Under the pieces are notes generated by a model. That model saw only the letters and a list, made by a program, of their open reading frames with translations. It was not told the DNA's origin and searched no databases. Shown in pieces: positions 1 through 64,000 of a stretch of DNA of 64,000 nt (positions within the stretch are counted from its first letter, which is position 1; each line of letters starts with the position of its first letter). Source of the stretch: Ruania zhangjianzhongii. GTDB lineage: Bacteria; Actinomycetota; Actinomycetes; Actinomycetales; Beutenbergiaceae. The DNA is taken from contig NZ_CP042828.1 in NCBI RefSeq assembly GCF_008000995.1, positions 1,922,001-1,986,000 of the forward strand, written 5' to 3'. The translations under genes were made by a program, and so were the position numbers.

Positions 1-405
1 CGGGAGGGGCTGGAGGAGCTGCTCCGGGAGAGCGACTTCGTTGTGGTCACCACCCCCCTCACCGCGCTGACCCGGGGCCTGATCGGTGCCGAAGAACTGG
101 CGCTGATGATGCCGAGCGCGTTCCTCGTGGTGGTCTCACGTGGCGGCATCGTGGACGACGACGCGCTCCTCGCTGCGCTCCGAGAGGGCACGATCGCCGG
201 CGCTGGCCTTGACGCGCATGGCGACGAGCCGCTTCCCGCTGACAGTGAGCTGTGGGACCTGCAGAATGTCATCGTCACTCCGCATAATGGCGCGACGACG
301 CCCGGTACCGGTGAGCGTGGTCGCCAGATCGTGCTCGATAATGTCGCTCGCTGGGTGAACGGGGACACGCTGGTCAACGTGGTCGATCCGTCCCAAGGCT
401 ACTGA
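1..405 (+). CDS. D-2-hydroxyacid dehydrogenase, C-terminal part
   Basis: This is the 3' end of a gene cut by the window edge; the frame is open from base 1. The visible 134 residues hold the end of the NAD-binding domain of the D-isomer-specific 2-hydroxyacid dehydrogenase family: the RGGIVDDDAL segment, the GAGLDAHGDEPLP segment and the TPHNGA motif with the catalytic-type histidine. These enzymes reduce 2-keto acids or oxidise 2-hydroxy acids with NAD(P). The substrate cannot be told from this part. A GntR/FCD regulator starts about 110 bases downstream and may control it, which is inferred only from position. Confidence 0.85.
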   Translation, partial: REGLEELLRESDFVVVTTPLTALTRGLIGAEELALMMPSAFLVVVSRGGIVDDDALLAALREGTIAGAGLDAHGDEPLPADSELWDLQNVIVTPHNGATTPGTGERGRQIVLDNVARWVNGDTLVNVVDPSQGY

Positions 406-427
406 GGTTGGCCCGTGCGACAGGTAA

Positions 428-442
428 TCTTGCCTAGCAAGA
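428..442. promoter_or_regulatory. Short perfect palindrome upstream of the GntR gene
   Basis: Arms of 6 bases (TCTTGC and GCAAGA) are separated by CTA, in the gap between the dehydrogenase stop and the GntR/FCD regulator. A symmetrical site of this size suits a dimeric repressor acting on its own promoter. It does not match the FadR-type GT-N-AC pattern well, so the role as an operator is inference; a small RNA hairpin is the alternative. Confidence 0.35.
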
Positions 443-515
443 GATGAGTGAGGGCCGTGTGGTGAGTCGGACAGGATTCGGCGCCCAGTGGCCACGACCA
501 GTGGAGAGGATGCAC

Positions 516-1196
516 GTGGCTACGTCGTCGCAGTACAAACTCGGACCATCCTCGCTAGGTGAGGCGCTTTTCGAGGCGCTGCGAAGCAGGATCATCAACG
601 GTGATATCGCTCCGGGTGAAAAGGTGACGGAGCTTCGAGTCGCCAGCGAGTACGGTATCGCGCGACCGACCGCGAAGGCGTGCCTGGAGCGGCTCACCGC
701 CCTAGGGCTTCTTCGCCGCGTGGCGCACAAGTCCGCCGTAGTGCCGCGGCTGACCGATGCTGAGATCAGGGACCTCTTCTTCAGCCGGTCGACTTTCGAG
801 TCGACCGCAGTCGCGCATCTGGCGGGCAAGAAGAAGGTCCCGGAGGAGCTGACCCGCGCTCAGCAAGCGATGCAGGCAGCCGAGGCGCACGGCGAGTTCA
901 CCGAACTCGTCCAGGCCGACATCACGTTCCACTGGGGCCTCGTGCGAGGCTTCGAGAGTGAGCGACTGAGCCGCATGTACGAGATGATCTCCGGTGAGAT
1001 CCAACTGACGATCGGGCAGTACCAGGCGCACCGGCGCACCACGCTCTCGACCGTGACTGCTGAACACCAAGCGGTCATCGATGCGATTGCCGTAGGCGAC
1101 GTCGAGGCGGCGTGCCACGCGCTGGCGGGGCATATCAGCCTCGCCCGGGATCGGGTGCTCGCCGAGCTGCACAGCCACGACGTGCCATCGGCTTGA
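516..1196 (+). CDS. GntR-family regulator with FCD domain
   Basis: The product is a FadR/FCD-type transcription regulator of about 226 residues. An N-terminal winged helix (roughly residues 15-80, with a SEYGIARPTAKACLERL recognition region) is followed by an all-helical FCD domain (about 90-215). FCD domains bind small organic acids, often with a metal held by Asp/His residues; the HWGLV and EHQAVIDAI segments are in the usual places. GTG 516 is preferred because GGAGAGG at 503-509 sits 6 bases before it; the ATG at 510 directly abuts that ribosome site and the open frame reaches back to 444. Likely target: the adjacent hydroxyacid dehydrogenase (inference). Confidence 0.88.
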   Translation: MATSSQYKLGPSSLGEALFEALRSRIINGDIAPGEKVTELRVASEYGIARPTAKACLERLTALGLLRRVAHKSAVVPRLTDAEIRDLFFSRSTFESTAVAHLAGKKKVPEELTRAQQAMQAAEAHGEFTELVQADITFHWGLVRGFESERLSRMYEMISGEIQLTIGQYQAHRRTTLSTVTAEHQAVIDAIAVGDVEAACHALAGHISLARDRVLAELHSHDVPSA

Positions 1197-1253
1197 CCGG
1201 CCTCACCCGCCGTACGAGCCGTCGCAGCGGTTGTCCGCCGTCCTCACCGCGCC

Positions 1254-2732
1254 TCAACGGCGCTCCGCCGTCCAGGTGAGCACCGAGCCCACCTCCCCGG
1301 CCACCAGCTCACAGGTGCCGTTGTACGCCTCGGCACGGGCCGCCAGGTTGGCCAGTCCGGAACGGCGGCTGCGGTGCGGATCGACTCCGGTGCCGTTGTC
1401 GCTGACCTGCACGGTCAGCCGGTCCACCTCGAGCTGGACGGCTGCGTGCACAGCAGTGGCACCGGCGTGCCGGGCGGCATTGGCGAAGCCTTCCCGCACC
1501 ACCGCGACCACATCGTCGGCGAGGTCGCTCCCGAGTCGTTCCTCCAGCTGCGGGTCCTCGGCCAACGGGCCGTCGATGCTCAGCGTGGGCGCGAAGCCGA
1601 GTCCGATCCGCGACAGGGACTCCTCCCGCTGCAGCCGGACCAGCAGTGGGGACTCCTGGGCGTCGGTGCGCAACGTGCGCACGATCGAACGGATCTGGGC
1701 GACCGCCTGGTCCACGCCGGCCAGCGCCGACTCGAAGTTCTGCTCCGCCTGCGGGTCCGCGGTGGCCTGTGCGGCCGAACGCAGCTGCAGCTCGGTGGCG
1801 AACAGCTGCTGGATCGCTAGATCGTGCAGGTCCCGTGCGATCCGCCCCCGTTCGGCGAGCAGCGACGCCAGGTCCGCCGCCTGCCGGGACTCGGCCAGGG
1901 TGAGCGCCAGCGCCGCCTGCCGAGCGATCGACTCGGCGATGGTCAGCTCGTTCTCGGTGAACTCGGGGGCATCCTTGTTCCGGAGCAGGATGAACACGCC
2001 CAGCTTGCGGTCTGCGGCCACCAGCGGCGCGTACAGCGACGGCCCGTACCGGCCGAACTCCGGCACCCTCAACGGGCGCGCCCGGGCGAACGAGTCGACG
2101 ATGATGCCGCGTCCGTCGGCCAGCACGGCCATCGCCCGGCCGTGCGGTGGCATGACGATGCCGATCAGGTCGCCGACGGGGTCACCGTCGGCGAACTCGA
2201 TCACCCAGTCGCTGCCGACCCCGGGCAGCACGATCACTGCGGTGTCCGCGCGCGCCACCTGCCGCATCCGAACCGCGATCAGGCCGAGGGACTCCTCCAC
2301 ATCGGTGCCGGAGAGCAGCATGGTAGTGATCTCCTGCCCGACGGCGAGCCATCGTTCCCGGGTCCGGGCCTCGTCGTAGAGGCGTGCGTTCTGCACGGCG
2401 ATCGCTGCCGCCGCAGCGAGCATCCGGACCTGGTCTGCCTGCTCGGCGAGGAACGGGCTGTCCCGCCCGGTGAGGGTGAGATTCCCGTAGGTCGCCTCCC
2501 GCAGCAGAACCGGGACCTCCAGGTACGCCCCGCGTCCAGCGGTCGATACCGGTTCCGGGTTGCCTTCGGTGTCCACGAACATCTCCACGTCACCCGAGGG
2601 GTCGATGATCGTGATCGCGGCATAGCTGGCACCGGTCAGGTCGCTGCTGGCTCGCACGAGGTTGCGCAGCGCTTCTCGGAGGTCCAGGTGCGAGGTGACC
2701 GTCAGGATGGCCTCGAGCACAGGGGCGCTCAT
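1254..2732 (-). CDS. GAF-domain sensor histidine kinase (DevS/DosT-like)
   Basis: A 492-residue soluble sensor kinase. It has two GAF domains (about 10-118 and 130-275), a HisKA_3 dimerisation helix with the phospho-acceptor His303 in RDLHDLAIQQLFA, and a C-terminal HATPase with the N box in REGFANAARHA and the DNGTGV motif. The layout is that of the actinobacterial DevS/DosS/DosT kinases, which signal to a NarL/DevR-type regulator. No response regulator is next to it, so it is orphan in this window. The first GAF domain lacks the stretch before the LEVPV strand where DevS-type proteins carry the haem-ligand histidine, so haem-based gas sensing by that domain is doubtful. Confidence 0.88.
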   Translation of the reverse strand: MSAPVLEAILTVTSHLDLREALRNLVRASSDLTGASYAAITIIDPSGDVEMFVDTEGNPEPVSTAGRGAYLEVPVLLREATYGNLTLTGRDSPFLAEQADQVRMLAAAAAIAVQNARLYDEARTRERWLAVGQEITTMLLSGTDVEESLGLIAVRMRQVARADTAVIVLPGVGSDWVIEFADGDPVGDLIGIVMPPHGRAMAVLADGRGIIVDSFARARPLRVPEFGRYGPSLYAPLVAADRKLGVFILLRNKDAPEFTENELTIAESIARQAALALTLAESRQAADLASLLAERGRIARDLHDLAIQQLFATELQLRSAAQATADPQAEQNFESALAGVDQAVAQIRSIVRTLRTDAQESPLLVRLQREESLSRIGLGFAPTLSIDGPLAEDPQLEERLGSDLADDVVAVVREGFANAARHAGATAVHAAVQLEVDRLTVQVSDNGTGVDPHRSRRSGLANLAARAEAYNGTCELVAGEVGSVLTWTAERR

Positions 2733-2742
2733 CCCGGTCCGC

Positions 2743-3150
2743 TCACCGTTGCGAGCGCCGCTCGGCCAGCCATGCGTCCAGCTCCGCGTTCGCCTGGCGG
2801 CGCCACTCCTTGATCTCCTTCGCCCAGCGCGGGTACAGCGCCAAGGGGACCGGCAGGAAGGCGAGGATGAAGTACAGGGACGGCAGGCACAGCAGCAGGA
2901 AGATCACACCACCCACGGCCGTGACCTCGGGTGTCCGGATGCTGGCCATGACTGCAGCATCAAGCATCATCAGCGCGAAGGTCGGCGCCCCGAGCAGCAC
3001 GCACCGCTCCAGCTGCCAGCTCCCGACGAGTGTCTCCGGCATCCAGAACCGAGCCGCCGCCGATCGTCCCCGCCACGCCCATACCGTCACGCCGAGCAGG
3101 GCCAGGGCGGCGACTGCCACCACCAGCGCGAGGAGATGCTGCTGCGTCAT
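2743..3150 (-). CDS. Small membrane protein of unknown function
   Basis: About 135 residues starting at MTQQHLLALVV. Helices are predicted by eye near residues 4-24, 50-68 and 74-98, and the C-terminus (KEIKEWRRQANAELDAWLAER) is charged, helical and probably cytoplasmic. The frame is open further upstream to 3225, but that extension is rich in Pro and Arg and has no membrane character. It lies 10 bases upstream of the GAF kinase on the same strand, so the two are probably co-transcribed. I do not recognise the family. Confidence 0.65.
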   Translation of the reverse strand: MTQQHLLALVVAVAALALLGVTVWAWRGRSAAARFWMPETLVGSWQLERCVLLGAPTFALMMLDAAVMASIRTPEVTAVGGVIFLLLCLPSLYFILAFLPVPLALYPRWAKEIKEWRRQANAELDAWLAERRSQR

Positions 3151-3608
3151 CCCTCGATTCTGCCAGGGCCGCGGGAACCAGGCCGCGGGCCGGGTGGCGG
3201 CAGTCTGGGGTCGTGATGGTTTCATGGTCGACGGCGGTGCTCGCCGGGCCTGCAGCGGCTCGCCGTGGCGGCGGGTCGTCTTCGGGTTCCAGGTAAGTAC
3301 GTCCCCGCTGTGCGATACTGCTTGCGGTGACCGGCTCGACCGTACCTGCCGGTATCACCCAGCGACATCAGCAAAGGTAGTTGGGGTTGCGGAACACGCG
3401 CCGCCGAGAGGCTCGGCGCGGTCCGGGGCCGACCACCCGGCGAACGTGCCCACATGGCACGTGATGACGTTGGCAGAGGGTCAACGCGAGCACTCGCGAG
3501 GCCGGAGCATGAGGACTTGATGACCATGGAGGCCCGCACGGGCCGTGAAATCGCTGCTGAGCGCCAGGTGGGTATGGCTGGGGCTCGGTGGCACCCGGGA
3601 GTACCCCC
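3151..3608 (+). other. Long intergenic region and probable rne leader
   Basis: This 458-base gap separates a leftward membrane-protein gene from the rightward rne gene. A GATACT hexamer at 3314-3319 could be a -10 box; no good -35 is visible. Just after it, 3326-3359 can fold into a hairpin (GGTGA paired with TCACC, plus a CCGG/CCGG extension with a small bulge). Several short open frames cross the region, none with convincing coding signs. Long 5' leaders are common for RNase E genes and can serve autoregulation; that role here is inference. Confidence 0.4.
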
Positions 3609-6600
3609 GTGTCAGAAGAACAGAACACCGCAGAAGCAGCAGCGCAGGATGCTCAGGCGCAGTCGGCGCCGAGAGCTCGACGGTCCCGGCGGGCCACCGC
3701 ACCAGTGACTGCACCCGAACCCGCGGCGACCGCCCCGGAACCCGGGGCGACCGCGCCGCCGGAGACAGCCGCTGAGCAGTCCGGTCACACTGCGGACTCC
3801 TCGGCCGCCGGCCACGAACAGGGTGCGGCCGCCGAGTCCGCACTGGTGGAAACCCCGGTGCAGGAGGCCGCAGCACCCGCCCGGACCACCCGGAGCCGCC
3901 GCTCCAGCCGGCCACGCCGCGCCACTGCGGAGGCGAGTGCGCCGCAGAGCGAGCCCACCGGTTCTGATGCCGCAACAACTTCAGCGGCCGAGCGGGACGC
4001 GGGGCATCCTCCTGCGGACGTGGCCGACGCCGTCGAGACCGCTGCGCAGACCACTCCGCCGGAGAGCGCCGACGAGCCCCAGAACGCGAAGAAGCGCCGG
4101 CGTAGCACCAAGGCCAAGGCCGCCGAAGAGATGGCGCCGTCGCTGGACGTGTTCGCAGCGTTCGGCGTGCAGCCGGACACCGAGCCGGCACCAGCGCGGG
4201 ACGGATCCGCCGAGGAGTTGGCGATCGACATCGACCTGCCCGAGCGGGAGACCGAGGACTCCGACGAGGACAGCACCGACGAGACCGACGAGGAGGAGTC
4301 CGAGGACGACGCACCACGGTTGCCGGCGACGGCGCTGCTGTTCCAGGCTCCGGACATCACCGGCTCACGTCGCCGCGGACCACGATCGACCGGGTCGGAG
4401 GAATCCGGTGCCCAGTCCACCGGCGCCACCGCCAGCCAGGGGGACGACTCCGACGGTGACGCCGAGGACGGCGGCGACGGCTCGACCTCCACCGGCGATG
4501 ACAGCGGCTCCTCCGGGGCCGGTAAGCGTCGTCGCCGGCGCGGTGGCCGCGGCCGGCGGAAGAGCCCCGGCTCCGGGGACGGCAACGACGCCAACGACGG
4601 CGACGCCGCTCACGACAGCGACGGCACCAGCGGTGAGTCGAGCGGCTCCACTGCCGCCGACGAGCAGTCCGCCAAGGACGCTGGCAAAGAGCCAGGCAAG
4701 GGCGGCCAGGCGGGCAAGGCCGAGAAGAAGGACACAGCGAGCGCGGAGAGCAGCGCCGACTCCGGTGGCGGCGACTCGACGGAGGAGTCGAACGGGAGTA
4801 GCTCCCGTCGGCGTCGCCGCCGGCGGGGCGGCCGGGGGTCGCGCAGTGAGAACGGTGGCTCCGGTGGCGATGAGGTCACCGCACTGAAGGGCTCCACCCG
4901 GCTGGAGGCCAAACGGCAGCGCCGTAAGGAAGGGCGGAACGCCAACCGGCGCCGTTCGGTGATCACCGAGGCCGAGTTCCTCGCGCGCCGCGAGTCGGTG
5001 GAACGCAGCATGGTGGTGCGAGCCCGCGACGGCAAGACCCAGATCGCGGTGCTCGAGGACGATGTCCTGGTCGAGCACTATGTGGCGCGCAAGTCGCAGA
5101 CGTCGATGGTCGGCAATGTGTACCTGGGCCGGGTGCAGAACGTGCTGCCGTCGATGGAGGCGGCATTCGTGGACCTGGGCAAGGGCCGCAACGCGGTGCT
5201 CTACGCCGGTGAGGTGAACTGGGACGCCGCCGGCCTCGAGGGTCAGCCGCGCCGGATCGAAGAGGCGCTGCACTCCGGCGACTCCATCCTGGTGCAGGTC
5301 ACGAAGGACCCGATCGGACACAAGGGGGCCCGGCTCACCGCACAGGTGACCCTGGCCGGCCGATACCTGGTGCTGGTGCCCTCCGGGGCGATGACCGGTA
5401 TCTCCCGCAAGCTCCCGGACACGGAGCGGGCCCGGCTGAAGAAGCTGCTCAAGGAGATCGTCCCGGACGGGCAGGGCGTGATCGTGCGCACCGCCGCCGA
5501 AGGTGCCAGCGAGGAGGAACTGCGCCTGGACGTGGACCGGCTGACCAAGCAGTGGGCCGATATCCAGACCAAGGTGGGCCGCAAGTCCACCTCGGCACCG
5601 ACGCTGCTCAAGGGTGAACCCGAACTGGCCACCCGGGTGGTGCGGGATGTGTTCAACGAGGACTTCAAGTCGCTGGTGGTCTCCGGTGTAGAGGCCTGGC
5701 GCACGATCTCGGGCTATATCGAGAGCGTCGCACCGGACCTGACCGACCGGATCAGCGAGTGGACCGAGGAGAAGGACGTCTTCGCCAGTCACCGGATCGA
5801 CGAGCAGCTGGCGAAGGCGATGGACCGCAAGGTGTTCCTACCCTCCGGTGGTTCGCTGGTGATCGACCGCACCGAGGCAATGACCGTGGTGGACGTGAAC
5901 ACTGGCAAGTTCACCGGATCCGGTGGCACGCTGGAGGAGACGGTCACCCGGAACAACCTGGAGGCGGCTGAGGAGATCGTCCGCCAGCTCCGGCTCCGGG
6001 ATATCGGCGGCATCATCGTGATCGACTTCATCGACATGGTGCTGGAGGCGAACCGGGATCTGGTGCTGCGCCGTCTCACCGAGTGCCTCGGCCGGGACCG
6101 TACCCGCCACCAGGTAGCCGAGGTGACGTCCCTCGGCCTGGTGCAGATGACCCGTAAGCGGGTCGGCCAGGGCCTGGTGGAGGCGTTCAGCGAGAACTGC
6201 GAGCACTGCAACGGCCGCGGCATCATCGTGCACTCCGAACCGGTCGAGTCCCGCTCCGGCGGCTCCGAGGCCGGTGCAGGGTCGGACGGATCTCGTTCTG
6301 GTCGGCGGCGCAAGTCCAAGAGCGAGGCGAAGGCAACGGCCACCCCGGCCGAACCCGAGGTGGACGACGAGCAGCGGGCGCAGGTGAAGGCCACCCTGGC
6401 CACGATCGCCGCGGCTGCAGCACATGCGCACGAGAGCGAAGAAGCGAAGGTGGACGCGCCGCCGTCGCCGACGGCTGAGGGTGCGGACACTGACGGCGGG
6501 CGCCCTGCGACTCCTGCGGCTGATGAGGCCGTACGCACCGATGATGCGGCTCCGGCAGCCTCCAGCGAGCCCCGCGGTGCTGACCAGCCTCAGCAGGCGG

Positions 6601-6815
6601 GGCCGGACCAGGGCGCTGAGGCGCGGAACGAGGAGCCGGACCAGGGCGCTGACCAAGCGCGGAGCGCAGCGCCGGCACAGGGCGCCGACCAGGCGCCGAG
6701 CGCAGCGCCGGACCAGGCGTCAACCCCGGAGGCGGAGCCGGACCAGAGCACCGAGGAGCCGGCTCAGAACACCGAATCGGCCAGCGCGGAACAGACAAGC
6801 ACCGGCACCTCCTGA
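3609..6815 (+). CDS. rne: Ribonuclease E/G family endoribonuclease
   Basis: About 1068 residues, the core enzyme of RNA turnover and rRNA processing. Residues 1 to about 440 are a low-complexity Ala/Glu/Ser-rich arm with several Arg-rich blocks (GKRRRRRGGRGRRK, SSRRRRRRRGGRGSR). The catalytic core follows: an S1 RNA-binding domain (GNVYLGRVQNVLPSMEAAF), the DNase I-like domain with metal-binding Asp residues in VVDVNTGKFTG and IIVIDFIDM, and the CEHCNGRG zinc link. The tail is again acidic and repetitive. Actinobacterial RNase E often has this long N-terminal arm. GTG 3609 is chosen because GGGAG at 3597-3601 lies 7 bases before it; an in-frame GTG at 3588 has none. Confidence 0.95.
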   Translation: MSEEQNTAEAAAQDAQAQSAPRARRSRRATAPVTAPEPAATAPEPGATAPPETAAEQSGHTADSSAAGHEQGAAAESALVETPVQEAAAPARTTRSRRSSRPRRATAEASAPQSEPTGSDAATTSAAERDAGHPPADVADAVETAAQTTPPESADEPQNAKKRRRSTKAKAAEEMAPSLDVFAAFGVQPDTEPAPARDGSAEELAIDIDLPERETEDSDEDSTDETDEEESEDDAPRLPATALLFQAPDITGSRRRGPRSTGSEESGAQSTGATASQGDDSDGDAEDGGDGSTSTGDDSGSSGAGKRRRRRGGRGRRKSPGSGDGNDANDGDAAHDSDGTSGESSGSTAADEQSAKDAGKEPGKGGQAGKAEKKDTASAESSADSGGGDSTEESNGSSSRRRRRRRGGRGSRSENGGSGGDEVTALKGSTRLEAKRQRRKEGRNANRRRSVITEAEFLARRESVERSMVVRARDGKTQIAVLEDDVLVEHYVARKSQTSMVGNVYLGRVQNVLPSMEAAFVDLGKGRNAVLYAGEVNWDAAGLEGQPRRIEEALHSGDSILVQVTKDPIGHKGARLTAQVTLAGRYLVLVPSGAMTGISRKLPDTERARLKKLLKEIVPDGQGVIVRTAAEGASEEELRLDVDRLTKQWADIQTKVGRKSTSAPTLLKGEPELATRVVRDVFNEDFKSLVVSGVEAWRTISGYIESVAPDLTDRISEWTEEKDVFASHRIDEQLAKAMDRKVFLPSGGSLVIDRTEAMTVVDVNTGKFTGSGGTLEETVTRNNLEAAEEIVRQLRLRDIGGIIVIDFIDMVLEANRDLVLRRLTECLGRDRTRHQVAEVTSLGLVQMTRKRVGQGLVEAFSENCEHCNGRGIIVHSEPVESRSGGSEAGAGSDGSRSGRRRKSKSEAKATATPAEPEVDDEQRAQVKATLATIAAAAAHAHESEEAKVDAPPSPTAEGADTDGGRPATPAADEAVRTDDAAPAASSEPRGADQPQQAGPDQGAEARNEEPDQGADQARSAAPAQGADQAPSAAPDQASTPEAEPDQSTEEPAQNTESASAEQTSTGTS
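6590..6730 (+). repeat. Degenerate in-gene repeat in the rne tail
   Basis: Copies of a unit encoding roughly DQGADQARSAAPAQ are repeated with changes in the 3' end of rne. This gives a Gln/Asp/Ala-rich disordered tail. Such repeats arise by slippage or unequal exchange and commonly vary in number between strains. Confidence 0.6.
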
Positions 6816-6850
6816 CCGGGCCGAACGGCCCACCGGACGCGAACTGATTC

Positions 6851-6889
6851 CCCGGAGCACCAGTCGAGCGCCTCGACTGGTGCTCGGGG
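6851..6889. terminator. Bidirectional hairpin between convergent genes
   Basis: A perfect 14-bp stem (6855-6868 with 6872-6885) with a 3-base CGC loop, and further pairing outside it broken by one mismatch, lies between the ends of rne (plus) and the unknown membrane protein (minus). There is no long T run. The place and symmetry suit a shared terminator. Confidence 0.75.
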
Positions 6890-6905
6890 TCAGCTCATGC
6901 TCGGG

Positions 6906-8912
6906 TCAGTTCACCGGGGTCCGGCGCGCGAGCATCCTGTGCCACAGCCACCGGGCCGCCGCCGGCACGGTCGCGACCGCTGCCAGCGCGAGCAGGGTGA
7001 ACGTGGCCAGTCGGCTGCCGGCCAGTGTCAACGGCACCACCATCAGGCACCACCCCGCCAGAATCACCATCCCGCGGGTGGGCGGGCCGAAGCTCGGCTG
7101 CTGCGTCGATTGAGTCCGCTCATCGAAGACGTCCTCGGTGACCGGCACCTGGTGCGCCTGAGCGTCGGCCACGGTCAACCCGGCCGCCTTGGCGAACCCG
7201 GCCAGACCGCCCAGATCGCCACTGGGGACCCACTGCGCGATCGGTAGGACGAACCGCCACCGGCCACCGTGGTCCACCAGCGCGATCGCCCAGGGCATAC
7301 CGCCGTCCATCAACCGATGGACAGCCACCACTCCCAGGTGGGCGTCCGACGGGCCGGCCGCCCAGGCGATATGCCCTTGCGGTCCACGCACGCCGATGTT
7401 TGTTCCGTCGAACAGCAGCGCGGCACGTCCGGCGAAGGCGCGGCTGCCACCCGGGTAGCGGCCTGGGCGGTAGGCCGCCGTCATCCGCCGGGGGTGACGG
7501 TCCCGCAGGTGCTCGAACACCCACCAGAGCCAGGGTTCGAGCACCGCCACGATCGCCCAGAGCAGGCACACCCGCGCCCAGATCGTCTCCGCGAACAGAT
7601 ACGCGCTTCCCAGCCCGCCGATCCAGATCGCGGCCGGTGCAGCGCCGCGCACCACGTGGTTGATCACCGAGCCGGGCCCGGTGTCCTTGCGCCAGGTTTT
7701 CAGGCGTTGCTGGCGCCGCTTATGGGCTGCCTGCGGTTTGGCGGCCGTGCCCCGGTAGGGCTGATGGTGCGGCGCTGGGCGGAGCAGACGGATCAGTGCC
7801 CGTGGCTGATAGCCCGGGGTAGCCGGGGGCGAGGAGGTGGCCGGCGTACCGGTGGTGATCGGCGCCCGGCTCGGCGGATGCATCACCCCCCGGCGGATGG
7901 GTACGCCCAGTACCGCAGCGCCGTCGACGATTCCGGACACCTGCAGTCCCCACACCAACCTGTCCCGAGCGGCCATCGGCCGTTCCCCGGCGATGGTGGC
8001 CACCTGCTGGGCGATCTGCAGCTCCGGTTGGCTGAGCCAGTCCGCCACCGCGATCGCGCCCAAACTGTAGCCGTCGGCGTCGCACAGGTGCACCGCACCG
8101 AGCTCGTCCTGCAGCGCGAGCCGGGTATAGCGTTCGGCCGGGTCGTAGGCAGTGAGCACGGCTCGCGGCGAGGGCGGCACCACATGCATCAGCCCCGCGA
8201 TGGGCACCTGGTCGCCGATCACCTCCAGACCGTCAGCAGTGGTGATCTCCATCCGGCCCGGCAGGAACAGCACCCGAGCCGCGCGGGCCCACCGCGCCTG
8301 CGGGTGCGCCCGCGGACTGCTGCGCAACTCCACCCGCGCCGAGCTGACGGCGCCGGTCGGCATCGAGGGGCGCTCGAAGTCCCACACCGCCGCGGTGTAG
8401 ATGCTCACCGCCGCCTCCACCCGCGCGGCGAACTCGGCCACAGCCGCGGCCAGCATCACCCGGCGCAGTCCGGCACCGTAGGCGTAACTGCCCTGCTCCA
8501 GGTTCCGGATGGCGTTCAGCAGATGCGCGAGCAGCGGGGTGATCGCTCCCTGGAAGCCGTACACCGCCTCACCGGTGAGCCGAGGCGGCTCCCGGCCCAC
8601 CCAGACGTCTTCCAGCATCGGTGCCTCACCCCAGGACGGCACCGTCGGTAGCGTGAGCACCGTCGCCTCCTGGGGGGAGAGCTGCCAGGTGTTCAGGGTC
8701 GCCACCGCGTGGGCGAGAGCGTGAGCGGCCGGTTCGAACTGCTCGCCGAACTCGCGTTGGTCCGCGGGCAGTAGCTGCAGCAGGTCGGTGATCACCTGCC
8801 GGGCCGAGGCCGCCTGCGCGCTCGTCCGCTGGAACGGGTCACCGCGGTCGGCCAGCAGCATCAGGGTGGCTGTGGTCGGGTACTGGGGCGGCACCGGGCG
8901 CTGCTCGTTCAT
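6906..8912 (-). CDS. Large membrane protein of unknown function
   Basis: About 668 residues starting at MNEQRPVPPQ; the frame runs back to 8960, but that extra part contains no conserved-looking sequence. Residues 1 to about 370 look soluble and contain helical, Ala-rich segments. A Pro/Thr-rich linker and a basic stretch (KRRQQRLKTWRK) follow, then two membrane helices near 440-485, a soluble loop with an FDGTNIGVRGPQGHIAW segment, and two more helices near the C-terminus before a short Arg-rich tail. I do not recognise a family. It stands alone between rne and the formaldehyde dehydrogenase, on the opposite strand to both, and splits the usual rne-rplU neighbourhood. Confidence 0.7.
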   Translation of the reverse strand: MNEQRPVPPQYPTTATLMLLADRGDPFQRTSAQAASARQVITDLLQLLPADQREFGEQFEPAAHALAHAVATLNTWQLSPQEATVLTLPTVPSWGEAPMLEDVWVGREPPRLTGEAVYGFQGAITPLLAHLLNAIRNLEQGSYAYGAGLRRVMLAAAVAEFAARVEAAVSIYTAAVWDFERPSMPTGAVSSARVELRSSPRAHPQARWARAARVLFLPGRMEITTADGLEVIGDQVPIAGLMHVVPPSPRAVLTAYDPAERYTRLALQDELGAVHLCDADGYSLGAIAVADWLSQPELQIAQQVATIAGERPMAARDRLVWGLQVSGIVDGAAVLGVPIRRGVMHPPSRAPITTGTPATSSPPATPGYQPRALIRLLRPAPHHQPYRGTAAKPQAAHKRRQQRLKTWRKDTGPGSVINHVVRGAAPAAIWIGGLGSAYLFAETIWARVCLLWAIVAVLEPWLWWVFEHLRDRHPRRMTAAYRPGRYPGGSRAFAGRAALLFDGTNIGVRGPQGHIAWAAGPSDAHLGVVAVHRLMDGGMPWAIALVDHGGRWRFVLPIAQWVPSGDLGGLAGFAKAAGLTVADAQAHQVPVTEDVFDERTQSTQQPSFGPPTRGMVILAGWCLMVVPLTLAGSRLATFTLLALAAVATVPAAARWLWHRMLARRTPVN

Positions 8913-9011
8913 CGGTGCCCACGTTATCGGCCCCAGCCGCTCGACCCCGGCCAGCGACATGGGGACTTCGGCCCGTTTCAGCGCTGCTCAGCACCCTCCC
9001 GCACCGTCCGG

Positions 9012-9040
9012 TTGTTGACCGGTGGTACCGGTGTTAGCGT
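9012..9040 (+). promoter_or_regulatory. Possible fdhA promoter with inverted ACCGGT repeats
   Basis: TTGTTG at 9012-9017 and TAGCGT at 9035-9040 are 17 bases apart. Two ACCGGT hexamers (9018-9023 and 9027-9032) separated by GGT fill the spacer, which suits a repressor or an activator that bends the spacer. The transcript would have a leader of about 150 bases before fdhA. This is a weak call made by eye. Confidence 0.3.
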
Positions 9041-9200
9041 CGAAGTCAGGTCGTCCCGGCGTGCATCGGAACGGCCCCAGGCATCGATCATGTGGACCAC
9101 GGCGGTCGAGCGATGTTCAGCCCGGCGCTACGGCTCCGCATCATCCAGCGGGCCCCGTCCGTCTCGGACCTGCCCGCGCTTTCCAGCGAAGGAGCAGGAC

Positions 9201-10418
9201 ATGGCAACGAACCGAGCAGTCGCGTACAAGGGACCGGGCAAGGTCGAGATCCAGGACATCCCTTACCCCGAGTTCGAGCTCAAGGACGGACCAGGTGTCA
9301 ACCCGGCGAACGTCGGGCGCAAGGTACCGCACGGCGTGATTCTGAAGACGGTCGCGACCAACATCTGTGGCTCGGACCAGCACATGGTGCGCGGCCGCAC
9401 CACGGCACCGGCCGACCTCGTCCTCGGCCACGAGATCACCGGCGAGGTCATCGAGCTCGGGTCAGACGTGGAGACCCTGCAGGTCGGTGACATCGTCTCC
9501 GTGCCGTTCAACATCGCTTGCGGGCGGTGTAAGAACTGCAAGGAGCGCAAGACCGGTGTCTGCTTGAACGTCAACCCGGACGGGTACGGCAGTGCCTACG
9601 GCTACGTGGACATGGGTGGTTGGGTCGGTGGCCAGGCCGAGTACGTGCTGGTGCCCTACGCGGACTTCAACGTGCTGAAGTTCCCGGACCGGGACCAGGC
9701 GCTGGCGAAGATGATGGACCTGACCATGCTCTCGGACATCTTTCCCACCGGTTTCCACGGCTGCGTCAGTGCCGGCGTCGGCGTCGGTTCCACGGTCTAC
9801 ATCGCCGGTGCAGGACCGGTCGGGCTGGCCGCTGCGACCGGCGCGTTCCTGCTCGGTGCCGCCGTGGTGATCGTCGGCGACATGAACGCCAAGCGGTTGG
9901 AGAAGGCCGCCGCCTTCGGCTGCGAGACCATCGACCTGACCAAGGGCGAACCGGCTGAGCAGATCGAGCAGATCCTCGGCGAACCGGAGGTGGAGTGCGC
10001 AGTGGACGCGGTCGGGTTCGAGGCTCATGGCCACGGTGCGGACGCAGGCACGGAGAAGCCGGCCACCGTGCTCAACTCGCTGATGGACATCACCGGCTCC
10101 GGTGGGTCGCTGGGCATCATCGGCCTGTACGTCACCGGTGACCCGGGTGCCAGCACGGAGGCCGCGAAGAAGGGCTCGCTGTCCCTGAGCCTGGGCACCG
10201 GCTGGGCCAAGTCGTTGGCCTTCGTCACCGGTCAGTGCCCGGTGATGAAGTACCACCGCGGCCTGATGAACGCCATCCTGCACGACCGGGTGAACATCGG
10301 GAAGAACGTGAACGCCACGGCGATCAGCCTGGACGAGGCGCCGGCCGGCTACGCCGACTTCGACTCCGGTACGGCGGTGAAGTACGTCCTCAACCCGAAC
10401 GGATACCTGGACAGCTGA
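9201..10418 (+). CDS. fdhA: Glutathione-independent formaldehyde dehydrogenase
   Basis: A 405-residue zinc-dependent medium-chain dehydrogenase, the size of the Pseudomonas putida type formaldehyde dehydrogenase that uses a tightly held NAD and needs no thiol cofactor. Visible signs: catalytic zinc ligands in NICGSDQH and GHEITGEV, the structural zinc cysteines in CGRCKNCKERKTGVC, and the Rossmann motif in YIAGAGPVGLAAA. The insertion with GYGSAYGYVDMGGWVGGQAEYV is typical of this subgroup. ATG 9201 follows AAGGAG at a good distance; the longer open frame back to 9012 is not coding in character. It probably detoxifies formaldehyde. Related formaldehyde dismutases are an alternative. Confidence 0.9.
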   Translation: MATNRAVAYKGPGKVEIQDIPYPEFELKDGPGVNPANVGRKVPHGVILKTVATNICGSDQHMVRGRTTAPADLVLGHEITGEVIELGSDVETLQVGDIVSVPFNIACGRCKNCKERKTGVCLNVNPDGYGSAYGYVDMGGWVGGQAEYVLVPYADFNVLKFPDRDQALAKMMDLTMLSDIFPTGFHGCVSAGVGVGSTVYIAGAGPVGLAAATGAFLLGAAVVIVGDMNAKRLEKAAAFGCETIDLTKGEPAEQIEQILGEPEVECAVDAVGFEAHGHGADAGTEKPATVLNSLMDITGSGGSLGIIGLYVTGDPGASTEAAKKGSLSLSLGTGWAKSLAFVTGQCPVMKYHRGLMNAILHDRVNIGKNVNATAISLDEAPAGYADFDSGTAVKYVLNPNGYLDS

Positions 10419-10424
10419 GGATGT

Positions 10425-10505
10425 GACGGCAGTCGCCGGGTATCCAGGCGTTCCTCGGTGAGGTCATCACCGTCGCGCGGGACCAGATACCCGGCGGCTG
10501 CCGTC
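10425..10505. repeat. Long inverted repeat with a nested hairpin
   Basis: Two 20-base arms (10425-10444 and 10486-10505) pair along their full length with one G-T wobble. The 41-base loop contains a second hairpin, CGGTGA/TCACCG (10456-10472). The element starts 7 bases after the fdhA stop. No T run follows. It may end fdhA transcription, or be a small palindromic repeat of the REP/MITE kind. It is not related in sequence to the palindrome at 28197. Confidence 0.75.
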
Positions 10506-10585
10506 GTGTCCGGCGGGCAGGCTATCCTGGGCCTCACCTGAGCCGTTCTGCGCACTGAGGGAGAGCCAGGTCACGTCGTGGTGGT

Positions 10586-10615
10586 TTGCCCCATCTGCCC
10601 TGCCTCGCGTAATCT
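10586..10615 (+). promoter_or_regulatory. Promoter of the rplU-rpmA operon
   Basis: TTGCCC at 10586-10591 and TAATCT at 10610-10615 are separated by 18 bases, a good match to a housekeeping actinobacterial promoter. It leaves a leader of about 115 bases before rplU, rich in GC and able to fold, which may take part in ribosomal-protein feedback; no known L21 leader motif was recognised. Confidence 0.6.
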
Positions 10616-10734
10616 TGGACGGCGGTGCCCCAGTGCACCGCTGCCTGTGCGCGCCGAACGGCGTGGGCTCATGTCTGCGGCTCTGCCGCTTCGATGCGAG
10701 CGCGCGGGTGCCCAGATCAACGCGAGCGACAGAG

Positions 10735-11055
10735 ATGAGCAAGAACGTGGTGTACGCGATCGTCAAGGCCGGCGGCCGTCAGGAGAAGGTGTCCGTCGGC
10801 GACATCGTCGTCGTGGACCGAGTGAGTTCCGACGCCGGCGAGTCCGTAGAGCTCAAGCCCGTTCTGCTGGTCGACGGGGAGAAGGTGACCTCGGACGCCG
10901 ACGCGCTGGCCAAGGTCACCGTGACCGCCGAGGTGGTGCGGGACGAGAAGGGCCCGAAGATCTCCATCGTCAAGTACAAGAACAAGACCGGCTACCGCAA
11001 GCGTCAGGGTCACCGTCAGCAGCTGACCCGCCTGAAGGTCACCGGCATCAGCTGA
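10735..11055 (+). CDS. rplU: 50S ribosomal protein L21 (bL21)
   Basis: A 106-residue protein with the standard bL21 sequence: [18 protein letters not shown] at the start and the [12 protein letters not shown] segment near the C-terminus that binds 23S rRNA. It is the first gene of the conserved rplU-rpmA-obgE-proB run. ATG 10735 is used here; many relatives begin at the equivalent of GTG 10750 (VYAIV), so the first five residues are uncertain. Confidence 0.97.
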
Positions 11056-11101
11056 GCCGACTGTCAGCTCAGACCAGCTTCTTAGAGACGAAAGGGCCAC
11101 C

Positions 11102-11359
11102 ATGGCAACGAAGAAGGGCGCAAGCTCCTCCAAGAACGGGCGCGATTCCAATGCACAGCGCCTCGGCGTCAAGCGCTTCGGCGGCGAGCGGGTGAAGGCG
11201 GGCGAGATCATCGTGCGCCAGCGGGGCACGCACTTCCACCCGGGCAACCACGTGGGCCGCGGCGGGGACGACACCCTGTTCGCCCTCGAGGGTGGCGCCG
11301 TGCAGTTCGGCTCCCGCCGGGGCCGCAAGGTCGTGGACATCGTTCTGGCCGACGCCTGA
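11102..11359 (+). CDS. rpmA: 50S ribosomal protein L27 (bL27)
   Basis: An 85-residue protein. The N-terminal [16 protein letters not shown] tail, which reaches the peptidyl-transferase centre in the ribosome, and the [20 protein letters not shown] core are typical. It begins MAT, so it lacks the cleavable N-terminal extension found in Firmicutes. AAAGGG precedes the start. It is co-transcribed with rplU, 46 bases upstream. Confidence 0.98.
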
Positions 11360-11372
11360 GTTTTAGTACCTC

Positions 11373-11419
11373 CGGCGGGGGCGCAGCGGCGAGACGTCGC
11401 TGGGCCCCCGCCGTTTTTT
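11373..11419 (+). terminator. Rho-independent terminator after rpmA
   Basis: A GC-rich stem (CGGCGGGGGC at 11373-11382 with GCCCCCGCCG at 11404-11413) is followed directly by six T. This is the best intrinsic terminator in the window and separates the ribosomal-protein pair from obgE. Confidence 0.9.
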
Positions 11420-11485
11420 CTATCGTCGCCTCCTGGGTAGCCGTCGTCGGCCGAGCAGGTGGGCACTCTCACCGGAGGTGAGGAG

Positions 11486-12985
11486 ATGACCAGCTTCGTC
11501 GACCGCGTGCTGCTGCACGCGCATGGGGGCGATGGTGGGAATGGCTGTGCCTCGGTGCGACGAGAGAAGTTCAAGCCGCTCGGCGGACCGGACGGCGCCA
11601 ACGGCGGGTCCGGCGGAGACGTCGTGCTCGTCGTGGACCCGCAGACCACCACCCTGCTCGACTACCACCACGCTCCGCACCGGCGCGCCACCAGCGGTAC
11701 CCAGGGCGCCGGTGACATGCGGACCGGGCGTAACGGTGAGGACCTGGAGCTCGCCGTCCCGGACGGCACTGTGGTCAAGGACGGCCGCGGGAACGTCCTG
11801 GCCGACCTGGTCGGTGCCGGCAGCAGGTTCGTGGCCGCACAGGGCGGGCGCGGCGGGCTGGGGAACGCGGCGCTGGCGTCCCCACGCCGCAAGGCCCCCG
11901 GGTTCGCGCTGCTCGGCGAGCCCGGCCAGGAGCACGATCTGGTGCTCGAGCTGAAGACCGTCGCCGATGTCGCCCTGGTCGGGTATCCCAGCGCCGGAAA
12001 GTCATCTCTGGTTGCGGCGCTCTCGGCGGCACGGCCGAAGATCGCCGACTACCCGTTCACCACGCTGGTGCCCAACCTCGGCGTGGTGCAGGCCGGTGAG
12101 CAGCGGTTCACCGTGGCCGACGTCCCTGGTCTGATCCCCGGCGCCAGCGAGGGCAAGGGCCTCGGTCTGGAGTTCCTCCGGCACATCGAACGGTGCGCGG
12201 TGATCGTGCACGTCCTCGACTGCGCCACCCTGGAGCCCGGGCGTGACCCGATCAGCGACCTGGACGTGATCGAGGCTGAGCTGGCCGCCTACGCCGCGGA
12301 CCTGGAGATCAGCGGCGGGCGCACGCCACTGACCGAACGCCCGCAGCTGGTGGTGCTGAACAAGATCGACGTACCCGAGGCCCGCGATCTCGCCGAGCTG
12401 GTGCGTCCCGATCTGGAGGCGCGTGGCCTGCGCGTCCTGGAGATCTCGACGGCGTCCCACGAGGGGCTCCGCCCGCTCACCTTCGCCCTCGCCGAGCTGG
12501 TGCAGACCGCTCGGGAAGCCGAACCCGCCCCGGACCCGACCCGGATCGTGATGCGCCCGAAGGCGGCCGGCGATGCCGGGTTCACCGTGACCCGGCGGAG
12601 CACCGACCACGTGTACTACCTGGTGCGCGGAGACAAACCAGAACGCTGGGTGCGCCAGACCAACTTTGCTAACGACGAGGCGGTGGGCTACCTCGCCGAC
12701 CGGCTCGCCCGGATCGGTGTCGAGCAGAAGCTGTTCGCCGCCGGCGCCCAGGCGGGGGACGAGGTGGTGATCGGCGACGGCCCGAACGGTGTGGTCTTCG
12801 ACTGGGAGCCCACCATGTCGACCGGGGCGGAGCTGCTCGGTGGTCCTCGGGGCAGCGACCTGCGGCTGGAGGAGCGCCACCGGCCCACCCGTTCCGAGAA
12901 GCGGGAACAGTTCCACGAGCGGATGGACGCCAAGGCCGCCGCCCGGGATGAACTGTGGGCCGAAGGCGAGGACTCCGGCTCGTGA
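11486..12985 (+). CDS. obgE: GTPase ObgE/CgtA
   Basis: A 499-residue essential GTPase that acts in 50S ribosome assembly and stress responses. Three domains are seen: the glycine-rich Obg fold (about 1-158, with HGGDGGNG and GGSGGDV), the G domain with the Walker [10 protein letters not shown], switch segment [19 protein letters not shown] and NKID, and a C-terminal OCT domain (about 350-430) followed by an acidic/charged tail. ATG 11486 has GGAGGTGAGGAG just upstream. Its stop overlaps the GTG of proB by four bases, so the two are translationally coupled. Confidence 0.97.
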
Positions 12986-14145
12986 CCGTGACCGACCGGA
13001 CAGCTCTGGCCGACCCGGCCCGTGCCCGCCGGCTCGTGGTCAAGGTGGGATCCTCCTCCTTGACCGACGAGGTGGGGCGGCTGGACGTGGTCAAGCTCAC
13101 CCGCCTGACGGACGTCCTCGCTCGCCGGATCGAGGCGGGTAGCCAGGTGACCCTGGTCTCTTCCGGCGCTATCGCCTCGGCGCTGACGGTGCTCGGGCTG
13201 CCCGGCCGGCCTCGGGACCTGTCCATGGCGCAGGCCGCAGCGTCGGTGGGCCAAGGGCTGCTGATGGCGCACTACACGCGCGCGTTCGCGAGCCATCGCC
13301 TGCATGTGGGGCAGGTGCTGCTCACTGTGGAGGACGTGATCCGGCGCAGCCACTACCGCAATGCCCAGAGCGCCCTGAACCGGCTGCTGGACCTCGGCGT
13401 GGTGCCGATCGTGAATGAGAACGATGCTGTGGCCACCCACGAGATCCGGTTCGGTGACAACGACCGGCTCGCGGCGCTGGTCTCTCACCTGACCCGGGCG
13501 GACGCCCTGCTGCTGCTGACCGATGTGGACGCCCTCTACGACGGCCCACCTTCCCGGCCGGGCAGCGCCCGGGTGCCGGTGGTGGCCAGCACCGCTGATC
13601 TCGACGGTCTGGAGATCACCGCACCTGGCAGCCGGCTGGGCACCGGCGGGATGGTGACCAAGGTGGAGGCGGCCCGGATCGCTACCGGTTCCGGGATCCC
13701 CGTGGTCCTCTCCAGTGCCGAGAACGCTGCTGCGGTGCTCGACGGTGCGGACCTGGGAACCTGGTTCGCACCCACCGGGCGCCGGATCCGCACGCGCCGG
13801 CTGTGGCTGGCACATGCCGCCCACACCCGTGGCCGGGTGATCCTCGACGACGGGGCGGTGGACGCGATCACCGTGGGGAAGAAGTCGCTGCTCGCGGCAG
13901 GAGTGACCGGGGTGGAAGGCGACTTCGAGGTCGGCGACCCGGTCGACCTGGCCGATACCCGCGGCGTGGTGGTGGCCCGCGGTCTGGTGGCCTACTCCGC
14001 CGAGGAGCTGCCCGAGCGGATGGGGCGTACCTCCGCGCAGCTGCGGGACGCGTTCGGGGACGGGAACGACCGCGAGGTGGTGCACCGGGATGACCTGGTA
14101 GCGGTGCGTGAGCCGCGCCGGATGGGGAGTTCTGCCGCCCGGTGA
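12982..14145 (+). CDS. proB: Glutamate 5-kinase
   Basis: A 387-residue enzyme for the first step of proline synthesis, phosphorylating glutamate with ATP. The amino-acid kinase domain (about 10-260) shows [22 protein letters not shown], the NENDAVAT glutamate-site loop and the [15 protein letters not shown] segment. A C-terminal PUA domain (about 285-365) is present, as in the E. coli enzyme. Start GTG 12982 overlaps the obgE stop. Its usual partner proA lies 12.7 kb downstream, because a block of other genes sits between them. Confidence 0.97.
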
Positions 14146-14164
14146 GCGGGCGCGAGGTGGCAGG

Positions 14165-15097
14165 ATGGCGGCCATGCCTGCCGTGACCCTCGCCGACGAC
14201 GACCTTTCCGAGGTGGTGCAGGCGGCGGACGCCGTCGCGATCCGCAGCCAGCGAGCCTTCATCTGGAGCATGCGGCTGCACTACACGCTGCTGGTGGTGG
14301 CTGCCGCTTGCGGCTCGTTCGCCTTCATCATCCCGGGGACCGATGCCGACGCTGTGGCCATCCTCGGTGCCCTCTGCTTCGGTACCAGCCTGATGCTGCG
14401 GGTGTACCGGAGCACGAAGGACTCCGAGACGCAGTGGCTCACTGCGCGCGCCGTGGCGGAGTCCACCAAGGGGGACAGCTGGCGCTACGCCGTCGGTGGC
14501 ACGCCCTACCCGGAGGAGATGGACGCCCGATCGGCCCGCCGGTTGTTCCTGGAACGTCAGCAGGACGAGATCCTCGACCTGGGGGTCACTCTCGCGGACC
14601 AGGGCGCCGACCTGGCGTATCTCACCCCGGCGATGAAAAGGCTGCGCGCTGAGGACTTCGAGACCAGGCGGGAGTCGTATCTGACTGACCGGCTGGCCGA
14701 CCAGTTGCGGTGGTACGCGAGGAAGAGCCAGCAGCACACCACGCTGGCGGACCGGTGGTTCGTGGGCATGCTGCTGGCGGAGGCCGCGGGCCTGGCCTCC
14801 GCAGTGGTCAAGGCGGCCGGACTGCTTGACCTGGACCTGCTGGGCATCTTCGCGGCGATGGCGTCGGCCTTCGGCGCCTGGAACCAGATGCGCCAGCACC
14901 GCCGCACTGCGGGTGCCTACCGGCGCACCGCCGCCACGCTGGCCACGCTGCTCGCCGGGGCGCGGGAGGACCTCACCGAGGAGGTGTGGCCGGCGTTCGT
15001 GGATCGTGCGGAGCGGCTGATGGGCGATGAGCTGTCCGCCTGGCAGACACTCCGGCTGGCCGAGGCGGGGCGTAACAGCGACGAGTCTGCTGCATGA
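14165..15097 (+). CDS. SLATT-family 2TM membrane protein (DUF4231-like)
   Basis: A 310-residue membrane protein with two copies of the helical-pair layout known from SMODS and SLOG-associating 2TM (SLATT) effector families. The first half has membrane helices near 38-56 and 62-80, followed by an AESTKGDSWRYAVGGTPYP segment like SLATT_3. The second half has YLTDRLADQLRWYARKSQQH before another helix pair near 200-240, like SLATT_1. Such proteins are thought to be pore-forming or membrane effectors triggered by nucleotide signals. ATG 14165 is chosen; ATG 14174 is an alternative. It starts a three-gene run with the SLOG gene 37 bases downstream. Confidence 0.78.
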   Translation: MAAMPAVTLADDDLSEVVQAADAVAIRSQRAFIWSMRLHYTLLVVAAACGSFAFIIPGTDADAVAILGALCFGTSLMLRVYRSTKDSETQWLTARAVAESTKGDSWRYAVGGTPYPEEMDARSARRLFLERQQDEILDLGVTLADQGADLAYLTPAMKRLRAEDFETRRESYLTDRLADQLRWYARKSQQHTTLADRWFVGMLLAEAAGLASAVVKAAGLLDLDLLGIFAAMASAFGAWNQMRQHRRTAGAYRRTAATLATLLAGAREDLTEEVWPAFVDRAERLMGDELSAWQTLRLAEAGRNSDESAA

Positions 15098-15134
15098 GCG
15101 AGGCACCGCAGGGCGTGTGCACGAGGAGCACAGC

Positions 15135-15665
15135 ATGAGCGCGAGGAGCGCCCGCGTCGGTACACGGAGGGACCCGGTCCGCATCGCCGTCACCGGGCAC
15201 CGGTCCTTCGACGCCGCCGCCACCGCCTACATCACCGCCCGAGTGGGTGAAGTGCTCGATGAGGCCGTCGCCGGAGGCCGCCCGGCCCGGGTGGTGACCA
15301 GCCTGGCCGAGGGTGCGGACCAGCTCGTCGCTGCGGCGGCGGTGCAGCGCGGTATCCCGGTCGAGGTGATCATCCCGTCCGCCGGGTACGCCGAGAGCCT
15401 GCCCGCAGCCCGGGACCGGCGCCAGTACGCCGAGCTGCTCGCTCGTGCGGACTCCGTGCGCACTCTGGACCATCCGGAACCATCGCCGGCCGCGTACCGC
15501 GACGCCGGGATGGCGATGCTGGCCAACGCCGACCTGCTGATCGCCGTCTGGGACAGCGAACCGGCCCGCGGTGTGGGCGGGTCGGCCGAGATCGTCGCTC
15601 GTGCCCGCGAGCTCAGCCTTGACCTGCAGGTGATCTGGCCCCCCGGCTATCATCGGCCACGCTGA
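15135..15665 (+). CDS. SLOG-superfamily nucleotide-sensing protein
   Basis: A 176-residue Rossmann-like protein of the SMF/DprA-LOG (SLOG) superfamily. The VTGHR motif at residues 19-23, the TSLAEGADQLVA segment, and DLLIAVWDSEPARGVGGSAEIV near the C-terminus are the usual sites of this fold for binding or cleaving a nucleotide ligand. SLOG proteins next to SLATT genes are predicted sensors or processors of nucleotide signals in conflict systems. GAGGAG at 15123-15128 supports the ATG at 15135. It is 15 bases from the next gene, so all three are probably one operon. Confidence 0.78.
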   Translation: MSARSARVGTRRDPVRIAVTGHRSFDAAATAYITARVGEVLDEAVAGGRPARVVTSLAEGADQLVAAAAVQRGIPVEVIIPSAGYAESLPAARDRRQYAELLARADSVRTLDHPEPSPAAYRDAGMAMLANADLLIAVWDSEPARGVGGSAEIVARARELSLDLQVIWPPGYHRPR

Positions 15666-15680
15666 GACGGGGGAGTGGAC

Positions 15681-17504
15681 GTGACGCGAGTCCTGGCCAA
15701 GGTGAGCCTGATGCTGATGGTGTGCTGCGCCGTCGTGCTCGGAAACGCCCTTCCCGCGGCTGCGGACGAGACGCCGGTGTGGGAGCCGGGCCCGGAATGG
15801 GGTACGGCCGAGTACACCGAGCTGCCCGAATGGGCCGCCGCGACCGGGTGCGACGCAGGTGAGCAGTGGACCTGGACCTCCGATCAGGGTCAGATTGCCT
15901 GGCGGATCATTCCGTGTGCGGAATCCGGGGCGGCAATGGGTGCCGGAATGTGGGATGAGCCGACCGGCAGGGAGCTCGGCGACGCCTCGGTGTTTGACCA
16001 CTCCGACGATCGGGTGTGGTGGCTGCCCACCGACCAACAGATCGTCCGGCAGTGGGCGATGGACCAGGACCCGGAACGCGAGCACATCCTCGTGCGGGTA
16101 GCTGTCAGCTGCAGCAGCGACGCCGCGGCACAGTGCGCGCAGGAGTCCTCCTGGGTCAGTACCGAGATTGCCGCTGCGATGTCCGGAACACCCGCCGACA
16201 ACCGGTTCGACCTCACTCTGGTGTTCGTGCTGGCCTTTGTTGGCCCTGGAATGCTCTGGGCCCTGCTGGTCCTGCCCTGGCGGCTCATCCTCGCGCTCCT
16301 GCGCCCGCGCTACACCATCGGCGACCACCCGCCGCGCGTGCAGGACCTGACCACCGCAGTCCGCTGGGCGCGGGTCCGGCGATTCATCCGCCGAATCGCT
16401 TGGGGACTGGCGCTCGCCGGAGTGCTGCTGGGGCTCGGCTTCGCGATCACCGGCACTTCGGAGCAGGCGCTCGGGATCACCGCGATCGCCGCCCTGCTAG
16501 TCGGAGTGCTGGCGCTGGCCTACAAAGTGGCGCCGCCCCACCCGGTCGAGCGCGGGCGCAGCGTCGCACTGAACCGGACCGGCTGGCGTGGCGTGCTCGG
16601 CGTACTGCTCAGCTCCGTGGCCTACGCACTGCTGCCAGTGCTGATTGCCGTGTACCTGCTGGCGCTCGCCTACGACGAGATCATGCCGGGCTGGCCGGTC
16701 ACCACAGGCAGCCAGCTCGCCCAGCGACCGGAGCCGTTCGCGCGACTCTTCTACGGCTGGGGGGCCGACACGGGCACGATGTCGTTGGGCTTCATCTTCT
16801 TCGTGCTGCTTCCCGGGTTGATGGTGCTGTTCGCCCTGGATCTACTCGGCCAGCGCCTGCGCGCGGCCACAGTGGCGGACGCTCTCGCCCGGGACCGGCG
16901 CCCGCACTACCTGTACCTGCGCAGCTTCGACGAGGACACCCTGAAGATGCCGGGACTGCTCCGCCGCCGGGGTCTGATCGGCGCGCTCACCGTGTTTCGC
17001 AGGGTGCGGTTCGAGGAAGTGCTGGTCCGTCAGCTGTCGATGACCGGGCCGGTGATCGCGATCGCGCCGCCGGGGGCGAAGCTGCCACCGATCGGCGCGG
17101 CCCGGGCCAGCTTCAGCAACGATGAGTGGCAGGCGCATGTGGAGCACTACGCCCGCACCGCGCGGGCCGTGGTGCTCTCCGCCACCCCCCGGGAGGTGCG
17201 GGCCGGCTTCGGCTGGGAGATCGACCTGGTGGCCAACCGGATGGGCCACGGCCGGGTGATGGTGGTGCTCGGCCCCTGGTCCAAGCCGCAGCTGGTGAAC
17301 CGGTGGCGGCAGTTCTGCCAGGCGGTGGCGCATCTACCCCTGTTCACCCCGATGGCGATGACCTGGGTACCGGCCGGGGTGCAGCTGCTCGCGCACAGCG
17401 ACCGGCAGGGCTGGCGTGCCTGGGGAGCCCGCGGCCGCACCGACTGGACCTACACGATGGCCGTGGACCGGGCCACCCGGGAATACCTGCCGGACTGGTC
17501 CTGA
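15681..17504 (+). CDS. Multi-pass membrane protein with C-terminal YLRSF domain
   Basis: About 607 residues. An N-terminal signal peptide (residues 1-27, ending PAAADE) leads to an outside domain of about 150 residues with a few Cys and Trp. Four to five membrane helices follow, near 180-205, 232-275, 300-325 and 360-385. A cytoplasmic domain (about 405-560) has YLRSFDED (411-418), GPVIAIAPPGAKLPPIGAAR, and GFGWEIDLV near 508-516. I know this last pattern from uncharacterised membrane proteins; it may be a distant TIR/SLOG-like Rossmann fold with the Glu of WE as a catalytic candidate, but that is inference. GTG 15681 has GGGGGA 6 bases upstream. Confidence 0.72.
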   Translation: MTRVLAKVSLMLMVCCAVVLGNALPAAADETPVWEPGPEWGTAEYTELPEWAAATGCDAGEQWTWTSDQGQIAWRIIPCAESGAAMGAGMWDEPTGRELGDASVFDHSDDRVWWLPTDQQIVRQWAMDQDPEREHILVRVAVSCSSDAAAQCAQESSWVSTEIAAAMSGTPADNRFDLTLVFVLAFVGPGMLWALLVLPWRLILALLRPRYTIGDHPPRVQDLTTAVRWARVRRFIRRIAWGLALAGVLLGLGFAITGTSEQALGITAIAALLVGVLALAYKVAPPHPVERGRSVALNRTGWRGVLGVLLSSVAYALLPVLIAVYLLALAYDEIMPGWPVTTGSQLAQRPEPFARLFYGWGADTGTMSLGFIFFVLLPGLMVLFALDLLGQRLRAATVADALARDRRPHYLYLRSFDEDTLKMPGLLRRRGLIGALTVFRRVRFEEVLVRQLSMTGPVIAIAPPGAKLPPIGAARASFSNDEWQAHVEHYARTARAVVLSATPREVRAGFGWEIDLVANRMGHGRVMVVLGPWSKPQLVNRWRQFCQAVAHLPLFTPMAMTWVPAGVQLLAHSDRQGWRAWGARGRTDWTYTMAVDRATREYLPDWS

Positions 17505-17554
17505 GCCACAGCAGGGCTACGGTAGAAGAGATACTCCCGGACGGATGAGGAGAC

Positions 17555-19075
17555 ATGTCGGCGATCGTGGCGGCCCATGGCCCGTTCGACGAACGGTTGG
17601 GGCAGCGGATGCTCGCGCGGATGGCGCACCGGGGACCGGATGGGACCGGCAGCGTCGAGATCGCGGGCGCCTGGCTCGGCAGCGCCTATCTGTCCATCGT
17701 TGATCCGGACGGCGGCGCGCAGCCGCTGACCGTGGGCGCACCGGAGGTGGCGCTGATCGGCGACGGGGAAATCTACAACCATCGCCGGATCCGGGATCAG
17801 CTGGGGGAGAGCCGGTTTCGCACCGGATCCGATCTGGAGGCGGTGCTGCACCTGTTCCAGGACCAGGGCGTGGCCGCGTTCGAACAGCTGTGGGGCACGT
17901 TCGCGCTGGTAGGTGCCGCCGCAGACGGCCGGTTCGCCGCCGCACGGGACGTCCTCGGCATCTCCCCGCTGTACTGGGCACGGCGTGGGCAGACCGTCCT
18001 GTTCGCCTCCGAGCTGAAGGCGTTCGAGGGCGACTGGCGGCCGCTGGCCGAACCCTTCCCGCCGGGGCACTCCTGGACCCCCGCCGGCGGACTGGTCCCC
18101 GGACCGGCCTTTCCGGGGAGCTCCCCGGTGCTGCTGAAGAGCCGAGCACCGTCCGAGGAACCGCCCTCCTGGGTGTTCGACGCGCTGCGGGAGACGCTGG
18201 TGCGGGCCGTCCAGCGGAGCCTGCACGCCGTCGTTCCGGTGGGCATCATGCTCTCCGGCGGAGTCGACTCCTCGATCATCGCGGCCATCGCCGCCCGGCT
18301 GGCTGCCCGCCAGGGCGAGCAGCTGCCCACGTTCGCGGTCGGTCTGGCCGGCAGCAGCGATCTGCTGGCCGCCCGCACTGTGGCCGAACACGTCGGCACC
18401 GACCATCACGAACTGGTCTATACCGCTGAGGACGCGATCGCGATGGTGCCTCAGATCATCGGCGAGCTGGAGTCTTTCGACCCCACGCTGGTGCACAGCG
18501 CGGTACCCCATCATCTGGTCGCCGCATTGGCCGCCGAGCACGTGAAGGTGGTGCTGGCCGGTGAGGGGGCGGACGAGCTGTTCGCCGGATACAGCCACTA
18601 CGGCCGCCATGACACCGGCGAAGCGCTGCACGAGGACCTGCTCGACACGCTCGAGGGCATGCACATCGGTGGGCTGCAGCGGGTGGACCGGGTAGCGGCG
18701 GCACACGGCATCGAACCGCGGTTGCCGTTCCTGGACTTGGACTTCGTGGAGCTGGCACTGGCGCTGCCGCCGGGGTGGAAGCTACTCGACGAGGGGCGGC
18801 CGGCGAAGTGGCTGCTCCGGCGCGCCTTCGACAGCTGGCTGCCGGAGGAGGTGCTCTGGCGCCGGAAGGAGCAGTTCGGCGAGGGGACCGGGATGAACAC
18901 GGTGCTCGCCGAGCACTTCGAGGAGACGGTGAGCGCGGCGGAGCTGGCCGGTGCGGCGTCGGCTCTCGACCCGCCGCTGCGCACCCGGGAGGAGCTGGCC
19001 TACTACCGGATCTTCACCGCGGCGCTGCCCGGGATCGATGCCGGGCGCACGGTGGGGCGCTTCGCCGAGACGTGA
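17555..19075 (+). CDS. Asparagine synthetase homologue with degenerate glutaminase domain
   Basis: A 506-residue AsnB-type protein. The C-terminal synthetase domain is intact, with the PP-loop SGGVDSS near residue 233 and GEGADELFAGY. The N-terminal glutaminase domain keeps the fold markers HRGPD, LSIVD and TGSD, but the chain begins MSAIV instead of MCGI/MCSI. The nucleophile Cys1 is replaced by Ser, the Arg before LSIVD by Tyr, and the Asn of the NGEIYN loop by Asp. It should therefore not use glutamine and may use ammonia or act on another carboxylate. GAGGAG precedes ATG 17555. It lies 50 bases after the YLRSF membrane protein. Confidence 0.85.
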   Translation: MSAIVAAHGPFDERLGQRMLARMAHRGPDGTGSVEIAGAWLGSAYLSIVDPDGGAQPLTVGAPEVALIGDGEIYNHRRIRDQLGESRFRTGSDLEAVLHLFQDQGVAAFEQLWGTFALVGAAADGRFAAARDVLGISPLYWARRGQTVLFASELKAFEGDWRPLAEPFPPGHSWTPAGGLVPGPAFPGSSPVLLKSRAPSEEPPSWVFDALRETLVRAVQRSLHAVVPVGIMLSGGVDSSIIAAIAARLAARQGEQLPTFAVGLAGSSDLLAARTVAEHVGTDHHELVYTAEDAIAMVPQIIGELESFDPTLVHSAVPHHLVAALAAEHVKVVLAGEGADELFAGYSHYGRHDTGEALHEDLLDTLEGMHIGGLQRVDRVAAAHGIEPRLPFLDLDFVELALALPPGWKLLDEGRPAKWLLRRAFDSWLPEEVLWRRKEQFGEGTGMNTVLAEHFEETVSAAELAGAASALDPPLRTREELAYYRIFTAALPGIDAGRTVGRFAET

Positions 19076-19092
19076 GCGAGCGGCAGCACACG

Positions 19093-19135
19093 CACCGGGC
19101 CGGCCGTCACCGCGATGATGACGACCGGCCCGGTG
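19093..19135. terminator. Bidirectional terminator hairpin
   Basis: Perfect 11-bp arms (19093-19103 and 19125-19135) enclose a further CGTCA/TGACG pairing after one mismatch. It lies between the convergent ends of the asparagine synthetase gene and the ABC binding-protein gene. Confidence 0.75.
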
Positions 19136-19151
19136 CTGCTGCTGTGCGGAC

Positions 19152-20084
19152 CTACTCCAGCAGGCCCTGCTCCTCCAGCCACTCCTCGGCGACGTCGCGG
19201 GGCTGCTCACCGTCGTTGTCCACCCGGCCGTTCAGCTCGGTGATCACGTCATTGGTCAGCGCCTCGCTGATCGGCGCCAGGATGTCGGCGATCTCCGGGT
19301 ACTCGTCCAGCGTCTCCTGCCGCAGCGTCGCAGCACCGGCATACTCGACGAAGAAGCCCTGATCGTCCTCGAGCACGGTCAGATCGTTGGAGACGATGCG
19401 CGCATCGGTGGAGAAGACCTCACCGAACTGGCACTCCTGGCCGACCTGGGTGTAGATGAGGTTGAGGTCGAGCTCGACCACTGAGGTGAACTCGAAGCCG
19501 TAGGCCTCCTCGAGCCCGGGCAGGCCGTCGTCGCGGTTGATGAACTCGCTGGCCGCGCAGACGTTGCCCTGGTCCGGGTTCGCGGAGACGAACTCGGCCA
19601 TATCGGAGCTGGTGGCCAGACCGTTGTCCTGCGCGAACGCAGCACTGGCCGCGATCCGGTAGGTGTTCTCGAAGTTGGCAGGTTGCAGCCAGGCGATGCC
19701 GTTCTCGGCGTCTTCCTCGGCCACTGCGTCGTACAGGTCCTCGGGCACGTCCTCGGTGGTGTGGCCGAGGATGTTCACCCAGCCGGTCCCGGTGTAGTCC
19801 CAGTAGATGTCGATCTCGCTGGTCTCCAGCGCCTCGCGGACGGTGGCGCTGCCGGAGATACCGGTCTGATCGGTGATCTGTGCGCCGGCGTTCTCCAGCG
19901 CCACTGCCGTGATCTGGCTGAGCAGGATGGATTCGGTGAACTCCTTCGAGCCGACCGTGAGCTCGGCGCCGGCCAGCGGACCGTCGGAGTTTCCACCGCC
20001 CGAGTCACCGCTGCACCCGGCCACGGCCAGCAGCACGGCCAGGCCTCCAGCAGCGACGGCGGCAGGTGTGCGTAGTGTTCTCAT
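19152..20084 (-). CDS. Quaternary-amine ABC transporter substrate-binding lipoprotein
   Basis: A 310-residue lipoprotein: signal peptide with lipobox LAVAGC, a short Gly/Ser linker, and an OpuAC/OsmF-type binding domain opening with LTVGSKEFTESILLSQ and including IYWDYTGTGW. The family binds glycine betaine, choline or similar compounds through a cage of aromatic residues; Trp and Tyr in the WDYTGTGW segment are candidates. It is the last gene of the operon glsA-permease-ATPase-permease-binding protein, 49 bases after the second permease. Confidence 0.9.
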   Translation of the reverse strand: MRTLRTPAAVAAGGLAVLLAVAGCSGDSGGGNSDGPLAGAELTVGSKEFTESILLSQITAVALENAGAQITDQTGISGSATVREALETSEIDIYWDYTGTGWVNILGHTTEDVPEDLYDAVAEEDAENGIAWLQPANFENTYRIAASAAFAQDNGLATSSDMAEFVSANPDQGNVCAASEFINRDDGLPGLEEAYGFEFTSVVELDLNLIYTQVGQECQFGEVFSTDARIVSNDLTVLEDDQGFFVEYAGAATLRQETLDEYPEIADILAPISEALTNDVITELNGRVDNDGEQPRDVAEEWLEEQGLLE

Positions 20085-20133
20085 CGTTCGTCTCCTCGTG
20101 GTGGACAGTGGGTGGTGGGTGGCCGTCGGCGCG

Positions 20134-20916
20134 TCACAGTCCCCGCGGGCGCAGGACGTCCTCGGCGAGTCCGGCCAGGTAGTCGATGGTCAGGGCGAGC
20201 ACAGCGGTGAGCACGGCCCCCACCACCTGCACGGTGAACCGGTTCGTGGTCATCCCGGCGACGATGATGTCACCGAGACCACCGGCGTTGATGTAGGTGA
20301 CCAGAGTGGCGGTACCGACGTTGATCACCAGGGCGGTGCGGATCCCGGCGAGGATCACCGGTACGGCTAGCGGCAGTTCCAGGCGGCGCAGCACGGTGAA
20401 CTTGGACATGCCCATCCCACGGCCTGCCTCGAGCACCGAGGAGTCCACCTGTTCCAGACCGACCATCGTGTTCAGCAGCACTGGCACGATCGCGTAGAGC
20501 ACCAGACCAACGATCGCCGCCTGGAACCCGAGGAACAGGAACGCCACCGCCAGCAGCACCAGGATCGCGATCGTCGGTACTGCCTGTCCGAGGGTGAGCA
20601 GGGTGATCAGGTAGGGCTGGATCCGGCGCGCGAACGGGCGGGTGAGCACGACCCCCAGCGGCACGGCGATGATCAGGGTGAGGACCGTGGAGACTGCCGC
20701 GAGCTGGATGTGCTGCCAGATCGCAGCGGTGAGCCGGTCGGCGCTGAGTGCCCGCGCCTCGATGGAGTCGAGGTCCTTGCTGGCCACCCACAGGTACAGG
20801 GCTGCACAGGTGAGGGCCAGGATCGCGGGCATGACCAGGTAGCCGCCCCAGCTCCGCCTGGACTTTGCTTCGGGCGTCTGGGTGACGAGCGCCCGGGTGG
20901 GGGCGCCGGTGCTCAT
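20134..20916 (-). CDS. Quaternary-amine ABC transporter permease (second)
   Basis: A 260-residue inner-membrane permease of the OpuAB/ProW/OsmW type with about six helices. The coupling motif region ALEAGRGMGM-like (here VLEAGRGMGMSKFTVLRRLELPLAVP) contacts the ATPase. Its ATG overlaps the ATPase stop by four bases (ATGA), so the genes are translationally coupled. The N-terminal 30 residues are a cytoplasmic, basic leader. Confidence 0.9.
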   Translation of the reverse strand: MSTGAPTRALVTQTPEAKSRRSWGGYLVMPAILALTCAALYLWVASKDLDSIEARALSADRLTAAIWQHIQLAAVSTVLTLIIAVPLGVVLTRPFARRIQPYLITLLTLGQAVPTIAILVLLAVAFLFLGFQAAIVGLVLYAIVPVLLNTMVGLEQVDSSVLEAGRGMGMSKFTVLRRLELPLAVPVILAGIRTALVINVGTATLVTYINAGGLGDIIVAGMTTNRFTVQVVGAVLTAVLALTIDYLAGLAEDVLRPRGL

Positions 20917-22100
20917 GGACTCTCCTGCAGGCCGGCGCGGGCCTCGGTGACGGCGGCAGCGCGCATCGACCGGATCGCGTCGGTGATCTGGTCGATGTCC
21001 ACCACACCCTGGAACACCCCGTCGTCGTCGACCACGATGGTCACGCTGTACCGGGCGGTGATCAGCTCGTTCAGGGCATCGCTGAGCGTTGCCCGCGGCT
21101 CCACTGCCGGGTTGGTCGGCAGACCGATCTCGTCCAGGCGGCGCCCGGCACCGCGGCGCAGGTCCTCGGCGCTGACCCAGCTCACCGGACTGCCTTGTGC
21201 GTCGAGCACCAGCAGCGCGCTCTCCGGCACGGTGCGCAACTGTTCCAACGCGGCCTCGGCGTCAGTGTCGTAGCTGACTGTCGGCCACGCGCGCAGTTCG
21301 ATATCAGCGACGTGGGTCAGGTTGAGGCGCTTCAGCGAGGCACCGCGGCCGATGAAGTCGGCAACGAAGTCGTTGGCAGGTGCGGTGAGGATCTGCTCCG
21401 GGGTGTCGTACTGAGCGATCCGGGAACCCTCTTGCAGGATCGCGATCCGGTCGCCGAGCTTGATCGCCTCATCGATGTCATGGGTGACGAACACGATCGT
21501 CTTGCGGACCTCGGCCTGCAGCCGGAGCAGCTCGTTCTGAAGCCGGTCGCGGGTGATCGGGTCGATCGCACCGAATGGTTCGTCCATCAGCAGGACCGCA
21601 GGGTCTGCGCCCAGGGCACGGGCGACGCCGATCCGCTGCTGCTGGCCACCCGAGAGCTGCTTGGGGTAGCGGCTTCGGTACTCCTCCGGCGCCATGTTGA
21701 CCATCCGGAGCAGCTCGTCCACCCGAGCCCGGATTCGGGTGGCGTCCCAGCCGAGCAGCTTGGGCACGGTGGCGATGTTCTCCGCGATGGTCATGTGCGG
21801 GAACAGGCCGATCTGCTGGATCACGTAGCCGATCCGGCGGCGCAGCCGGTCGGCGTTCGTGGTGGTGACGTCCTCGCCGCCGAGCAGGATCCGCCCAGCC
21901 GTGGGTTCGATGATCCGGTTGATCATCTTCATCGTGGTGGTCTTTCCGCAGCCGGAGGGTCCGACGAGCACCACGATTTCGCCACGGTGGATATCCAGGT
22001 CGAGGGCATCGACGGCGTTGCGCTGCTGCCCGGGGTAGCGCTTGGTGAGGCCTTCCAGGCGGATCATCACGTCATCGCCGGCGGCGGGTGTCTGCGTCAT
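20913..22100 (-). CDS. Quaternary-amine ABC transporter ATPase with CBS domains
   Basis: A 395-residue ATPase. The N-terminal ABC domain has Walker A GPSGCGKTT, signature LSGGQQQR, Walker B VLLMDEPFGAIDP and the switch His in VTHD. The C-terminal 110 residues hold two CBS motifs, as in OpuA-type importers, where they sense ionic strength or cyclic-di-AMP. ATG 22100 overlaps the first permease's stop (ATGA). The frame is open far upstream, but that is the shadow of the permease. Confidence 0.93.
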   Translation of the reverse strand: MTQTPAAGDDVMIRLEGLTKRYPGQQRNAVDALDLDIHRGEIVVLVGPSGCGKTTTMKMINRIIEPTAGRILLGGEDVTTTNADRLRRRIGYVIQQIGLFPHMTIAENIATVPKLLGWDATRIRARVDELLRMVNMAPEEYRSRYPKQLSGGQQQRIGVARALGADPAVLLMDEPFGAIDPITRDRLQNELLRLQAEVRKTIVFVTHDIDEAIKLGDRIAILQEGSRIAQYDTPEQILTAPANDFVADFIGRGASLKRLNLTHVADIELRAWPTVSYDTDAEAALEQLRTVPESALLVLDAQGSPVSWVSAEDLRRGAGRRLDEIGLPTNPAVEPRATLSDALNELITARYSVTIVVDDDGVFQGVVDIDQITDAIRSMRAAAVTEARAGLQESP

Positions 22101-22741
22101 CGGATTCCTTGGGACGTGGTGAGGCGGCGGGCGGTGTAGAACAGCAGGTCGAAAAGGACCGCGAGGATGATCACGCCGAGCGTGCCGGCGAGCACCAGGT
22201 GCACCGCGACCGGGGTGCCCACCCGGGCCAGGCCGGTGAAGATGAGGTTGCCGTAGCCGGGGCCGTTGACGATGGCGCCGATGGCGCAGATGCCCAGCAG
22301 CACCAGAGTGGTCACGCGGATTCCGGTGATGATCACCGGCCAGGCCAGGGGGAGCTCGATCTGCCGCAGCCGCTGCCACCGGGTCAGGCCCATGCCCTTC
22401 GCGGACTCGATCACCGCCGGGTCCACACTGTTCAGGCCGGTGACCGTGTTCCGCACGATCGGCATCAGCCCGTACATCGTCAGGGCCACGATCACCGGCC
22501 GGGCGCCCAGCCCGAGCGGGCCGAGCAGCAGGATGAACAGGGCGAACGAGGGCACGGTGAGCATCGCACCGGTAGTGGCCAGGACCAGGTCCCGGGCGCG
22601 CTGGCGCTGGTAGGTGAGCACGCCGAGGGCGATCCCGAGCACGGAGGCGAAGAGCACGGAGATGGCCACCACACCGGCGTGCCCCAGGCCGAGCTCGAGC
22701 ATGTCGTCGCTGCGGTTGACCAGGAAGTCGAGAAACTCCAT
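22097..22741 (-). CDS. Quaternary-amine ABC transporter permease (first)
   Basis: A 214-residue permease, about five to six helices, of the OpuC/OsmY type. The coupling segment reads VIESAKGMGLTRWQRLRQIELPLAWP. It starts the transporter part of the operon, 64 bases after the glutaminase gene. Two different permeases, one ATPase and a lipoprotein make a heterodimeric importer. Such systems give osmoprotection, though the substrate is not certain. Confidence 0.9.
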   Translation of the reverse strand: MEFLDFLVNRSDDMLELGLGHAGVVAISVLFASVLGIALGVLTYQRQRARDLVLATTGAMLTVPSFALFILLLGPLGLGARPVIVALTMYGLMPIVRNTVTGLNSVDPAVIESAKGMGLTRWQRLRQIELPLAWPVIITGIRVTTLVLLGICAIGAIVNGPGYGNLIFTGLARVGTPVAVHLVLAGTLGVIILAVLFDLLFYTARRLTTSQGIR

Positions 22742-22805
22742 CGTGTCCTCCTTCCGGGGTGGGTCGTCCTGGGCTCCTACAGGTGAGTGGGCATGCGCCG
22801 CGAGT

Positions 22806-24611
22806 CTAGTGGCTGACCCGTGCTGCCACCGTTCGAGCGTATTGCTCGGCGTGGGCGTAGGCGTCCCGAGCCAGTGCCCGCCACAGCTGCACCGCCAGCC
22901 TGGGCCGGGCCTGCTCCAGGGTCTCGATCGTCTCCGCGTCCAGCAGCATCAGCTCGACCGGGCCATCGGCCTTCGCGGTGGTCTCCTGTCGGTCCTCCTC
23001 ACCCAGGGCGAGGTCGCCGAACGTCATCCCTGCGGTGAGGGTGGCCACCGGTACTCGGTTCCCGCCGGCGTCGGTAGCGATGGTCAGGATCCGCCCGGTC
23101 AGGATGAAGAACACCCCGCCGAAGCGTTGCCCGACCCGGCGGATCACGTCACCGTCGGCGTAGCTGCGCAGGTGCATCAGCGCGGTCAGGGCGGTGATGT
23201 CCTCGGCCTCCAGCAGGGACAGGGCGGGTGAGTCCATCACCGGTACCCGAGCCCGCTGAGAGTCGGGAGTGCCGTACCGGAGGAGGAGCTGGTTCTCGCA
23301 GTGCGCGATCGCCAGCTCCCGGGAGTCGAAGGTTGCCACGGTCTCGGCGGACAGGGCGGGGGTGAGCAGCTCGTCCGGGTCCACGAGGATCAGTCGCCGC
23401 CCCTCTGCGGCGAACTGCTCGGCGATCCTTCTCAGCATGTCCAGCGCCACCCGGCTCACCTCGTCCAGGCGGTGCACATCGAGAACAACGAACTCGACGT
23501 CGTCAGCCAGGCCACTGAGCTCGCGCACCACGGACTCGGTGCCGGCGAAGTACAGGTCCCCGGCCAGCTCGATCACCACGGCGCGATGACCGTGTTCGGC
23601 GAGGATCTCGCTCGCCTCTTCGGTGCGGCGCGTCTTGGAGGGTTCGCGGTCGATGGTGTGGTGGGAGCGGATCGCGGAGCGCCCGGCCCGGGCGGCGCGG
23701 ACGAAGTGCATCTCCATGTCCCGGGACACCCGCCGGCAGGTGGCCACACCGCGCACACTGTTGCCGTGCGGGTCCAGCGGCGGGGAGTACACCGCCAGCC
23801 CGGCCTGGCCCGGGAGCACGGCGATCACCCCGCCACCGACCCCGGACTTGGCCGGCATCCCCACGTTCGAGACCCAGTCGCCGGCATCGTCGTACATGCC
23901 AGCGGTCATCATCACCGACAGCACCCGCTCGACGGCCTCGATGCTCAGTGCTTCGGCCCCGGTCTCCGGGTTGGTGCCACCGTTGGCGAGGGTCGCGGCG
24001 ATCATCGCCAGATCACGGCAGGTGACCTGGACGGTGCACTGGCGCAGGTAGGTCTCCAGAGCGGCAGTGGGGCGGCTCTCGATGATGCCCACCGAGCTGA
24101 GCAGGTAGGCCAGGGCGTGGTTGCGGTCGCTGTTGCGCAGCTCGGACTGATAGGCGCGGGTGCTGCGGCGCAACCGGCGCCCGGCGAACGCCGCGTAGGT
24201 CTCGTCGATGCGCTGGATCGCTGATCGCCCGCCGGAGCCCTTGATCATCGAGACCACGGCCAGCGCCCCGGCGTTGATCATCGCGTTCGCCGGTCGTCCG
24301 GTCTCCGGGTCGAGGGAGATCTCGTTGAACGGGTCGCCCGAGGGTTCGACGTCGATCTTTGCGTCCACGGACTCGATGCCGAGGTCGGCCAGCACCAGAC
24401 CGTAGCTCAGCGGTTTGGACAAGGACTGGAGGGAGAACTCCTTGCTGGTGGTGCCCACCTGGTAGACGTAGCCGTCCACGGTGGCCAGGGCGATGCCGAA
24501 GTCGTCCGGGTCCACCGCACCGCGGGCCCCGATGCGATAGGGCGTACCCTCGCGCAGCTGCGCGATCTGGTCGTGCAGCTGGTGCAGGTAGGCGGTGATC
24601 GGAGACTCCAT
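22806..24611 (-). CDS. glsA: Glutaminase A fused to STAS and cNMP-binding domains
   Basis: A 601-residue protein. Residues 1 to about 305 are a serine-dependent glutaminase (beta-lactamase fold) that turns glutamine into glutamate and ammonia; S63-L-S-K66 is the catalytic S-x-x-K, and GRPANAMINAGA and KSGVGGGV are typical. Residues about 330-430 form a STAS-like domain (ELAGDLYFAGTESV). Residues about 460-590 form a cyclic-nucleotide-binding domain (RRVGQRFGGVFFILTGRI). The same three-part design is known in other bacteria. The added domains suggest control by a nucleotide and a partner protein. Ammonia made here could feed the nearby synthetase that lacks its own glutaminase (inference). Confidence 0.93.
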   Translation of the reverse strand: MESPITAYLHQLHDQIAQLREGTPYRIGARGAVDPDDFGIALATVDGYVYQVGTTSKEFSLQSLSKPLSYGLVLADLGIESVDAKIDVEPSGDPFNEISLDPETGRPANAMINAGALAVVSMIKGSGGRSAIQRIDETYAAFAGRRLRRSTRAYQSELRNSDRNHALAYLLSSVGIIESRPTAALETYLRQCTVQVTCRDLAMIAATLANGGTNPETGAEALSIEAVERVLSVMMTAGMYDDAGDWVSNVGMPAKSGVGGGVIAVLPGQAGLAVYSPPLDPHGNSVRGVATCRRVSRDMEMHFVRAARAGRSAIRSHHTIDREPSKTRRTEEASEILAEHGHRAVVIELAGDLYFAGTESVVRELSGLADDVEFVVLDVHRLDEVSRVALDMLRRIAEQFAAEGRRLILVDPDELLTPALSAETVATFDSRELAIAHCENQLLLRYGTPDSQRARVPVMDSPALSLLEAEDITALTALMHLRSYADGDVIRRVGQRFGGVFFILTGRILTIATDAGGNRVPVATLTAGMTFGDLALGEEDRQETTAKADGPVELMLLDAETIETLEQARPRLAVQLWRALARDAYAHAEQYARTVAARVSH

Positions 24612-24640
24612 GAGGTGAGCCTAATCACCTCAGTGGCTCT

Positions 24641-25198
24641 CTACAGGCGGGTGTGCGCGCCGATGCCGTGGTAGGTGCGGTCGTGGTAGACCAGCGGCCG
24701 CTCGGCCCGGTCGATCTGGGCTTCCAGAGCGTGCAACGTGACCAGGTGGCTCTCCCCAGTGCGGACCCGATCGACCACCCGCGCGCGCAGCCACGCGGCG
24801 GCATCGGTCAGCAGCGGTTCCCCGCCGGGTAGCCGCTCGGCAGCCACCCCGGCGAACCGGTCCGTGCCGCGCCGGGCGAACTGGGCGGACAGGTGCGCAC
24901 TGGCCGCATCCAAGAAGTGCACCAGCACGGTGTCCGCCTGCCGCAGCGCCTGCCAGGACGAGGAGCTCGAGGCGATGGCGAACGCGAGCATCGGGGGAGT
25001 GGCCGAGACTGAGATCACGCTGGTCGCAGTGAACCCGACGGGGCCGTGCTCCGCGGCCAGCGTGATCACCGCGACGCCGGCCGGGTGCTGGCGGAATACG
25101 CGCTTGAAGTCCTCACCGGCCAGCTGGTCGCCCGGTGCGCCGGCAGTCTCGGGCGCTGTGCCACCCCGGGCACTGTCGGACTCACTCAGTGCACTCAC
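24641..25198 (-). CDS. Flavin reductase-like protein
   Basis: A 185-residue protein of the DIM6/NTAB (HpaC-like) flavin reductase family. Visible: QHPAGVAVITL near the start of the domain, GFTATSVISVSATPPML for flavin binding, and the final GIGAHTRL. It reduces FMN or FAD with NAD(P)H and passes it to a partner monooxygenase. The start is GTG 25198. It is divergent from a SAM-riboswitch-controlled luciferase-like monooxygenase, which is the likely partner in sulfur-compound oxidation. Confidence 0.87.
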   Translation of the reverse strand: MSALSESDSARGGTAPETAGAPGDQLAGEDFKRVFRQHPAGVAVITLAAEHGPVGFTATSVISVSATPPMLAFAIASSSSSWQALRQADTVLVHFLDAASAHLSAQFARRGTDRFAGVAAERLPGGEPLLTDAAAWLRARVVDRVRTGESHLVTLHALEAQIDRAERPLVYHDRTYHGIGAHTRL

Positions 25199-25285
25199 AC
25201 CGCCACGCTAACCCGGGCCCGGCGGGCCTTGGCACGGGTGGTGGCGCATCTCACTTCGTGGGCGCGGATCGACACCTACTGATTG

Positions 25286-25315
25286 TTGACACGTCATCCA
25301 TCGTGTCCGTAGAGT
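25286..25315 (+). promoter_or_regulatory. Promoter of the riboswitch-controlled sulfur gene
   Basis: TTGACA at 25286-25291 and TAGAGT at 25310-25315 have an 18-base spacer. Transcription would start just before the SAM riboswitch. This is the closest match to the vegetative consensus in the window. Confidence 0.75.
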
Positions 25316-25323
25316 GTTGGTGT

Positions 25324-25437
25324 AGGTCTTGAGCGTCAATCAGATGGCCCCGGCCGGTTGACCGGCAACCCTCCACATGCGGTGGGGTGCCCCGGGTGAC
25401 GACCTGGCCCCGTTCCTCTCCGGCGGGGCAAGCGCAG
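25324..25437 (+). promoter_or_regulatory. SAM riboswitch, SAM-IV type
   Basis: P1 is formed by AGGTC (25324-25328) with GACCT (25411-25415). Between them are the conserved SAM core blocks: TTGAGCG, GGCAACCCTCC, GCGGTGGGGTGCC and CGGGTGA. After P1 a CCCCG/CGGGG hairpin is followed by CAAGCGC, the extra 3' part that marks SAM-IV over SAM-I. Actinobacterial SAM-IV elements turn down sulfur-assimilation genes when S-adenosylmethionine is plentiful. Here the controlled unit is a small Cys-rich ORF and a luciferase-like monooxygenase. Confidence 0.88.
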
Positions 25438-25482
25438 CACCGCCAGCGTTGCGGTACGAGTAGAAGGAACAGCACAGCCATC

Positions 25483-25560
25483 ATGAACCAGGCCCAGCAA
25501 TACGTGCCCGTCCTGCACGCCGCTACCTGCCTCATGTGCTGTTGCTCCATGCCGGCCTGA
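25483..25560 (+). CDS. Polycysteine small ORF, probable leader peptide
   Basis: A 25-codon frame, ATG 25483 to TGA 25558-25560, with AGAAGGA about 13 bases upstream. It encodes MNQAQQYVPVLHAATC followed by LMCCCSMPA: four Cys and two more Met among the last ten residues. It lies between the SAM riboswitch and the monooxygenase gene. Short ORFs with Cys runs act as cysteine-responsive attenuators upstream of sulfur genes in mycobacteria. The same role here is inference from composition and place; it is not likely to be a functional protein by itself. Confidence 0.7.
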   Translation: MNQAQQYVPVLHAATCLMCCCSMPA

Positions 25561-25702
25561 GCCGAACCTCATCCGGTGCCCCGGGCGTCTCGCCCCTCGG
25601 CCCCACCCCTGGTTCGCGCGTCGCACAAGGCTGACGGAGTGACACCGTCGGCGTGCCTCAGCGCAGCTGGGCCTTCCGCTCCTCTGGTTGCAAGGAACTC
25701 CC

Positions 25703-26746
25703 ATGGCTTTCACGCGCTCACACCTGTCCGAGACCCGCACCGACTCCGTCGCTACGGAACCGGCGCCCGCCGCCCAGCCTCGAGCCGCTCGGCTCGCCCG
25801 CTCGCGCCAGCAGACCTCGCTGATCGCGCTCGACCTGTCCGGTGCCGGTGCGCCGCGGGAATGGCGCCGTGCCGCCGACTCCGACGCCGAGTCCTTCATC
25901 ATGGGCCGGTTGGCCGGTCTAGCTTCGTTGGCCGATAACGGCGGCGTGGACCTGATCACCCTGGACGAGACCTTCCACGCTGCCGGTCTGCGCCGTCGCG
26001 ATGACTGGCTCGACGGTGCGGTGGCCGCCTCCCGACTGTCCCGGCACACCACCGCAGCCACCCTGGTGGCTGCGGTGCCGCTCGGGCGTTCTCGCGCCGA
26101 TCACGTGGCCGGGGCGATCGCCAGCGTGCACCGGGCCAGTGCCGGCCGTGCCGGGTGGCAGCTGGAGACCGGCGGGGGGCTCGCCCCCCGCGCGGTGGAT
26201 TCGGTGATCAGTGCCTGGGGGGAGCGTTCGGCCCGCCCGCAGGTGGTGGTTCCGGTGCGAGATGCCGTCGACGGCGAGCTGGCGGCCGCCCGAGCAGATG
26301 TCGCCCGGCTCTCTGTGGCCACGTTCGAGGAGGCGCACGCCGCACGGACTGCGATCCGTCAGGCGGCCGCAGACTGGGGCCGGGACCCCGATGAGATCCG
26401 GGTTCTGGTGGACGTGCAGACCGTGGTCTCTGCCGACCGGCCGAGCGCGCGAGCCCGGTGGGACCTGCTCACCTCGTTGGAGACGCTGCCGCGGGCGGTC
26501 CCACTGCGTTCGCTGGGCACTGCTGCGGACCTGGCCGACCTGTGGAGCTCCTGGGTGCACCGCGGCGGCGCCGACGGGTTCACCGTGATCCCAGCCTCGG
26601 TGCCCACCGATGTGGCCGCGCTGGTGCACGAGGTGGTTCCGGCCCTGCAGGCGCGGGGGCTGCGCAAACCGCGCCGAGCGGCGGTGGACCGCCCGGCGAC
26701 CACCCGCCGCACCGCCGCCCGGGCGACGGCGCGCGCCCGGGTCTGA
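25703..26746 (+). CDS. Luciferase-like flavin-dependent monooxygenase
   Basis: A 347-residue protein of the LLM class (NtaA/SnaA/DszA-like branch). It shows a TIM-barrel pattern with LADNGGVDLITLDETF and the family end segment GGADGFTVIPASVPTDV. Such two-component oxygenases use FMNH2 from a separate reductase to oxidise sulfur or nitrogen compounds, for example to release sulfite from organosulfur. It sits behind a SAM riboswitch and opposite a flavin reductase, which supports sulfur scavenging. AAGGAA precedes ATG 25703. The N-terminal 35 and C-terminal 25 residues are Ala/Arg-rich extensions. The barrel is shorter than in many relatives. Confidence 0.82.
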   Translation: MAFTRSHLSETRTDSVATEPAPAAQPRAARLARSRQQTSLIALDLSGAGAPREWRRAADSDAESFIMGRLAGLASLADNGGVDLITLDETFHAAGLRRRDDWLDGAVAASRLSRHTTAATLVAAVPLGRSRADHVAGAIASVHRASAGRAGWQLETGGGLAPRAVDSVISAWGERSARPQVVVPVRDAVDGELAAARADVARLSVATFEEAHAARTAIRQAAADWGRDPDEIRVLVDVQTVVSADRPSARARWDLLTSLETLPRAVPLRSLGTAADLADLWSSWVHRGGADGFTVIPASVPTDVAALVHEVVPALQARGLRKPRRAAVDRPATTRRTAARATARARV

Positions 26747-26842
26747 AGCCGGCCCCGGGGGCCCGGTCTCCGGCGGTGCGCAAGCCGGCCTGAGACGGCC
26801 CGGCGGTCGAGGCGATCCGCGGCCTATCCTGGGAGGATGAGC

Positions 26843-28150
26843 GTGCAGACCGATCAGCGCCCGGGCACCGACGAGGGCGAGGAGCAACAGGCCCAGGCCG
26901 GCGTGCAGGAACTGGCTGTCCAGGCTCGGGCCGCCGCCCGTGCACTGCGCAGCGCCACCACTGCCACCAAGAACACCGCGCTGGAACGGATCGCCGACGC
27001 GCTCGTGGCCGCGGCACCGCAGATCATCGCCGCGAACGCGATCGACACCCAGCGTGAGTCCGACGCCGGGATGAGCCCGGGCCTGGTGGACCGGCTCCGG
27101 CTGGACGAGGCCCGCATCGCCGGTATCGCCCAGGCCGTGCGCGAGCTCGCCGCACTCCCGGACCCGGTCGGGGAGGTGGTCCGCGGCCAAAGTCTGCCGA
27201 ACGGCCTGACCGTGCGCCAGACCCGGGTACCGATGGGTGTGGTCGGGATGATCTACGAGGCTCGCCCGAACGTGACCGTGGATGCCGCGGGACTGGCGTT
27301 GAAGAGCGGTAACGCCGTGCTGCTGCGGGGTGGATCGGCGGCGCAGGAGTCAAACGCCGTGATCGTGGCAGTGCTCCGCGAGGCGCTGGAATCCACCGGT
27401 CTGCCCGCCGCTGCGGTGGCGACCGTCGATCCCTACGGGCGCGCTGGCGCGCGGGCGCTGATGCGCGCTCGCGGACTGGTGGATGTGCTCGTTCCACGTG
27501 GCGGGTCCGGGCTGATCCAGACCGTGGTGCGGGAGTCGATGGTGCCCGTGATCGAGACAGGGGTGGGCAACTGCCACCTGTACGTGGATGCCGCTGCGGA
27601 CCTGGAGCAGGCCTTGCCGATCCTGATCAACGCAAAGACGCAGCGGGTCGGCGTCTGCAACACCATCGAGACCCTGTTGGTGCACGAGCAGGTGGCGGCC
27701 GAGTTCCTGCCCTCTGCATTGGCCGCGTTGACCGCCGCGGGGGTGCACATCCACGGCGATGAGGCGACCGCAGCGCTCCTTCGGGCCGATGCCACGTTCT
27801 CTCCGGCTACCGACGAGGACTGGGGCACCGAGTACCTCAGCCTGGATCTGGCGGTACGCGTGGTGCCAGACCTGGACGAGGCGCTGGAGCACATCCGCAC
27901 CTGGTCCTCCGGGCACACCGAGGCGATCTGCACCACCGACCTGCGCGCGGTGCAGCGGTTCACCACCGAGCTGGACTCTGCCGCCCTGATGGTGAACGCC
28001 TCCACACGATTCACCGACGGCGGCCAGCTCGGCCTGGGCGCCGAGCTCGGCATCTCCACGCAGAAGCTGCATGCTCGGGGCCCGATGGGTCTGGCCGAGC
28101 TGACCACCACCACCTGGATCGTGCAGGGCGACGGGCACGTGCGCCCCTGA
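26843..28150 (+). CDS. proA: Gamma-glutamyl phosphate reductase
   Basis: About 435 residues, the second enzyme of proline synthesis, an aldehyde-dehydrogenase-fold NADPH enzyme that makes glutamate semialdehyde. Visible: [25 protein letters not shown], the catalytic Cys in [10 protein letters not shown] (about residue 272), and the C-terminal [28 protein letters not shown] at 26831-26836 favours GTG 26843 over the ATG at 26837, which directly touches it. In related genomes it usually follows proB; here 12.7 kb of other genes lie between. Confidence 0.97.
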
Positions 28151-28196
28151 TCGCTCATTCGCCGACGGCTGCCGACGATCTTCGAGCCCAGGCGAT

Positions 28197-28266
28197 CGCT
28201 TGAGTACCGATTTGCAGGTGGAGTACCGGAAATTCGGTACTCCACCTGCAAATCGGTACTCAAGCG
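28197..28266. repeat. Perfect 32-bp palindrome after proA
   Basis: Arms at 28197-28228 and 28235-28266 are exact reverse complements over 32 bases, with a 6-base loop GAAATT; wobble pairing extends the stem a little at both ends. Each arm contains the direct repeat GAGTACCG twice. The sequence is AT-richer than its surroundings. It begins 46 bases after proA and ends 91 bases before the next gene. There is no T run. It could be a mobile palindromic repeat, a protein-binding site or a strong RNA hairpin. Confidence 0.9.
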
Positions 28267-28357
28267 GTTCGGGGTTGGACTGCCCGGCTGCGCGAGTCGG
28301 CTCCGGCAGGGAGACTGGGCAGCAGCAGACCATCGCCGACAGGGAGGGGACTCGCCG

Positions 28358-29104
28358 ATGGCACGACCGGTCCGGTCCGCCAGGCAGCGCAGACTGCCCA
28401 CCCCGCCGGCGCTGGTGCTGCTTCTCGGACTGCTGTGGGCGCTTGCTGGATGTTCCTCGCCCGGCACAGAGGGGGAGAGCGCCTCTTCTGGCACCGAGCA
28501 GACCACCGGCGCGGAGCAGACCACCGGAACCGATGCGGCCACTGGCAGCGATCAGGACGAGCTGAGCATCGCGGTGGTGGGTGACTCGATCACGCAGGCC
28601 TCGGCCACAACGTTCGCCCCAGGTGAACTGAGCGAGGACTCCTGGGTGAGTTACGCCGTCGGCGATCCGATCGAGCTGGCCGGCGGCTGGGCGCGCTGGG
28701 GCGCGACGACGGCCGAGATGGCCGCCCATGCCGGCCCGGTGGACGCGGACGTCCTGGTGATCCTGGCCGGCACCAACGACCTGGCGGTGGGTACGGAGAC
28801 CGGCCAGGTCGCCGCCGATCTGCAGCGGATCGCGGACACGGTGGGTGCCGACCAGGTGCTGCTGTGCGGTGTGCCGCCGATCGATGCCCGGCCGGAGGTG
28901 GTGCCGCCGTTCAACGAATTCCTGACCGAGACGGCTGAGGCGAACGGCTGGGCCTGGGTGGACCCGGCGGCGGGCATCCGCACCGACGGGACGTTCGCAC
29001 CGGGGATGAGTGTGGACGGCGTCCACCCCACCCAGGCGGGTGCCACCCAGATCGGCACTGAGGTGCGGGAAGTGTTGCTGGCCGAGTTCGGTTCGCCGGG
29101 CTGA
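28358..29104 (+). CDS. Secreted SGNH/GDSL hydrolase lipoprotein
   Basis: A 248-residue lipoprotein with lipobox LAGC near residue 32, then a Thr/Ser/Glu-rich linker that repeats EQTTGxEQTTG. The hydrolase domain has the block I GDSIT with the catalytic Ser, the GTND block III, and DGVHPT with the catalytic Asp/His pair. SGNH enzymes cleave esters of lipids, sugars or cell-wall polymers. It is probably anchored outside the membrane. The substrate is unknown. Confidence 0.88.
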   Translation: MARPVRSARQRRLPTPPALVLLLGLLWALAGCSSPGTEGESASSGTEQTTGAEQTTGTDAATGSDQDELSIAVVGDSITQASATTFAPGELSEDSWVSYAVGDPIELAGGWARWGATTAEMAAHAGPVDADVLVILAGTNDLAVGTETGQVAADLQRIADTVGADQVLLCGVPPIDARPEVVPPFNEFLTETAEANGWAWVDPAAGIRTDGTFAPGMSVDGVHPTQAGATQIGTEVREVLLAEFGSPG

Positions 29105-29256
29105 GCAGCCCAGTGACCGATCCGCGGATGTGTGCGTGGCCACGCCGCTGGTGCCCGGCGGACATGCGACACTAGGAGGGGTGCACTGCCGGTGACCAGC
29201 ATGGTCGCAGCGGTGCTCAGGCAGACTAGACAGATGGACATGAGAGGACGACGCCG

Positions 29257-29418
29257 ATGAGCAGCTCCTTGCTGACCGTTGCCGCCGAGAGCGGCGAGCA
29301 TGCTGCGCAGGGACTTTCGCCGATCGGGTTCGGTGTGGTGACGTTCGCGATCCTGGTGTCCCTGCTGTTGGCGACGCTGGCGCTGCGGAGCTTGAGCACA
29401 CGGCACCGCAAGCGCTGA
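29257..29418 (+). CDS. 53-residue single-pass membrane peptide
   Basis: ATG 29257 to TGA 29416-29418, with AGAGGA upstream. The peptide begins MSSSLLTVAAESGEHAAQG, has one helix (FGVVTFAILVSLLLATLAL) and a basic end, RSLSTRHRKR. Small proteins of this kind precede nadD in other actinobacteria, which supports it as a real gene. Its function is not known. Confidence 0.72.
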   Translation: MSSSLLTVAAESGEHAAQGLSPIGFGVVTFAILVSLLLATLALRSLSTRHRKR

Positions 29419-29483
29419 GATGGCCGGGAGACTGAGCCGGCTCAGTTGGTCACTTCCGCCACTCTCCGCAATGAGGTCACGCG

Positions 29484-30125
29484 ATGATCAGTTCTGAGCG
29501 CACGCCCACCCGGGTGGGCATCATGGGCGGTACCTTCGATCCGATCCACCACGGCCACCTGGTGGCTGCGAGTGAGGTGGCGGACGAGTTCGACCTGGAT
29601 GAGGTGGTGTTCGTGCCGACCGGTGCGCAGCCATTCAAGCTGGATCGGCCGGTGACCCTGGCCGAGCACCGCTATCTGATGGCTGTGGTCGCCACGGCAT
29701 CGAATCCACGGTTCGGGGTGTCCCGCGTGGACATCGACCGGCCCGGCGTGACCTACACGATCGATACGCTGCGGGACCTGCAGGGGGAGTACCCGAACGC
29801 CGAGTTGTTCTTCATCACCGGGGCGGACGCCCTCGGGCAGATCCTGTCCTGGAAGGACGTGGACGAGCTGTGGCAGCTGGCGCACTTCGTCGGCGTGACC
29901 CGGCCCGGGCACCGGCTGGACACCGAGAACCTGCCCAGCGGGGAGTACTCGCTGCATGAGATCCCGGCGATGGCGATCTCCTCCACCGACTGCCGGGAGC
30001 GGGTGCGCGCCGGTAAACCGGTGTGGTACCTGGTACCGGACGGTGTGGTGCAGTACATCGGCAAGCACGGGTTGTACAAGGACCCGGCGACCTTCCACCA
30101 AGGTCCCAAGGAGGTGCAGGTGTGA
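29484..30125 (+). CDS. nadD: Nicotinate-mononucleotide adenylyltransferase
   Basis: A 213-residue NAD-synthesis enzyme that joins nicotinate mononucleotide to AMP from ATP. The nucleotidyltransferase motif [33 protein letters not shown] and the [13 protein letters not shown] signature are all present. Its TGA overlaps the GTG of the next gene by four bases. Confidence 0.97.
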
Positions 30126-31783
30126 CACAGCAGCCACCGACGCCGCCGAGCGGGGAGCGACGTCGCCGGCGGGATGCTGAGCGCAAGGCCGCGCAGGCAA
30201 CCGGAGAACATGAGCTGAACCAGCCGATGTCGCGGCGGGAACGGCGAGCCCTCGACGAGGCGCTGGCCAGTGGCGCGCTCGAGCTGACCCCGGACGGCGA
30301 GTACGCGCCTACCGGTGAGCTGCCGGTGACCACGACCGGGCAGCACGTGCTCTCCGGGTTGGACAGCGGGCGCTCCGCTGACTCGGCCAGCTCCGGCGCG
30401 GAAGCGAGTGTTGTCGAGGCCAGCGAGGCGTCGGCGCAGCCCGCGGGCGATGCTGAGCCCCCGCGGGTGGCTGAGCCCTCACCGGCGGCCGAAGTGCCGG
30501 AGCGGCACAGCTGGCGCGATACCGCGCAGGAGGTGGACGCGTTGCGTCCGCCGCCCACGATGGACAAGATGCCCGACGGCGGAGCCTCCGGGGATGGGGA
30601 TACCTTGCCCGGCGCTGGGGGTGCTGCTGGTAGCGCCGCTTCTGCTCGTAGCGCAGGTTCTGCCGATAGCTCCGGCTCAGGGGCGTCTGAGCAGGCTGGT
30701 GCGTCGGCTGGTTCTGCAGAATCCGCTGACGATCCGGCCGATGCCGATGCCGATGCCGATGCCGATGCCGATTCTGACACCGACACCGACTCCGACACCG
30801 ACACCGGCATCGGGCAGGTCTCCCGTCGTTCGCTGCGCGCGCGGCAGGCGGACACCGGTGCCAGCGCCCCGGAGCGGCCCAGCGAGCGCACGGCGACCGG
30901 CCGCCGCCCGGCGATCCGCCCGCCGGCCAGCGCGCAAGGCACCCGCACAGTGGACGCCACCGGGGAGCTGACCTCGATCCAACGCGCTATCCGGGACATC
31001 AACGCTGCACCGGAGGAACTGGGTCACCTCCCGGCGGTGGAGAACGTGGCCGCAGACGAGGCGCCCGCTGACTCCGATGACGTCGTGGCTGCTAGCCCGG
31101 TGTCGGCTGGGAGTCCTCAGACGCCCGTGGCCGCTTCCGGTGAGACCTCGAGCGGGGCCAGTCCCGCGGAACCGGAGGAGACCGCTTCCGCTGAAGCGTC
31201 GAGCGGGGCCAGTCGCGCGGAGCCGGAGGGGACCGCTTCCGCTGAAACCTCGAGCGCCGACAGCCCGGTCACGAGCGCCACCTCCGCCGGTTCGTCCGAT
31301 GAGGACGACGCGGACGACGCGGACGCCGAGGACGAGGAGGAAGTCGACGACTCGTTCGACATGAGCCCGCGCTGGCCCAGCCTCGCCGCGGTGGCCGCTG
31401 CTGAGGGTGCCACCACCGAGAGCTCCGCCGGAGAGGATGTCGCACCTGAGCCGGCCGCCGACGCAAGTGACGATCCGGCCGCCGATGATCCGGCTGCCGC
31501 CGGTGCGAGTCCGGCGGAGGCCAGGGTCGCTCAGAGCTCAGGGAGTTCCCCGGAGCAGACCGAGAGTGCGGAGGATGCCGCCGCCGACGAGTCGGACGAT
31601 GCCGAGGAGGACGCCGACGACGAGCGGCACACGCCGCGCGTGCTCCAGGTGTTGTACTGGTTGGTTCTCGTGCTCGCTGGCCTGGTGCTCGGCCTGCTGG
31701 TCTGGCGGATGGCGACCGGGGACCTGTTCGGCGATGACGATGCCCTCGCGCTCGCCGGCACCCTCCTGCCGCTGCGTCAGTAG
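30122..31783 (+). CDS. Acidic low-complexity protein with one C-terminal TM helix
   Basis: About 553 residues. The first 60 are basic ([26 protein letters not shown]), then comes a long disordered stretch rich in Ala, Ser, Glu and Asp with slippage-type repeats. A single helix ([21 protein letters not shown]) lies near residues 510-530, with about 20 residues after it. It is translationally coupled to nadD and precedes rsfS, a place where actinobacteria often carry a poorly conserved membrane protein. Charge and disorder suggest a scaffold at the cell envelope, but no function can be given. Confidence 0.75.
30739..30810 (+). repeat. Hexanucleotide tandem repeat encoding Asp-Ala / Asp-Thr
   Basis: A run of GATGCC units passes into GACACC/GACTCC units and encodes about eleven Asp-X pairs ([20 protein letters not shown]) in the acidic protein. 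Such hexamer runs change length by slippage without shifting the frame. Confidence 0.85.
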
Positions 31784-31813
31784 ACTGCTGTTCGACCGAC
31801 CCCAAGGAGACCT

Positions 31814-32218
31814 GTGCCCGCCGATGACCGTTCCCGTCACCTGGCCGTGGTGGCCGCTCGTGCCGCCGCCGACCTGAAGGCCCGGGAGGTGATCGCCCTC
31901 GACGTGTCCGAACGGCTCGTGCTCACCGATGTGTTCGTGGTGACCTCCGGCTCCACCGAACGTCAGGTACGCGCGATCGTGGACACCGTCGAGGAAGCGA
32001 TGCACGCCGAAGGCGTCAAAGCCCTCCGCCGCGAAGGTGTGACCGAAGGGCGTTGGGTGCTGCTGGACTACGGCGACATCGTGGTACACGTCCAGCACGA
32101 CGAGGACCGCGTGTTCTACGCACTGGAACGGCTGTGGAAGGACTGCCCGGTGGTGGAACTCCCGGAGGATGCCCGCGGCGCAAGCGGGGAGAGCGGCGAG
32201 AGTACGGCCGAGGCGTGA
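31814..32218 (+). CDS. rsfS: Ribosome silencing factor RsfS
   Basis: A 134-residue protein that binds L14 and blocks subunit joining when nutrients are low. The family markers VFVVTSGSTERQVRAIVD, EGRWVLLDYGDIVVHVQ and FYALERLWKDCP are clear. GTG 31814 follows AAGGAGA. A TAGACT at 31781-31786 could serve as an internal -10. The stop overlaps the next start (GTGA). Confidence 0.95.
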   Translation: MPADDRSRHLAVVAARAAADLKAREVIALDVSERLVLTDVFVVTSGSTERQVRAIVDTVEEAMHAEGVKALRREGVTEGRWVLLDYGDIVVHVQHDEDRVFYALERLWKDCPVVELPEDARGASGESGESTAEA

Positions 32219-32862
32219 GCGCCTCGACGGTACTGCTGTGGCGGCACGGGCAGACCGACTACAACGCCGGCGGCAAGCTGCAAGGGCAGGTGGACATCGC
32301 TCTGAACGAGATCGGACGCGCGCAGGCCGCCGCCGCGGCCGAGGTGCTGATGAGGGTACAGCCGGTACGTATCGTCAGCTCGGACCTGAGCCGGGCGCAC
32401 GCTACCGCCCAGTCGCTGGCCGAGCGGGTCGGTATTGACGTGCACCTGGACGAGCGGCTGCGCGAGCGCGGGTTCGGGGAGTGGGAAGGCCTCACGCATC
32501 CGGAAATCGCCGAGCGGTGGCCGGAGCAGTTCCAGGTCTGGACCGGTGGCGGTCACCCGGACGGGGTCGGCGCCGAGACCCGCGGTGGCACGGGGCAGCG
32601 ACTCGCCGCGGCAGTGCGCGAGCAGGCCGCAGCCATGGACGGCGGTGTGTTGGTGGTCACGTCCCACGGAGCGGCGATCAGCTCGGGCATCACTAGCCTG
32701 CTCGGTCTGGATGCCGAGGATTGGCGCGGAATCACGGGCCTGGGCAACTGTCACTGGTCCGTCCTGCGGGAGAATCCGGGGTCTGAACCGGACTGGCGCC
32801 TGACGGCGCACAACGTTGGGCTGGAAGGTCCTGATTTCACACACGGGCCGAGCATCCGCTAA
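32215..32862 (+). CDS. Histidine phosphatase family protein
   Basis: A 215-residue enzyme of the phosphoglycerate mutase-like branch. The catalytic RHGQTDYN, a second phosphate-pocket Arg in SSDLSRAHATA, the general-acid Glu in RERGFGEWEGL and the second His in VTSHGAAI are in place. In actinobacteria the gene after rsfS is often annotated as glucosyl-3-phosphoglycerate phosphatase-like, but the substrate cannot be read from sequence. It is translationally coupled to rsfS. Confidence 0.9.
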   Translation: MSASTVLLWRHGQTDYNAGGKLQGQVDIALNEIGRAQAAAAAEVLMRVQPVRIVSSDLSRAHATAQSLAERVGIDVHLDERLRERGFGEWEGLTHPEIAERWPEQFQVWTGGGHPDGVGAETRGGTGQRLAAAVREQAAAMDGGVLVVTSHGAAISSGITSLLGLDAEDWRGITGLGNCHWSVLRENPGSEPDWRLTAHNVGLEGPDFTHGPSIR

Positions 32863-32894
32863 CCTGTATCCGGCCCGCGAGGGTCGCCCGACTC

Positions 32895-32967
32895 GGGGCT
32901 ATGGCGCAGTTGGTAGCGCGCTTCCATGGCATGGAAGAGGTCGGGGGTTCGAATCCCCCTAGCTCCA
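32895..32967 (+). tRNA. tRNA-Ala (anticodon GGC)
   Basis: A full 73-base cloverleaf: acceptor GGGGCTA (32895-32901) with TAGCTCC (32960-32966) including the G3-U70 pair that marks alanine tRNAs; D arm GCGC..GCGC; anticodon stem CTTCC/GGAAG around ATGGCAT, giving anticodon GGC; T arm GGGGG TTCGAAT CCCCC; discriminator A. CCA is not encoded. Its 3' end is copied again at 34306. Confidence 0.97.
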
Positions 32968-32989
32968 CGTTTGTGAAGTCTCGGGACAT
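32956..32989 (+). repeat. 34-bp direct repeat, left copy (tRNA-Ala 3' end)
   Basis: This stretch includes the last 12 bases of tRNA-Ala and the following 22 bases. It recurs exactly at 34306-34339. The two copies flank the IS481-type element, like att sites at a tRNA 3' end or the footprint of a duplication. No integrase gene is present. Confidence 0.9.
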
Positions 32990-32999
32990 CGTTCGCTGG

Positions 33000-34241
33000 T
33001 GTCTCGGGACATGGTTCACGTGGCAGGGCCCTGGTTTTTTCCGGGGTCCTGTTTCTTTTTCTGGTAGCCGCGGGTGAGGTCGATGGTGAACTCGGCCAGG
33101 GTGGTGTTGGTCTCGAGGTCGGCGACGAGGACGTTGTCGTGGTCGATGAGGAGTCGGACGGCGCGGCCGTTGTGGGCTCGTCCGAGGCCGAGGTGGCGCA
33201 TCTTGCCGGCGTGGCGCAGGGAGATCTTGCCGTGTTGGTCGACGCGGTCGGTGCGCACGGTGTATCCACCGGGGCCGAGTGGGGTGTGGGAGCGGCTTTA
33301 GGGGTGGCGGCGTAGGCCTCGGTTGGGGTCTGGCGGTTCAGCGCCCGGTGGGGTCGTGCGGTGTTGTACCAGGTGTGGAAGGTGTGGAGTTGGCTTTGCA
33401 GGGCTGGGATGTCGGGTGCTGGGGGTTGGGCGCTTAGCCAGCGTTTGAGGGTCTGGTGGAAGCGTTCGATCTTGCCCTGGGTCTGGGGGTGGTTCGGGGC
33501 GCCGTTGAGCTGGCGGACGCCGTGGTCTTGCAGGGTGCGTTCGAAGGAGTTGAGGGTCTTGATGGTGCGCCGGCCCTGGGCGAAGCGGGTGGTGAAGACC
33601 ATGCCGTTGTCGGTGAGCATCGCGGCGGGGGCGCCGTAGGTGTTGGTCAGGTCGAGGAAGGTCGCGGTGACCAGGGGGCCGGTGACGGGGGTGAGTGCGC
33701 GGGTGGTGAGTAGGAGGCGGGAGTGGTCATCGAGGAAGTTGAGGATCTCGGTGTCGGTGCCGTCGGCGAGGGGCCAGTGGGTGAAGTCTGCTTGCCACAT
33801 TTGGTTGGGCTGGTCGGCGGCGAACATGTGCCAGGAGGAGCGGGGGCGTTTGCGGGGTTGGGGGGTGACCAGGGCATGGTCGCTCAGGATGCGGTGGATG
33901 GTGGCGCGTGATGGGCAGGGTAGTCCTTCGCGTTCTAGGCGCATGGAGATCGTCATCGCGCCGGCGTCCTGGCCGGTGGTGGACAGTTCATGGCGCAGTT
34001 CCACGATGCGGGCCAGGACGTGGGCGGGTGTGGCGTGAGGGCTGTGGTGGGGCCTGCGGGAGCCGGGGTCGAGGGCGTCCAGGCCTCCTTCGCGGTAGCG
34101 GGCCAGGAGGATCTGCACCCAGCGACGGGAGACGCCGTAGCGGCGTGCAACCTCGGCAGGTCGTAGCCCGCTGTCGATGATGGACAGCACGATCACGCGG
34201 TTCTTCGCCATCGCTCATTGTGTGAACGATGTCCCGAGACA
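33000..34241 (-). mobile_element. IS481-family insertion sequence
   Basis: About 1242 bp bounded by 20-bp inverted ends (33000-33019 and 34222-34241) that differ at one base; each begins TGTCTCGGGACAT when read inward. It holds one IS481-type transposase on the minus strand. An extra copy of the end sequence lies just outside on the left (32979-32996), and weaker copies on the right (34258-34277, 34281-34300). No clear short target duplication is seen, but the whole element lies between 34-bp direct repeats. Confidence 0.85.
33016..34211 (-). pseudogene. IS481 transposase, frameshifted near its 3' end
   Basis: The frame from ATG 34211 encodes an N-terminal helix-turn-helix (ARRYGVSRRWVQILLARY) and an rve-type DDE core with Asp in WQADFTHW, Asp in LTDNGMVF and Glu in GKIERFHQTLKRW. 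Around 33275-33300 the sense leaves this frame. The expected C-terminal part, YTVRTDRVDQHGKISLRHAG onward through HLGLGRAHNGRAVRL to the stop at 33016, is in the -1 frame. The original frame runs on as Thr/Pro/Ser-rich nonsense as far as 32859, into the tRNA. One small indel explains this; no slippery heptamer is seen. The catalytic core is intact, so some activity cannot be excluded. Confidence 0.8.
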
Positions 34242-34305
34242 TCACCAGACCCCGGCCGCGAAGGATGTCGCGAGACAGATGCGAACTATGTCGTGAGACC
34301 AGACA

Positions 34306-34339
34306 CCCCTAGCTCCACGTTTGTGAAGTCTCGGGACAT
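34306..34339 (+). repeat. 34-bp direct repeat, right copy
   Basis: This is an exact second copy of 32956-32989, including the tRNA-Ala 3' end. Pairing with the upstream tRNA arm is not possible here, so it is only a fragment. It joins directly to a truncated second IS481 copy. Confidence 0.9.
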
Positions 34340-34477
34340 GGTTCACGTGGCAGGGCCCTGGTTTTTTCCGGGGTCCTGTTTCTTTTTCTGGTAGCCGCGG
34401 GTGAGGTCGATGGTGAACTCGGCCAGGGTGGTGTTGGTGTCGAGGTCGGCGACGAGGACGTTGTCGTGGTCGACGAG
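34328..34477 (-). mobile_element. Truncated second copy of the IS481 element
   Basis: About 150 bases are nearly identical to the left end of the full element (33001-33150): the inverted end, the stop of the transposase and its last 40 or so codons. The match stops near 34475-34477, after the GTCGTGGTCGA stretch. It is a 3' transposase remnant. About 60 bases after it, up to the TauE gene, show nothing recognisable. Confidence 0.85.
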
Positions 34478-34541
34478 CAGGAGCAGCCGGGCCTCACCAT
34501 CGAGACCCGGCAGGGCCGGTCGATATGAGTCAGCAGAGGCC

Positions 34542-35342
34542 TCAGATCAAGGACGCAAGCATTGCAACTAGCACCAGGAGAAGTAAGCCCACGTAGGTCC
34601 ACGCGTGTGCTCCGTCACGGATGCGGGGTGGTCGACGACGCAAGGCCACAATGACAGGAACGGCGCCAAGAAGGAGAAGCGCCGCAGCGCCGAGGTCTAC
34701 GATCCCGACCGCGAACACGGCTCCGTGGATGTCCGCTGTGTGTTGGGCGGCGAGGAATACGAGACTGGCCGGAACGCTGATCGTGAGTGTAAGCGGATTC
34801 GCCAGTGCTGTGGCCTGTCCCATAGGGAGGCCGGAGCGGCGTAGAACCGGGACGGTCATGACGGATCCGCCGACTCCGAGGAATGCGGCAACGGCTCCGA
34901 TCGGTGTGCCTAGTACGGTCGGGATCGCGATCCGTGTGGAGGCGCCTTTCGCGTGGCCGGCGGGGCGGAGGAACCCCGGTCGAGCGAGGACATCAACGAT
35001 GGTGAGCGTGAGGTAGAGAACGAAACCCCATGAGGTGATCTCAGCGGGGACGGCCAGCGCGAGTATCGCGCCGAGTAGTCCGCCGAGAGCGAGCAGGAAA
35101 AGGAGAGGTAACCGGCCGCGCAATCGTGCGAGTGTCGAACGGTGCGTGGACGAGGTGGCCACGGACGCGTTGATCACCATAACGACTGCCGAAGTCGCCA
35201 CCGCGACTGTGCCCGCTGCGCCACCGGCCGCGGCATCAGCCCACACGATGACAGGTACGGTGACGAACCCGCCTCCGAAGCCGAACAGCACGGTCGTCAA
35301 GCCGGTCAGGATGCCGATGAGAATGAGCGCGAGGACTGTCAC
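34542..35342 (-). CDS. TauE/SafE-family sulfite exporter-like protein
   Basis: A 266-residue membrane protein with about eight helices and the family pattern of Gly-rich first helices (FGFGGGFVTVPVIVW) and a repeated half (VAAFLGVGGSVMTVPVLRRSGLPMGQATA). Family members export sulfite, sulfoacetate or other organosulfur anions. The start is GTG 35342. It is divergent from an AraC regulator gene 84 bases away that probably controls it. The gene pair sits beside IS remnants and may have been gained by transfer. Confidence 0.88.
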   Translation of the reverse strand: MTVLALILIGILTGLTTVLFGFGGGFVTVPVIVWADAAAGGAAGTVAVATSAVVMVINASVATSSTHRSTLARLRGRLPLLFLLALGGLLGAILALAVPAEITSWGFVLYLTLTIVDVLARPGFLRPAGHAKGASTRIAIPTVLGTPIGAVAAFLGVGGSVMTVPVLRRSGLPMGQATALANPLTLTISVPASLVFLAAQHTADIHGAVFAVGIVDLGAAALLLLGAVPVIVALRRRPPRIRDGAHAWTYVGLLLLVLVAMLASLI

Positions 35343-35426
35343 TCACCCCATTCCAGCCCGCCCCGCGCCTACAGGCATTCGACTGCCGGGCAGATATCAT
35401 CGAGTTTCAGCCAGTAGTCTGTTGAT

Positions 35427-36185
35427 GTGCGGAATGTGAAGCTCGCAGAGGTGGATGCTCTACCGGCCGCAGTGCTGCCGATCGCGACTGTCTATCCACC
35501 GGACCACCTGCTGATTTGGCATGAGCACCGCCGCGCGCAGTTCCTCTGCGCGGCGACCGGGACGATGCAGGTTGAGACCGATGAAGGCGCTTGGACGGTG
35601 CCGACCGAGCGCGCAGTACTGATCCCGCCACACACGCGACACCAGGTGCAGATGCTCGGTGTGGAGACCAACAGCCTCTATATCGACCCCGCAGCTGTCC
35701 CCGAGTGGCCGAACGCCTGTCGCGTGGTCGAGGTCGGAGCTTTACTACATGAACTGCTGCGGACTGCAGTCGACATCGACCCTCGAGGCGAGATCGGCGA
35801 GCGCGACAGCACGGTGCTCACTCTGATCCTGCACGAATTGTCCCGACTCGCCGAAGTTCCCCTGCACGTGCCGATCCCGCCCGAGGAGCCGTTTGGTCGC
35901 TTGTGCCGCCAGTACCTCGCGGTTCCGGACCTCGCTGTTGGGAACTCCCAATGGGCGCGCGAAGCTGGGATGAGCGAGCGGACGCTGACCCGCAAATTCC
36001 GCGACGAGATCGGGATGAGCCCTGCAGCCTGGCGGTCCCGAGCCAGACTCCTCGCCGCCATCCCGCTCCTGCGTCACCAGAGCGTCACTGACGTGGCCGC
36101 CCGACTCGGCTACGCGACGCCCGCAGCGTTCTCCTACGCCTTCACTCGTGCTTTCCATGTCGCTCCATCGCGACTCAGCCGCTAA
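35427..36185 (+). CDS. AraC-family transcription regulator
   Basis: A 252-residue regulator with an N-terminal cupin-like sensor domain (WHEHRRAQFLCAATGTMQVET, IPPHTRHQV) and a C-terminal double helix-turn-helix (AREAGMSERTLTRKFRDEIGMSPAAWRSRARLL and DVAARLGYATPAAFSYAFTRAF). TAGTCT at 35415-35420 places the transcript start at or next to GTG 35427, so the mRNA is probably leaderless. It likely regulates the divergent TauE gene in response to a small ligand. Confidence 0.9.
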   Translation: MRNVKLAEVDALPAAVLPIATVYPPDHLLIWHEHRRAQFLCAATGTMQVETDEGAWTVPTERAVLIPPHTRHQVQMLGVETNSLYIDPAAVPEWPNACRVVEVGALLHELLRTAVDIDPRGEIGERDSTVLTLILHELSRLAEVPLHVPIPPEEPFGRLCRQYLAVPDLAVGNSQWAREAGMSERTLTRKFRDEIGMSPAAWRSRARLLAAIPLLRHQSVTDVAARLGYATPAAFSYAFTRAFHVAPSRLSR

Positions 36186-36631
36186 ATTGCAGGTGAATGC
36201 TTGCCGCCGACTGAAGAGGCGGAGACTTGTCCGGCTGGTCCGCGATCCAAATGTGAGCCAAACCAGAAAGTCAGAGGGCACGGTCGGGCTGGTCCTGTTC
36301 GAGATCGAAGTCGTCGAACCCCTGACCGGCGTCCCCGGCCTGCCGGCGCTGGCTCCGTGCTGGTCGCGCTGGTGATCGGCCCAGCAACCACCTAGCCACC
36401 ACGCCCGAGCGCGTGTGCTTCCCGAGCGACGGCTCCCGCGTCGGATCGTGCGCCGGCCTCGACGACCACCGTCGCGGAAGATAGCGCCGCGAGCAGGCGG
36501 CCGCGGGCGATGAAGCGTGCCGGGTCGGGGTCGATCCGGGTGGCATCTCGCTCGTCAGCAGCCCGACCTCGACGACACCTTGCAGCAACTCGCTGTGCCC
36601 GTGGGGATAGGGACGATCCAGGCCTCCCGCC
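36186..36631. other. Intergenic stretch without a recognised gene
   Basis: About 445 bases between the AraC gene and an IS3 remnant. Open frames exist on both strands, but none shows a ribosome site, known motifs or believable protein composition. Given the IS relics on both sides it is probably decayed mobile-element or island DNA. Confidence 0.4.
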
Positions 36632-36838
36632 AGGACCGCGATCGTCACCTGGATCGAGCGCACTTACCACCGCCGTCGGCGCCAGGACGCTCTCGGCCGG
36701 TTGACCCCCATCGAGTACGAGACCATCATGACCGCACCAGCCACCCGGGATCGGTCAGCCCGCCCGGATGCCTCGGCCTCACCAGCTTCGTCGGCGCGCT
36801 CGGTCAAGCAGCCTCACGAGCGTCGGATGCACCTTTGA
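36632..36838 (+). pseudogene. IS3-family transposase remnant (OrfB C-terminus)
   Basis: Read in the frame of 36632, the sequence gives RTAIVTWIERTYHRRRRQ then DALGRLTPIEYE, the well-known C-terminal signature of IS3-family OrfB integrase-type transposases. A tail of 38 residues follows before TGA 36836-36838. The catalytic part upstream is missing. Confidence 0.8.
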
Positions 36839-36930
36839 AGGAACAACTGGGTAGAGTTAAGGGCGTCTGATGTGGTGCCCAGCGCACTGGCAGACCTCAC
36901 ACTCCAGCCCGCTCGCGCGTCTACGGTGTG

Positions 36931-37434
36931 ATGACGATGAACGAGCCGTTCGAGAAAGCCGTCCAGCGGCACGGCGCCACCGTGCTCCGGGTCTGCCGTG
37001 CCGTGCTCGGAGCCGGGCCGGATGCCGACGACGCGTGGTCGGAGACCTTCCTCGCGGCCCTGCGCAGCTGGCCCGACCTGGACGAGGCCACGAACGTCGA
37101 TGCGTGGCTGGTGCGGGTGGCCAAGCGCAAGGCCGTGGACATCGCCCGCAAGCGGGCACGGCATGCGGTCCCGACCGGTGAGTTGCCCGAGCAGCCGTCC
37201 CGGGCCGGGATCCCGGGAGCTGGTGACCACGAGCTGTGGCAGGCCGTCGCGGCCCTGCCCGAACGGCAACGGCTCGCGCTCGCCTACCACTACCTCGGCG
37301 GGCTCGCGCACGCCGAGACCGCCGAGCTGATCGGCGGGAGCGCCGCAGCCGTACGCCGAGCCGCCGCCGATGGCATCAAGGCCTTGAGACAGCAGCCGTC
37401 GTTCGACGAACCCAGGAGAGGAGCAGACCGATGA
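36931..37434 (+). CDS. RNA polymerase sigma factor, ECF type
   Basis: A 167-residue sigma-70 family protein with region 2 (VLRVCRAVLGAGPDADDAWSETFLAALRSW, VDAWLVRVAKRKAVDIAR) and region 4 (LPERQRLALAYHYLGGLAHAETAELIGGSAAAVRRAAADGI). No anti-sigma gene is near. Its stop overlaps the start of ogt (ATGA), so the two are coupled. GTG 36928 and ATG 36937 are other possible starts. Control of an alkylation or stress response is inferred from the partner gene. Confidence 0.87.
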   Translation: MTMNEPFEKAVQRHGATVLRVCRAVLGAGPDADDAWSETFLAALRSWPDLDEATNVDAWLVRVAKRKAVDIARKRARHAVPTGELPEQPSRAGIPGAGDHELWQAVAALPERQRLALAYHYLGGLAHAETAELIGGSAAAVRRAAADGIKALRQQPSFDEPRRGADR

Positions 37435-38072
37435 CCGAGAAGACCGAGAGCGGCCCCGGCCGCGAGGAACGACCCGGCGAGGGCGGTCCGGAGCGCCTGT
37501 TTCCCGTCTCCGCGACCGAGCTGGACCGGCTGCACATCCGCCTCGTCGAGCGCGCGCAGGACGAGGAGCTGCTCGACGTCGCCTACCGCACGATCGACTC
37601 CCCGGTCGGGCCGCTGTTGCTGGCGGCGACGGCGAAGGGGCTGGTCCGGGTGGCCTACCAGCGCGAGGGGTTCGAGGCGGTGCTGGACACACTCGCCACC
37701 AGGGTCAGCCCTCGGGTGCTGGAGTCCCCGGCGCGACTCGATCCGGTCGCCACCGAGCTGGAGGAGTACTTCACCGGTACCCGGCACAGCTTCGACCTGG
37801 CGCTGGACCACACGCTGTCCACCGGCTTCCGGCAGCTCGTGCAGCGTCACCTGCCGCAGATCGGGTACGGCCACACCCAGACCTACCAGCAGGTCGCCGC
37901 CCTGGTCGGTAATCCGAGGGCGGTCCGCGCCGTCGGGAGCGCCTGTGCGACGAACCCGCTCCCGGTGGTGGTGCCCTGCCACCGCGTGCTGCGCACCGAC
38001 GGCAGCCTGGGTGGCTACATCGGCGGACTGGCAGCGAAGACGGCGTTGCTCGACCTGGAACGAGCCGCCTAA
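37431..38072 (+). CDS. ogt: Methylated-DNA--protein-cysteine methyltransferase
   Basis: A 213-residue suicide repair protein that takes the alkyl group from O6-alkylguanine in DNA. The acceptor Cys183 lies in PVVVPCHRVL, preceded by the helix-turn-helix segment GHTQTYQQVAALVGNPRAVRAVG with the Arg finger, and followed by LGGYIGGL. The N-terminal 60 residues are longer than in the minimal enzyme. It is coupled to the ECF sigma factor. A GGCTATCG/CGATAGCC hairpin (38103-38121) follows the gene. Confidence 0.93.
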   Translation: MTEKTESGPGREERPGEGGPERLFPVSATELDRLHIRLVERAQDEELLDVAYRTIDSPVGPLLLAATAKGLVRVAYQREGFEAVLDTLATRVSPRVLESPARLDPVATELEEYFTGTRHSFDLALDHTLSTGFRQLVQRHLPQIGYGHTQTYQQVAALVGNPRAVRAVGSACATNPLPVVVPCHRVLRTDGSLGGYIGGLAAKTALLDLERAA

Positions 38073-38102
38073 GCACAGGCGGATCCGGCCCCGGGCGGAT
38101 CC

Positions 38103-38121
38103 GGCTATCGACGCGATAGCC
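38103..38121 (+). terminator. Small hairpin after ogt
   Basis: An 8-bp perfect stem with an ACG loop lies 31 bases after the ogt stop, without a T run. It may be a weak terminator between the sigma/ogt pair and the phosphonoacetate operon. Two GGCGGATCCGG copies lie just before it. Confidence 0.45.
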
Positions 38122-38203
38122 AGAACAGGGGTTCCGAGAACGCGGTGCTGCCGGGAGAGTGGCAGGCAGTGAGCAGGACGCCTTCTACTGAGGAGTACAG
38201 CCC

Positions 38204-39553
38204 GTGACCGCCAGGACGTTCACTGTGAACGAGCGCACCTACACCATGCCGGACGCCCCGGTCGTGGTCATCTGCATCGACGGCAGCGAACCCGAGTATC
38301 ACCTGGAGGCGATCAAGGCCGGCAGGATGCCGTGGCTGGCCAAGACCCTGGACGCTTCCGGCTCCTCCTGGGAGGCGCACTGCGCGATGCCCGCGCTGAC
38401 CAACCCGAACAACCTGTCCATCGCCACCGGTCACCCGCCGGCGGTGCACGGCATCAGCGGCAACTACATCTTCGACACCGAGACCGGTGAGGAGGTGCTG
38501 ATGAACGACTCGCGCTTCCTGCGGGTCCCGACGATCTTCGGCGCCGCCAACGATGCCGGTCTGGACGTGGTCGTGGTGACCGCGAAGGACAAGCTGCGCC
38601 AGCTGCTCGGCGCCGGCGTCGTCGAGTCAGGGCCCAGCCTGGAGGGCACCGGCGAGTTCGTGGCCCCGCGCCGCACCGGCATCTGCTTCTCCGCGGAGAA
38701 GGCCGATCGCGCCACGCTGGCCGAGAACGGCATCGAGAATGTGCTCGACCTGGTCGGTCGCCCGCTGCCGAGCGTCTACTCCGCCGACCTGAGCGTGTTC
38801 GCGCTGGCGGCCGGCGTCGAAATCCTCGAGACCCGCGGTGCGGACCTGATGTACCTCTCGCTGACCGACTACATCCAGCACAAGCACGCCCCCGGCACCC
38901 AGGCCGCCAACGACCTGTACGCCGAGATCGACCGCTACGCCGCTGCGCTGGACGCGCTGGGTGCCGTGGTGGTGCTCACCGCCGACCACGGGATGAGCGC
39001 CAAGACCGATGCGTCCGGGGCTGCGAACGTGCTGTTCGTCGAGGAGGAGGTGCGCCGCATCCTCGACAGCACCGACGTCGAACCCGGTACGGACGACCTG
39101 CGGGTGATCCTGCCGATCACCGACCCCTACACCGTGCACCACGGTGCGCTCGGCTCGTTCGCGAGCGTCTACCTGCCCGAGGGGGCCGATCGGGACGCCA
39201 CCATCGCCGCTCTGCGGGAGATCCCTGGCGTGGAGAGCGCCCTCTCCCGCGAGCAGGCGGCCGAGACCTATGCCCTGCCCGCCGACCGGATCGGCGACAT
39301 CGTGGTGCTCGGGACAGCAGCGACCGCCGTCGGCCGGTACGCCGCCTGGCACGATCTCTCCGGCCTGGACGCACCCCTGCGCTCCCACGGTGGGCTCGGT
39401 GAGCTGCAGATCCCGTTCCTGATCAATCGCCGACTGCCCCGACCGGAGCAGCTGAGCGTGCCGTTCGGCCAACCGGCGTACGTGCACAACTACGACGCGT
39501 TCTGGGTCGCGACTTCCCTTCTCACCCAGCACACGGCAGCTCCGGCCGCGTGA
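38204..39553 (+). CDS. phnA: Phosphonoacetate hydrolase
   Basis: A 449-residue enzyme of the alkaline phosphatase superfamily that splits phosphonoacetate into acetate and phosphate. The first metal Asp lies in CIDGSEP, the Thr nucleophile region reads MPALTNPNNLSIATG, LTDYIQHKHAPG carries Asp and His, and TADHGMSAK carries the Asp/His pair. This set and the length match phosphonoacetate hydrolases. GTG 38204 follows GAGGAG. It opens an operon with a transporter and two dehydrogenases. Confidence 0.92.
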   Translation: MTARTFTVNERTYTMPDAPVVVICIDGSEPEYHLEAIKAGRMPWLAKTLDASGSSWEAHCAMPALTNPNNLSIATGHPPAVHGISGNYIFDTETGEEVLMNDSRFLRVPTIFGAANDAGLDVVVVTAKDKLRQLLGAGVVESGPSLEGTGEFVAPRRTGICFSAEKADRATLAENGIENVLDLVGRPLPSVYSADLSVFALAAGVEILETRGADLMYLSLTDYIQHKHAPGTQAANDLYAEIDRYAAALDALGAVVVLTADHGMSAKTDASGAANVLFVEEEVRRILDSTDVEPGTDDLRVILPITDPYTVHHGALGSFASVYLPEGADRDATIAALREIPGVESALSREQAAETYALPADRIGDIVVLGTAATAVGRYAAWHDLSGLDAPLRSHGGLGELQIPFLINRRLPRPEQLSVPFGQPAYVHNYDAFWVATSLLTQHTAAPAA

Positions 39554-39602
39554 CCGCCGGTCCGGCCTCGAGCGCCGGGCCCGATGAAGACAGGTGACGA
39601 CG

Positions 39603-40907
39603 ATGTCCAGTACTACGCAACGCCCTGCCCAGCTGCAGGAGGTCGGCGAACGCGGGTACTCCCGCTGGAAGTGGCGAGTGCTCATCGGGGCGATGCTCTG
39701 CTACCTCTTCTTCTATACCGGCCGGCAGACGTTCGGGTTCGCCATCCCGGGCATCGAGGAGGAGTTCGGCGTCGACAAGGCCGCCCTGGGCTGGGTCAGT
39801 GCGGCGATGCTTTGGTGCTACGCCGCCGGGCAGGCGATCAACGGCAACCTCGCCGACAAGTTCGGCGGCCGCAAGCTGATGACCCTCGGCGCCATCCTGT
39901 CCACCATCCTGAACTGGGCGACCAGCTTGTCCATCGGGGTCAAGTCCCTCGGGCTGTTCTGGGGTCTGAACGGTTACGTGCAGGCGATGGGCTGGCCCTC
40001 CGGTGGCAGGGTCATCTCCAACTGGTGGGGGCCGCACGAGCGCGGTCGGGCGTTCGGGTTCTACACCCTTGCCGCGGGGATGGCCTCAGTGCTCGCCTTC
40101 GTGAGCTCGACCGTGATCGTGGAGATCCTCGACCTCGTCTGGCGGTGGATCTTCCGCCTGCCCGTACTGCTGATGTTGGTCGGTGGGATCACGTTCTACC
40201 TCCTTGCTCGAGACAACCCGCACGCGGCCCGGATCAAGCCTCCGCCGTCCTACGCTGACCAGGCCGAGAAGTCCGAGACCGGGACCACCCAGGCGAAGAC
40301 CGGGCGCTCCCTCGACCGGTACAAGGCCGTGCTGCGCAACCCGAAGATCATCATCACCGGGTTGGCGATCGGCTTTCAGAACTCTGCCCGCTACGGTCTG
40401 CTGATCTGGGTCCCGGTCTACTTCCTCGGCACGAACTGGGAGGAAGCAGGCGCCCAGGGGGCCATCAACCCGGCTTGGATCTCGGTGGCGCTGCCGGTCG
40501 GGATGGCCGTCGGTGCGCTGGTCAACGGACAGCTCTCCGACCGGGTGTTCGGCTCCCGCCGGGACCGGCCGATCATGATCTTCATGGCACTCGGTGCCGT
40601 CTGCGCGATGACGATGTTCCTCGCCCCGCTGGGCACGGTGGCCGGCATCGCCGTGCTGTTCCTGACCGGCTTCTTCGTCTACGGCCCGCAGTCCTCCTTC
40701 TGGGCCCTGTGCCCGGACCTGGCCGGGAAGCGGCTGGCCGGGACGGCCACCGGGATCGTGAACTTCTTCGCCTACCTGTTCGCCGGTATCGGCGAGCCGG
40801 TGATCGGAGCCGTGATGGACCACACCGGCAATACTGGCCTGGTGTTCCCGATCGTTGCCGGTGCCTGTGTGGCCAGTGCGCTGATGGCCTCGTTGATCCG
40901 ACGCTGA
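39603..40907 (+). CDS. OPA-family MFS transporter (GlpT-like)
   Basis: About 434 residues with twelve predicted helices. The organophosphate:phosphate antiporter pattern is clear: FFYTGRQTFGFAIPGIEEEFG, the NLADKFGGRKLM loop, and WWGPHERGRAFGFYTLAAGM. The family carries glycerol-3-phosphate, hexose phosphates and phosphonates. Placed between phosphonoacetate hydrolase and the dehydrogenases, it most likely imports the phosphonate substrate. An in-frame GTG at 39594 is an alternative start. Confidence 0.87.
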   Translation: MSSTTQRPAQLQEVGERGYSRWKWRVLIGAMLCYLFFYTGRQTFGFAIPGIEEEFGVDKAALGWVSAAMLWCYAAGQAINGNLADKFGGRKLMTLGAILSTILNWATSLSIGVKSLGLFWGLNGYVQAMGWPSGGRVISNWWGPHERGRAFGFYTLAAGMASVLAFVSSTVIVEILDLVWRWIFRLPVLLMLVGGITFYLLARDNPHAARIKPPPSYADQAEKSETGTTQAKTGRSLDRYKAVLRNPKIIITGLAIGFQNSARYGLLIWVPVYFLGTNWEEAGAQGAINPAWISVALPVGMAVGALVNGQLSDRVFGSRRDRPIMIFMALGAVCAMTMFLAPLGTVAGIAVLFLTGFFVYGPQSSFWALCPDLAGKRLAGTATGIVNFFAYLFAGIGEPVIGAVMDHTGNTGLVFPIVAGACVASALMASLIRR

Positions 40908-40926
40908 GGAAAGGCAAAGGACTGCT

Positions 40927-42039
40927 ATGACGCCCAGGACTACGGCCACCACTCCCACCACCGAGGGATCTGACCTCGCGCAGAGCGGCACCGCGGCCAT
41001 CTGGTCGGGTACTGCGGACCGGTTCGCGATCGAGCCAGTGCCCCTGCCCGAGCTCGCATCCGGTGAGGTGCTGGTCCGCACCGAGCTCGCCACCATCTGC
41101 GGTAGCGACCTGCACACCATCAACGGCGACCGGGACACCCCACTGCCCACTGTGCTCGGGCACGAGGCGATCGGACACGTGCTGGCCACCGGCGGGGGCG
41201 TGCTGGCTGCGGACGGGCGGCCGGTCACTGCCGGGGACCGGATCACCTGGACGATCGGCACCTCCTGCGGTCTGTGCCGCCGCTGCCGGCGCGGCATCGG
41301 TCAGAAGTGCGAGCAGGTGCGCAAGTACGGCCACGAGGCGATGGACGAGCACTGGCAGTTCAACGGCGGGTTCGCCAGCCTGGTGCACCTGATTGCCGGA
41401 ACCGGGCTGGTGCACCTGTCCGAGGAGGTCCCCGCAGCAGTGGCTACACCGGCGAACTGCGCGACGGCAACAGTGACCTGCGCGGCCCGGCGGGTGGACC
41501 TGGCCAGCGACGATGTCGTCGTCGTGCTCGGCTGCGGCATGCTCGGACTGACGGCGATCGCCTACGCGAAGGATGCTGGGTGCGAGACGGTGATCGCCTC
41601 CGACATCGATCCGGAGCGGCTGAAGCTGGCCAGCACTGTGGGCGCCTCCCACACCGTGGCTCCCGACGAGCTGGCAGCCACCACCGCAGCACACGGCGCC
41701 GACGTCGTCATCGAGCTGTCCGGCAACAGCCACGCCGTGCAGTCCGCGTTCGACCTGATCGGCCTCGGCGGCCGGATCGCGCTGGTCGGGTCGGTCTCAC
41801 CCGCCCCGGAGATCAGCTTCGAGCCGAGCGGCTACGTGAGGAACCTGACCACGGTGGTGGGCAGCCACAACTACCGGGTCGACGATCTGGTGGAGGCGGT
41901 CGCGTTCCTGGAGCGCACGCCCGCCCAAGCCACCTTGGCCGGTCTGGTCTCGGTGCCCTACCCCCTGGCCGAGATCGAGACCGCGGTCGAGGCTGCCAAC
42001 AGCGGCGCCGCACCGCGGGTCGCCGTGGCCCCGAACTGA
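40927..42039 (+). CDS. Zinc alcohol dehydrogenase of the phosphonate operon
   Basis: A 370-residue medium-chain dehydrogenase. Catalytic zinc ligands are in TICGSDLH and GHEAIGHV; structural zinc cysteines are in SCGLCRRCRRGIGQKC; the NAD site is VVLGCGMLGLTAIA with an Asp at the end of the next strand (ASDIDPER). It resembles the dehydrogenases found in phosphonate catabolism loci. With an aldehyde dehydrogenase and phosphonoacetate hydrolase beside it, oxidation of 2-hydroxyethylphosphonate to phosphonoacetaldehyde is a reasonable, untested role. Confidence 0.85.
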   Translation: MTPRTTATTPTTEGSDLAQSGTAAIWSGTADRFAIEPVPLPELASGEVLVRTELATICGSDLHTINGDRDTPLPTVLGHEAIGHVLATGGGVLAADGRPVTAGDRITWTIGTSCGLCRRCRRGIGQKCEQVRKYGHEAMDEHWQFNGGFASLVHLIAGTGLVHLSEEVPAAVATPANCATATVTCAARRVDLASDDVVVVLGCGMLGLTAIAYAKDAGCETVIASDIDPERLKLASTVGASHTVAPDELAATTAAHGADVVIELSGNSHAVQSAFDLIGLGGRIALVGSVSPAPEISFEPSGYVRNLTTVVGSHNYRVDDLVEAVAFLERTPAQATLAGLVSVPYPLAEIETAVEAANSGAAPRVAVAPN

Positions 42040-42067
42040 CCCGCCCTGAACCTCTGAGGAGTACCCC

Positions 42068-43552
42068 GTGACCCAGCTGGACCTGACCCAGCCCCTGGAC
42101 TTCGCCGTCGAGGACCATCACGTGCAGAACTACGTGGCCGGCCACTGGACGCCGAGCAGCACCGGCCAGACCCGGCCGAACCTCAACCCCGCCGACACCC
42201 GGGACGTGATCGGGGAGTTCACCGAGTCCGGGGCGGCCGACGCCCGGGCCGCCATCGACGCCGCCGAGGCGGCGCAGGCGGACTGGGACGCGCTCGGTCC
42301 GATCGGGCGGGCCACTGTGCTCACCCGGGCTGCCCGGCTGATCGAGGAACGGATCGACGCGTTCGCCGCAGCGATCACCCGGGAGCAGGGCAAGCGGTTG
42401 TCGGAGGCGCGTGGTGAGGTCACCCGCGGGCTGGCGATCCTGGAGTTCCACATCGGTGAGGCCCGGCGGATGAACGGGGAGACCACGGCCGCCGAGGAGC
42501 CGCGGACGATGGTGCTCACCTTCCGCCGTCCGATCGGCGTCGTCGGCCTGATCACGCCGTGGAACTTCCCGCTGACCATCCCGATCTGGAAGGTCGCACC
42601 CGCGCTGCTGTCCGGCTGCACCGCTGTGCTGAAACCGTCCCCGCTCACGCCGCTGACCGCGGCACTGCTGGTGCAGGCGTTCGCCGACGCCGGAGTCCCC
42701 ACCGGGGTGCTGAACCTGATCCAGGGCGACCGGGAGGCGGGGGAGGCGCTGGTGGCCGATCCGCGTGTGGCCGGGATCTCCTTCACCGGGTCGCTCCCGG
42801 TCGGTTCGGCGATCAACCGGGCCGGTGCCGGGCGGCTGATGCGCACCCAGCTGGAGCTGGGCGGCAAGAACGCGCTGATCGTGTTGGCAGACGCCGACCT
42901 CGATGCGGCCGTGGAGGCGATCATCCACGGTGCCTACGGCCAGTCCGGCCAGCGGTGCTCGGCCACCAGCCGGGTGATCGTGGACCGTGCGGTGCACGCG
43001 GAGCTGATGGCTCGGCTCACCCCGCGGGTGGAGTCGATGGTGATCGGGCCCGGCAACCAGTCGGATGCGGACATCGGACCGGTGGTCAACGACGAGCGCC
43101 ACCGGGCCTGCCTGGCCGCGATCGAGGGTGCGATCGCCGCCGGGGCCACCCTTGCCGCGGGCGGTGGTGCCGCCGAGCTGGACCAGACCGGCTACTACAT
43201 CCGGGCCACGCTGCTGGACGATGTGGCCTGGGACTCCGAGCTGGCCCAGGAAGAGGTCTTCGGACCGGTGCTCTCGGTGATCACCTGCGACGGGTACCAG
43301 GACGCGATGCGGATCTCCAACTCGGTGAAGTACGGCATGTCCGGCACGATCTTCACCCAGAACCCCTCACTGATGTTCCAGGCACTGCAGGACTTCGAGG
43401 CGGGGATGCTGCACGTCAACCGGCCCGGGGTGGGCGCCTACTCGCACCTGCCGCACATGGGTGCCAAGGCCTCCCAGCTCGGCGCGCCAGAGTGCTCACC
43501 CGAGGTGTGGAACTTCTACACCGACCTGCGCTCGGCCTGTATCCGCTACTGA
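42068..43552 (+). CDS. Aldehyde dehydrogenase, probable phosphonoacetaldehyde dehydrogenase
   Basis: A 494-residue NAD(P) aldehyde dehydrogenase. Catalytic Cys297 lies in QSGQRCSAT, the base Glu in LELGGKNA, the Asn in PWNFPLT, and the cofactor motif reads FTGSLPVG. In this operon it most likely turns phosphonoacetaldehyde into phosphonoacetate, the substrate of the hydrolase encoded by the first gene (PhnY-like role, inferred). GTG 42068 follows GAGGAG. It is the last gene of the operon. Confidence 0.88.
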   Translation: MTQLDLTQPLDFAVEDHHVQNYVAGHWTPSSTGQTRPNLNPADTRDVIGEFTESGAADARAAIDAAEAAQADWDALGPIGRATVLTRAARLIEERIDAFAAAITREQGKRLSEARGEVTRGLAILEFHIGEARRMNGETTAAEEPRTMVLTFRRPIGVVGLITPWNFPLTIPIWKVAPALLSGCTAVLKPSPLTPLTAALLVQAFADAGVPTGVLNLIQGDREAGEALVADPRVAGISFTGSLPVGSAINRAGAGRLMRTQLELGGKNALIVLADADLDAAVEAIIHGAYGQSGQRCSATSRVIVDRAVHAELMARLTPRVESMVIGPGNQSDADIGPVVNDERHRACLAAIEGAIAAGATLAAGGGAAELDQTGYYIRATLLDDVAWDSELAQEEVFGPVLSVITCDGYQDAMRISNSVKYGMSGTIFTQNPSLMFQALQDFEAGMLHVNRPGVGAYSHLPHMGAKASQLGAPECSPEVWNFYTDLRSACIRY

Positions 43553-43553
43553 C

Positions 43554-43575
43554 GGCTCGGCTCGGCTCGGCTCGG
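43554..43575 (+). repeat. GGCTC pentanucleotide run
   Basis: Four GGCTC units and part of a fifth lie in the 40-base gap between the aldehyde dehydrogenase and the LysR gene, which end towards each other. A GAGCC/GGCTC pairing follows, so the run may add to a terminator. Confidence 0.7.
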
Positions 43576-43592
43576 CCAGGAGCCGGCCGGGC

Positions 43593-44483
43593 TCAGTACG
43601 GCCAGGAGCGCACCGCACGCAGCTGGGCGACGAACGCCTCCTCCGGCGGTGTCAGGGCATGGTCGGCGCGGCGCACCAGCGAGATCGATCGTCCGGGCGG
43701 AGGCGGGTCCACCTGCAGTGCGATCAGCAGGCCCGCCTCGCGCTCGCGGCGCACGATGTGCTCCGAGAGCAGCGCGATGCCCAGTCCTTCGGCTGCCGCC
43801 TCCTTCAGTGTCTCCGGGCCCCACAGCTCCCACCGGTCCGCCGACTCCAGACCCCAGGACCGCAGGATGTCCTCCTGCAGCCGCCGGGTGGCCGACCCCT
43901 TCTCCCGGAGCAGGAATCGTTGACCGGCGAGGTCACCGGGGGAGAGGGCCCGGCTGGCCAGCGCGGAGCCGGCCGCACCGACCAGCACCATCTCCTCCCG
44001 GAACAGTGGTTCCGCCTCGAGCGGTTCCTGCGGCTGGTCGATGCACAGCCCGAGGGCCACCTCACCGCGCATCAGCCACTGCTCCACCACCGCCTCGTTG
44101 CCCACTCGGATCTGGCACTCCACCTTCGGTGCGCGCTCGGTGAACTCCGCGACCAGCCGGGGCAGCAGGTAGGTGCCGATCGTCGTCGTACCGGCCACCA
44201 CGAGCCGGCCCGCCTCCAGCCCCTGGAAGCGGGCCACGGCGTGCTCCAGCGACCCGAGCAGGTCGAAGATCTGCCGGGCGTGCTCGACGACGACGTCCCC
44301 CGCCGGCGTGGTCCGGGCACCGTGCGTGGTGCGTTCCACCAGCGGTACACCGAGCGAGCCCTCCAGGTTGCGCACGTGGTTCGAGACGGACGGTTGGCTC
44401 ATGTAGAGGCTGCGGGCGGCGCCGGAGAATCCTCCGGCCTCCACCACGGCGACCAGCACCTCGAGCTGGTTCAGGCTGACCAT
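43593..44483 (-). CDS. LysR-family transcription regulator
   Basis: A 296-residue regulator with the N-terminal helix-turn-helix (LNQLEVLVAVVEAGGFSGAARSLYMSQPSVSNHVRNLE) and a C-terminal periplasmic-binding-like sensor domain. It converges with the phosphonoacetate operon instead of diverging from it, so its link to that operon is only by place. LysR regulators do occur with phosphonate genes, including PhnA loci. Confidence 0.9.
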   Translation of the reverse strand: MVSLNQLEVLVAVVEAGGFSGAARSLYMSQPSVSNHVRNLEGSLGVPLVERTTHGARTTPAGDVVVEHARQIFDLLGSLEHAVARFQGLEAGRLVVAGTTTIGTYLLPRLVAEFTERAPKVECQIRVGNEAVVEQWLMRGEVALGLCIDQPQEPLEAEPLFREEMVLVGAAGSALASRALSPGDLAGQRFLLREKGSATRRLQEDILRSWGLESADRWELWGPETLKEAAAEGLGIALLSEHIVRREREAGLLIALQVDPPPPGRSISLVRRADHALTPPEEAFVAQLRAVRSWPY

Positions 44484-44518
44484 GCCCCCATCCTGGCCTA
44501 CTGCAGGGAGCGGTGGTT

Positions 44519-44875
44519 TCAGCGTCGGCCGGCGCAGGGCACGCAGGTGCGGGCGGCGGGCCGGGCCAGCAGCCGGTCCTGCGGGATCGGCTCACCGCAG
44601 CGCTCACAACGGCCGTAGCTGCCCTCCGCGATGCGCGCGAGGGCGAGCTCCAGCTCGGCGAGCTCTCGTTCGGCGCCGGCCAGCATCGAGCTGGCCTGGG
44701 AGCGTTCGAAGGCGATCGTCGATCCTTCCGGATCGTGTTCGTCGTCGGTCGCGCTCGACCGCGTCGCCTCGAGGATCGAGGAGACGTTCCCGGTGAGGGA
44801 CTCGATCAGAGCTGCGGTGCGTTCCCGGTCGGCCACCAGCCGCCGGTGCAGCTCACCACCCGGTTGTGCGCTCAC
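44519..44875 (-). CDS. DksA/TraR-family zinc-finger protein
   Basis: A 118-residue protein with a helical coiled-coil region (about 5-80, with ELAELELALARIAEGSYG) and a C4 zinc finger CERCGEP...CVPC (C-x2-C-x17-C-x2-C). DksA/TraR proteins bind the secondary channel of RNA polymerase. The acidic coiled-coil tip of true DksA is not obvious here; actinobacterial relatives are mostly uncharacterised. The start is GTG 44875. Confidence 0.88.
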   Translation of the reverse strand: MSAQPGGELHRRLVADRERTAALIESLTGNVSSILEATRSSATDDEHDPEGSTIAFERSQASSMLAGAERELAELELALARIAEGSYGRCERCGEPIPQDRLLARPAARTCVPCAGRR

Positions 44876-44955
44876 AGGGTTGATCCTATTCCTCGTGCGG
44901 TGCGCAGCGGCTGGAGGTGCCGGGCTGCCTACGATGAGGCGGTGAGCCTGGACCA

Positions 44956-45696
44956 GTGCGCGGCGCCTACGCCCGCAGAGCGAGTGAGTACGCCGAGCTG
45001 CTCGGCTCGATTGAGGCCACGGCGCCCGCCGACCGGGAGCTCATCGGCAGTTGGGCCGCGCGGGTGAGGGGACCGATCGTGGACCTGGGCTGCGGTCCGG
45101 GGCACTGGACCGACTTCCTGCACCGCGCAGGTGCGGAGGTGATCGGCCTCGACCCGGTCGAGGAGTTCGTGGTGCACGCCCGGCGCCGGTTCCCACACGT
45201 CACGTTCGGCCTCGGCGGCGCGGAGCGGCTCGACCTCCCGGACGCCGGCCTCGGTGGCATCCTGGCGTGGTACTGCCTGATCCACACCGATCCGCACCAC
45301 CTCAACCCGATCCTGGCCGAGCTCGCCCGGGTGCTCCGGCCGGGCGGCAGCCTGTTGCTCGGATTCTTCGCGGGCGCGCAGCTTCGGCCGTTCGCGCACG
45401 CGGTCGCCACCGCCTACTTCTGGCCGGTCCCAGAGCTCACGGCTCGTCTCGAGGACGCCGGGTTCGTGGTCACCGAGAGCCATACCCGCACTGAGGCCGG
45501 GTCAGGCCCGCACGGCGGGATCCTCGCCACCCGCACGGGCGATCACACACTCGTAGGGCGCCATTGTCGGCCCGCGGCCGTTCCCGGGGGAGCCGAGCAC
45601 GGTCTCGGCCGTCGGCAGCCCACGGGGTCGCCGCACGGTCCGGTCGGTGAGGTTCACCTCGATCAGCCAGGTAGCGCCGTCGACGGCGGTGCGTAG
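44956..45696 (+). CDS. SAM-dependent methyltransferase
   Basis: A class I methyltransferase: VRGAYARRASEYAELLG at the start, motif I VDLGCGPGHW, the acidic residue in GLDPVEEF, and RVLRPGGSLLLGFF. The recognisable domain ends near 45535 (GGILATRTG). The frame continues to 45696, overlapping the 3' end of the glycosidase gene on the other strand by 195 bases, and the extra 55 residues have no clear family match. A small indel may have removed the original stop, or the overlap may be real. GTG 44956 is the only start after an in-frame stop at 44935. Confidence 0.82.
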   Translation: MRGAYARRASEYAELLGSIEATAPADRELIGSWAARVRGPIVDLGCGPGHWTDFLHRAGAEVIGLDPVEEFVVHARRRFPHVTFGLGGAERLDLPDAGLGGILAWYCLIHTDPHHLNPILAELARVLRPGGSLLLGFFAGAQLRPFAHAVATAYFWPVPELTARLEDAGFVVTESHTRTEAGSGPHGGILATRTGDHTLVGRHCRPAAVPGGAEHGLGRRQPTGSPHGPVGEVHLDQPGSAVDGGA

Positions 45697-47550
45697 CCAC
45701 CCGAAATAGGTCCGGGACCGAGGTGCGAGAGGTCGGAAGGCGCCCCGGGTGAGCGCCGGTTCGGCGCGGCGCAACCGGATCAGCTCCCGGTGGAAGGCCA
45801 GCACCGAGTCCGGTGCCGCCTCCTGTTCGGCCACGGTGAATCCGGTGGAGTCCTCGCGTCCGTGCTGCCACGGTGTGCCGGTGCTGAACCCGGTTGCCGG
45901 TCCGGGCTGCCAACGCATCGGCACCCGGGCATGGTCACGGGCCCCGGGCAGGACCTGTGCGAGTGCCGCGGCGTCGCTCAGGTCATCGGCGCGGAGCTCG
46001 TCGAGCCGGTTCAGCGACTCCACGTCCTGCAGGTCCGCCACCTGCAGATCCTGGTTGACGGCGGCGATCTCCTGGCCCTGGAACAGGAACGGGGTGCCGG
46101 GAAGGGTGAGCTGGATCGTGGCCAGTGCCTTCGCCAACGCCGAGCGCAGCTGGGGGTCCCGGTCCTTGCCGCCGAGCACCTTGGACAGCATCCGAGGGTT
46201 GTCGTGGTTGTCGAAGAACAGCGCGATCGCATCACCTGGGCCCACCCGGGCCAGGTAGTCCAGGTAGTACGCCTTCAGGTAGCCGAGGTCGTAGCGGTAG
46301 TCGTCCCAGCGGACCTGCCGCGGGCCGTCCAGCACATCGAAGTTGAACACCAGGTCCAGCTCCTCGCGGCGCGCGTTGCTGAGCAGACGCGCCATCTCCA
46401 CCCCCACGCCTGGCGTCTCGCCGACCATCACGCCCACCTCGTCCGGCGGCAGCGCTGCGCCGAGCGAACCGTCCGCACGTCGCTCCCGCACGGTGGAGGC
46501 TGGTGGCGGGTCGCCAGGAGCGCGGGTGAATCCCTCGACTCGCAGCTCGTGCAGGTGCCGGTGCAGCCGCGGGCCGAAGAAGTAGTGCTCGATCCCGGGG
46601 AAGCCCATCAGTTTTCCGATCGCCTCGTTACCGTCGGGCAGACCGGGCCGTTTGGAGATGTAGTTGATCACGTCCAGCCGGAAGCCGTCGATCCCGCGGG
46701 CCCGCCACCAGCGCACGATCTCGGCGACCTCGGCCCGCACCTGGGGGTTCTCCCAGTTCAGGTCCATCTGACCGGGTGCGAACAGGTGCAGCGCCCACCG
46801 CCTCGCCTCGGGGATCCAGCGCCAGGCGCTGCCGCCGAAGAACGAGGCCCAGTTGTTCGGCGGCGGGCCGCTGCCGTCCTCCCCGGGCGAGCCGGGCAGC
46901 AGGTGGTAGTAGGCCCCGTACGGGCCCTCCGGGTCCGCCACGGCCGCGCGGAACCACGGGTGCTCAGCGGAGGTGTGGTTGACCACCAGGTCAAGGAGGA
47001 TCCGCATCCCACGCTCGTGGCAGCCGGCGATCAACTCGTCGAGGTCCGCCAGCGTGCCCATCTCGGCCAGCACCGCGCGGTAGTCCCGCACGTCGTAGCC
47101 CATGTCCTCGTTCGGGGAGTCGAAGATCGGGGAGAGCCACACGCAGTCCACGCCGAGGCCGGCCAGATGGTCCAGCCGGGCGAGCAGCCCCCGCAGGTCA
47201 CCGATGCCGTCCCCGTCGGAGTCCGCGAACGAGCGCGGGTAGACCTGGTAGAACACGGCGTGGCGCCACCACAGCGACTCCCGGTGCGCCCTGGGCCCGG
47301 CGACCTGTTCGAGCACGGTGGCTGCGCCGTCGCCGTGATCGGCGAGCACCGTGAGCAACGAGGGCACGAACTCCGAACCCAGCACCGGCCGGACGAGACG
47401 GGCGAGCGCGCCCAGCGGCAGGTTCGCCGCCACCGGGTTGCGCACCCAGAACGAGGATCGGCCCAGCTGCAGCAGCACCTTGTCGATCGCGTCCCGGCCG
47501 ACCGGGTGGGCGTAGACGTCCTTCAGCCGGGTGCGGGCATCAGCCTTCAT
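45502..47550 (-). CDS. GH13 alpha-glucosidase with N-terminal extension
   Basis: A 682-residue alpha-amylase-family glycosidase. The nucleophile Asp is in GFRLDVIN, the acid/base Glu in VMVGETPG, and the third carboxylate in FFDNHDNPR. The opening AVFYQVYPRSFADSDGDGIGDLRGL is of the oligo-1,6-glucosidase/alpha-glucosidase type. About 115 residues precede the catalytic barrel and look helical (KDVYAHPVGRDAIDKVLLQL); this is not standard for the family. ATG 47550 overlaps the end of the GPH transporter gene by 11 bases. It probably works inside the cell on imported oligosaccharides. Confidence 0.9.
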   Translation of the reverse strand: MKADARTRLKDVYAHPVGRDAIDKVLLQLGRSSFWVRNPVAANLPLGALARLVRPVLGSEFVPSLLTVLADHGDGAATVLEQVAGPRAHRESLWWRHAVFYQVYPRSFADSDGDGIGDLRGLLARLDHLAGLGVDCVWLSPIFDSPNEDMGYDVRDYRAVLAEMGTLADLDELIAGCHERGMRILLDLVVNHTSAEHPWFRAAVADPEGPYGAYYHLLPGSPGEDGSGPPPNNWASFFGGSAWRWIPEARRWALHLFAPGQMDLNWENPQVRAEVAEIVRWWRARGIDGFRLDVINYISKRPGLPDGNEAIGKLMGFPGIEHYFFGPRLHRHLHELRVEGFTRAPGDPPPASTVRERRADGSLGAALPPDEVGVMVGETPGVGVEMARLLSNARREELDLVFNFDVLDGPRQVRWDDYRYDLGYLKAYYLDYLARVGPGDAIALFFDNHDNPRMLSKVLGGKDRDPQLRSALAKALATIQLTLPGTPFLFQGQEIAAVNQDLQVADLQDVESLNRLDELRADDLSDAAALAQVLPGARDHARVPMRWQPGPATGFSTGTPWQHGREDSTGFTVAEQEAAPDSVLAFHRELIRLRRAEPALTRGAFRPLAPRSRTYFGWLRTAVDGATWLIEVNLTDRTVRRPRGLPTAETVLGSPGNGRGPTMAPYECVIARAGGEDPAVRA

Positions 47551-48988
47551 CGCCACCTCCTGCGGGTATCGGTTGCCCCTCGGCGTCGCCCTGCTCGCCC
47601 AGTGCTGCCTCCCGGGTGCGGAGCTCGGCCACGATCGAGGCATAGGTGGCTTCGTCCAGCCGGTAGCGGCGGGCGAGGATCAGCCAGCTCAGTACCACCA
47701 GCAGCATCGGCAGCACCATCATCGCCACCTTGAAGGCGGCCGCACCACCGGCGGTGATGTCCGCCGCACCCTCGGCGTCATTGATGCCGGACAGGATCAG
47801 GGTGGCACCCACGGCTCCGCTGCCCAGGGCGCTGGCGGCCTTGTAGATGAACGGTTGCAGGGAGAAGGTGACCGACTCGTTGCGCCGACCCAGCTTCCAC
47901 TGCCCGTACTCCACCGAGTCGGCGATGAACATCAGCATCAGCAGCTGGATGAATGCCTGCCCGCTGAACAGCAGCACCCCGGCGAGGCCCACCAGCACCA
48001 TCGTGGAGCCGGCCACCAGGAACACCGTGTACCCGGCCACGCACAACCCGGTGGCCAGCAGGTGCACCCGGCGCCGGCTCAGCCGCGCCGAGACCAGCGG
48101 GAACACCAGCAGCCCGGTGATCTGCGTGATGCCCAGGATCGCGGCGAACACCGAGTACATCCCGGACTGGCCGTAGATATAGGTGAAGTAGTACAGGCCC
48201 AGGCTGGTGGTGATCGTGTACCCGGTCATGAACGCCACCATCGCCAGCGTCACCCAGAGCAGCTGGTCGTTGCCCACGATCACCCGGAGCAGCTCCCGCA
48301 GCGGGGTGTGCGCCGCGGCCCGGCCGCTGACTCGCTGCCTGGTGGTCAGCAGGGTGATCGCCTGGAACGCCAGCATCACCACCACTCCCGCCGCAGCGAG
48401 GGTGAACCAGGCCCGCTGGGCGGACCCGAGCACGTCGGTGAGCGCCTCGGTGACCGGAACCAGCGCGACCACCAGGGCGAACACGCCGACGTTCGCGCAC
48501 ACCCTGGCCACCACCCCGATCCGCTCCCGTTCGGGCTGCCTGCGGGACAGCGAGGGCAGCATCCCCCAGTAGGAGATGTCGTTCACCGTGTAGGCGACCT
48601 CCCAGAGCAGATAGACCCCGATGAACACCACCACGAACGCCGGACCGGTCAGGCCCCAGTCGGAGAACATCAGCAGGGTGGCACCCGCCCAGGCGAGCGC
48701 GCCGCCGGCGATCCAGGGTTTGAACTTCCCCCACCGGGTGCGGGTGTTGTCCACCACGTAACCCATCACCGGATCGTTCACTGCGTCGAACAGGCGCATC
48801 ACCACCAGCACCACGGTGATGGCACCCAGGGTCGCGTTCGAGACCTGGACCACCTCGGTGAGGTAGACCAGCAGGAACATCGTCACCAGCGTGGCGACCA
48901 TGTCCCGCCCGAGGGTGCCCAGCCCGAAGCCCCAGATGTTGCGCCGGCGCATCGGCGGTTCGGCGGCGACGCCGGGGGAGAAGGTCAC
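47540..48988 (-). CDS. GPH-family sugar transporter
   Basis: About 482 residues, twelve helices, of the glycoside-pentoside-hexuronide:cation symporter family. Marks: GLGTLGRDMVATLVTMFLL at helix 1, RLFDAVNDPVMGYVVDNTRTRWGKFKPWI in the first loop, and FIADSVEYGQWKLGRRNES. It is coupled to the downstream alpha-glucosidase and probably brings in its glycoside. GTG 48988 is chosen; ATG 48952 is possible. The frame stays open to 49381, but that is the shadow of the divergent gene. Confidence 0.9.
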   Translation of the reverse strand: MTFSPGVAAEPPMRRRNIWGFGLGTLGRDMVATLVTMFLLVYLTEVVQVSNATLGAITVVLVVMRLFDAVNDPVMGYVVDNTRTRWGKFKPWIAGGALAWAGATLLMFSDWGLTGPAFVVVFIGVYLLWEVAYTVNDISYWGMLPSLSRRQPERERIGVVARVCANVGVFALVVALVPVTEALTDVLGSAQRAWFTLAAAGVVVMLAFQAITLLTTRQRVSGRAAAHTPLRELLRVIVGNDQLLWVTLAMVAFMTGYTITTSLGLYYFTYIYGQSGMYSVFAAILGITQITGLLVFPLVSARLSRRRVHLLATGLCVAGYTVFLVAGSTMVLVGLAGVLLFSGQAFIQLLMLMFIADSVEYGQWKLGRRNESVTFSLQPFIYKAASALGSGAVGATLILSGINDAEGAADITAGGAAAFKVAMMVLPMLLVVLSWLILARRYRLDEATYASIVAELRTREAALGEQGDAEGQPIPAGGGDEG

Positions 48989-49048
48989 GCTCGCAGTCTG
49001 CCAGCACCGGTCGGTTCTCGTGGCCGCGTCGGTAGACTCGGGTGCGCC

Positions 49049-49882
49049 ATGCACCACCTTCCCACCGGGGCACCGGACCGTTTGCTCGATGCCGGCGCAG
49101 TGGCTGTCCTTCAGAAGCCCTCGGCCAGGCGATCTCGCTGGTGGTGGCTGGTGGCGGTGGTGGCCGTGTTGTTGCTGGTTCTGCCGATGCTGATGTACGT
49201 CTTCGCCGAGGGTAAGCACTCCCTCGGTGGCAACCGCCTGGACCACCTCCTCGGCCGGACCGAGCAGGTCACCGCCCAGGTGGACTCGGTGCAGACCGTT
49301 GGCTACTGCGGCAGAAAGTCGCAGTCGCGGGAGCAGTTCCGTATCGAGCTGAGCTGGAGCGCCGGTCCGCCGCCCGGGCACAGCGCCTACCTGATCTGCA
49401 ACAGTGCGCCGGTGGTGGGGCAGAGCATCCCCGCCTGGGTGGACTCGGGCGGCTATGTGCAGCTCGAGTCACCCACCGAGGTGCGGCTCGGGATGGGCGC
49501 GATCGGCCTCGGTCTGGGCCTGCTGACAGTGGGCACAGGGGCCGCGATGCTGGTGCCGGCCCGTCGGCAGCGGCAGCGGCTGCTGGCCGCCGCCGACACA
49601 CCGCTGCTGCCGCCCGTTCCCGTGATCGCCGGGCGCAATGCCAGCAGGAGACGGGGCTTCGGCTTCCGCCCAGCGCCGCAGTCGGCGGGGCTGGCGCCAC
49701 CGATGTGGGCGATCGCGATCCTGTACGCAGCCCCGGGCCATTCGCCGAAGATCACCAGCACCCGGCAGGTGAAGGGGGCATGGCACTTTCGGGCCGGCCT
49801 CGTGCTCGAGTCGGGCCGCCAGCTGGGCGTGTTGGAACGGGGGCAGGAACGCTGTTGGGTGGAGGCGCGGCCGCTGCGCTGA
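49049..49882 (+). CDS. Membrane protein of unknown function
   Basis: A 277-residue protein starting at ATG 49049. A basic N-terminus is followed by a helix (residues 29-50), an outside domain of about 105 residues with Cys residues in TVGYCGRK and YLICNS, a second helix near 150-172 and a cytoplasmic part of about 100 residues. TAGACT at 49032-49037 would start the transcript very close to the ATG, giving a short or no leader. I do not recognise a family. It is divergent from the GPH transporter gene. Confidence 0.68.
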   Translation: MHHLPTGAPDRLLDAGAVAVLQKPSARRSRWWWLVAVVAVLLLVLPMLMYVFAEGKHSLGGNRLDHLLGRTEQVTAQVDSVQTVGYCGRKSQSREQFRIELSWSAGPPPGHSAYLICNSAPVVGQSIPAWVDSGGYVQLESPTEVRLGMGAIGLGLGLLTVGTGAAMLVPARRQRQRLLAAADTPLLPPVPVIAGRNASRRRGFGFRPAPQSAGLAPPMWAIAILYAAPGHSPKITSTRQVKGAWHFRAGLVLESGRQLGVLERGQERCWVEARPLR

Positions 49883-49924
49883 CCACCGGGGTTGTCGTGC
49901 TCCTCGAGCTGGGAGACTGCCACT

Positions 49925-50905
49925 ATGACGACGGCTGAGGGGTGGATGGAGCGTCGTCAGGTCCCGCTGTATCTGGTCGCGCTCGCAGCAGGTGCTGGCC
50001 TCGGTCTGCTGGTGCCAGGGGTCACCCGTGTGTGGGAAGTGGCGATCAACCCGGTACTCGCGCTGCTGATGTACCTCACCTTCCTCGGCGTCCCGTTCCG
50101 CGCCATCACGACGGCGGTGCGAGACCGGCGCTTCCTGGTCACCGCCGTCGTGGTCAACTTCGCGGTGGTGCCCGTCCTGGTCTTTGGTCTCACCCGGTTC
50201 GTCGCGCACGAGCAGGCCGTCGTGGTGGGCATGGCGTTCGTGCTGCTGTGCCCCTGCGTGGATTACGTGATCGTGTTCACCGGGCTGGCCGGCGGCGCCC
50301 AGGACCGGCTGCTGGCGGCCACACCGGTACTGATGCTCGGGCAGATGCTGCTGCTGCCTGGCTACCTGTGGCTGTTCGTGGGCGGTGAGGCAGTGGCAGC
50401 GGTGGACCTGGGACCGTTCGTCACGGCGTTCGCGGTGATCATCGTGCTCCCGCTGGCAGCCGCAGCCCTGACCCAGCGCGCCGCAGTGCGGACCCGGTGG
50501 GCCGCGGCGGCGCAGGAGCGAGCGCTGTCCGGGATGGTTCCGGTGATGATGCTGACCCTCGGCATCGTGGTCGCCTCGCAGATCGGCGGCGTCGGGGCCC
50601 GTCTCGGCGTGCTCGTGGTTCCTGCGCTGGTGTACGTGCTCTTCGCGGCGCTGATGGTGCCGATCGGGATCGCGGCCGGAAGGATCGCTCAGCTGGACCT
50701 ACCCGCGCGCCGGGCAGTGGTGTTCACCGGCGCCACCCGGAACTCTCTGGTGGTGCTGCCGCTCGTGCTCGCCCTGCCGGCTGGCTACGAGCTCGCCCCG
50801 CTGGTGGTGGTCACCCAGACCCTGGTGGAGCTGGTGGCCATGGTGGTGTTCGTGCGGCTGGTGCCGCGACTGGTTCCAGCGGACGGGCCGCTGGCGTCGC
50901 GCTGA
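49925..50905 (+). CDS. Bile acid:sodium symporter / ACR3-like permease
   Basis: A 326-residue membrane protein with about ten helices. YLTFLGVPFRAITTAV, LLCPCVDYVIVFTGLAGG and VFTGATRNSLVVLPLVLALP follow the BASS/ACR3 superfamily pattern; the Cys in LLCPC resembles the functional Cys of ACR3 arsenite exporters. GGGAGA supports ATG 49925. No arsenic regulator or reductase gene is near, so arsenite export is not assured. Confidence 0.83.
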   Translation: MTTAEGWMERRQVPLYLVALAAGAGLGLLVPGVTRVWEVAINPVLALLMYLTFLGVPFRAITTAVRDRRFLVTAVVVNFAVVPVLVFGLTRFVAHEQAVVVGMAFVLLCPCVDYVIVFTGLAGGAQDRLLAATPVLMLGQMLLLPGYLWLFVGGEAVAAVDLGPFVTAFAVIIVLPLAAAALTQRAAVRTRWAAAAQERALSGMVPVMMLTLGIVVASQIGGVGARLGVLVVPALVYVLFAALMVPIGIAAGRIAQLDLPARRAVVFTGATRNSLVVLPLVLALPAGYELAPLVVVTQTLVELVAMVVFVRLVPRLVPADGPLASR

Positions 50906-50934
50906 CCGGCGCTGCCCGGGCCGAGCCACCGCGG

Positions 50935-51411
50935 CTACTTGCGCCGGATGTACACCTGTTTGCGGGTGCGCGCCACCACGGTGCCGTCGGTAGCGGTGAT
51001 GTCGTTGCTGAACCAGTGCAGCACCTTCTGCCCGCCCTCGGCAGCGGAGCGCAGCTCGTCGATGGTGTCCTGGCTGAGGGTGAACTCCGCAGTCACCGCG
51101 GTGCGGCCCGGCGCGAGGAACTCGATCTCGGCGCTGCGGTCCCACACCGTGTAGCCGGGCCCGAGGTTCTGTGCCACCAGGATCGTCCAGAACGGGTCGG
51201 TCATCGCGAACATCGTGCCGCCGAACTGGGTGCCGAAGTAGTTCGACGTGAGCAGATGCTTGGCCAGCCGGACCTGGACGTGCCGAAAATCCTCGGACAG
51301 GCGACGTATCCGGATCCCGCTGAACAGGAACGGTGGCCACGCGTTCATCAGTAGCCGGAGCTGCCGAGGAGACCGGGCGAGGCGCGCCAGCGCATGCTGG
51401 GTTTGCGACAT
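50935..51411 (-). CDS. DUF4442 hot-dog-fold protein
   Basis: A 158-residue protein of the thioesterase-like hot-dog superfamily. The segment NYFGTQFGGTMFAMTDPFW matches the pattern of DUF4442 proteins related to PaaI-type thioesterases, and IRIRRLSEDFRHVQV leads into the first strand. The catalytic activity and substrate are not established for this group. The gene stands alone, convergent with the symporter gene. Confidence 0.85.
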   Translation of the reverse strand: MSQTQHALARLARSPRQLRLLMNAWPPFLFSGIRIRRLSEDFRHVQVRLAKHLLTSNYFGTQFGGTMFAMTDPFWTILVAQNLGPGYTVWDRSAEIEFLAPGRTAVTAEFTLSQDTIDELRSAAEGGQKVLHWFSNDITATDGTVVARTRKQVYIRRK

Positions 51412-51451
51412 GTGACTGGCCCTCCCTCGCCTCGGCCTAGCGTACTGCGGC

Positions 51452-52234
51452 TCAGAGGTTGATCGTCACATTGCCCTCTTCGCGCAGCCCGGTGAGAATC
51501 TCCTCGGCTGCAGCGTTCTGCTGCTGGGTGACGGCCTGCTGGGCGAGCTGGTCACGCATCTCCTCGAAGGGAGGGACCTCTCCACCCTCGCCACCCTGTC
51601 CGGACTGCTCCATCTGCTCGACATAGCCCTCGTACTGCTGGCGCAACTCATCCTCGGAGGGTTCGCTGATGTCCGCTTCGGACTCGATGTAGCCGAGGAC
51701 CTGGAACTGGTCGGCGGCCTCGGCGCGGACGTCCTCCTCGGTCATGCCCTGCTCCTCGAGCGCGGCCACGACCTCGTCCGCCGAGCCCATCCCGCTCTGT
51801 GCGGCGATGTCCTCGAGCGTGCTGTTGATGTCCTCCTCGGTCGGTTCGATACCGGCCTCGTCGGCTGCCTGGGTGAGCAGCCGGTTGTCCACCATCGTCT
51901 GGGCGACCTGCTGCTTCAGCTCGTCCTGGTTGACCTCCTCACCGCTCTGCTGCTGCATCATGGCGGCCTGCTGCAGCTGGCTCTCGTAGTCCGCGGCGAA
52001 CTCGTCCCGGGTGATCTCCTCGCCGTTCACCTCGGCGACGACGTCCGGTACGTTCTCCAGATCGGCCTCGGGTGCCTGCATGCCGCCCTCGGAGGGAGCA
52101 GCCGCTGGATCGCTCGCGGCCTCGCTCGGCTGTTCGGAACCGCCGTTACCGGAACCGTCATCTCCCGAACTACATCCGGCCAGCGCCAGCAGTGTGGCCA
52201 CGCCGACCGCTGTCAGGGGGCGCGTGATCTTCAT
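51452..52234 (-). CDS. SurA N-terminal-domain lipoprotein
   Basis: A 260-residue lipoprotein. The signal peptide ends in the lipobox LALAGC; a Ser/Glu/Ala-rich linker follows; from about residue 62 comes a SurA-type chaperone domain (VVAEVNGEEITRDEFAADYESQLQQ). The chain is highly acidic and Gln/Met-rich. No parvulin isomerase domain is present, so it is a holdase-type chaperone candidate outside the membrane. It is a single gene. Confidence 0.87.
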   Translation of the reverse strand: MKITRPLTAVGVATLLALAGCSSGDDGSGNGGSEQPSEAASDPAAAPSEGGMQAPEADLENVPDVVAEVNGEEITRDEFAADYESQLQQAAMMQQQSGEEVNQDELKQQVAQTMVDNRLLTQAADEAGIEPTEEDINSTLEDIAAQSGMGSADEVVAALEEQGMTEEDVRAEAADQFQVLGYIESEADISEPSEDELRQQYEGYVEQMEQSGQGGEGGEVPPFEEMRDQLAQQAVTQQQNAAAEEILTGLREEGNVTINL

Positions 52235-52351
52235 GGTGTCTCCTCGCTCTAGGTGCGCGAACCGATGAGCCTAAGTGGCTAACCTGGGGACGCCTCTCAC
52301 CTGGTGTTCAGGTAACGCCCAGGTTCGCTCGCGGGATGGCAACGGCTCAGG

Positions 52352-52735
52352 TCAGTGATCCTCGAGCGCCGCCACCAGTTTGAGTGTCGCCGAGGTGGCC
52401 GAGGGGCTGGACGTCGGCCCGACGGCGGCCAGGCTGGCGACCAGGGCCCCGATCTCGGCGACGTCCAGGACCACCGTCGCTCGCCGGGCCGTGACCGGCA
52501 GTGCGATTCCGCCGGAACGTCCTGGCCGAGAGCGGAACGGCACGCCTGCGTCCCGGAGTCGCTCCAGGTCGCGCTCCACGGTCCGCACCGACACCTGCAG
52601 CCGGTCGGCGAGCTGACCCGCCGTTCTCCACCCGCCGCCGGCCAGGGTCTCGATCAGTGCCTGCTGGCGCTCCACCCGACGCAGCGCCAGGTGCCCGTCC
52701 CGGGACCGGGCGGCCAGGTCGTCACGTGTCTGCAT
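52352..52735 (-). CDS. Short HTH regulator (YafY/DeoR-like)
   Basis: A 127-residue protein with a helix-turn-helix near residues 22-85 (RQQALIETLAGGGWRTAGQLADRLQVSVRTVERDLERL) and a wing segment RSRPGRSGGIALP. Relatives of this type usually carry a C-terminal WYL ligand domain of about 180 residues; this one stops after about 40 more residues (DVAEIGALVASLAA). It may be a truncated or naturally short form. It diverges from an NTF2-like gene, its likely target. ATG 52735 lies inside a TACCGGTA palindrome. Confidence 0.8.
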   Translation of the reverse strand: MQTRDDLAARSRDGHLALRRVERQQALIETLAGGGWRTAGQLADRLQVSVRTVERDLERLRDAGVPFRSRPGRSGGIALPVTARRATVVLDVAEIGALVASLAAVGPTSSPSATSATLKLVAALEDH

Positions 52736-52791
52736 ACCGGTATCCAATCACCGACACCAGCCTGGCGGGATATCCGCCTAACCTGCGAACT

Positions 52792-53151
52792 ATGGATCAC
52801 ACCGACCAGACCAACGAGTTCTTCGACCGCTACGCCCGCGCCCTGCTCGCCCGGGACGCCGAGCAGATCGCCGACCTGTACGCGGTCCCGGCACTGATCG
52901 TCTCACCCGGCCAGTCGATCGCGGTGACCGACCGGAGCCAGACCCGGGACTTCTTCGCCGCAGGGATGGCCGGCTACGACGACGTCACCGATGCCGCGGC
53001 CGACGTCGCGGTGCTCGCGCAGACCGGGCACAGCGTGTGGGCGGACGTGACCTGGCGCTACGACGGCGACCCACGCGAGCGGTACCTGTACCAGCTCGTG
53101 GCCGTCGACCACGGCTGGCAGATCGCCGTGCTCACCCCGCTCGAGGCCTGA
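52792..53151 (+). CDS. NTF2/SnoaL-like small protein
   Basis: A 119-residue alpha+beta cone-fold protein (NTF2-like superfamily): FFDRYARALLARDAEQIADLYAVPALIV at the start and WQIAVLTPLEA at the end. These proteins bind or isomerise small molecules; no catalytic residues can be assigned. TAACCT at 52778-52783 lies 8 bases before ATG 52792, so the mRNA probably has no leader. It is divergent from the short HTH regulator, with 56 bases between. Confidence 0.82.
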   Translation: MDHTDQTNEFFDRYARALLARDAEQIADLYAVPALIVSPGQSIAVTDRSQTRDFFAAGMAGYDDVTDAAADVAVLAQTGHSVWADVTWRYDGDPRERYLYQLVAVDHGWQIAVLTPLEA

Positions 53152-53192
53152 GCACCCCGGCCACCGCCGTCGATCTGGGCGGCTCTGGCACC

Positions 53193-54182
53193 CTACGTCT
53201 CCGGCGTGCTGCTCTCCTTGGCCGCGGTCCGGCGGTAGAAGGCGGCGAGCATCGCCCCGGACAGGTTGTGCCAGATGGAGAACACCGCACCCGGAAGCGC
53301 GGCGGCGGGGGAGAAGTACTGCGCGGCGAGCCCGGCCGCGAGACCGGAGTTCTGCATGCCGACCTCGATGGAGATGGTCCGGGCGGAACGGATCGGTTGG
53401 CGCAGCAGCCGGCCGGTGCCGTAGCCGAGCAGGTAGCCCAGACCGTTGTGCAGCACCACCGCCAGCAGCACGAGCAGGCCGGCGGAGACGATCTGCTCGG
53501 CGCTGTTGGCCACCACCGCGGCCACTACCAGCGAGATCGCGACCACCGAGACCCACGGCAGCACTGGCAGGATCCGGTCCACCAGGCGGGAGAGCAGCAG
53601 CCTGACCACCAGGCCGCCGATCACCGGCAGCAGCACGATCTTCACGATCGTCAATGCCATGTCCGCGGCGCTGACCGCCATGTACTGCCCCGCCAGCAAC
53701 AGCGTGAGCAACGGAGTGAGTAGCGGTGCGAGCAGGGTGGAGATCGAGGTCATCGTCACCGACAGCGCGGTATCGGCCTTGGAGAGGTAGGTGATCACGT
53801 TCGAGCTGGTGCCACCGGGGGCGCAGCCCACCAGAATCACCCCGGCCGCGAGCTCGGCGGGCAGCTGCAGCGCGAACGCGATGCCGAAGCCGACCAGCGG
53901 CATGATCGCGAACTGGGCCACCACGCCGATCAGCACCGGCAGCGGCCGGCGGGCCACCAGCGCGAAGTCCGGGATGGTCAGCGTCAGCCCCATCCCGAAC
54001 ATGATGATCCCGAGTAGCACGTTCACCCACGGCAGCAGCACCAGGGACGGGCCCGGAGCGAGGAAGCCGATTGCGGCTGCGGCCAGCACCAGCAGCGGGA
54101 ACACGGTCACCGCCACCCGGGCGGAGCGGTCCTCCCGCCCCGCGGACTCGGCGGGATCTGACGACGACGTGGAGCGTGCCAT
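53193..54182 (-). CDS. Bile acid:sodium symporter family protein
   Basis: A 329-residue membrane protein with about nine or ten helices. GMGLTLTIPDFALVARRP, VGCAPGGTSSNVITYLSKADTALSV and the ISIEVGMQNSGLAAGLA segment are the classical BASS (SLC10-like) motifs with the sodium sites. Bacterial members carry bile acids, pantothenate, pyruvate or other organic anions with sodium. It is a more typical member than the paralogue at 49925. ATG 54182 is chosen over the longer frame to 54254. Confidence 0.9.
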   Translation of the reverse strand: MARSTSSSDPAESAGREDRSARVAVTVFPLLVLAAAAIGFLAPGPSLVLLPWVNVLLGIIMFGMGLTLTIPDFALVARRPLPVLIGVVAQFAIMPLVGFGIAFALQLPAELAAGVILVGCAPGGTSSNVITYLSKADTALSVTMTSISTLLAPLLTPLLTLLLAGQYMAVSAADMALTIVKIVLLPVIGGLVVRLLLSRLVDRILPVLPWVSVVAISLVVAAVVANSAEQIVSAGLLVLLAVVLHNGLGYLLGYGTGRLLRQPIRSARTISIEVGMQNSGLAAGLAAQYFSPAAALPGAVFSIWHNLSGAMLAAFYRRTAAKESSTPET

Positions 54183-54327
54183 AGAGGTCAACGTACTGCC
54201 TGGCGCCCGCCGCAGACACTGAACAGGCGGGAGGTCTGGCGACGGACCGCTCACCGGCCGCCGTACCGGCCCGACCAGTCTGGCGGGACGGAGGAAATTC
54301 GAGTGCGTCCACAGGGTGCAGGGGCCA

Positions 54328-54333
54328 TAGTCT
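54328..54333 (+). promoter_or_regulatory. Likely -10 box of the GNAT gene
   Basis: TAGTCT at 54328-54333 fits the actinobacterial -10 pattern and would start a transcript near 54340, about 25 bases before the proposed ATC start at 54365, with GAGGAG between. Confidence 0.45.
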
Positions 54334-54364
54334 GAACCGTCGCTACGAGCACCGAGGAGACCTC

Positions 54365-54946
54365 ATCGTTCCGTTCACGTTCACCACGCCGATCGAGACC
54401 GAGCGGCTGCGGCTGCGGCTGTTCACCCCGGAGGACGCGCCCGCCGTGCACGCCTACCTGTCCCGCGAGGATGTCTGTCAGTACCTGCTGCACTCCCCTC
54501 GCACGCTCGAGCAGGTGCAGACCAAGCTCGCCGACTACGCCCAGCGCACGCAGCTGGTGAAGGATCAGGACTTCCTGCAGCTCGCCGTCGAGCACCAGGA
54601 GAGCCAGTCGGTGATCGGCGAGATGGTGGTGGCGTTGCGCAGCACGGCGAACCAGACCGCCGAGCTCGGCTGGGTCTACCACCCGGACCAGCACGGAAAC
54701 GGGTATGCGAGCGAGGCGGCCCGCGCGCTGCTGGCCCTGGGCTTCGAGACGATCGGTCTGCACCGGATCATCGCCGAGCTGGCACCGGAGAACACCAGCT
54801 CGGTGCGGCTGTGCACTCGGCTCGGGATGCGCAAGGAGGCGCACTTCGTACGGGACCTCCTGGTGGACGGCGAATGGGAGGACACCGGGGTGTTCGCCCT
54901 GCTGCGCGAGGAGTGGAATGCGGCCCGGCCCGGCCCGTCGATGTGA
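54365..54946 (+). CDS. GNAT acetyltransferase (RimJ/RimL type), non-standard start
   Basis: About 193 residues. The N-terminal FTTPIETERLRLRLFTPED and the later GWVYHPDQHGNGYASEAARALL (acetyl-CoA loop), AELAPENTSSVRLCTRLGM and the end VFALLREEW are the usual RimJ/RimL pattern. The conserved N-terminus is encoded upstream of the first standard start in frame, GTG 54446. No ATG, GTG or TTG in frame lies near the beginning. ATC at 54365 has GAGGAG (54354-54359) 5 bases before it and is the probable start. It acetylates an amine or protein N-terminus; the target is unknown. Confidence 0.8.
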   Translation: MVPFTFTTPIETERLRLRLFTPEDAPAVHAYLSREDVCQYLLHSPRTLEQVQTKLADYAQRTQLVKDQDFLQLAVEHQESQSVIGEMVVALRSTANQTAELGWVYHPDQHGNGYASEAARALLALGFETIGLHRIIAELAPENTSSVRLCTRLGMRKEAHFVRDLLVDGEWEDTGVFALLREEWNAARPGPSM

Positions 54947-54958
54947 CAAGGTGTCGGT

Positions 54959-56089
54959 GTGAACCTGCCGCACGATGACATCGACCCCGACGGCCTGCTC
55001 GAGTACTCAGTGGTCTTCACCGACCTGTCCCTGAACCACATGTCAAAGCGGTTCGTCGGGGTGATGCAGGAGACCATCGACATCCTGCTCGGCACCTACC
55101 AGGCGCACAGCGTGGCGGTAGTGCCGGGCGGCGGCAGCTATGCGATGGAGGCCGTCGCCCGCCAGCTCGCCACCGGTCGGCGTGCCCTGGTGCTGCGCAA
55201 CGGGCTGTTCTCCTACCGCTGGTCGCAGATCCTGGAGATGGGCTCGATCTCCTCCGAGACCACGGTGCTGTCCGCCCGGCCAGTCGAGGACCGGCACCAG
55301 GCGCCCTGGCAGCCGGCACCGGTGGCGGAGGTGGTGGCAACGATCCGGGCCGAGCGCCCGGAGGTGGTGTTCGCCCCACACGTGGAGACCGCTGCCGGCG
55401 TAGTCCTGCCGGAGGACTACCTGCGCGCAGTGGCTGAGGCCACGCACGACGGCGGAGGGCTGTTCGTGCTGGACTGCGTCGCCTCGGGTGCGCTGTGGGT
55501 GGATATGCGCGATCTGGGTGTGGATGTGCTGATCACCGCGCCGCAGAAGGGCTGGAGTGGCTCGCCCGGCGCAGGGTTCGTGATGTTCAGCGAGGCCGGC
55601 CATGCCGCCGTGGGTGAGACCACCTCCACCAGCTTCGCCGCCGACCTGAAGAAGTGGCTCTGGATCGCCGAGGAGTACCGCGCCGGCCGCGCCCCGTACC
55701 ACGCGACCATGCCCACGGACACCCTGACCCACAATGTGGCGCTGATGCGCCAGACCACCGAGCGCGGACTGGAGGCGCTGCGCGCCGCGCAGACCGAGCT
55801 CGGGACGCGGGTGCGCGAGCTGCTCGCTGCCCGCGGGCTACCGTCAGTGGCGGCGGACGGGTTCGCCGCGCCCACGGTGGTGGTGGTGCATACCGACGAC
55901 CCGGGTCTGCGCAGCGGCGCCACGTTCAAGGAAGCAGGGCTGCAGGTCGCGGCCGGAGTTCCGTTGCAGTGTGGGGAGGGGGAGGACTTCTCCACCTTCC
56001 GGATCGGCCTGTTCGGACTGGACAAGCTCGGCGACGTCGACGGGACCGTGGCGCGGCTGGAAGCGGCGTTGGACCAGATCGGGGTCTGA
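54959..56089 (+). CDS. Class V PLP-dependent aminotransferase
   Basis: A 376-residue fold-type I PLP enzyme of the alanine-glyoxylate/serine-pyruvate group. Marks: LNHMSKRFVGVMQETIDILLGTY at the start, AHSVAVVPGGGSYAMEAV, the phosphate-cup region VLDCVASGALWVDMRDLGVDVLITAPQ and the PLP-binding Lys in APQKGWSGSPGAG. 2-Aminoethylphosphonate aminotransferase belongs to the same fold, so a link to the phosphonate operon 11 kb away is possible, but the sequence looks closer to general family members. The start is GTG 54959, 12 bases after the GNAT gene. Confidence 0.87.
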   Translation: MNLPHDDIDPDGLLEYSVVFTDLSLNHMSKRFVGVMQETIDILLGTYQAHSVAVVPGGGSYAMEAVARQLATGRRALVLRNGLFSYRWSQILEMGSISSETTVLSARPVEDRHQAPWQPAPVAEVVATIRAERPEVVFAPHVETAAGVVLPEDYLRAVAEATHDGGGLFVLDCVASGALWVDMRDLGVDVLITAPQKGWSGSPGAGFVMFSEAGHAAVGETTSTSFAADLKKWLWIAEEYRAGRAPYHATMPTDTLTHNVALMRQTTERGLEALRAAQTELGTRVRELLAARGLPSVAADGFAAPTVVVVHTDDPGLRSGATFKEAGLQVAAGVPLQCGEGEDFSTFRIGLFGLDKLGDVDGTVARLEAALDQIGV

Positions 56090-56147
56090 GTCGGACTCGC
56101 ATCCAGGTCGTGACGTCAGCCCCCTGTTGCGGCATCCACCTGGAGGC

Positions 56148-56870
56148 TTACCTGCTGATGCGGAGGCGGACCACGTCCGTGCGATTCAGGGTCACGCCGT
56201 AGGCCAGCACCTCGCCGCGGCCGCTCGTCGTGATCTGCGTTGCCCGGAGTACAGGGGCGCCCACCTCGATCCCGAGCGCCTCGGCATACTGTTCGTCCAC
56301 CGAGACTGCTTCGAAGTCCGTCTGGGTATGCGCCACGATCCCCGGGATGTGTGCGTTCAGGGTGGCGTACAGATCGGATTCGATGCTGAGCATGGGGGAG
56401 GGGTCCAGATGAACGTCCCTGACCGTCGGTGGCATGTACTCAGCCATGATGGCGCTCGGCGTGCTGTCCACCGCGAAGGAGCGCTCCACCTGCCAGCCTC
56501 GCGTTCCCTTCGGTAGCCCTAGTGCCGCGGAGGCAGGCTCTGGCAGGTCACGCTCGACGCAGGTGGCCGAGGCGAGGGTGACCGCGTGCCCGCTCGCCTC
56601 GACCCGGTCTCGATAGGAGCGAATCGTGGCCATGCTTAGCCGTGCAGAATCCTGTGGTGGAGCGACGAATGTGCCGCTGCCCCAACGCCGTTCTACCAAG
56701 CCCTCCGCGGCCAGTGTTCCGAGCGCTTCGCGGATCGTGCTTCGGCTGACCTTGAGCTCAGCGGCTAGTTGTTGCTCGTTGGGGAGCTTGGCGTCCGCAG
56801 GGTACGCACGTTCGATCTGTGTGCGTAGCCGAGCGATGGTTGCGGCCACAGCGGTACGCGGTCTACTCAT
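56148..56870 (-). CDS. GntR-family regulator with UTRA domain
   Basis: A 240-residue HutC-type regulator. The winged helix (about 10-75) has LPNEQQLAAELKVSRSTIREALGTLAAEGLVERRWGSGTFV; the UTRA ligand domain covers about 95-240. UTRA domains bind sugars, amino acids or other small effectors. It is the nearest regulator to the peptide-use gene cluster and lies on the same strand just after the dipeptidase gene, so it probably controls that cluster. Confidence 0.9.
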   Translation of the reverse strand: MSRPRTAVAATIARLRTQIERAYPADAKLPNEQQLAAELKVSRSTIREALGTLAAEGLVERRWGSGTFVAPPQDSARLSMATIRSYRDRVEASGHAVTLASATCVERDLPEPASAALGLPKGTRGWQVERSFAVDSTPSAIMAEYMPPTVRDVHLDPSPMLSIESDLYATLNAHIPGIVAHTQTDFEAVSVDEQYAEALGIEVGAPVLRATQITTSGRGEVLAYGVTLNRTDVVRLRISR

Positions 56871-56910
56871 TCTTGGTCGTCCTGTCGAGTGGTAGTGGGC
56901 TGGCGTAGAC

Positions 56911-58110
56911 CTACCACACCTGCGCCAGAACCCGCAGTGAGTTTCCGCCGAGGACCTTGCGGATGTCCTCATCGGAGTACCCGTTCTTCACCAGCCAACC
57001 AGCAATGTTCGGGAAGTTCTCCGCCGGGTTCTCCAGGCCGGAGACGTACTCGACCTTCTCGTACTCGACGATCTCGTCGGCCTGCTGGGCGTAGTTGCTG
57101 GCGTAGGCCCGGTGAACGGCGACGTGGTCGCCGAACATGGTGTCCGGACCGAAGGTGACATGGTCGATGCCGACCAGATCCACGCAATAGGTGAAGTGGT
57201 CCATCACCGACTCGAGGGAGTGCCGGGGGTGAGCGTCGGAGAGCGTGGTGTGCGGTGCGGCTTCCAGACCGATCACTCCACCTGCTTCGGCGCAGGCGAC
57301 GATCACCTCATCGGGCTTCATCCGAGGGATCGGCCAGACCGAGCGGGCACCGGCGTGTGTGATCATCACCGGCACCTGCGAGTGTTCGATCACGTCCAGG
57401 CAGGTCTGGTCCCCGGAGTGCGAGATGTCGATCAGCATGCCGAGTTTGTTCATCCGGTCCACTGCACGTCGACCGAAGTTGGTCAGGCCGCCATCGTTGC
57501 GTTCGGAGAGCCCGGAACCGAGCATGTTCGCCTGGGAGTAGGCGATGCCCATCTGCCGTACGCCGAAACCGTAGAGCATATCGATCCGGTCGAGTTCGTT
57601 CTCGATCATCGAGGCACACTCGAGACCGGCGATGAGGGCGATCTTGCCGTCCCGCTTTGCGGTGAGGATGTCATCGACCGTGAGCGCATGCCTGACCAGA
57701 CTCTGCTTCGCGAGGTCCGCGAGGCGGAAGCCCAGGGCATAGATCATGTCGTCCCACTTCCAGCCGTGCTGGCTGGTGATGCAGGAGGCCCCGGCCATGA
57801 AGTTGTCGATCACCGCTGTCAGGCCGGAGTGGGCGAGGCCTTCATAGCCGGTGCGTTGCCGTCCGGTCTGGTTGTACTGGCGGATCTGCCCGCCGTCCTC
57901 TGGCAGCACGATCGCATGCTCATGCAGGGAGAAGACGATCTCCTCGTCCAGGATGCGGTCGACGCGTGCTTGCTGCTGATCGTCCAACTGGAGGTCATGG
58001 GCGGGCACTCGGTCGAGCTGCTTGGCCAGCTCGAACGGCTGATAGTCCTTGTCGGCCTCCAGGTAGCTGTAGGCCCGGTAGCCGTCGTACTCGTGGGTGC
58101 GGCGAAGCAT
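56911..58110 (-). CDS. Membrane dipeptidase, peptidase family M19
   Basis: A 399-residue zinc dipeptidase. Candidate metal ligands: FSLHEH near residue 62 (family norm is H-x-D, here H-x-H), the bridging Glu in IAGLECASMIEN, His in LIDISHSGDQ, His in VMITHAGAR, and Asp in FGPDTMFGDH. M19 enzymes cleave dipeptides and tolerate D-residues at the C-terminal side. A GLTNFGRRAVDRMNKLGM segment is typical. It is followed by an oligopeptide importer and two other peptidase genes. Confidence 0.88.
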   Translation of the reverse strand: MLRRTHEYDGYRAYSYLEADKDYQPFELAKQLDRVPAHDLQLDDQQQARVDRILDEEIVFSLHEHAIVLPEDGGQIRQYNQTGRQRTGYEGLAHSGLTAVIDNFMAGASCITSQHGWKWDDMIYALGFRLADLAKQSLVRHALTVDDILTAKRDGKIALIAGLECASMIENELDRIDMLYGFGVRQMGIAYSQANMLGSGLSERNDGGLTNFGRRAVDRMNKLGMLIDISHSGDQTCLDVIEHSQVPVMITHAGARSVWPIPRMKPDEVIVACAEAGGVIGLEAAPHTTLSDAHPRHSLESVMDHFTYCVDLVGIDHVTFGPDTMFGDHVAVHRAYASNYAQQADEIVEYEKVEYVSGLENPAENFPNIAGWLVKNGYSDEDIRKVLGGNSLRVLAQVW

Positions 58111-58120
58111 TCGTGTCCTT

Positions 58121-59113
58121 TCAGGACGTCGTGAGGGTGAGCGGAAAGTGACAGGCGACTGTGCGGTTCGCAGCGTCGTCGTCGAGGTGGCGTAGGGCAG
58201 GCTCTGCGGAGGCGCACAGGTCCTCGGCCCGCCAGCAGCGGGTACGGAACCGGCACCCGCTGGGTGGATTCACCGGGCTCGGCGGGTCGCCGGGCAGCAG
58301 CCGCCTCTCCTGCCGCTGAGTCGGGTCAGGGATCGGCGCCGCCGAGACCAGAGCATCGGTGTACGGGTGCTGGGGCTGGTCGTAGACGCTGGTCGCGTCA
58401 CCTAACTCGGCCATCCGGCCCAGATACATCACCCCGATCCGGTCGGAGATGTGCCGGACCACCGAGAGATCATGAGCGATGAATACGTAGGCCAGCCCGA
58501 GTTCTCGTTGCAGTCGCCGGAACAGATTCACCACCTGCGCCTGGATGGAGACATCTAGTGCGCTGACTGGCTCGTCGCAGACGATCACCTCCGGATCAAG
58601 GGCGAGCGCACGGGCGATGCCGATCCGCTGGCGCTGCCCGCCGGAGAACTGGAACGGATAGCGGTCCAGGTGCTCCGGGTTCAGGCCGACGAGCTCGCAG
58701 AGCTCCTGAATCCGGGATTCCCGTTGCCGCCGGGGCAGCAGGTCGGAATGGATCTCGAACGGCTGCAGCAATGTCTCGCGGATGGTGCGCCGAGGGTTGA
58801 GCGACGAGTAGGGATCCTGCAGCACGATCTGGATCTTGCGGTGCAGATCAGCCCCGCGATGGGCGTGCACGTCCCGCCCGCGATAGCGAACCGTGCCGGA
58901 GGTCGGTCGCTCTAGTCCGACGATGGTCCGTGCGAGCGTGGACTTGCCGCAGCCGGACTCGCCGACGATGCCCAAGGTTTCGCCACGGCGCAGGTCGAAG
59001 CTCACCCCATCCAACGCCCGCACCATCGGCCGGTTCGGTCTCGGGAGACCACCGCGCATCGGGAAATGCCGGGTCAGTTCGTCCACCGAGAGGACGATCT
59101 CAGGCGACTCCAT
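58121..59113 (-). CDS. Oligopeptide ABC transporter ATPase (DppF/OppF type)
   Basis: A 330-residue ATPase: Walker A GESGCGKS, signature FSGGQRQR, Walker [13 protein letters not shown], switch His in FIAHD, and the C-terminal oligo_HPY segment with [14 protein letters not shown]. It works as the second half of a heterodimer with the DppD-type ATPase, whose gene overlaps its start by 14 bases. Confidence 0.93.
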
Positions 59114-60095
59114 GGAACACCTCCTCACGGCGATGGCACGCACTCAGCCGGGGTCCGTCGTCGACGGTGAGCATCTCCGGGCGGTTGGTCGCACACTTGT
59201 CGATAGCGGCATCGCAGCGCGGCTGGAAGGCGCAGCCTGACGCCAGCCGCAGCAGATTGGGCGGTGCGCCCGGGATAGCCCACAGGTCGTCCGACCGGCT
59301 CTCCGGCCGTGGCATGGATTGCAGCAGGCCCCGGGTGTACGGATGCGCCGGGGCGGCGAAGACTTCCGGAACTGTGGCAGCCTCGACCCGGCGTCCGGCG
59401 TACATGGCACAGATCTCGTCGGCCACCTCGGCGACGACGCCAAGATCATGGGTAATCAGGATCAGGCCCATGCCGCTGTCCTGTTGTAGTTGCAGCAGGA
59501 GCTCCATGATCTGCGCCTGGACGGTCACGTCCAGAGCAGTGGTCGGCTCGTCCGCGATCAGTACCTGCGGGTCCAGGGCGATCGCCATCGCAATCATGAT
59601 CCGCTGCCGCATACCGCCGGAGAACTGGTGGGGATAGTCCTTCGCCCGCTCCCGTGGTGCTGGGATGCGCACCCGGTCCATCAGCTCGATCGCCTGCTCC
59701 CAGGCAGCCTTACGCCGCATGCCGCGGCGTACCCGCAGCAGCTCAGCCAACTGCGAGCCGACCGTGTACACCGGGTTCAAAGCTGACAATGCATCCTGGA
59801 AGACCATGGCCAGGCTCTCGCCGTTGACCTTCCGGCGATGCTCAGCGTCCACGGTGAGCAGGTCTGTCCCGTCGAAGACGACCGTGCCACCGGTGATCTG
59901 GGCTGGGGGAGTGTCCAGCAGTCCCATGATGGCCTGTGCGGTGACCGACTTCCCCGAACCGGACTCACCGAGCACCGCCAGCGTCCGTCCGGCGTGCACG
60001 TCCAGCTCGATGCCCTGTACCGCGGGCACCACGCCGTCTCGGGTGTGGAACTCCACCGACAGGTCTCGCACTGATAGCAATGGCTGCGCGGTCAT
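59100..60095 (-). CDS. Oligopeptide ABC transporter ATPase (DppD/OppD type)
   Basis: A 331-residue ATPase with Walker A GESGSGKS, signature [14 protein letters not shown], Walker [19 protein letters not shown] and the oligo_HPY end [14 protein letters not shown]. Its start overlaps the stop of the alpha/beta hydrolase gene by four bases. Together with the DppF-type ATPase and two permeases it powers uptake of short peptides. Confidence 0.94.
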
Positions 60096-60952
60096 GAGGG
60101 TCCGATCCCAGCCCGGCGCAGGAAGTCCCGGACGGTTGACTGGAACAGTTCCGGCTCCTCCAGTTGCGGGGAGTGTCCGGACTGCTCGAAAACCACCAGC
60201 TCAGCACCATCGACGCCGTCGGCGATGACCTGCGATGCGGCGACCGGGGTGCGCCAGTCGTGCCGTCCGACGGTCACCAGCGTCGGCACGCTGATCTCCC
60301 GCAGCCGTGGCACGAGGTTGTAGGTGGGCATGTTCTGGCCGAAAGCGGCGTTGTGGGTGGCGTAGTGATAGCTGGTGCTACCTGCCTTGCGCTCAGTGGC
60401 GGCCGGGTCATAGCTGTAGTCGTACAGCGGCAGGATTCCGCGCCAGTAGCGTTCGAACTCCTCGTTGCTGGTGAAGTTGCCGGTGCCGATGCGCTCGATC
60501 ACCCACTCCTCGATCTGCACCCGGTCGGTGGCGCGAGCGCGTTCGACCGCGAGGTAGTCGAAATCGGTGTTGGCGGCAGTGTCGCGGAGCACGAGGGCTG
60601 CCACCTGGTCCTGGTGCGCCAGGGTGTACTCCATGGCGAGGAACCCACCGTAGGAGCCACCAGCGATAACGATCTGGCCCAGGTCGAACCGCTCGCGCAA
60701 GGCCTCGATGTCGGCCACCCACTGCTCGTGGGTGAACGGAGCTGTCTCGCTGGAGGCGCCGGAGCCACGGGCGTCGAAGGTGACGATCCGGAAGGAGTCG
60801 GCGAACGGGCCGAACGAGCGCACCGGCTCGGCTCGGGAACCCAGGCCCGGTGCGCCATGGTGCACGACCATCGCGGGGGCATCGTCTGGCCCGAGGACTT
60901 CGACGACCAGCCGGGCGCCGTTGATCTGTTCGGTGTAGGTGCGGCTCGGCAT
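60092..60952 (-). CDS. Alpha/beta hydrolase, proline-iminopeptidase type
   Basis: A 286-residue S33-family hydrolase. The oxyanion segment VVHHGAPGLGS, DARGSGASS, the nucleophile elbow GGSYGGF with the catalytic Ser, the acid in VGRHDWRTPV and the His in FEQSGHSPQLEEPE follow the proline iminopeptidase order, with a lid domain between. Such enzymes remove N-terminal proline or hydrolyse amino-acid amides. ATG 60952 touches the stop of the M24 peptidase gene (TGATG). Confidence 0.88.
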   Translation of the reverse strand: MPSRTYTEQINGARLVVEVLGPDDAPAMVVHHGAPGLGSRAEPVRSFGPFADSFRIVTFDARGSGASSETAPFTHEQWVADIEALRERFDLGQIVIAGGSYGGFLAMEYTLAHQDQVAALVLRDTAANTDFDYLAVERARATDRVQIEEWVIERIGTGNFTSNEEFERYWRGILPLYDYSYDPAATERKAGSTSYHYATHNAAFGQNMPTYNLVPRLREISVPTLVTVGRHDWRTPVAASQVIADGVDGAELVVFEQSGHSPQLEEPELFQSTVRDFLRRAGIGPS

Positions 60953-62127
60953 CAGGCAATCACATTCTCTTCTAGGGAGCGCGGGTAGGCGGTCAACCGA
61001 CGTGGGGCGCCTTCGGTGACCAGGACAGAGTCCGAGATCCGGTAGCCGCCGTGACCGGGTACGTAGACACCGGGCTCGCAAGACAGGAACATCCCAGGTG
61101 CGAGCACAGTGTCGTCGCCATCGTCCAGCCACGGGCCCTCATGGTTCTGTAAGCCGATCCCGTGCCCCTGCCGGTGCCGGATGTGCTCGCCCAGTCCACC
61201 GTCGCGGATCACGTCTAGGCAGATCTGGTTCGCCTCGGCGCAGGTGCGCCCGGCCCGCATCGCGTCGGTACCGACGCGCTGGGCCGTGGCGGTCACCTCG
61301 AAGTAGCGGCGCTGCTGATCGGACGGCTCGCCGAGGATGAACGTGCGTTCGGACTCCACGAACCGACTCGCCGCGGCGGCACCGAGGGACAGGATGAGGG
61401 TGTCGCCGGCCTGCAGGCGGCGAGAGCTCGGTAGACCATGCGGTCGGGCAGCGTTCGGGCCCGCGTACACCAGGCCACCGGCCAGTTTGGTGGTGAAGAT
61501 GACGTGGTCGAACCGGCGATACATCTCCTCGGTGCCGAAAGTGATGACATGTCTGGCGATCTCCCCCTCAGTGGGCAGAGTCTGCTCGCGGCGCCACGCG
61601 TCCTCGATCAGCGCCCGCCCCGCGCGGAGCATGTCATCACAGACCTCGGCGGCCTGCTCGTGGAAGTAGATCTCCTCAGGATGTTTGATGGCGCGCATCG
61701 CAGCGATCCCGGTGAACGGCTCGAAGGTCGAACCGTGGAGCAGCTGTTGCCAACTGTCCAGGGTCGCCACCGAGACCCCAGTGGTGTAACCGATTCTGGC
61801 TCCGGCCAGCCCTCGGACGGTGAGCGCTTCGGCAAGATGCTGCTCGGCACTGACCACTCCGGGGAACTCCGGATAGGCCACCAGGTCGATATCGACTTGC
61901 TGGGCCGCGGCGTACTCCACATCCAGGTGCGGCACCACGCAGAAGTCTCCACCAGGCGTCGTCCCGAACCACAGGTAGACCGGACGTTCGGTCACGGCGT
62001 AGAAGAAGCCCATCAGATAGGCGACGTCAGCGGGGTGGGTGACCAGAACGCCGTCGATCTCGGCAGCATCCAGACGCTGACGCAGATCAGCGCGGACTCG
62101 CTGGTAGAACTCGGTCGGAAGGCGCAC
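60952..62127 (-). CDS. M24-family Xaa-Pro peptidase
   Basis: A 391-residue pita-bread metallopeptidase. The N-terminal creatinase-like domain (about 1-140) is followed by the catalytic domain. The metal-ligand region is partly changed: LILSLGAAAA is found where relatives have an Asp-x-Asp pair, while HRQGHGIGLQNHEGPWL, MFLSCEPGVYVPG and GYRISDSVLVTE keep the usual His/Glu positions. Loss of the Asp pair would weaken metal binding. It may act as an X-Pro dipeptidase-like or a creatinase-type hydrolase. Confidence 0.87.
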   Translation of the reverse strand: MRLPTEFYQRVRADLRQRLDAAEIDGVLVTHPADVAYLMGFFYAVTERPVYLWFGTTPGGDFCVVPHLDVEYAAAQQVDIDLVAYPEFPGVVSAEQHLAEALTVRGLAGARIGYTTGVSVATLDSWQQLLHGSTFEPFTGIAAMRAIKHPEEIYFHEQAAEVCDDMLRAGRALIEDAWRREQTLPTEGEIARHVITFGTEEMYRRFDHVIFTTKLAGGLVYAGPNAARPHGLPSSRRLQAGDTLILSLGAAAASRFVESERTFILGEPSDQQRRYFEVTATAQRVGTDAMRAGRTCAEANQICLDVIRDGGLGEHIRHRQGHGIGLQNHEGPWLDDGDDTVLAPGMFLSCEPGVYVPGHGGYRISDSVLVTEGAPRRLTAYPRSLEENVIA

Positions 62128-62129
62128 GG

Positions 62130-63008
62130 TCAGACTCCCTTGGTGCGCGGGTCGCGCGAGTCGTTATAGCGGATGCCGGCGATCGTGGCGGAGAGCACCA
62201 GCAGCAGGATGGCCAGCGACGGGAACAGCGTTTGCCACCAGGCGGTGGCGATCACTCCGGAGCGCTGGGCGTTCAGCAGCACCCGACCCCACGACCAGGT
62301 GCTGGGATCACCGAGGCCGAGGAAGCTCAACCCGGCCTCAGAGATCACTGCACGGGCCGCGGTGAGGAGGACGCTGACCACGATCAGCGGTGTGACCGCG
62401 GGCAACAGTTCGTGCGCCATGATCCGGATCGGACCTGCACCGAGGACTCGCGCGCCGTCGATGTACGGCATCCCCGCCACCACCAGAGCATTCGACCGGA
62501 TCAGACGCGCGACCTCCGCCCAGGAAAGCACCCCGATCACGACGATCAAGGTGCTGACGCTCGGCCCGGCCAGTGCCGTCACCAGGATCATCAACGGCAA
62601 CATCGGCAGGGAGAGCATCACGTCCGTGGCGGTGGTGACCAGGGGGTCGAGGAACTTGACGTAGGCGCCGAGCAGACCCATTGCCGTCCCGATCACGATC
62701 GCGATCAGGGATGCAGCGATACCGACGGTGATCGAGATCCTCGCGCCCCAGACCACCTGGGCGAACACGTCCTGGCCGAGGTCGTCGGTGCCGAACCAGT
62801 GTGCACCGGACGGTGGCTGCAGGATGTCGGTGCCCAGTCCGCTGGGGTTGGGCACCAGCAACGGGCCGAAGATGGCAGTCAGTACCAGAGTGCCCAGCAC
62901 GGCGGCGGGCAACCAACCCCCGGGTCGACTCCAGAAGCCGTGTCGGTTGCGCCTGCCCCGCCGTGGCTCAGGTGTTTCGGTGGTGAGTGTGTCGATGGTC
63001 GCGCTCAT
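62130..63008 (-). CDS. Oligopeptide ABC transporter permease (DppC type)
   Basis: A 292-residue permease with five or six helices. The N-terminal cytoplasmic part (RRGRRNRHGFW) is typical of DppC/OppC, followed by HWFGTDDLGQDVFAQVVWGARISI. The coupling loop reads IDGARVLGAGPIRIMAHELLP. ATG 63008 overlaps the DppB-type stop (ATGA). Confidence 0.94.
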   Translation of the reverse strand: MSATIDTLTTETPEPRRGRRNRHGFWSRPGGWLPAAVLGTLVLTAIFGPLLVPNPSGLGTDILQPPSGAHWFGTDDLGQDVFAQVVWGARISITVGIAASLIAIVIGTAMGLLGAYVKFLDPLVTTATDVMLSLPMLPLMILVTALAGPSVSTLIVVIGVLSWAEVARLIRSNALVVAGMPYIDGARVLGAGPIRIMAHELLPAVTPLIVVSVLLTAARAVISEAGLSFLGLGDPSTWSWGRVLLNAQRSGVIATAWWQTLFPSLAILLLVLSATIAGIRYNDSRDPRTKGV

Positions 63009-63958
63009 GTGCGGATCCTCGGGTTCAAGAACATGGCCACCATGTCGGTGATGAGGTTCGCGACGACCACGGTCACCGCGAGCAGCACAAAGGCTCCTTG
63101 CAGGACCGGGTAGTCGAGTTGCTGCACGGACTCGAAGATCAGCCGTCCGACACCTGGATAGGCGAAGATCGTCTCGGTGAGCACTGCGCCACCCACCAGC
63201 GTGCCCAGCTGCAGACCCATCAGAGTCAGCGCCGGAAGGATGGCGTTGCGCAGAGCGTGCCGCCAGACAATCCGCCTCGGCGGTAGCCCTCGGGACTTGG
63301 CGCTCTTGATGTAGTCCTCGCCGAGCACCTCGAGCATGTTGGTCCGCAGCGTGAGCGCATAAGGCCCGATCTGCACCAGCATCAATGACAGGAGGGGGAG
63401 GGCCAGATGATGGAACAGGCTGCCGTATGCCGCAAGACCTCGGGTGCTCCGGTCGATCGCGCCACCGATGGGAAAGAGGTCCAGGTTCGCGGCGAAGACC
63501 ACGAGTAACAGGATCGCCAGGCTCGGGACGAAAATCGCATTGCTCGTGGTGCCGAGGAACTGCACCACCTTGTCGATCTTCTTGCCCCGCCCGACGGCTG
63601 CGTACACGCCGAGCGGAATGCCGGCCAGTACGGTGAGCACGAACGCGGAACCGGCCAGGAGCAGTGTCCAGGGCAAGCGTTCCAGGAGGATTTCTGTCAC
63701 CGGTGCGAGTTGCCGGAACGAGACCCCCAGGTTTCCGGTGACCAGTTGGCTCAGATAGAGGCCGTACTGCACGTGCAGCGGCTTGTCCAGGCCGTACCGC
63801 TCCCGCAGGGCATCCTGCATCTCGGGGGTCATGTCCCCCTCGACGACGAGAAGGGTGGGGTCCGCGGGCAGCAGCCGGAGCAGGAAGAAGGTGATCGTGA
63901 CGGCGATCCAGATCGTCAGGACCGCACGGAGCACCTTCTTCGCGGCATAGGAAGTCAC
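63005..63958 (-). CDS. Oligopeptide ABC transporter permease (DppB type)
   Basis: A 317-residue permease with six helices. ADPTLLVVEGDMTPEMQDALRERYGLDKP is the usual outside loop, and DYIKSAKSRGLPPRRIVWRHALRNAILP the coupling loop. Its GTG start (63958) overlaps the stop of the upstream gene by four bases (GTGA), so both belong to one operon. Confidence 0.94.
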   Translation of the reverse strand: MTSYAAKKVLRAVLTIWIAVTITFFLLRLLPADPTLLVVEGDMTPEMQDALRERYGLDKPLHVQYGLYLSQLVTGNLGVSFRQLAPVTEILLERLPWTLLLAGSAFVLTVLAGIPLGVYAAVGRGKKIDKVVQFLGTTSNAIFVPSLAILLLVVFAANLDLFPIGGAIDRSTRGLAAYGSLFHHLALPLLSLMLVQIGPYALTLRTNMLEVLGEDYIKSAKSRGLPPRRIVWRHALRNAILPALTLMGLQLGTLVGGAVLTETIFAYPGVGRLIFESVQQLDYPVLQGAFVLLAVTVVVANLITDMVAMFLNPRIRT

Positions 63959-64000
63959 CGGAGCGCACCACCCTTCTCGTCGTTCACCAGTCCGTCGCCG
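63955..64000 (-). CDS. Last codons of an upstream gene, probably the peptide-binding protein
   Basis: Only 14 residues and a stop are inside the window (GDGLVNDEKGGALR). The 4-base overlap with the DppB-type permease and the usual gene order make a family 5 substrate-binding protein the best guess. The sequence itself is too short to confirm it. Confidence 0.45.
   Translation of the reverse strand, partial: GDGLVNDEKGGALR

Follow-up and report, generated by a model that had tools for sequence, protein, structure and literature searches.

Thoeris combines ThsB, a TIR protein, with ThsA, a SIR2-SLOG or TM-macro protein, and so pairs a signal enzyme of the TIR/DNPH1 group with a SLOG sensor or a membrane effector. 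The known signal-making enzymes of Thoeris-type TIR/SLOG systems are soluble. One ThsB subfamily is described, in the available part of the account, as having an active site like those of DNPH1 and the nucleoside 2-deoxyribosyltransferases (NDT) (PMC11204291). Conflict systems that combine SLATT, SLOG and TIR proteins have also been predicted. The accessible text of PMC9503650 places TIR and SLATT neighbourhoods in phages, links YpsA-like SLOG proteins to cADPR sensing and treats TIR, DrHyd and SLOG as one clade, and an extract of PMC7159879 gives SLATT as a predicted pore responsive to nucleotide signals. DUF4062 (Swarozyc) is, in the part of PMC13174449 that was available, a TIR-like NADase family hidden under the name 'domain of unknown function'.

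The window, a 64 000-nucleotide stretch of the 5.1 Mb genome of Ruania zhangjianzhongii, contains three consecutive genes on the + strand (14165–15097, 15135–15665 and 15681–17504) which are separated by 37 and 15 bases, as the initial annotation stated. They begin 19 bases after proB (12973–14145, + strand), and an asnB-like gene follows 50 bases downstream of gene 3, which could also start at an in-frame GTG at 15675. Like the predicted SLATT/SLOG/TIR systems, the cassette has SLATT and SLOG proteins alongside a domain that belongs to this fold group. It differs from Thoeris in that this enzyme-like domain is part of a membrane protein that also has an outside domain, the SLOG protein is separate and lacks SIR2, the effector is a SLATT protein, and the ThsA and ThsB models of PADLOC match none of the three products (E up to 1). 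We consider the chances about even that the cassette is a three-component, membrane-centred nucleotide-signalling module in which successive steps lead from sensing to SLATT opening.

The 310-residue product of gene 1, a predicted membrane effector, matches PF18184 SLATT_3 (E = 3.5e-33, 115.5 bits) and PF18181 SLATT_1 (E = 1.8e-28, 99.5 bits) above the curated cut-off of 26.3 bits for each, which agrees with its earlier description as a double SLATT-like 2TM protein. The NCBIfam scores are likewise above their cut-offs (129.9 versus 45 for SLATT_3 and 90.8 versus 41 for SLATT_1). From hydropathy, the hydrophobic stretches at residues 38–81 and 199–238 could each fit two helices. The dN/dS ratio of gene 1 is 0.07 against L031 and 0.42 against L022. 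Gene 2 encodes 176 residues and is a predicted nucleotide sensor or processor. Its identity as a SLOG protein has weaker support than that of the SLATT protein: the scores for PF10686 (E = 1.6e-4, 21.8 bits) and PF06908 (E = 1.7e-4, 22 bits) lie below the cut-offs of 28.2 and 27.7, respectively, but the TGH, AEGAD and GVGG regions are conserved among 10 aligned relatives (alignment A7), and Thr20, Gly21, His22, Gly148 and Gly149 are invariant. We take the TGH and GG positions to be marks of SLOG. The dN/dS ratio of gene 2 against R. albidiflava is 0.36. A stretch of about 48 bases at the junction of these two genes (15096–15143) has five further copies in the genome with 74–96% identity, some of which are adjoined by partial extra copies.

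The 607-residue product of gene 3 begins with a hydrophobic segment that resembles a signal peptide, as judged from the sequence rather than by a signal-peptide predictor. This is followed by an outside domain (residues 29–170; 15765–16190), five predicted membrane helices (residues 178–393; 16212–16859) and a cytosolic domain (residues 394–607; 16860–17501), which we call the YLRSF domain after its motif at residues 412–416 (16914–16928). The helices are placed by AlphaFold2 at residues 178–207, 224–257, 260–283, 302–334 and 368–393, in accord with hydropathy, and this architecture bears out the initial description of a multi-pass protein ending in YLRSF and GWEIDL elements. In fold comparison the outside domain resembles TiME, the PknH extracellular domain and Mog1, and also envelope-sensor domains such as MucB/RseB. 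The extracellular domain of PknH is coupled to a kinase, whereas that of gene 3 is coupled to a DNPH1-like domain. No dN/dS value in the cassette reaches 1, and the fastest evolution is seen in the outside and membrane parts of gene 3; against R. albidiflava the ratio is 0.14 for the YLRSF domain, 0.56 for the remainder of the gene and 0.12 for proB.

Neither Pfam nor PADLOC gave a match for gene 3 at E up to 1, and no match to an NCBIfam model reached the cut-off. Among 53 YLRSF members, Pfam (E up to 0.1) returned six unrelated families, each for a single member (best E = 0.0012), and no TIR, Nuc_deoxyrib_tr, SLOG or DUF4062 match, which separates the domain from Swarozyc and from the third partner of the predicted SLATT/SLOG/TIR systems; NCBIfam returned one family for one member (E = 0.0095) and PADLOC nothing at E up to 0.01. 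The earlier view that gene 3 is not a standard partner is thus upheld. Searches of gene 3 against PDB sequences gave little or nothing, and the PDB profile hits, mainly designed TIM barrels, were dismissed as composition artefacts. A search of viral contigs for NDT found nothing. In the available portions of the literature on SLATT/SLOG/TIR, 8xMP, YLRSF and Thoeris no such domain is named, although the founding SLATT/SLOG paper (NAR 2015) may use another name; the matches to 'YLRSF', as far as their available text goes, apparently concern pyrrolysyl or non-canonical amino-acid work.

The predicted model supports a Rossmann-type, DNPH1-like fold for the YLRSF domain, as the initial annotation had considered possible: in fold comparison the best match is the deoxynucleotide N-hydrolase DNPH1. 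The full-length gene 3 model gave no Foldseek match at E ≤ 0.001. No TIR chain occurs among the 50 VIA matches listed, which does not in itself exclude a TIR fold. Using hhalign, Trp512-Glu513 is placed on the TIR glutamate with a probability of 22% (the TIR alignment has four sequences), and nothing of weight was found against the SLOG alignment. Nine residues (Leu413, Arg414, Phe416, Pro464, Gly472, Arg475, Trp483, Trp512 and Glu513) are invariant in alignment A5 (53 aligned members). This alignment leaves out six of the 53 distant hits: the Streptomyces copies in L096, L103, L112, L115 and L117, dropped for apparent rather than computed redundancy, and the degenerate paralogue L085:7235–7618, to which the invariance does not extend because it lacks the Trp-Glu motif and was omitted. 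L103, L112 and the same paralogue are also left out of A4, and a lower-scoring L082 match was dropped before the 53 distant hits were set.

Glu513 (codon 17217–17219), within GWEIDL (residues 511–516), is the candidate catalytic residue. As in DNPH1, it sits in the helix after the strand formed by domain residues 114–118. The catalytic triad of DNPH1 is given as Tyr24-Asp80-Glu104 in the part of PMC10603095 that was available; the glutamate is matched by its place in the fold, whereas counterparts of the aspartate and tyrosine, judged by spacing only, are not evident. The YLRSF domain thus shares with DNPH1/RCL and the nucleoside 2-deoxyribosyltransferases its fold and the position of this residue, and differs from them in lacking a Pfam match and an evident conserved aspartate at the Asp80 spacing, and in being fused to a membrane region. 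The same lack of an evident aspartate would suit a domain that regulates by binding a nucleotide rather than by catalysis; gene 3 would then be a ligand-gated sensor in the membrane, while SLOG and SLATT would make up a pair of their own, linked to it by co-expression alone. The L065/L085 paralogue, with its degenerate domain and no Trp-Glu motif, is consistent with this, as are two family genomes (G014 and G018) which keep a YLRSF gene without these SLATT and SLOG types. The Trp-Glu pair and two arginines are, however, invariant among the 53 aligned members, which come from several phyla, and the cytosolic domain is far better conserved in its identities than the rest of gene 3, so that we regard a non-catalytic role as doubtful.

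The signalling chain that we favour may be described as follows. The outside Mog1/PknH-type domain would sense an envelope or extracellular stimulus, and the five helices would relay the signal to the cytosolic Rossmannoid domain of the TIR/DNPH1/SLOG group. This domain may cleave an N-glycosidic bond by means of Glu513, NAD+ or another nucleotide being the candidate substrate. The SLOG protein would bind the product of gene 3, and this binding would drive the SLATT protein to open or destabilize the membrane, with growth arrest, abortive defence or an envelope-stress response as the possible outcome. We infer this order, from stimulus to enzyme to SLOG to SLATT, as the simplest chain because of the literature predictions for SLATT and SLOG and because a sensor-bearing membrane protein here carries another domain of that fold group.

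The family set comprises 24 genomes, including Ruania and Occultella and also Pseudactinotalea, which NCBI files under Cellulomonadaceae. The YLRSF domain is present in 11 of them, ten detected by profile and one (G007) in which gene 3 runs off the contig end; the copy in G008 is a remnant of 58 residues. SLOG is found in eight and SLATT in six genomes, the SLATT set being nested in the SLOG set and the SLOG set in the YLRSF set. The full trio occurs in G000, G010, G017, G020 and G023, and also in G007, where it is cut by the contig end, while G005 and G021 have SLOG and YLRSF. The order of the cassette is conserved in Ruania and Occultella. In Occultella aeris (L066) SLATT (4321–5271) and SLOG (5268–5822) overlap by four bases, a sign of coupled translation. 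In all 11 genomes a YLRSF copy follows proB within about 2 kb, with an extra gene between them in G014, G018 and G008; a second copy lies elsewhere in G014, G018 and G021.

In the window, proB and proA are 12.7 kb apart, and besides the cassette the interval holds the asnB-like gene, an Opu-type transporter, a glutaminase and an LLM-like gene (the Opu and LLM names were read from the sequence). The glutaminase (22806–24611) is fused to STAS and cyclic-nucleotide-binding domains. The suggestion that the cassette splits proB from proA was rejected: cassette-free genomes such as G002 (L130) also keep other genes between the two, as judged without G001, G003, G004 and G006, where proA lies beyond the stretch examined. 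In these last four, of eight Ruania genomes, proB is followed by a sigma-70-like/subtilase/TPR-CHAT block (L129, L131, L132 and L133), for which the three L131 proteins and the L129 CHAT protein were run against Pfam and L132, L133 and the rest of L129 were assigned by similar length and sequence start. The position after proB (window 14146–26836) seems to be a variable slot open to conflict-type operons. The related suggestion of an accessory island is met by mixed evidence, gene 3 having no match in plasmid or phage records but relatives of its domain being found on a Streptomyces plasmid (L112, by record title) and a viral contig (L125). The earlier reading of the locus as a nucleotide-signal system therefore holds in part, for SLATT, for SLOG less firmly, for the Rossmann-type domain, for the unrecognized partner and for co-occurrence, and fails on the proB/proA split.

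These surroundings also bear on whether the cassette serves envelope or osmotic stress rather than defence, with SLATT answering osmotic or wall stress near genes for proline, betaine uptake and glutamine. The chromosomal site beside proB, the Opu-type transporter and the glutaminase point in this direction, as do the resemblance of the outside domain to the sensors PknH and MucB/RseB and the lack of phage or plasmid matches to gene 3 itself. However, tblastn detected neither the transporter nor the glutaminase in the Occultella loci, the subtilase/CHAT block takes the same place in other Ruania, and relatives elsewhere adjoin caspase-domain and ThsB_TIR genes or, as noted, lie on the plasmid and viral contig. 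In our view a stress module is unlikely.

Scanning of named genomes gave 59 YLRSF loci, ten in the family and 49 elsewhere, and the viral contigs gave one. The hosts outside the family are Streptomyces, Kitasatospora, Saccharopolyspora, Paracoccus, and metagenome-assembled genomes of Verrucomicrobia, Desulfobacterota and others. With an early family-weighted profile (A2) the domain is rare in even draws of genomes: only the window's own copy was found in 149 genomes across the phylum (E ≤ 1e-5; best 19 candidates per genome), and 12 of 297 genomes of the order had one (best ten candidates per genome). In the 50 loci outside the family, family-only profiles (E ≤ 1e-4) detected SLATT in five and SLOG in six; a weak SLATT-like match in L125 (E = 1.5e-4) missed this cut. 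With 8xMP, which was detected in eight loci, taken into account, at least one of the three partners occurs in 14 of the 50, always within 1.5 kb of the YLRSF reading frame, and the other 36, some on short contigs, have none of the three. The 8xMP profile was built from four of its eight loci, and the genome-wide counts cover only YLRSF, SLATT and SLOG.

In 30 genomes (252 Mb) there are 47 YLRSF, 18 SLATT and at least 38 SLOG genes, after merging of 48 YLRSF and 39 SLOG rows; the SLOG totals are lower bounds because scoring was limited to the best 118 candidates in most genomes. Five SLATT and seven SLOG genes lie no more than 4 kb from a YLRSF domain, whereas uniform placement would give 0.031 and 0.059, so that the linkage elsewhere is more than 100-fold above expectation. 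These near pairs were counted by eye and genome sizes were rounded. The 30 genomes are isolates that represent 30 of the 49 loci and were picked after the first linkage result, with all eleven near loci included; the remaining 19 loci showed no near SLATT or SLOG. The profiles used for the totals, A6 and A7, themselves include four of the five SLATT and six of the seven SLOG near hits. These hits had initially been detected with profiles drawn solely from the window's family, except for one in G465 from the genome-wide SLOG count. Related Streptomyces loci are not independent; from the arrangements we judge that SLOG and SLATT have each become associated with the domain about four separate times. 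The three genes thus do occur together in other genomes, which the initial annotation had left to be checked. That the slot after proB takes different cargo would fit three unrelated genes co-transcribed there by chance, but the order kept in Ruania and Occultella, the SLATT–SLOG overlap in L066 and the recurrence of the partner types beside the domain elsewhere make this very improbable.

The arrangements vary. In L122 and L110 SLATT comes after YLRSF at a distance of no more than about 30 bases; L109 has caspase-domain, SLOG, DUF805 and YLRSF genes, L119 has 8xMP, SLOG and YLRSF, L111 has two TIR-type proteins (read from the sequence), YLRSF, a caspase-domain protein and SLATT, and L084 has YLRSF-TPR, SLATT and ThsB_TIR. 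It is possible, though we would lean against it, that the family forms a surface pathway of the Toll-like-receptor kind, with an outside sensor, a membrane-tethered and unnamed TIR/DNPH1-like enzyme, a SLOG reader and a SLATT or 8xMP executor, spread over several phyla with interchangeable partners. A family that sets a TIR/DNPH1-like domain beneath an outside domain and membrane helices, and whose genes are linked to those for SLATT, SLOG and octameric membrane proteins, would offer a defined and testable chain from receptor to messenger to pore. A model of the YLRSF domain could also help to assign membrane proteins now listed as hypothetical across several phyla.

A few further loci are of note. 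Two YLRSF genes are divergently paired in L065 (7270–9579, − strand, and 9643–12633, + strand), in one of which the outside domain is apparently duplicated and the C-terminal domain is degenerate, lacking the Trp-Glu motif. In L033:9437–12733 and L084:2034–5546 YLRSF domains lie inside long proteins with TPR-like regions. A recurrent Streptomyces cluster (L095, L096, L103 and L115) consists of YLRSF, DUF4328-type, 8xMP and SLOG genes, with an octameric membrane protein family where SLATT would otherwise be (Pfam was run for DUF4328 in L103 only and for 8xMP in L096).
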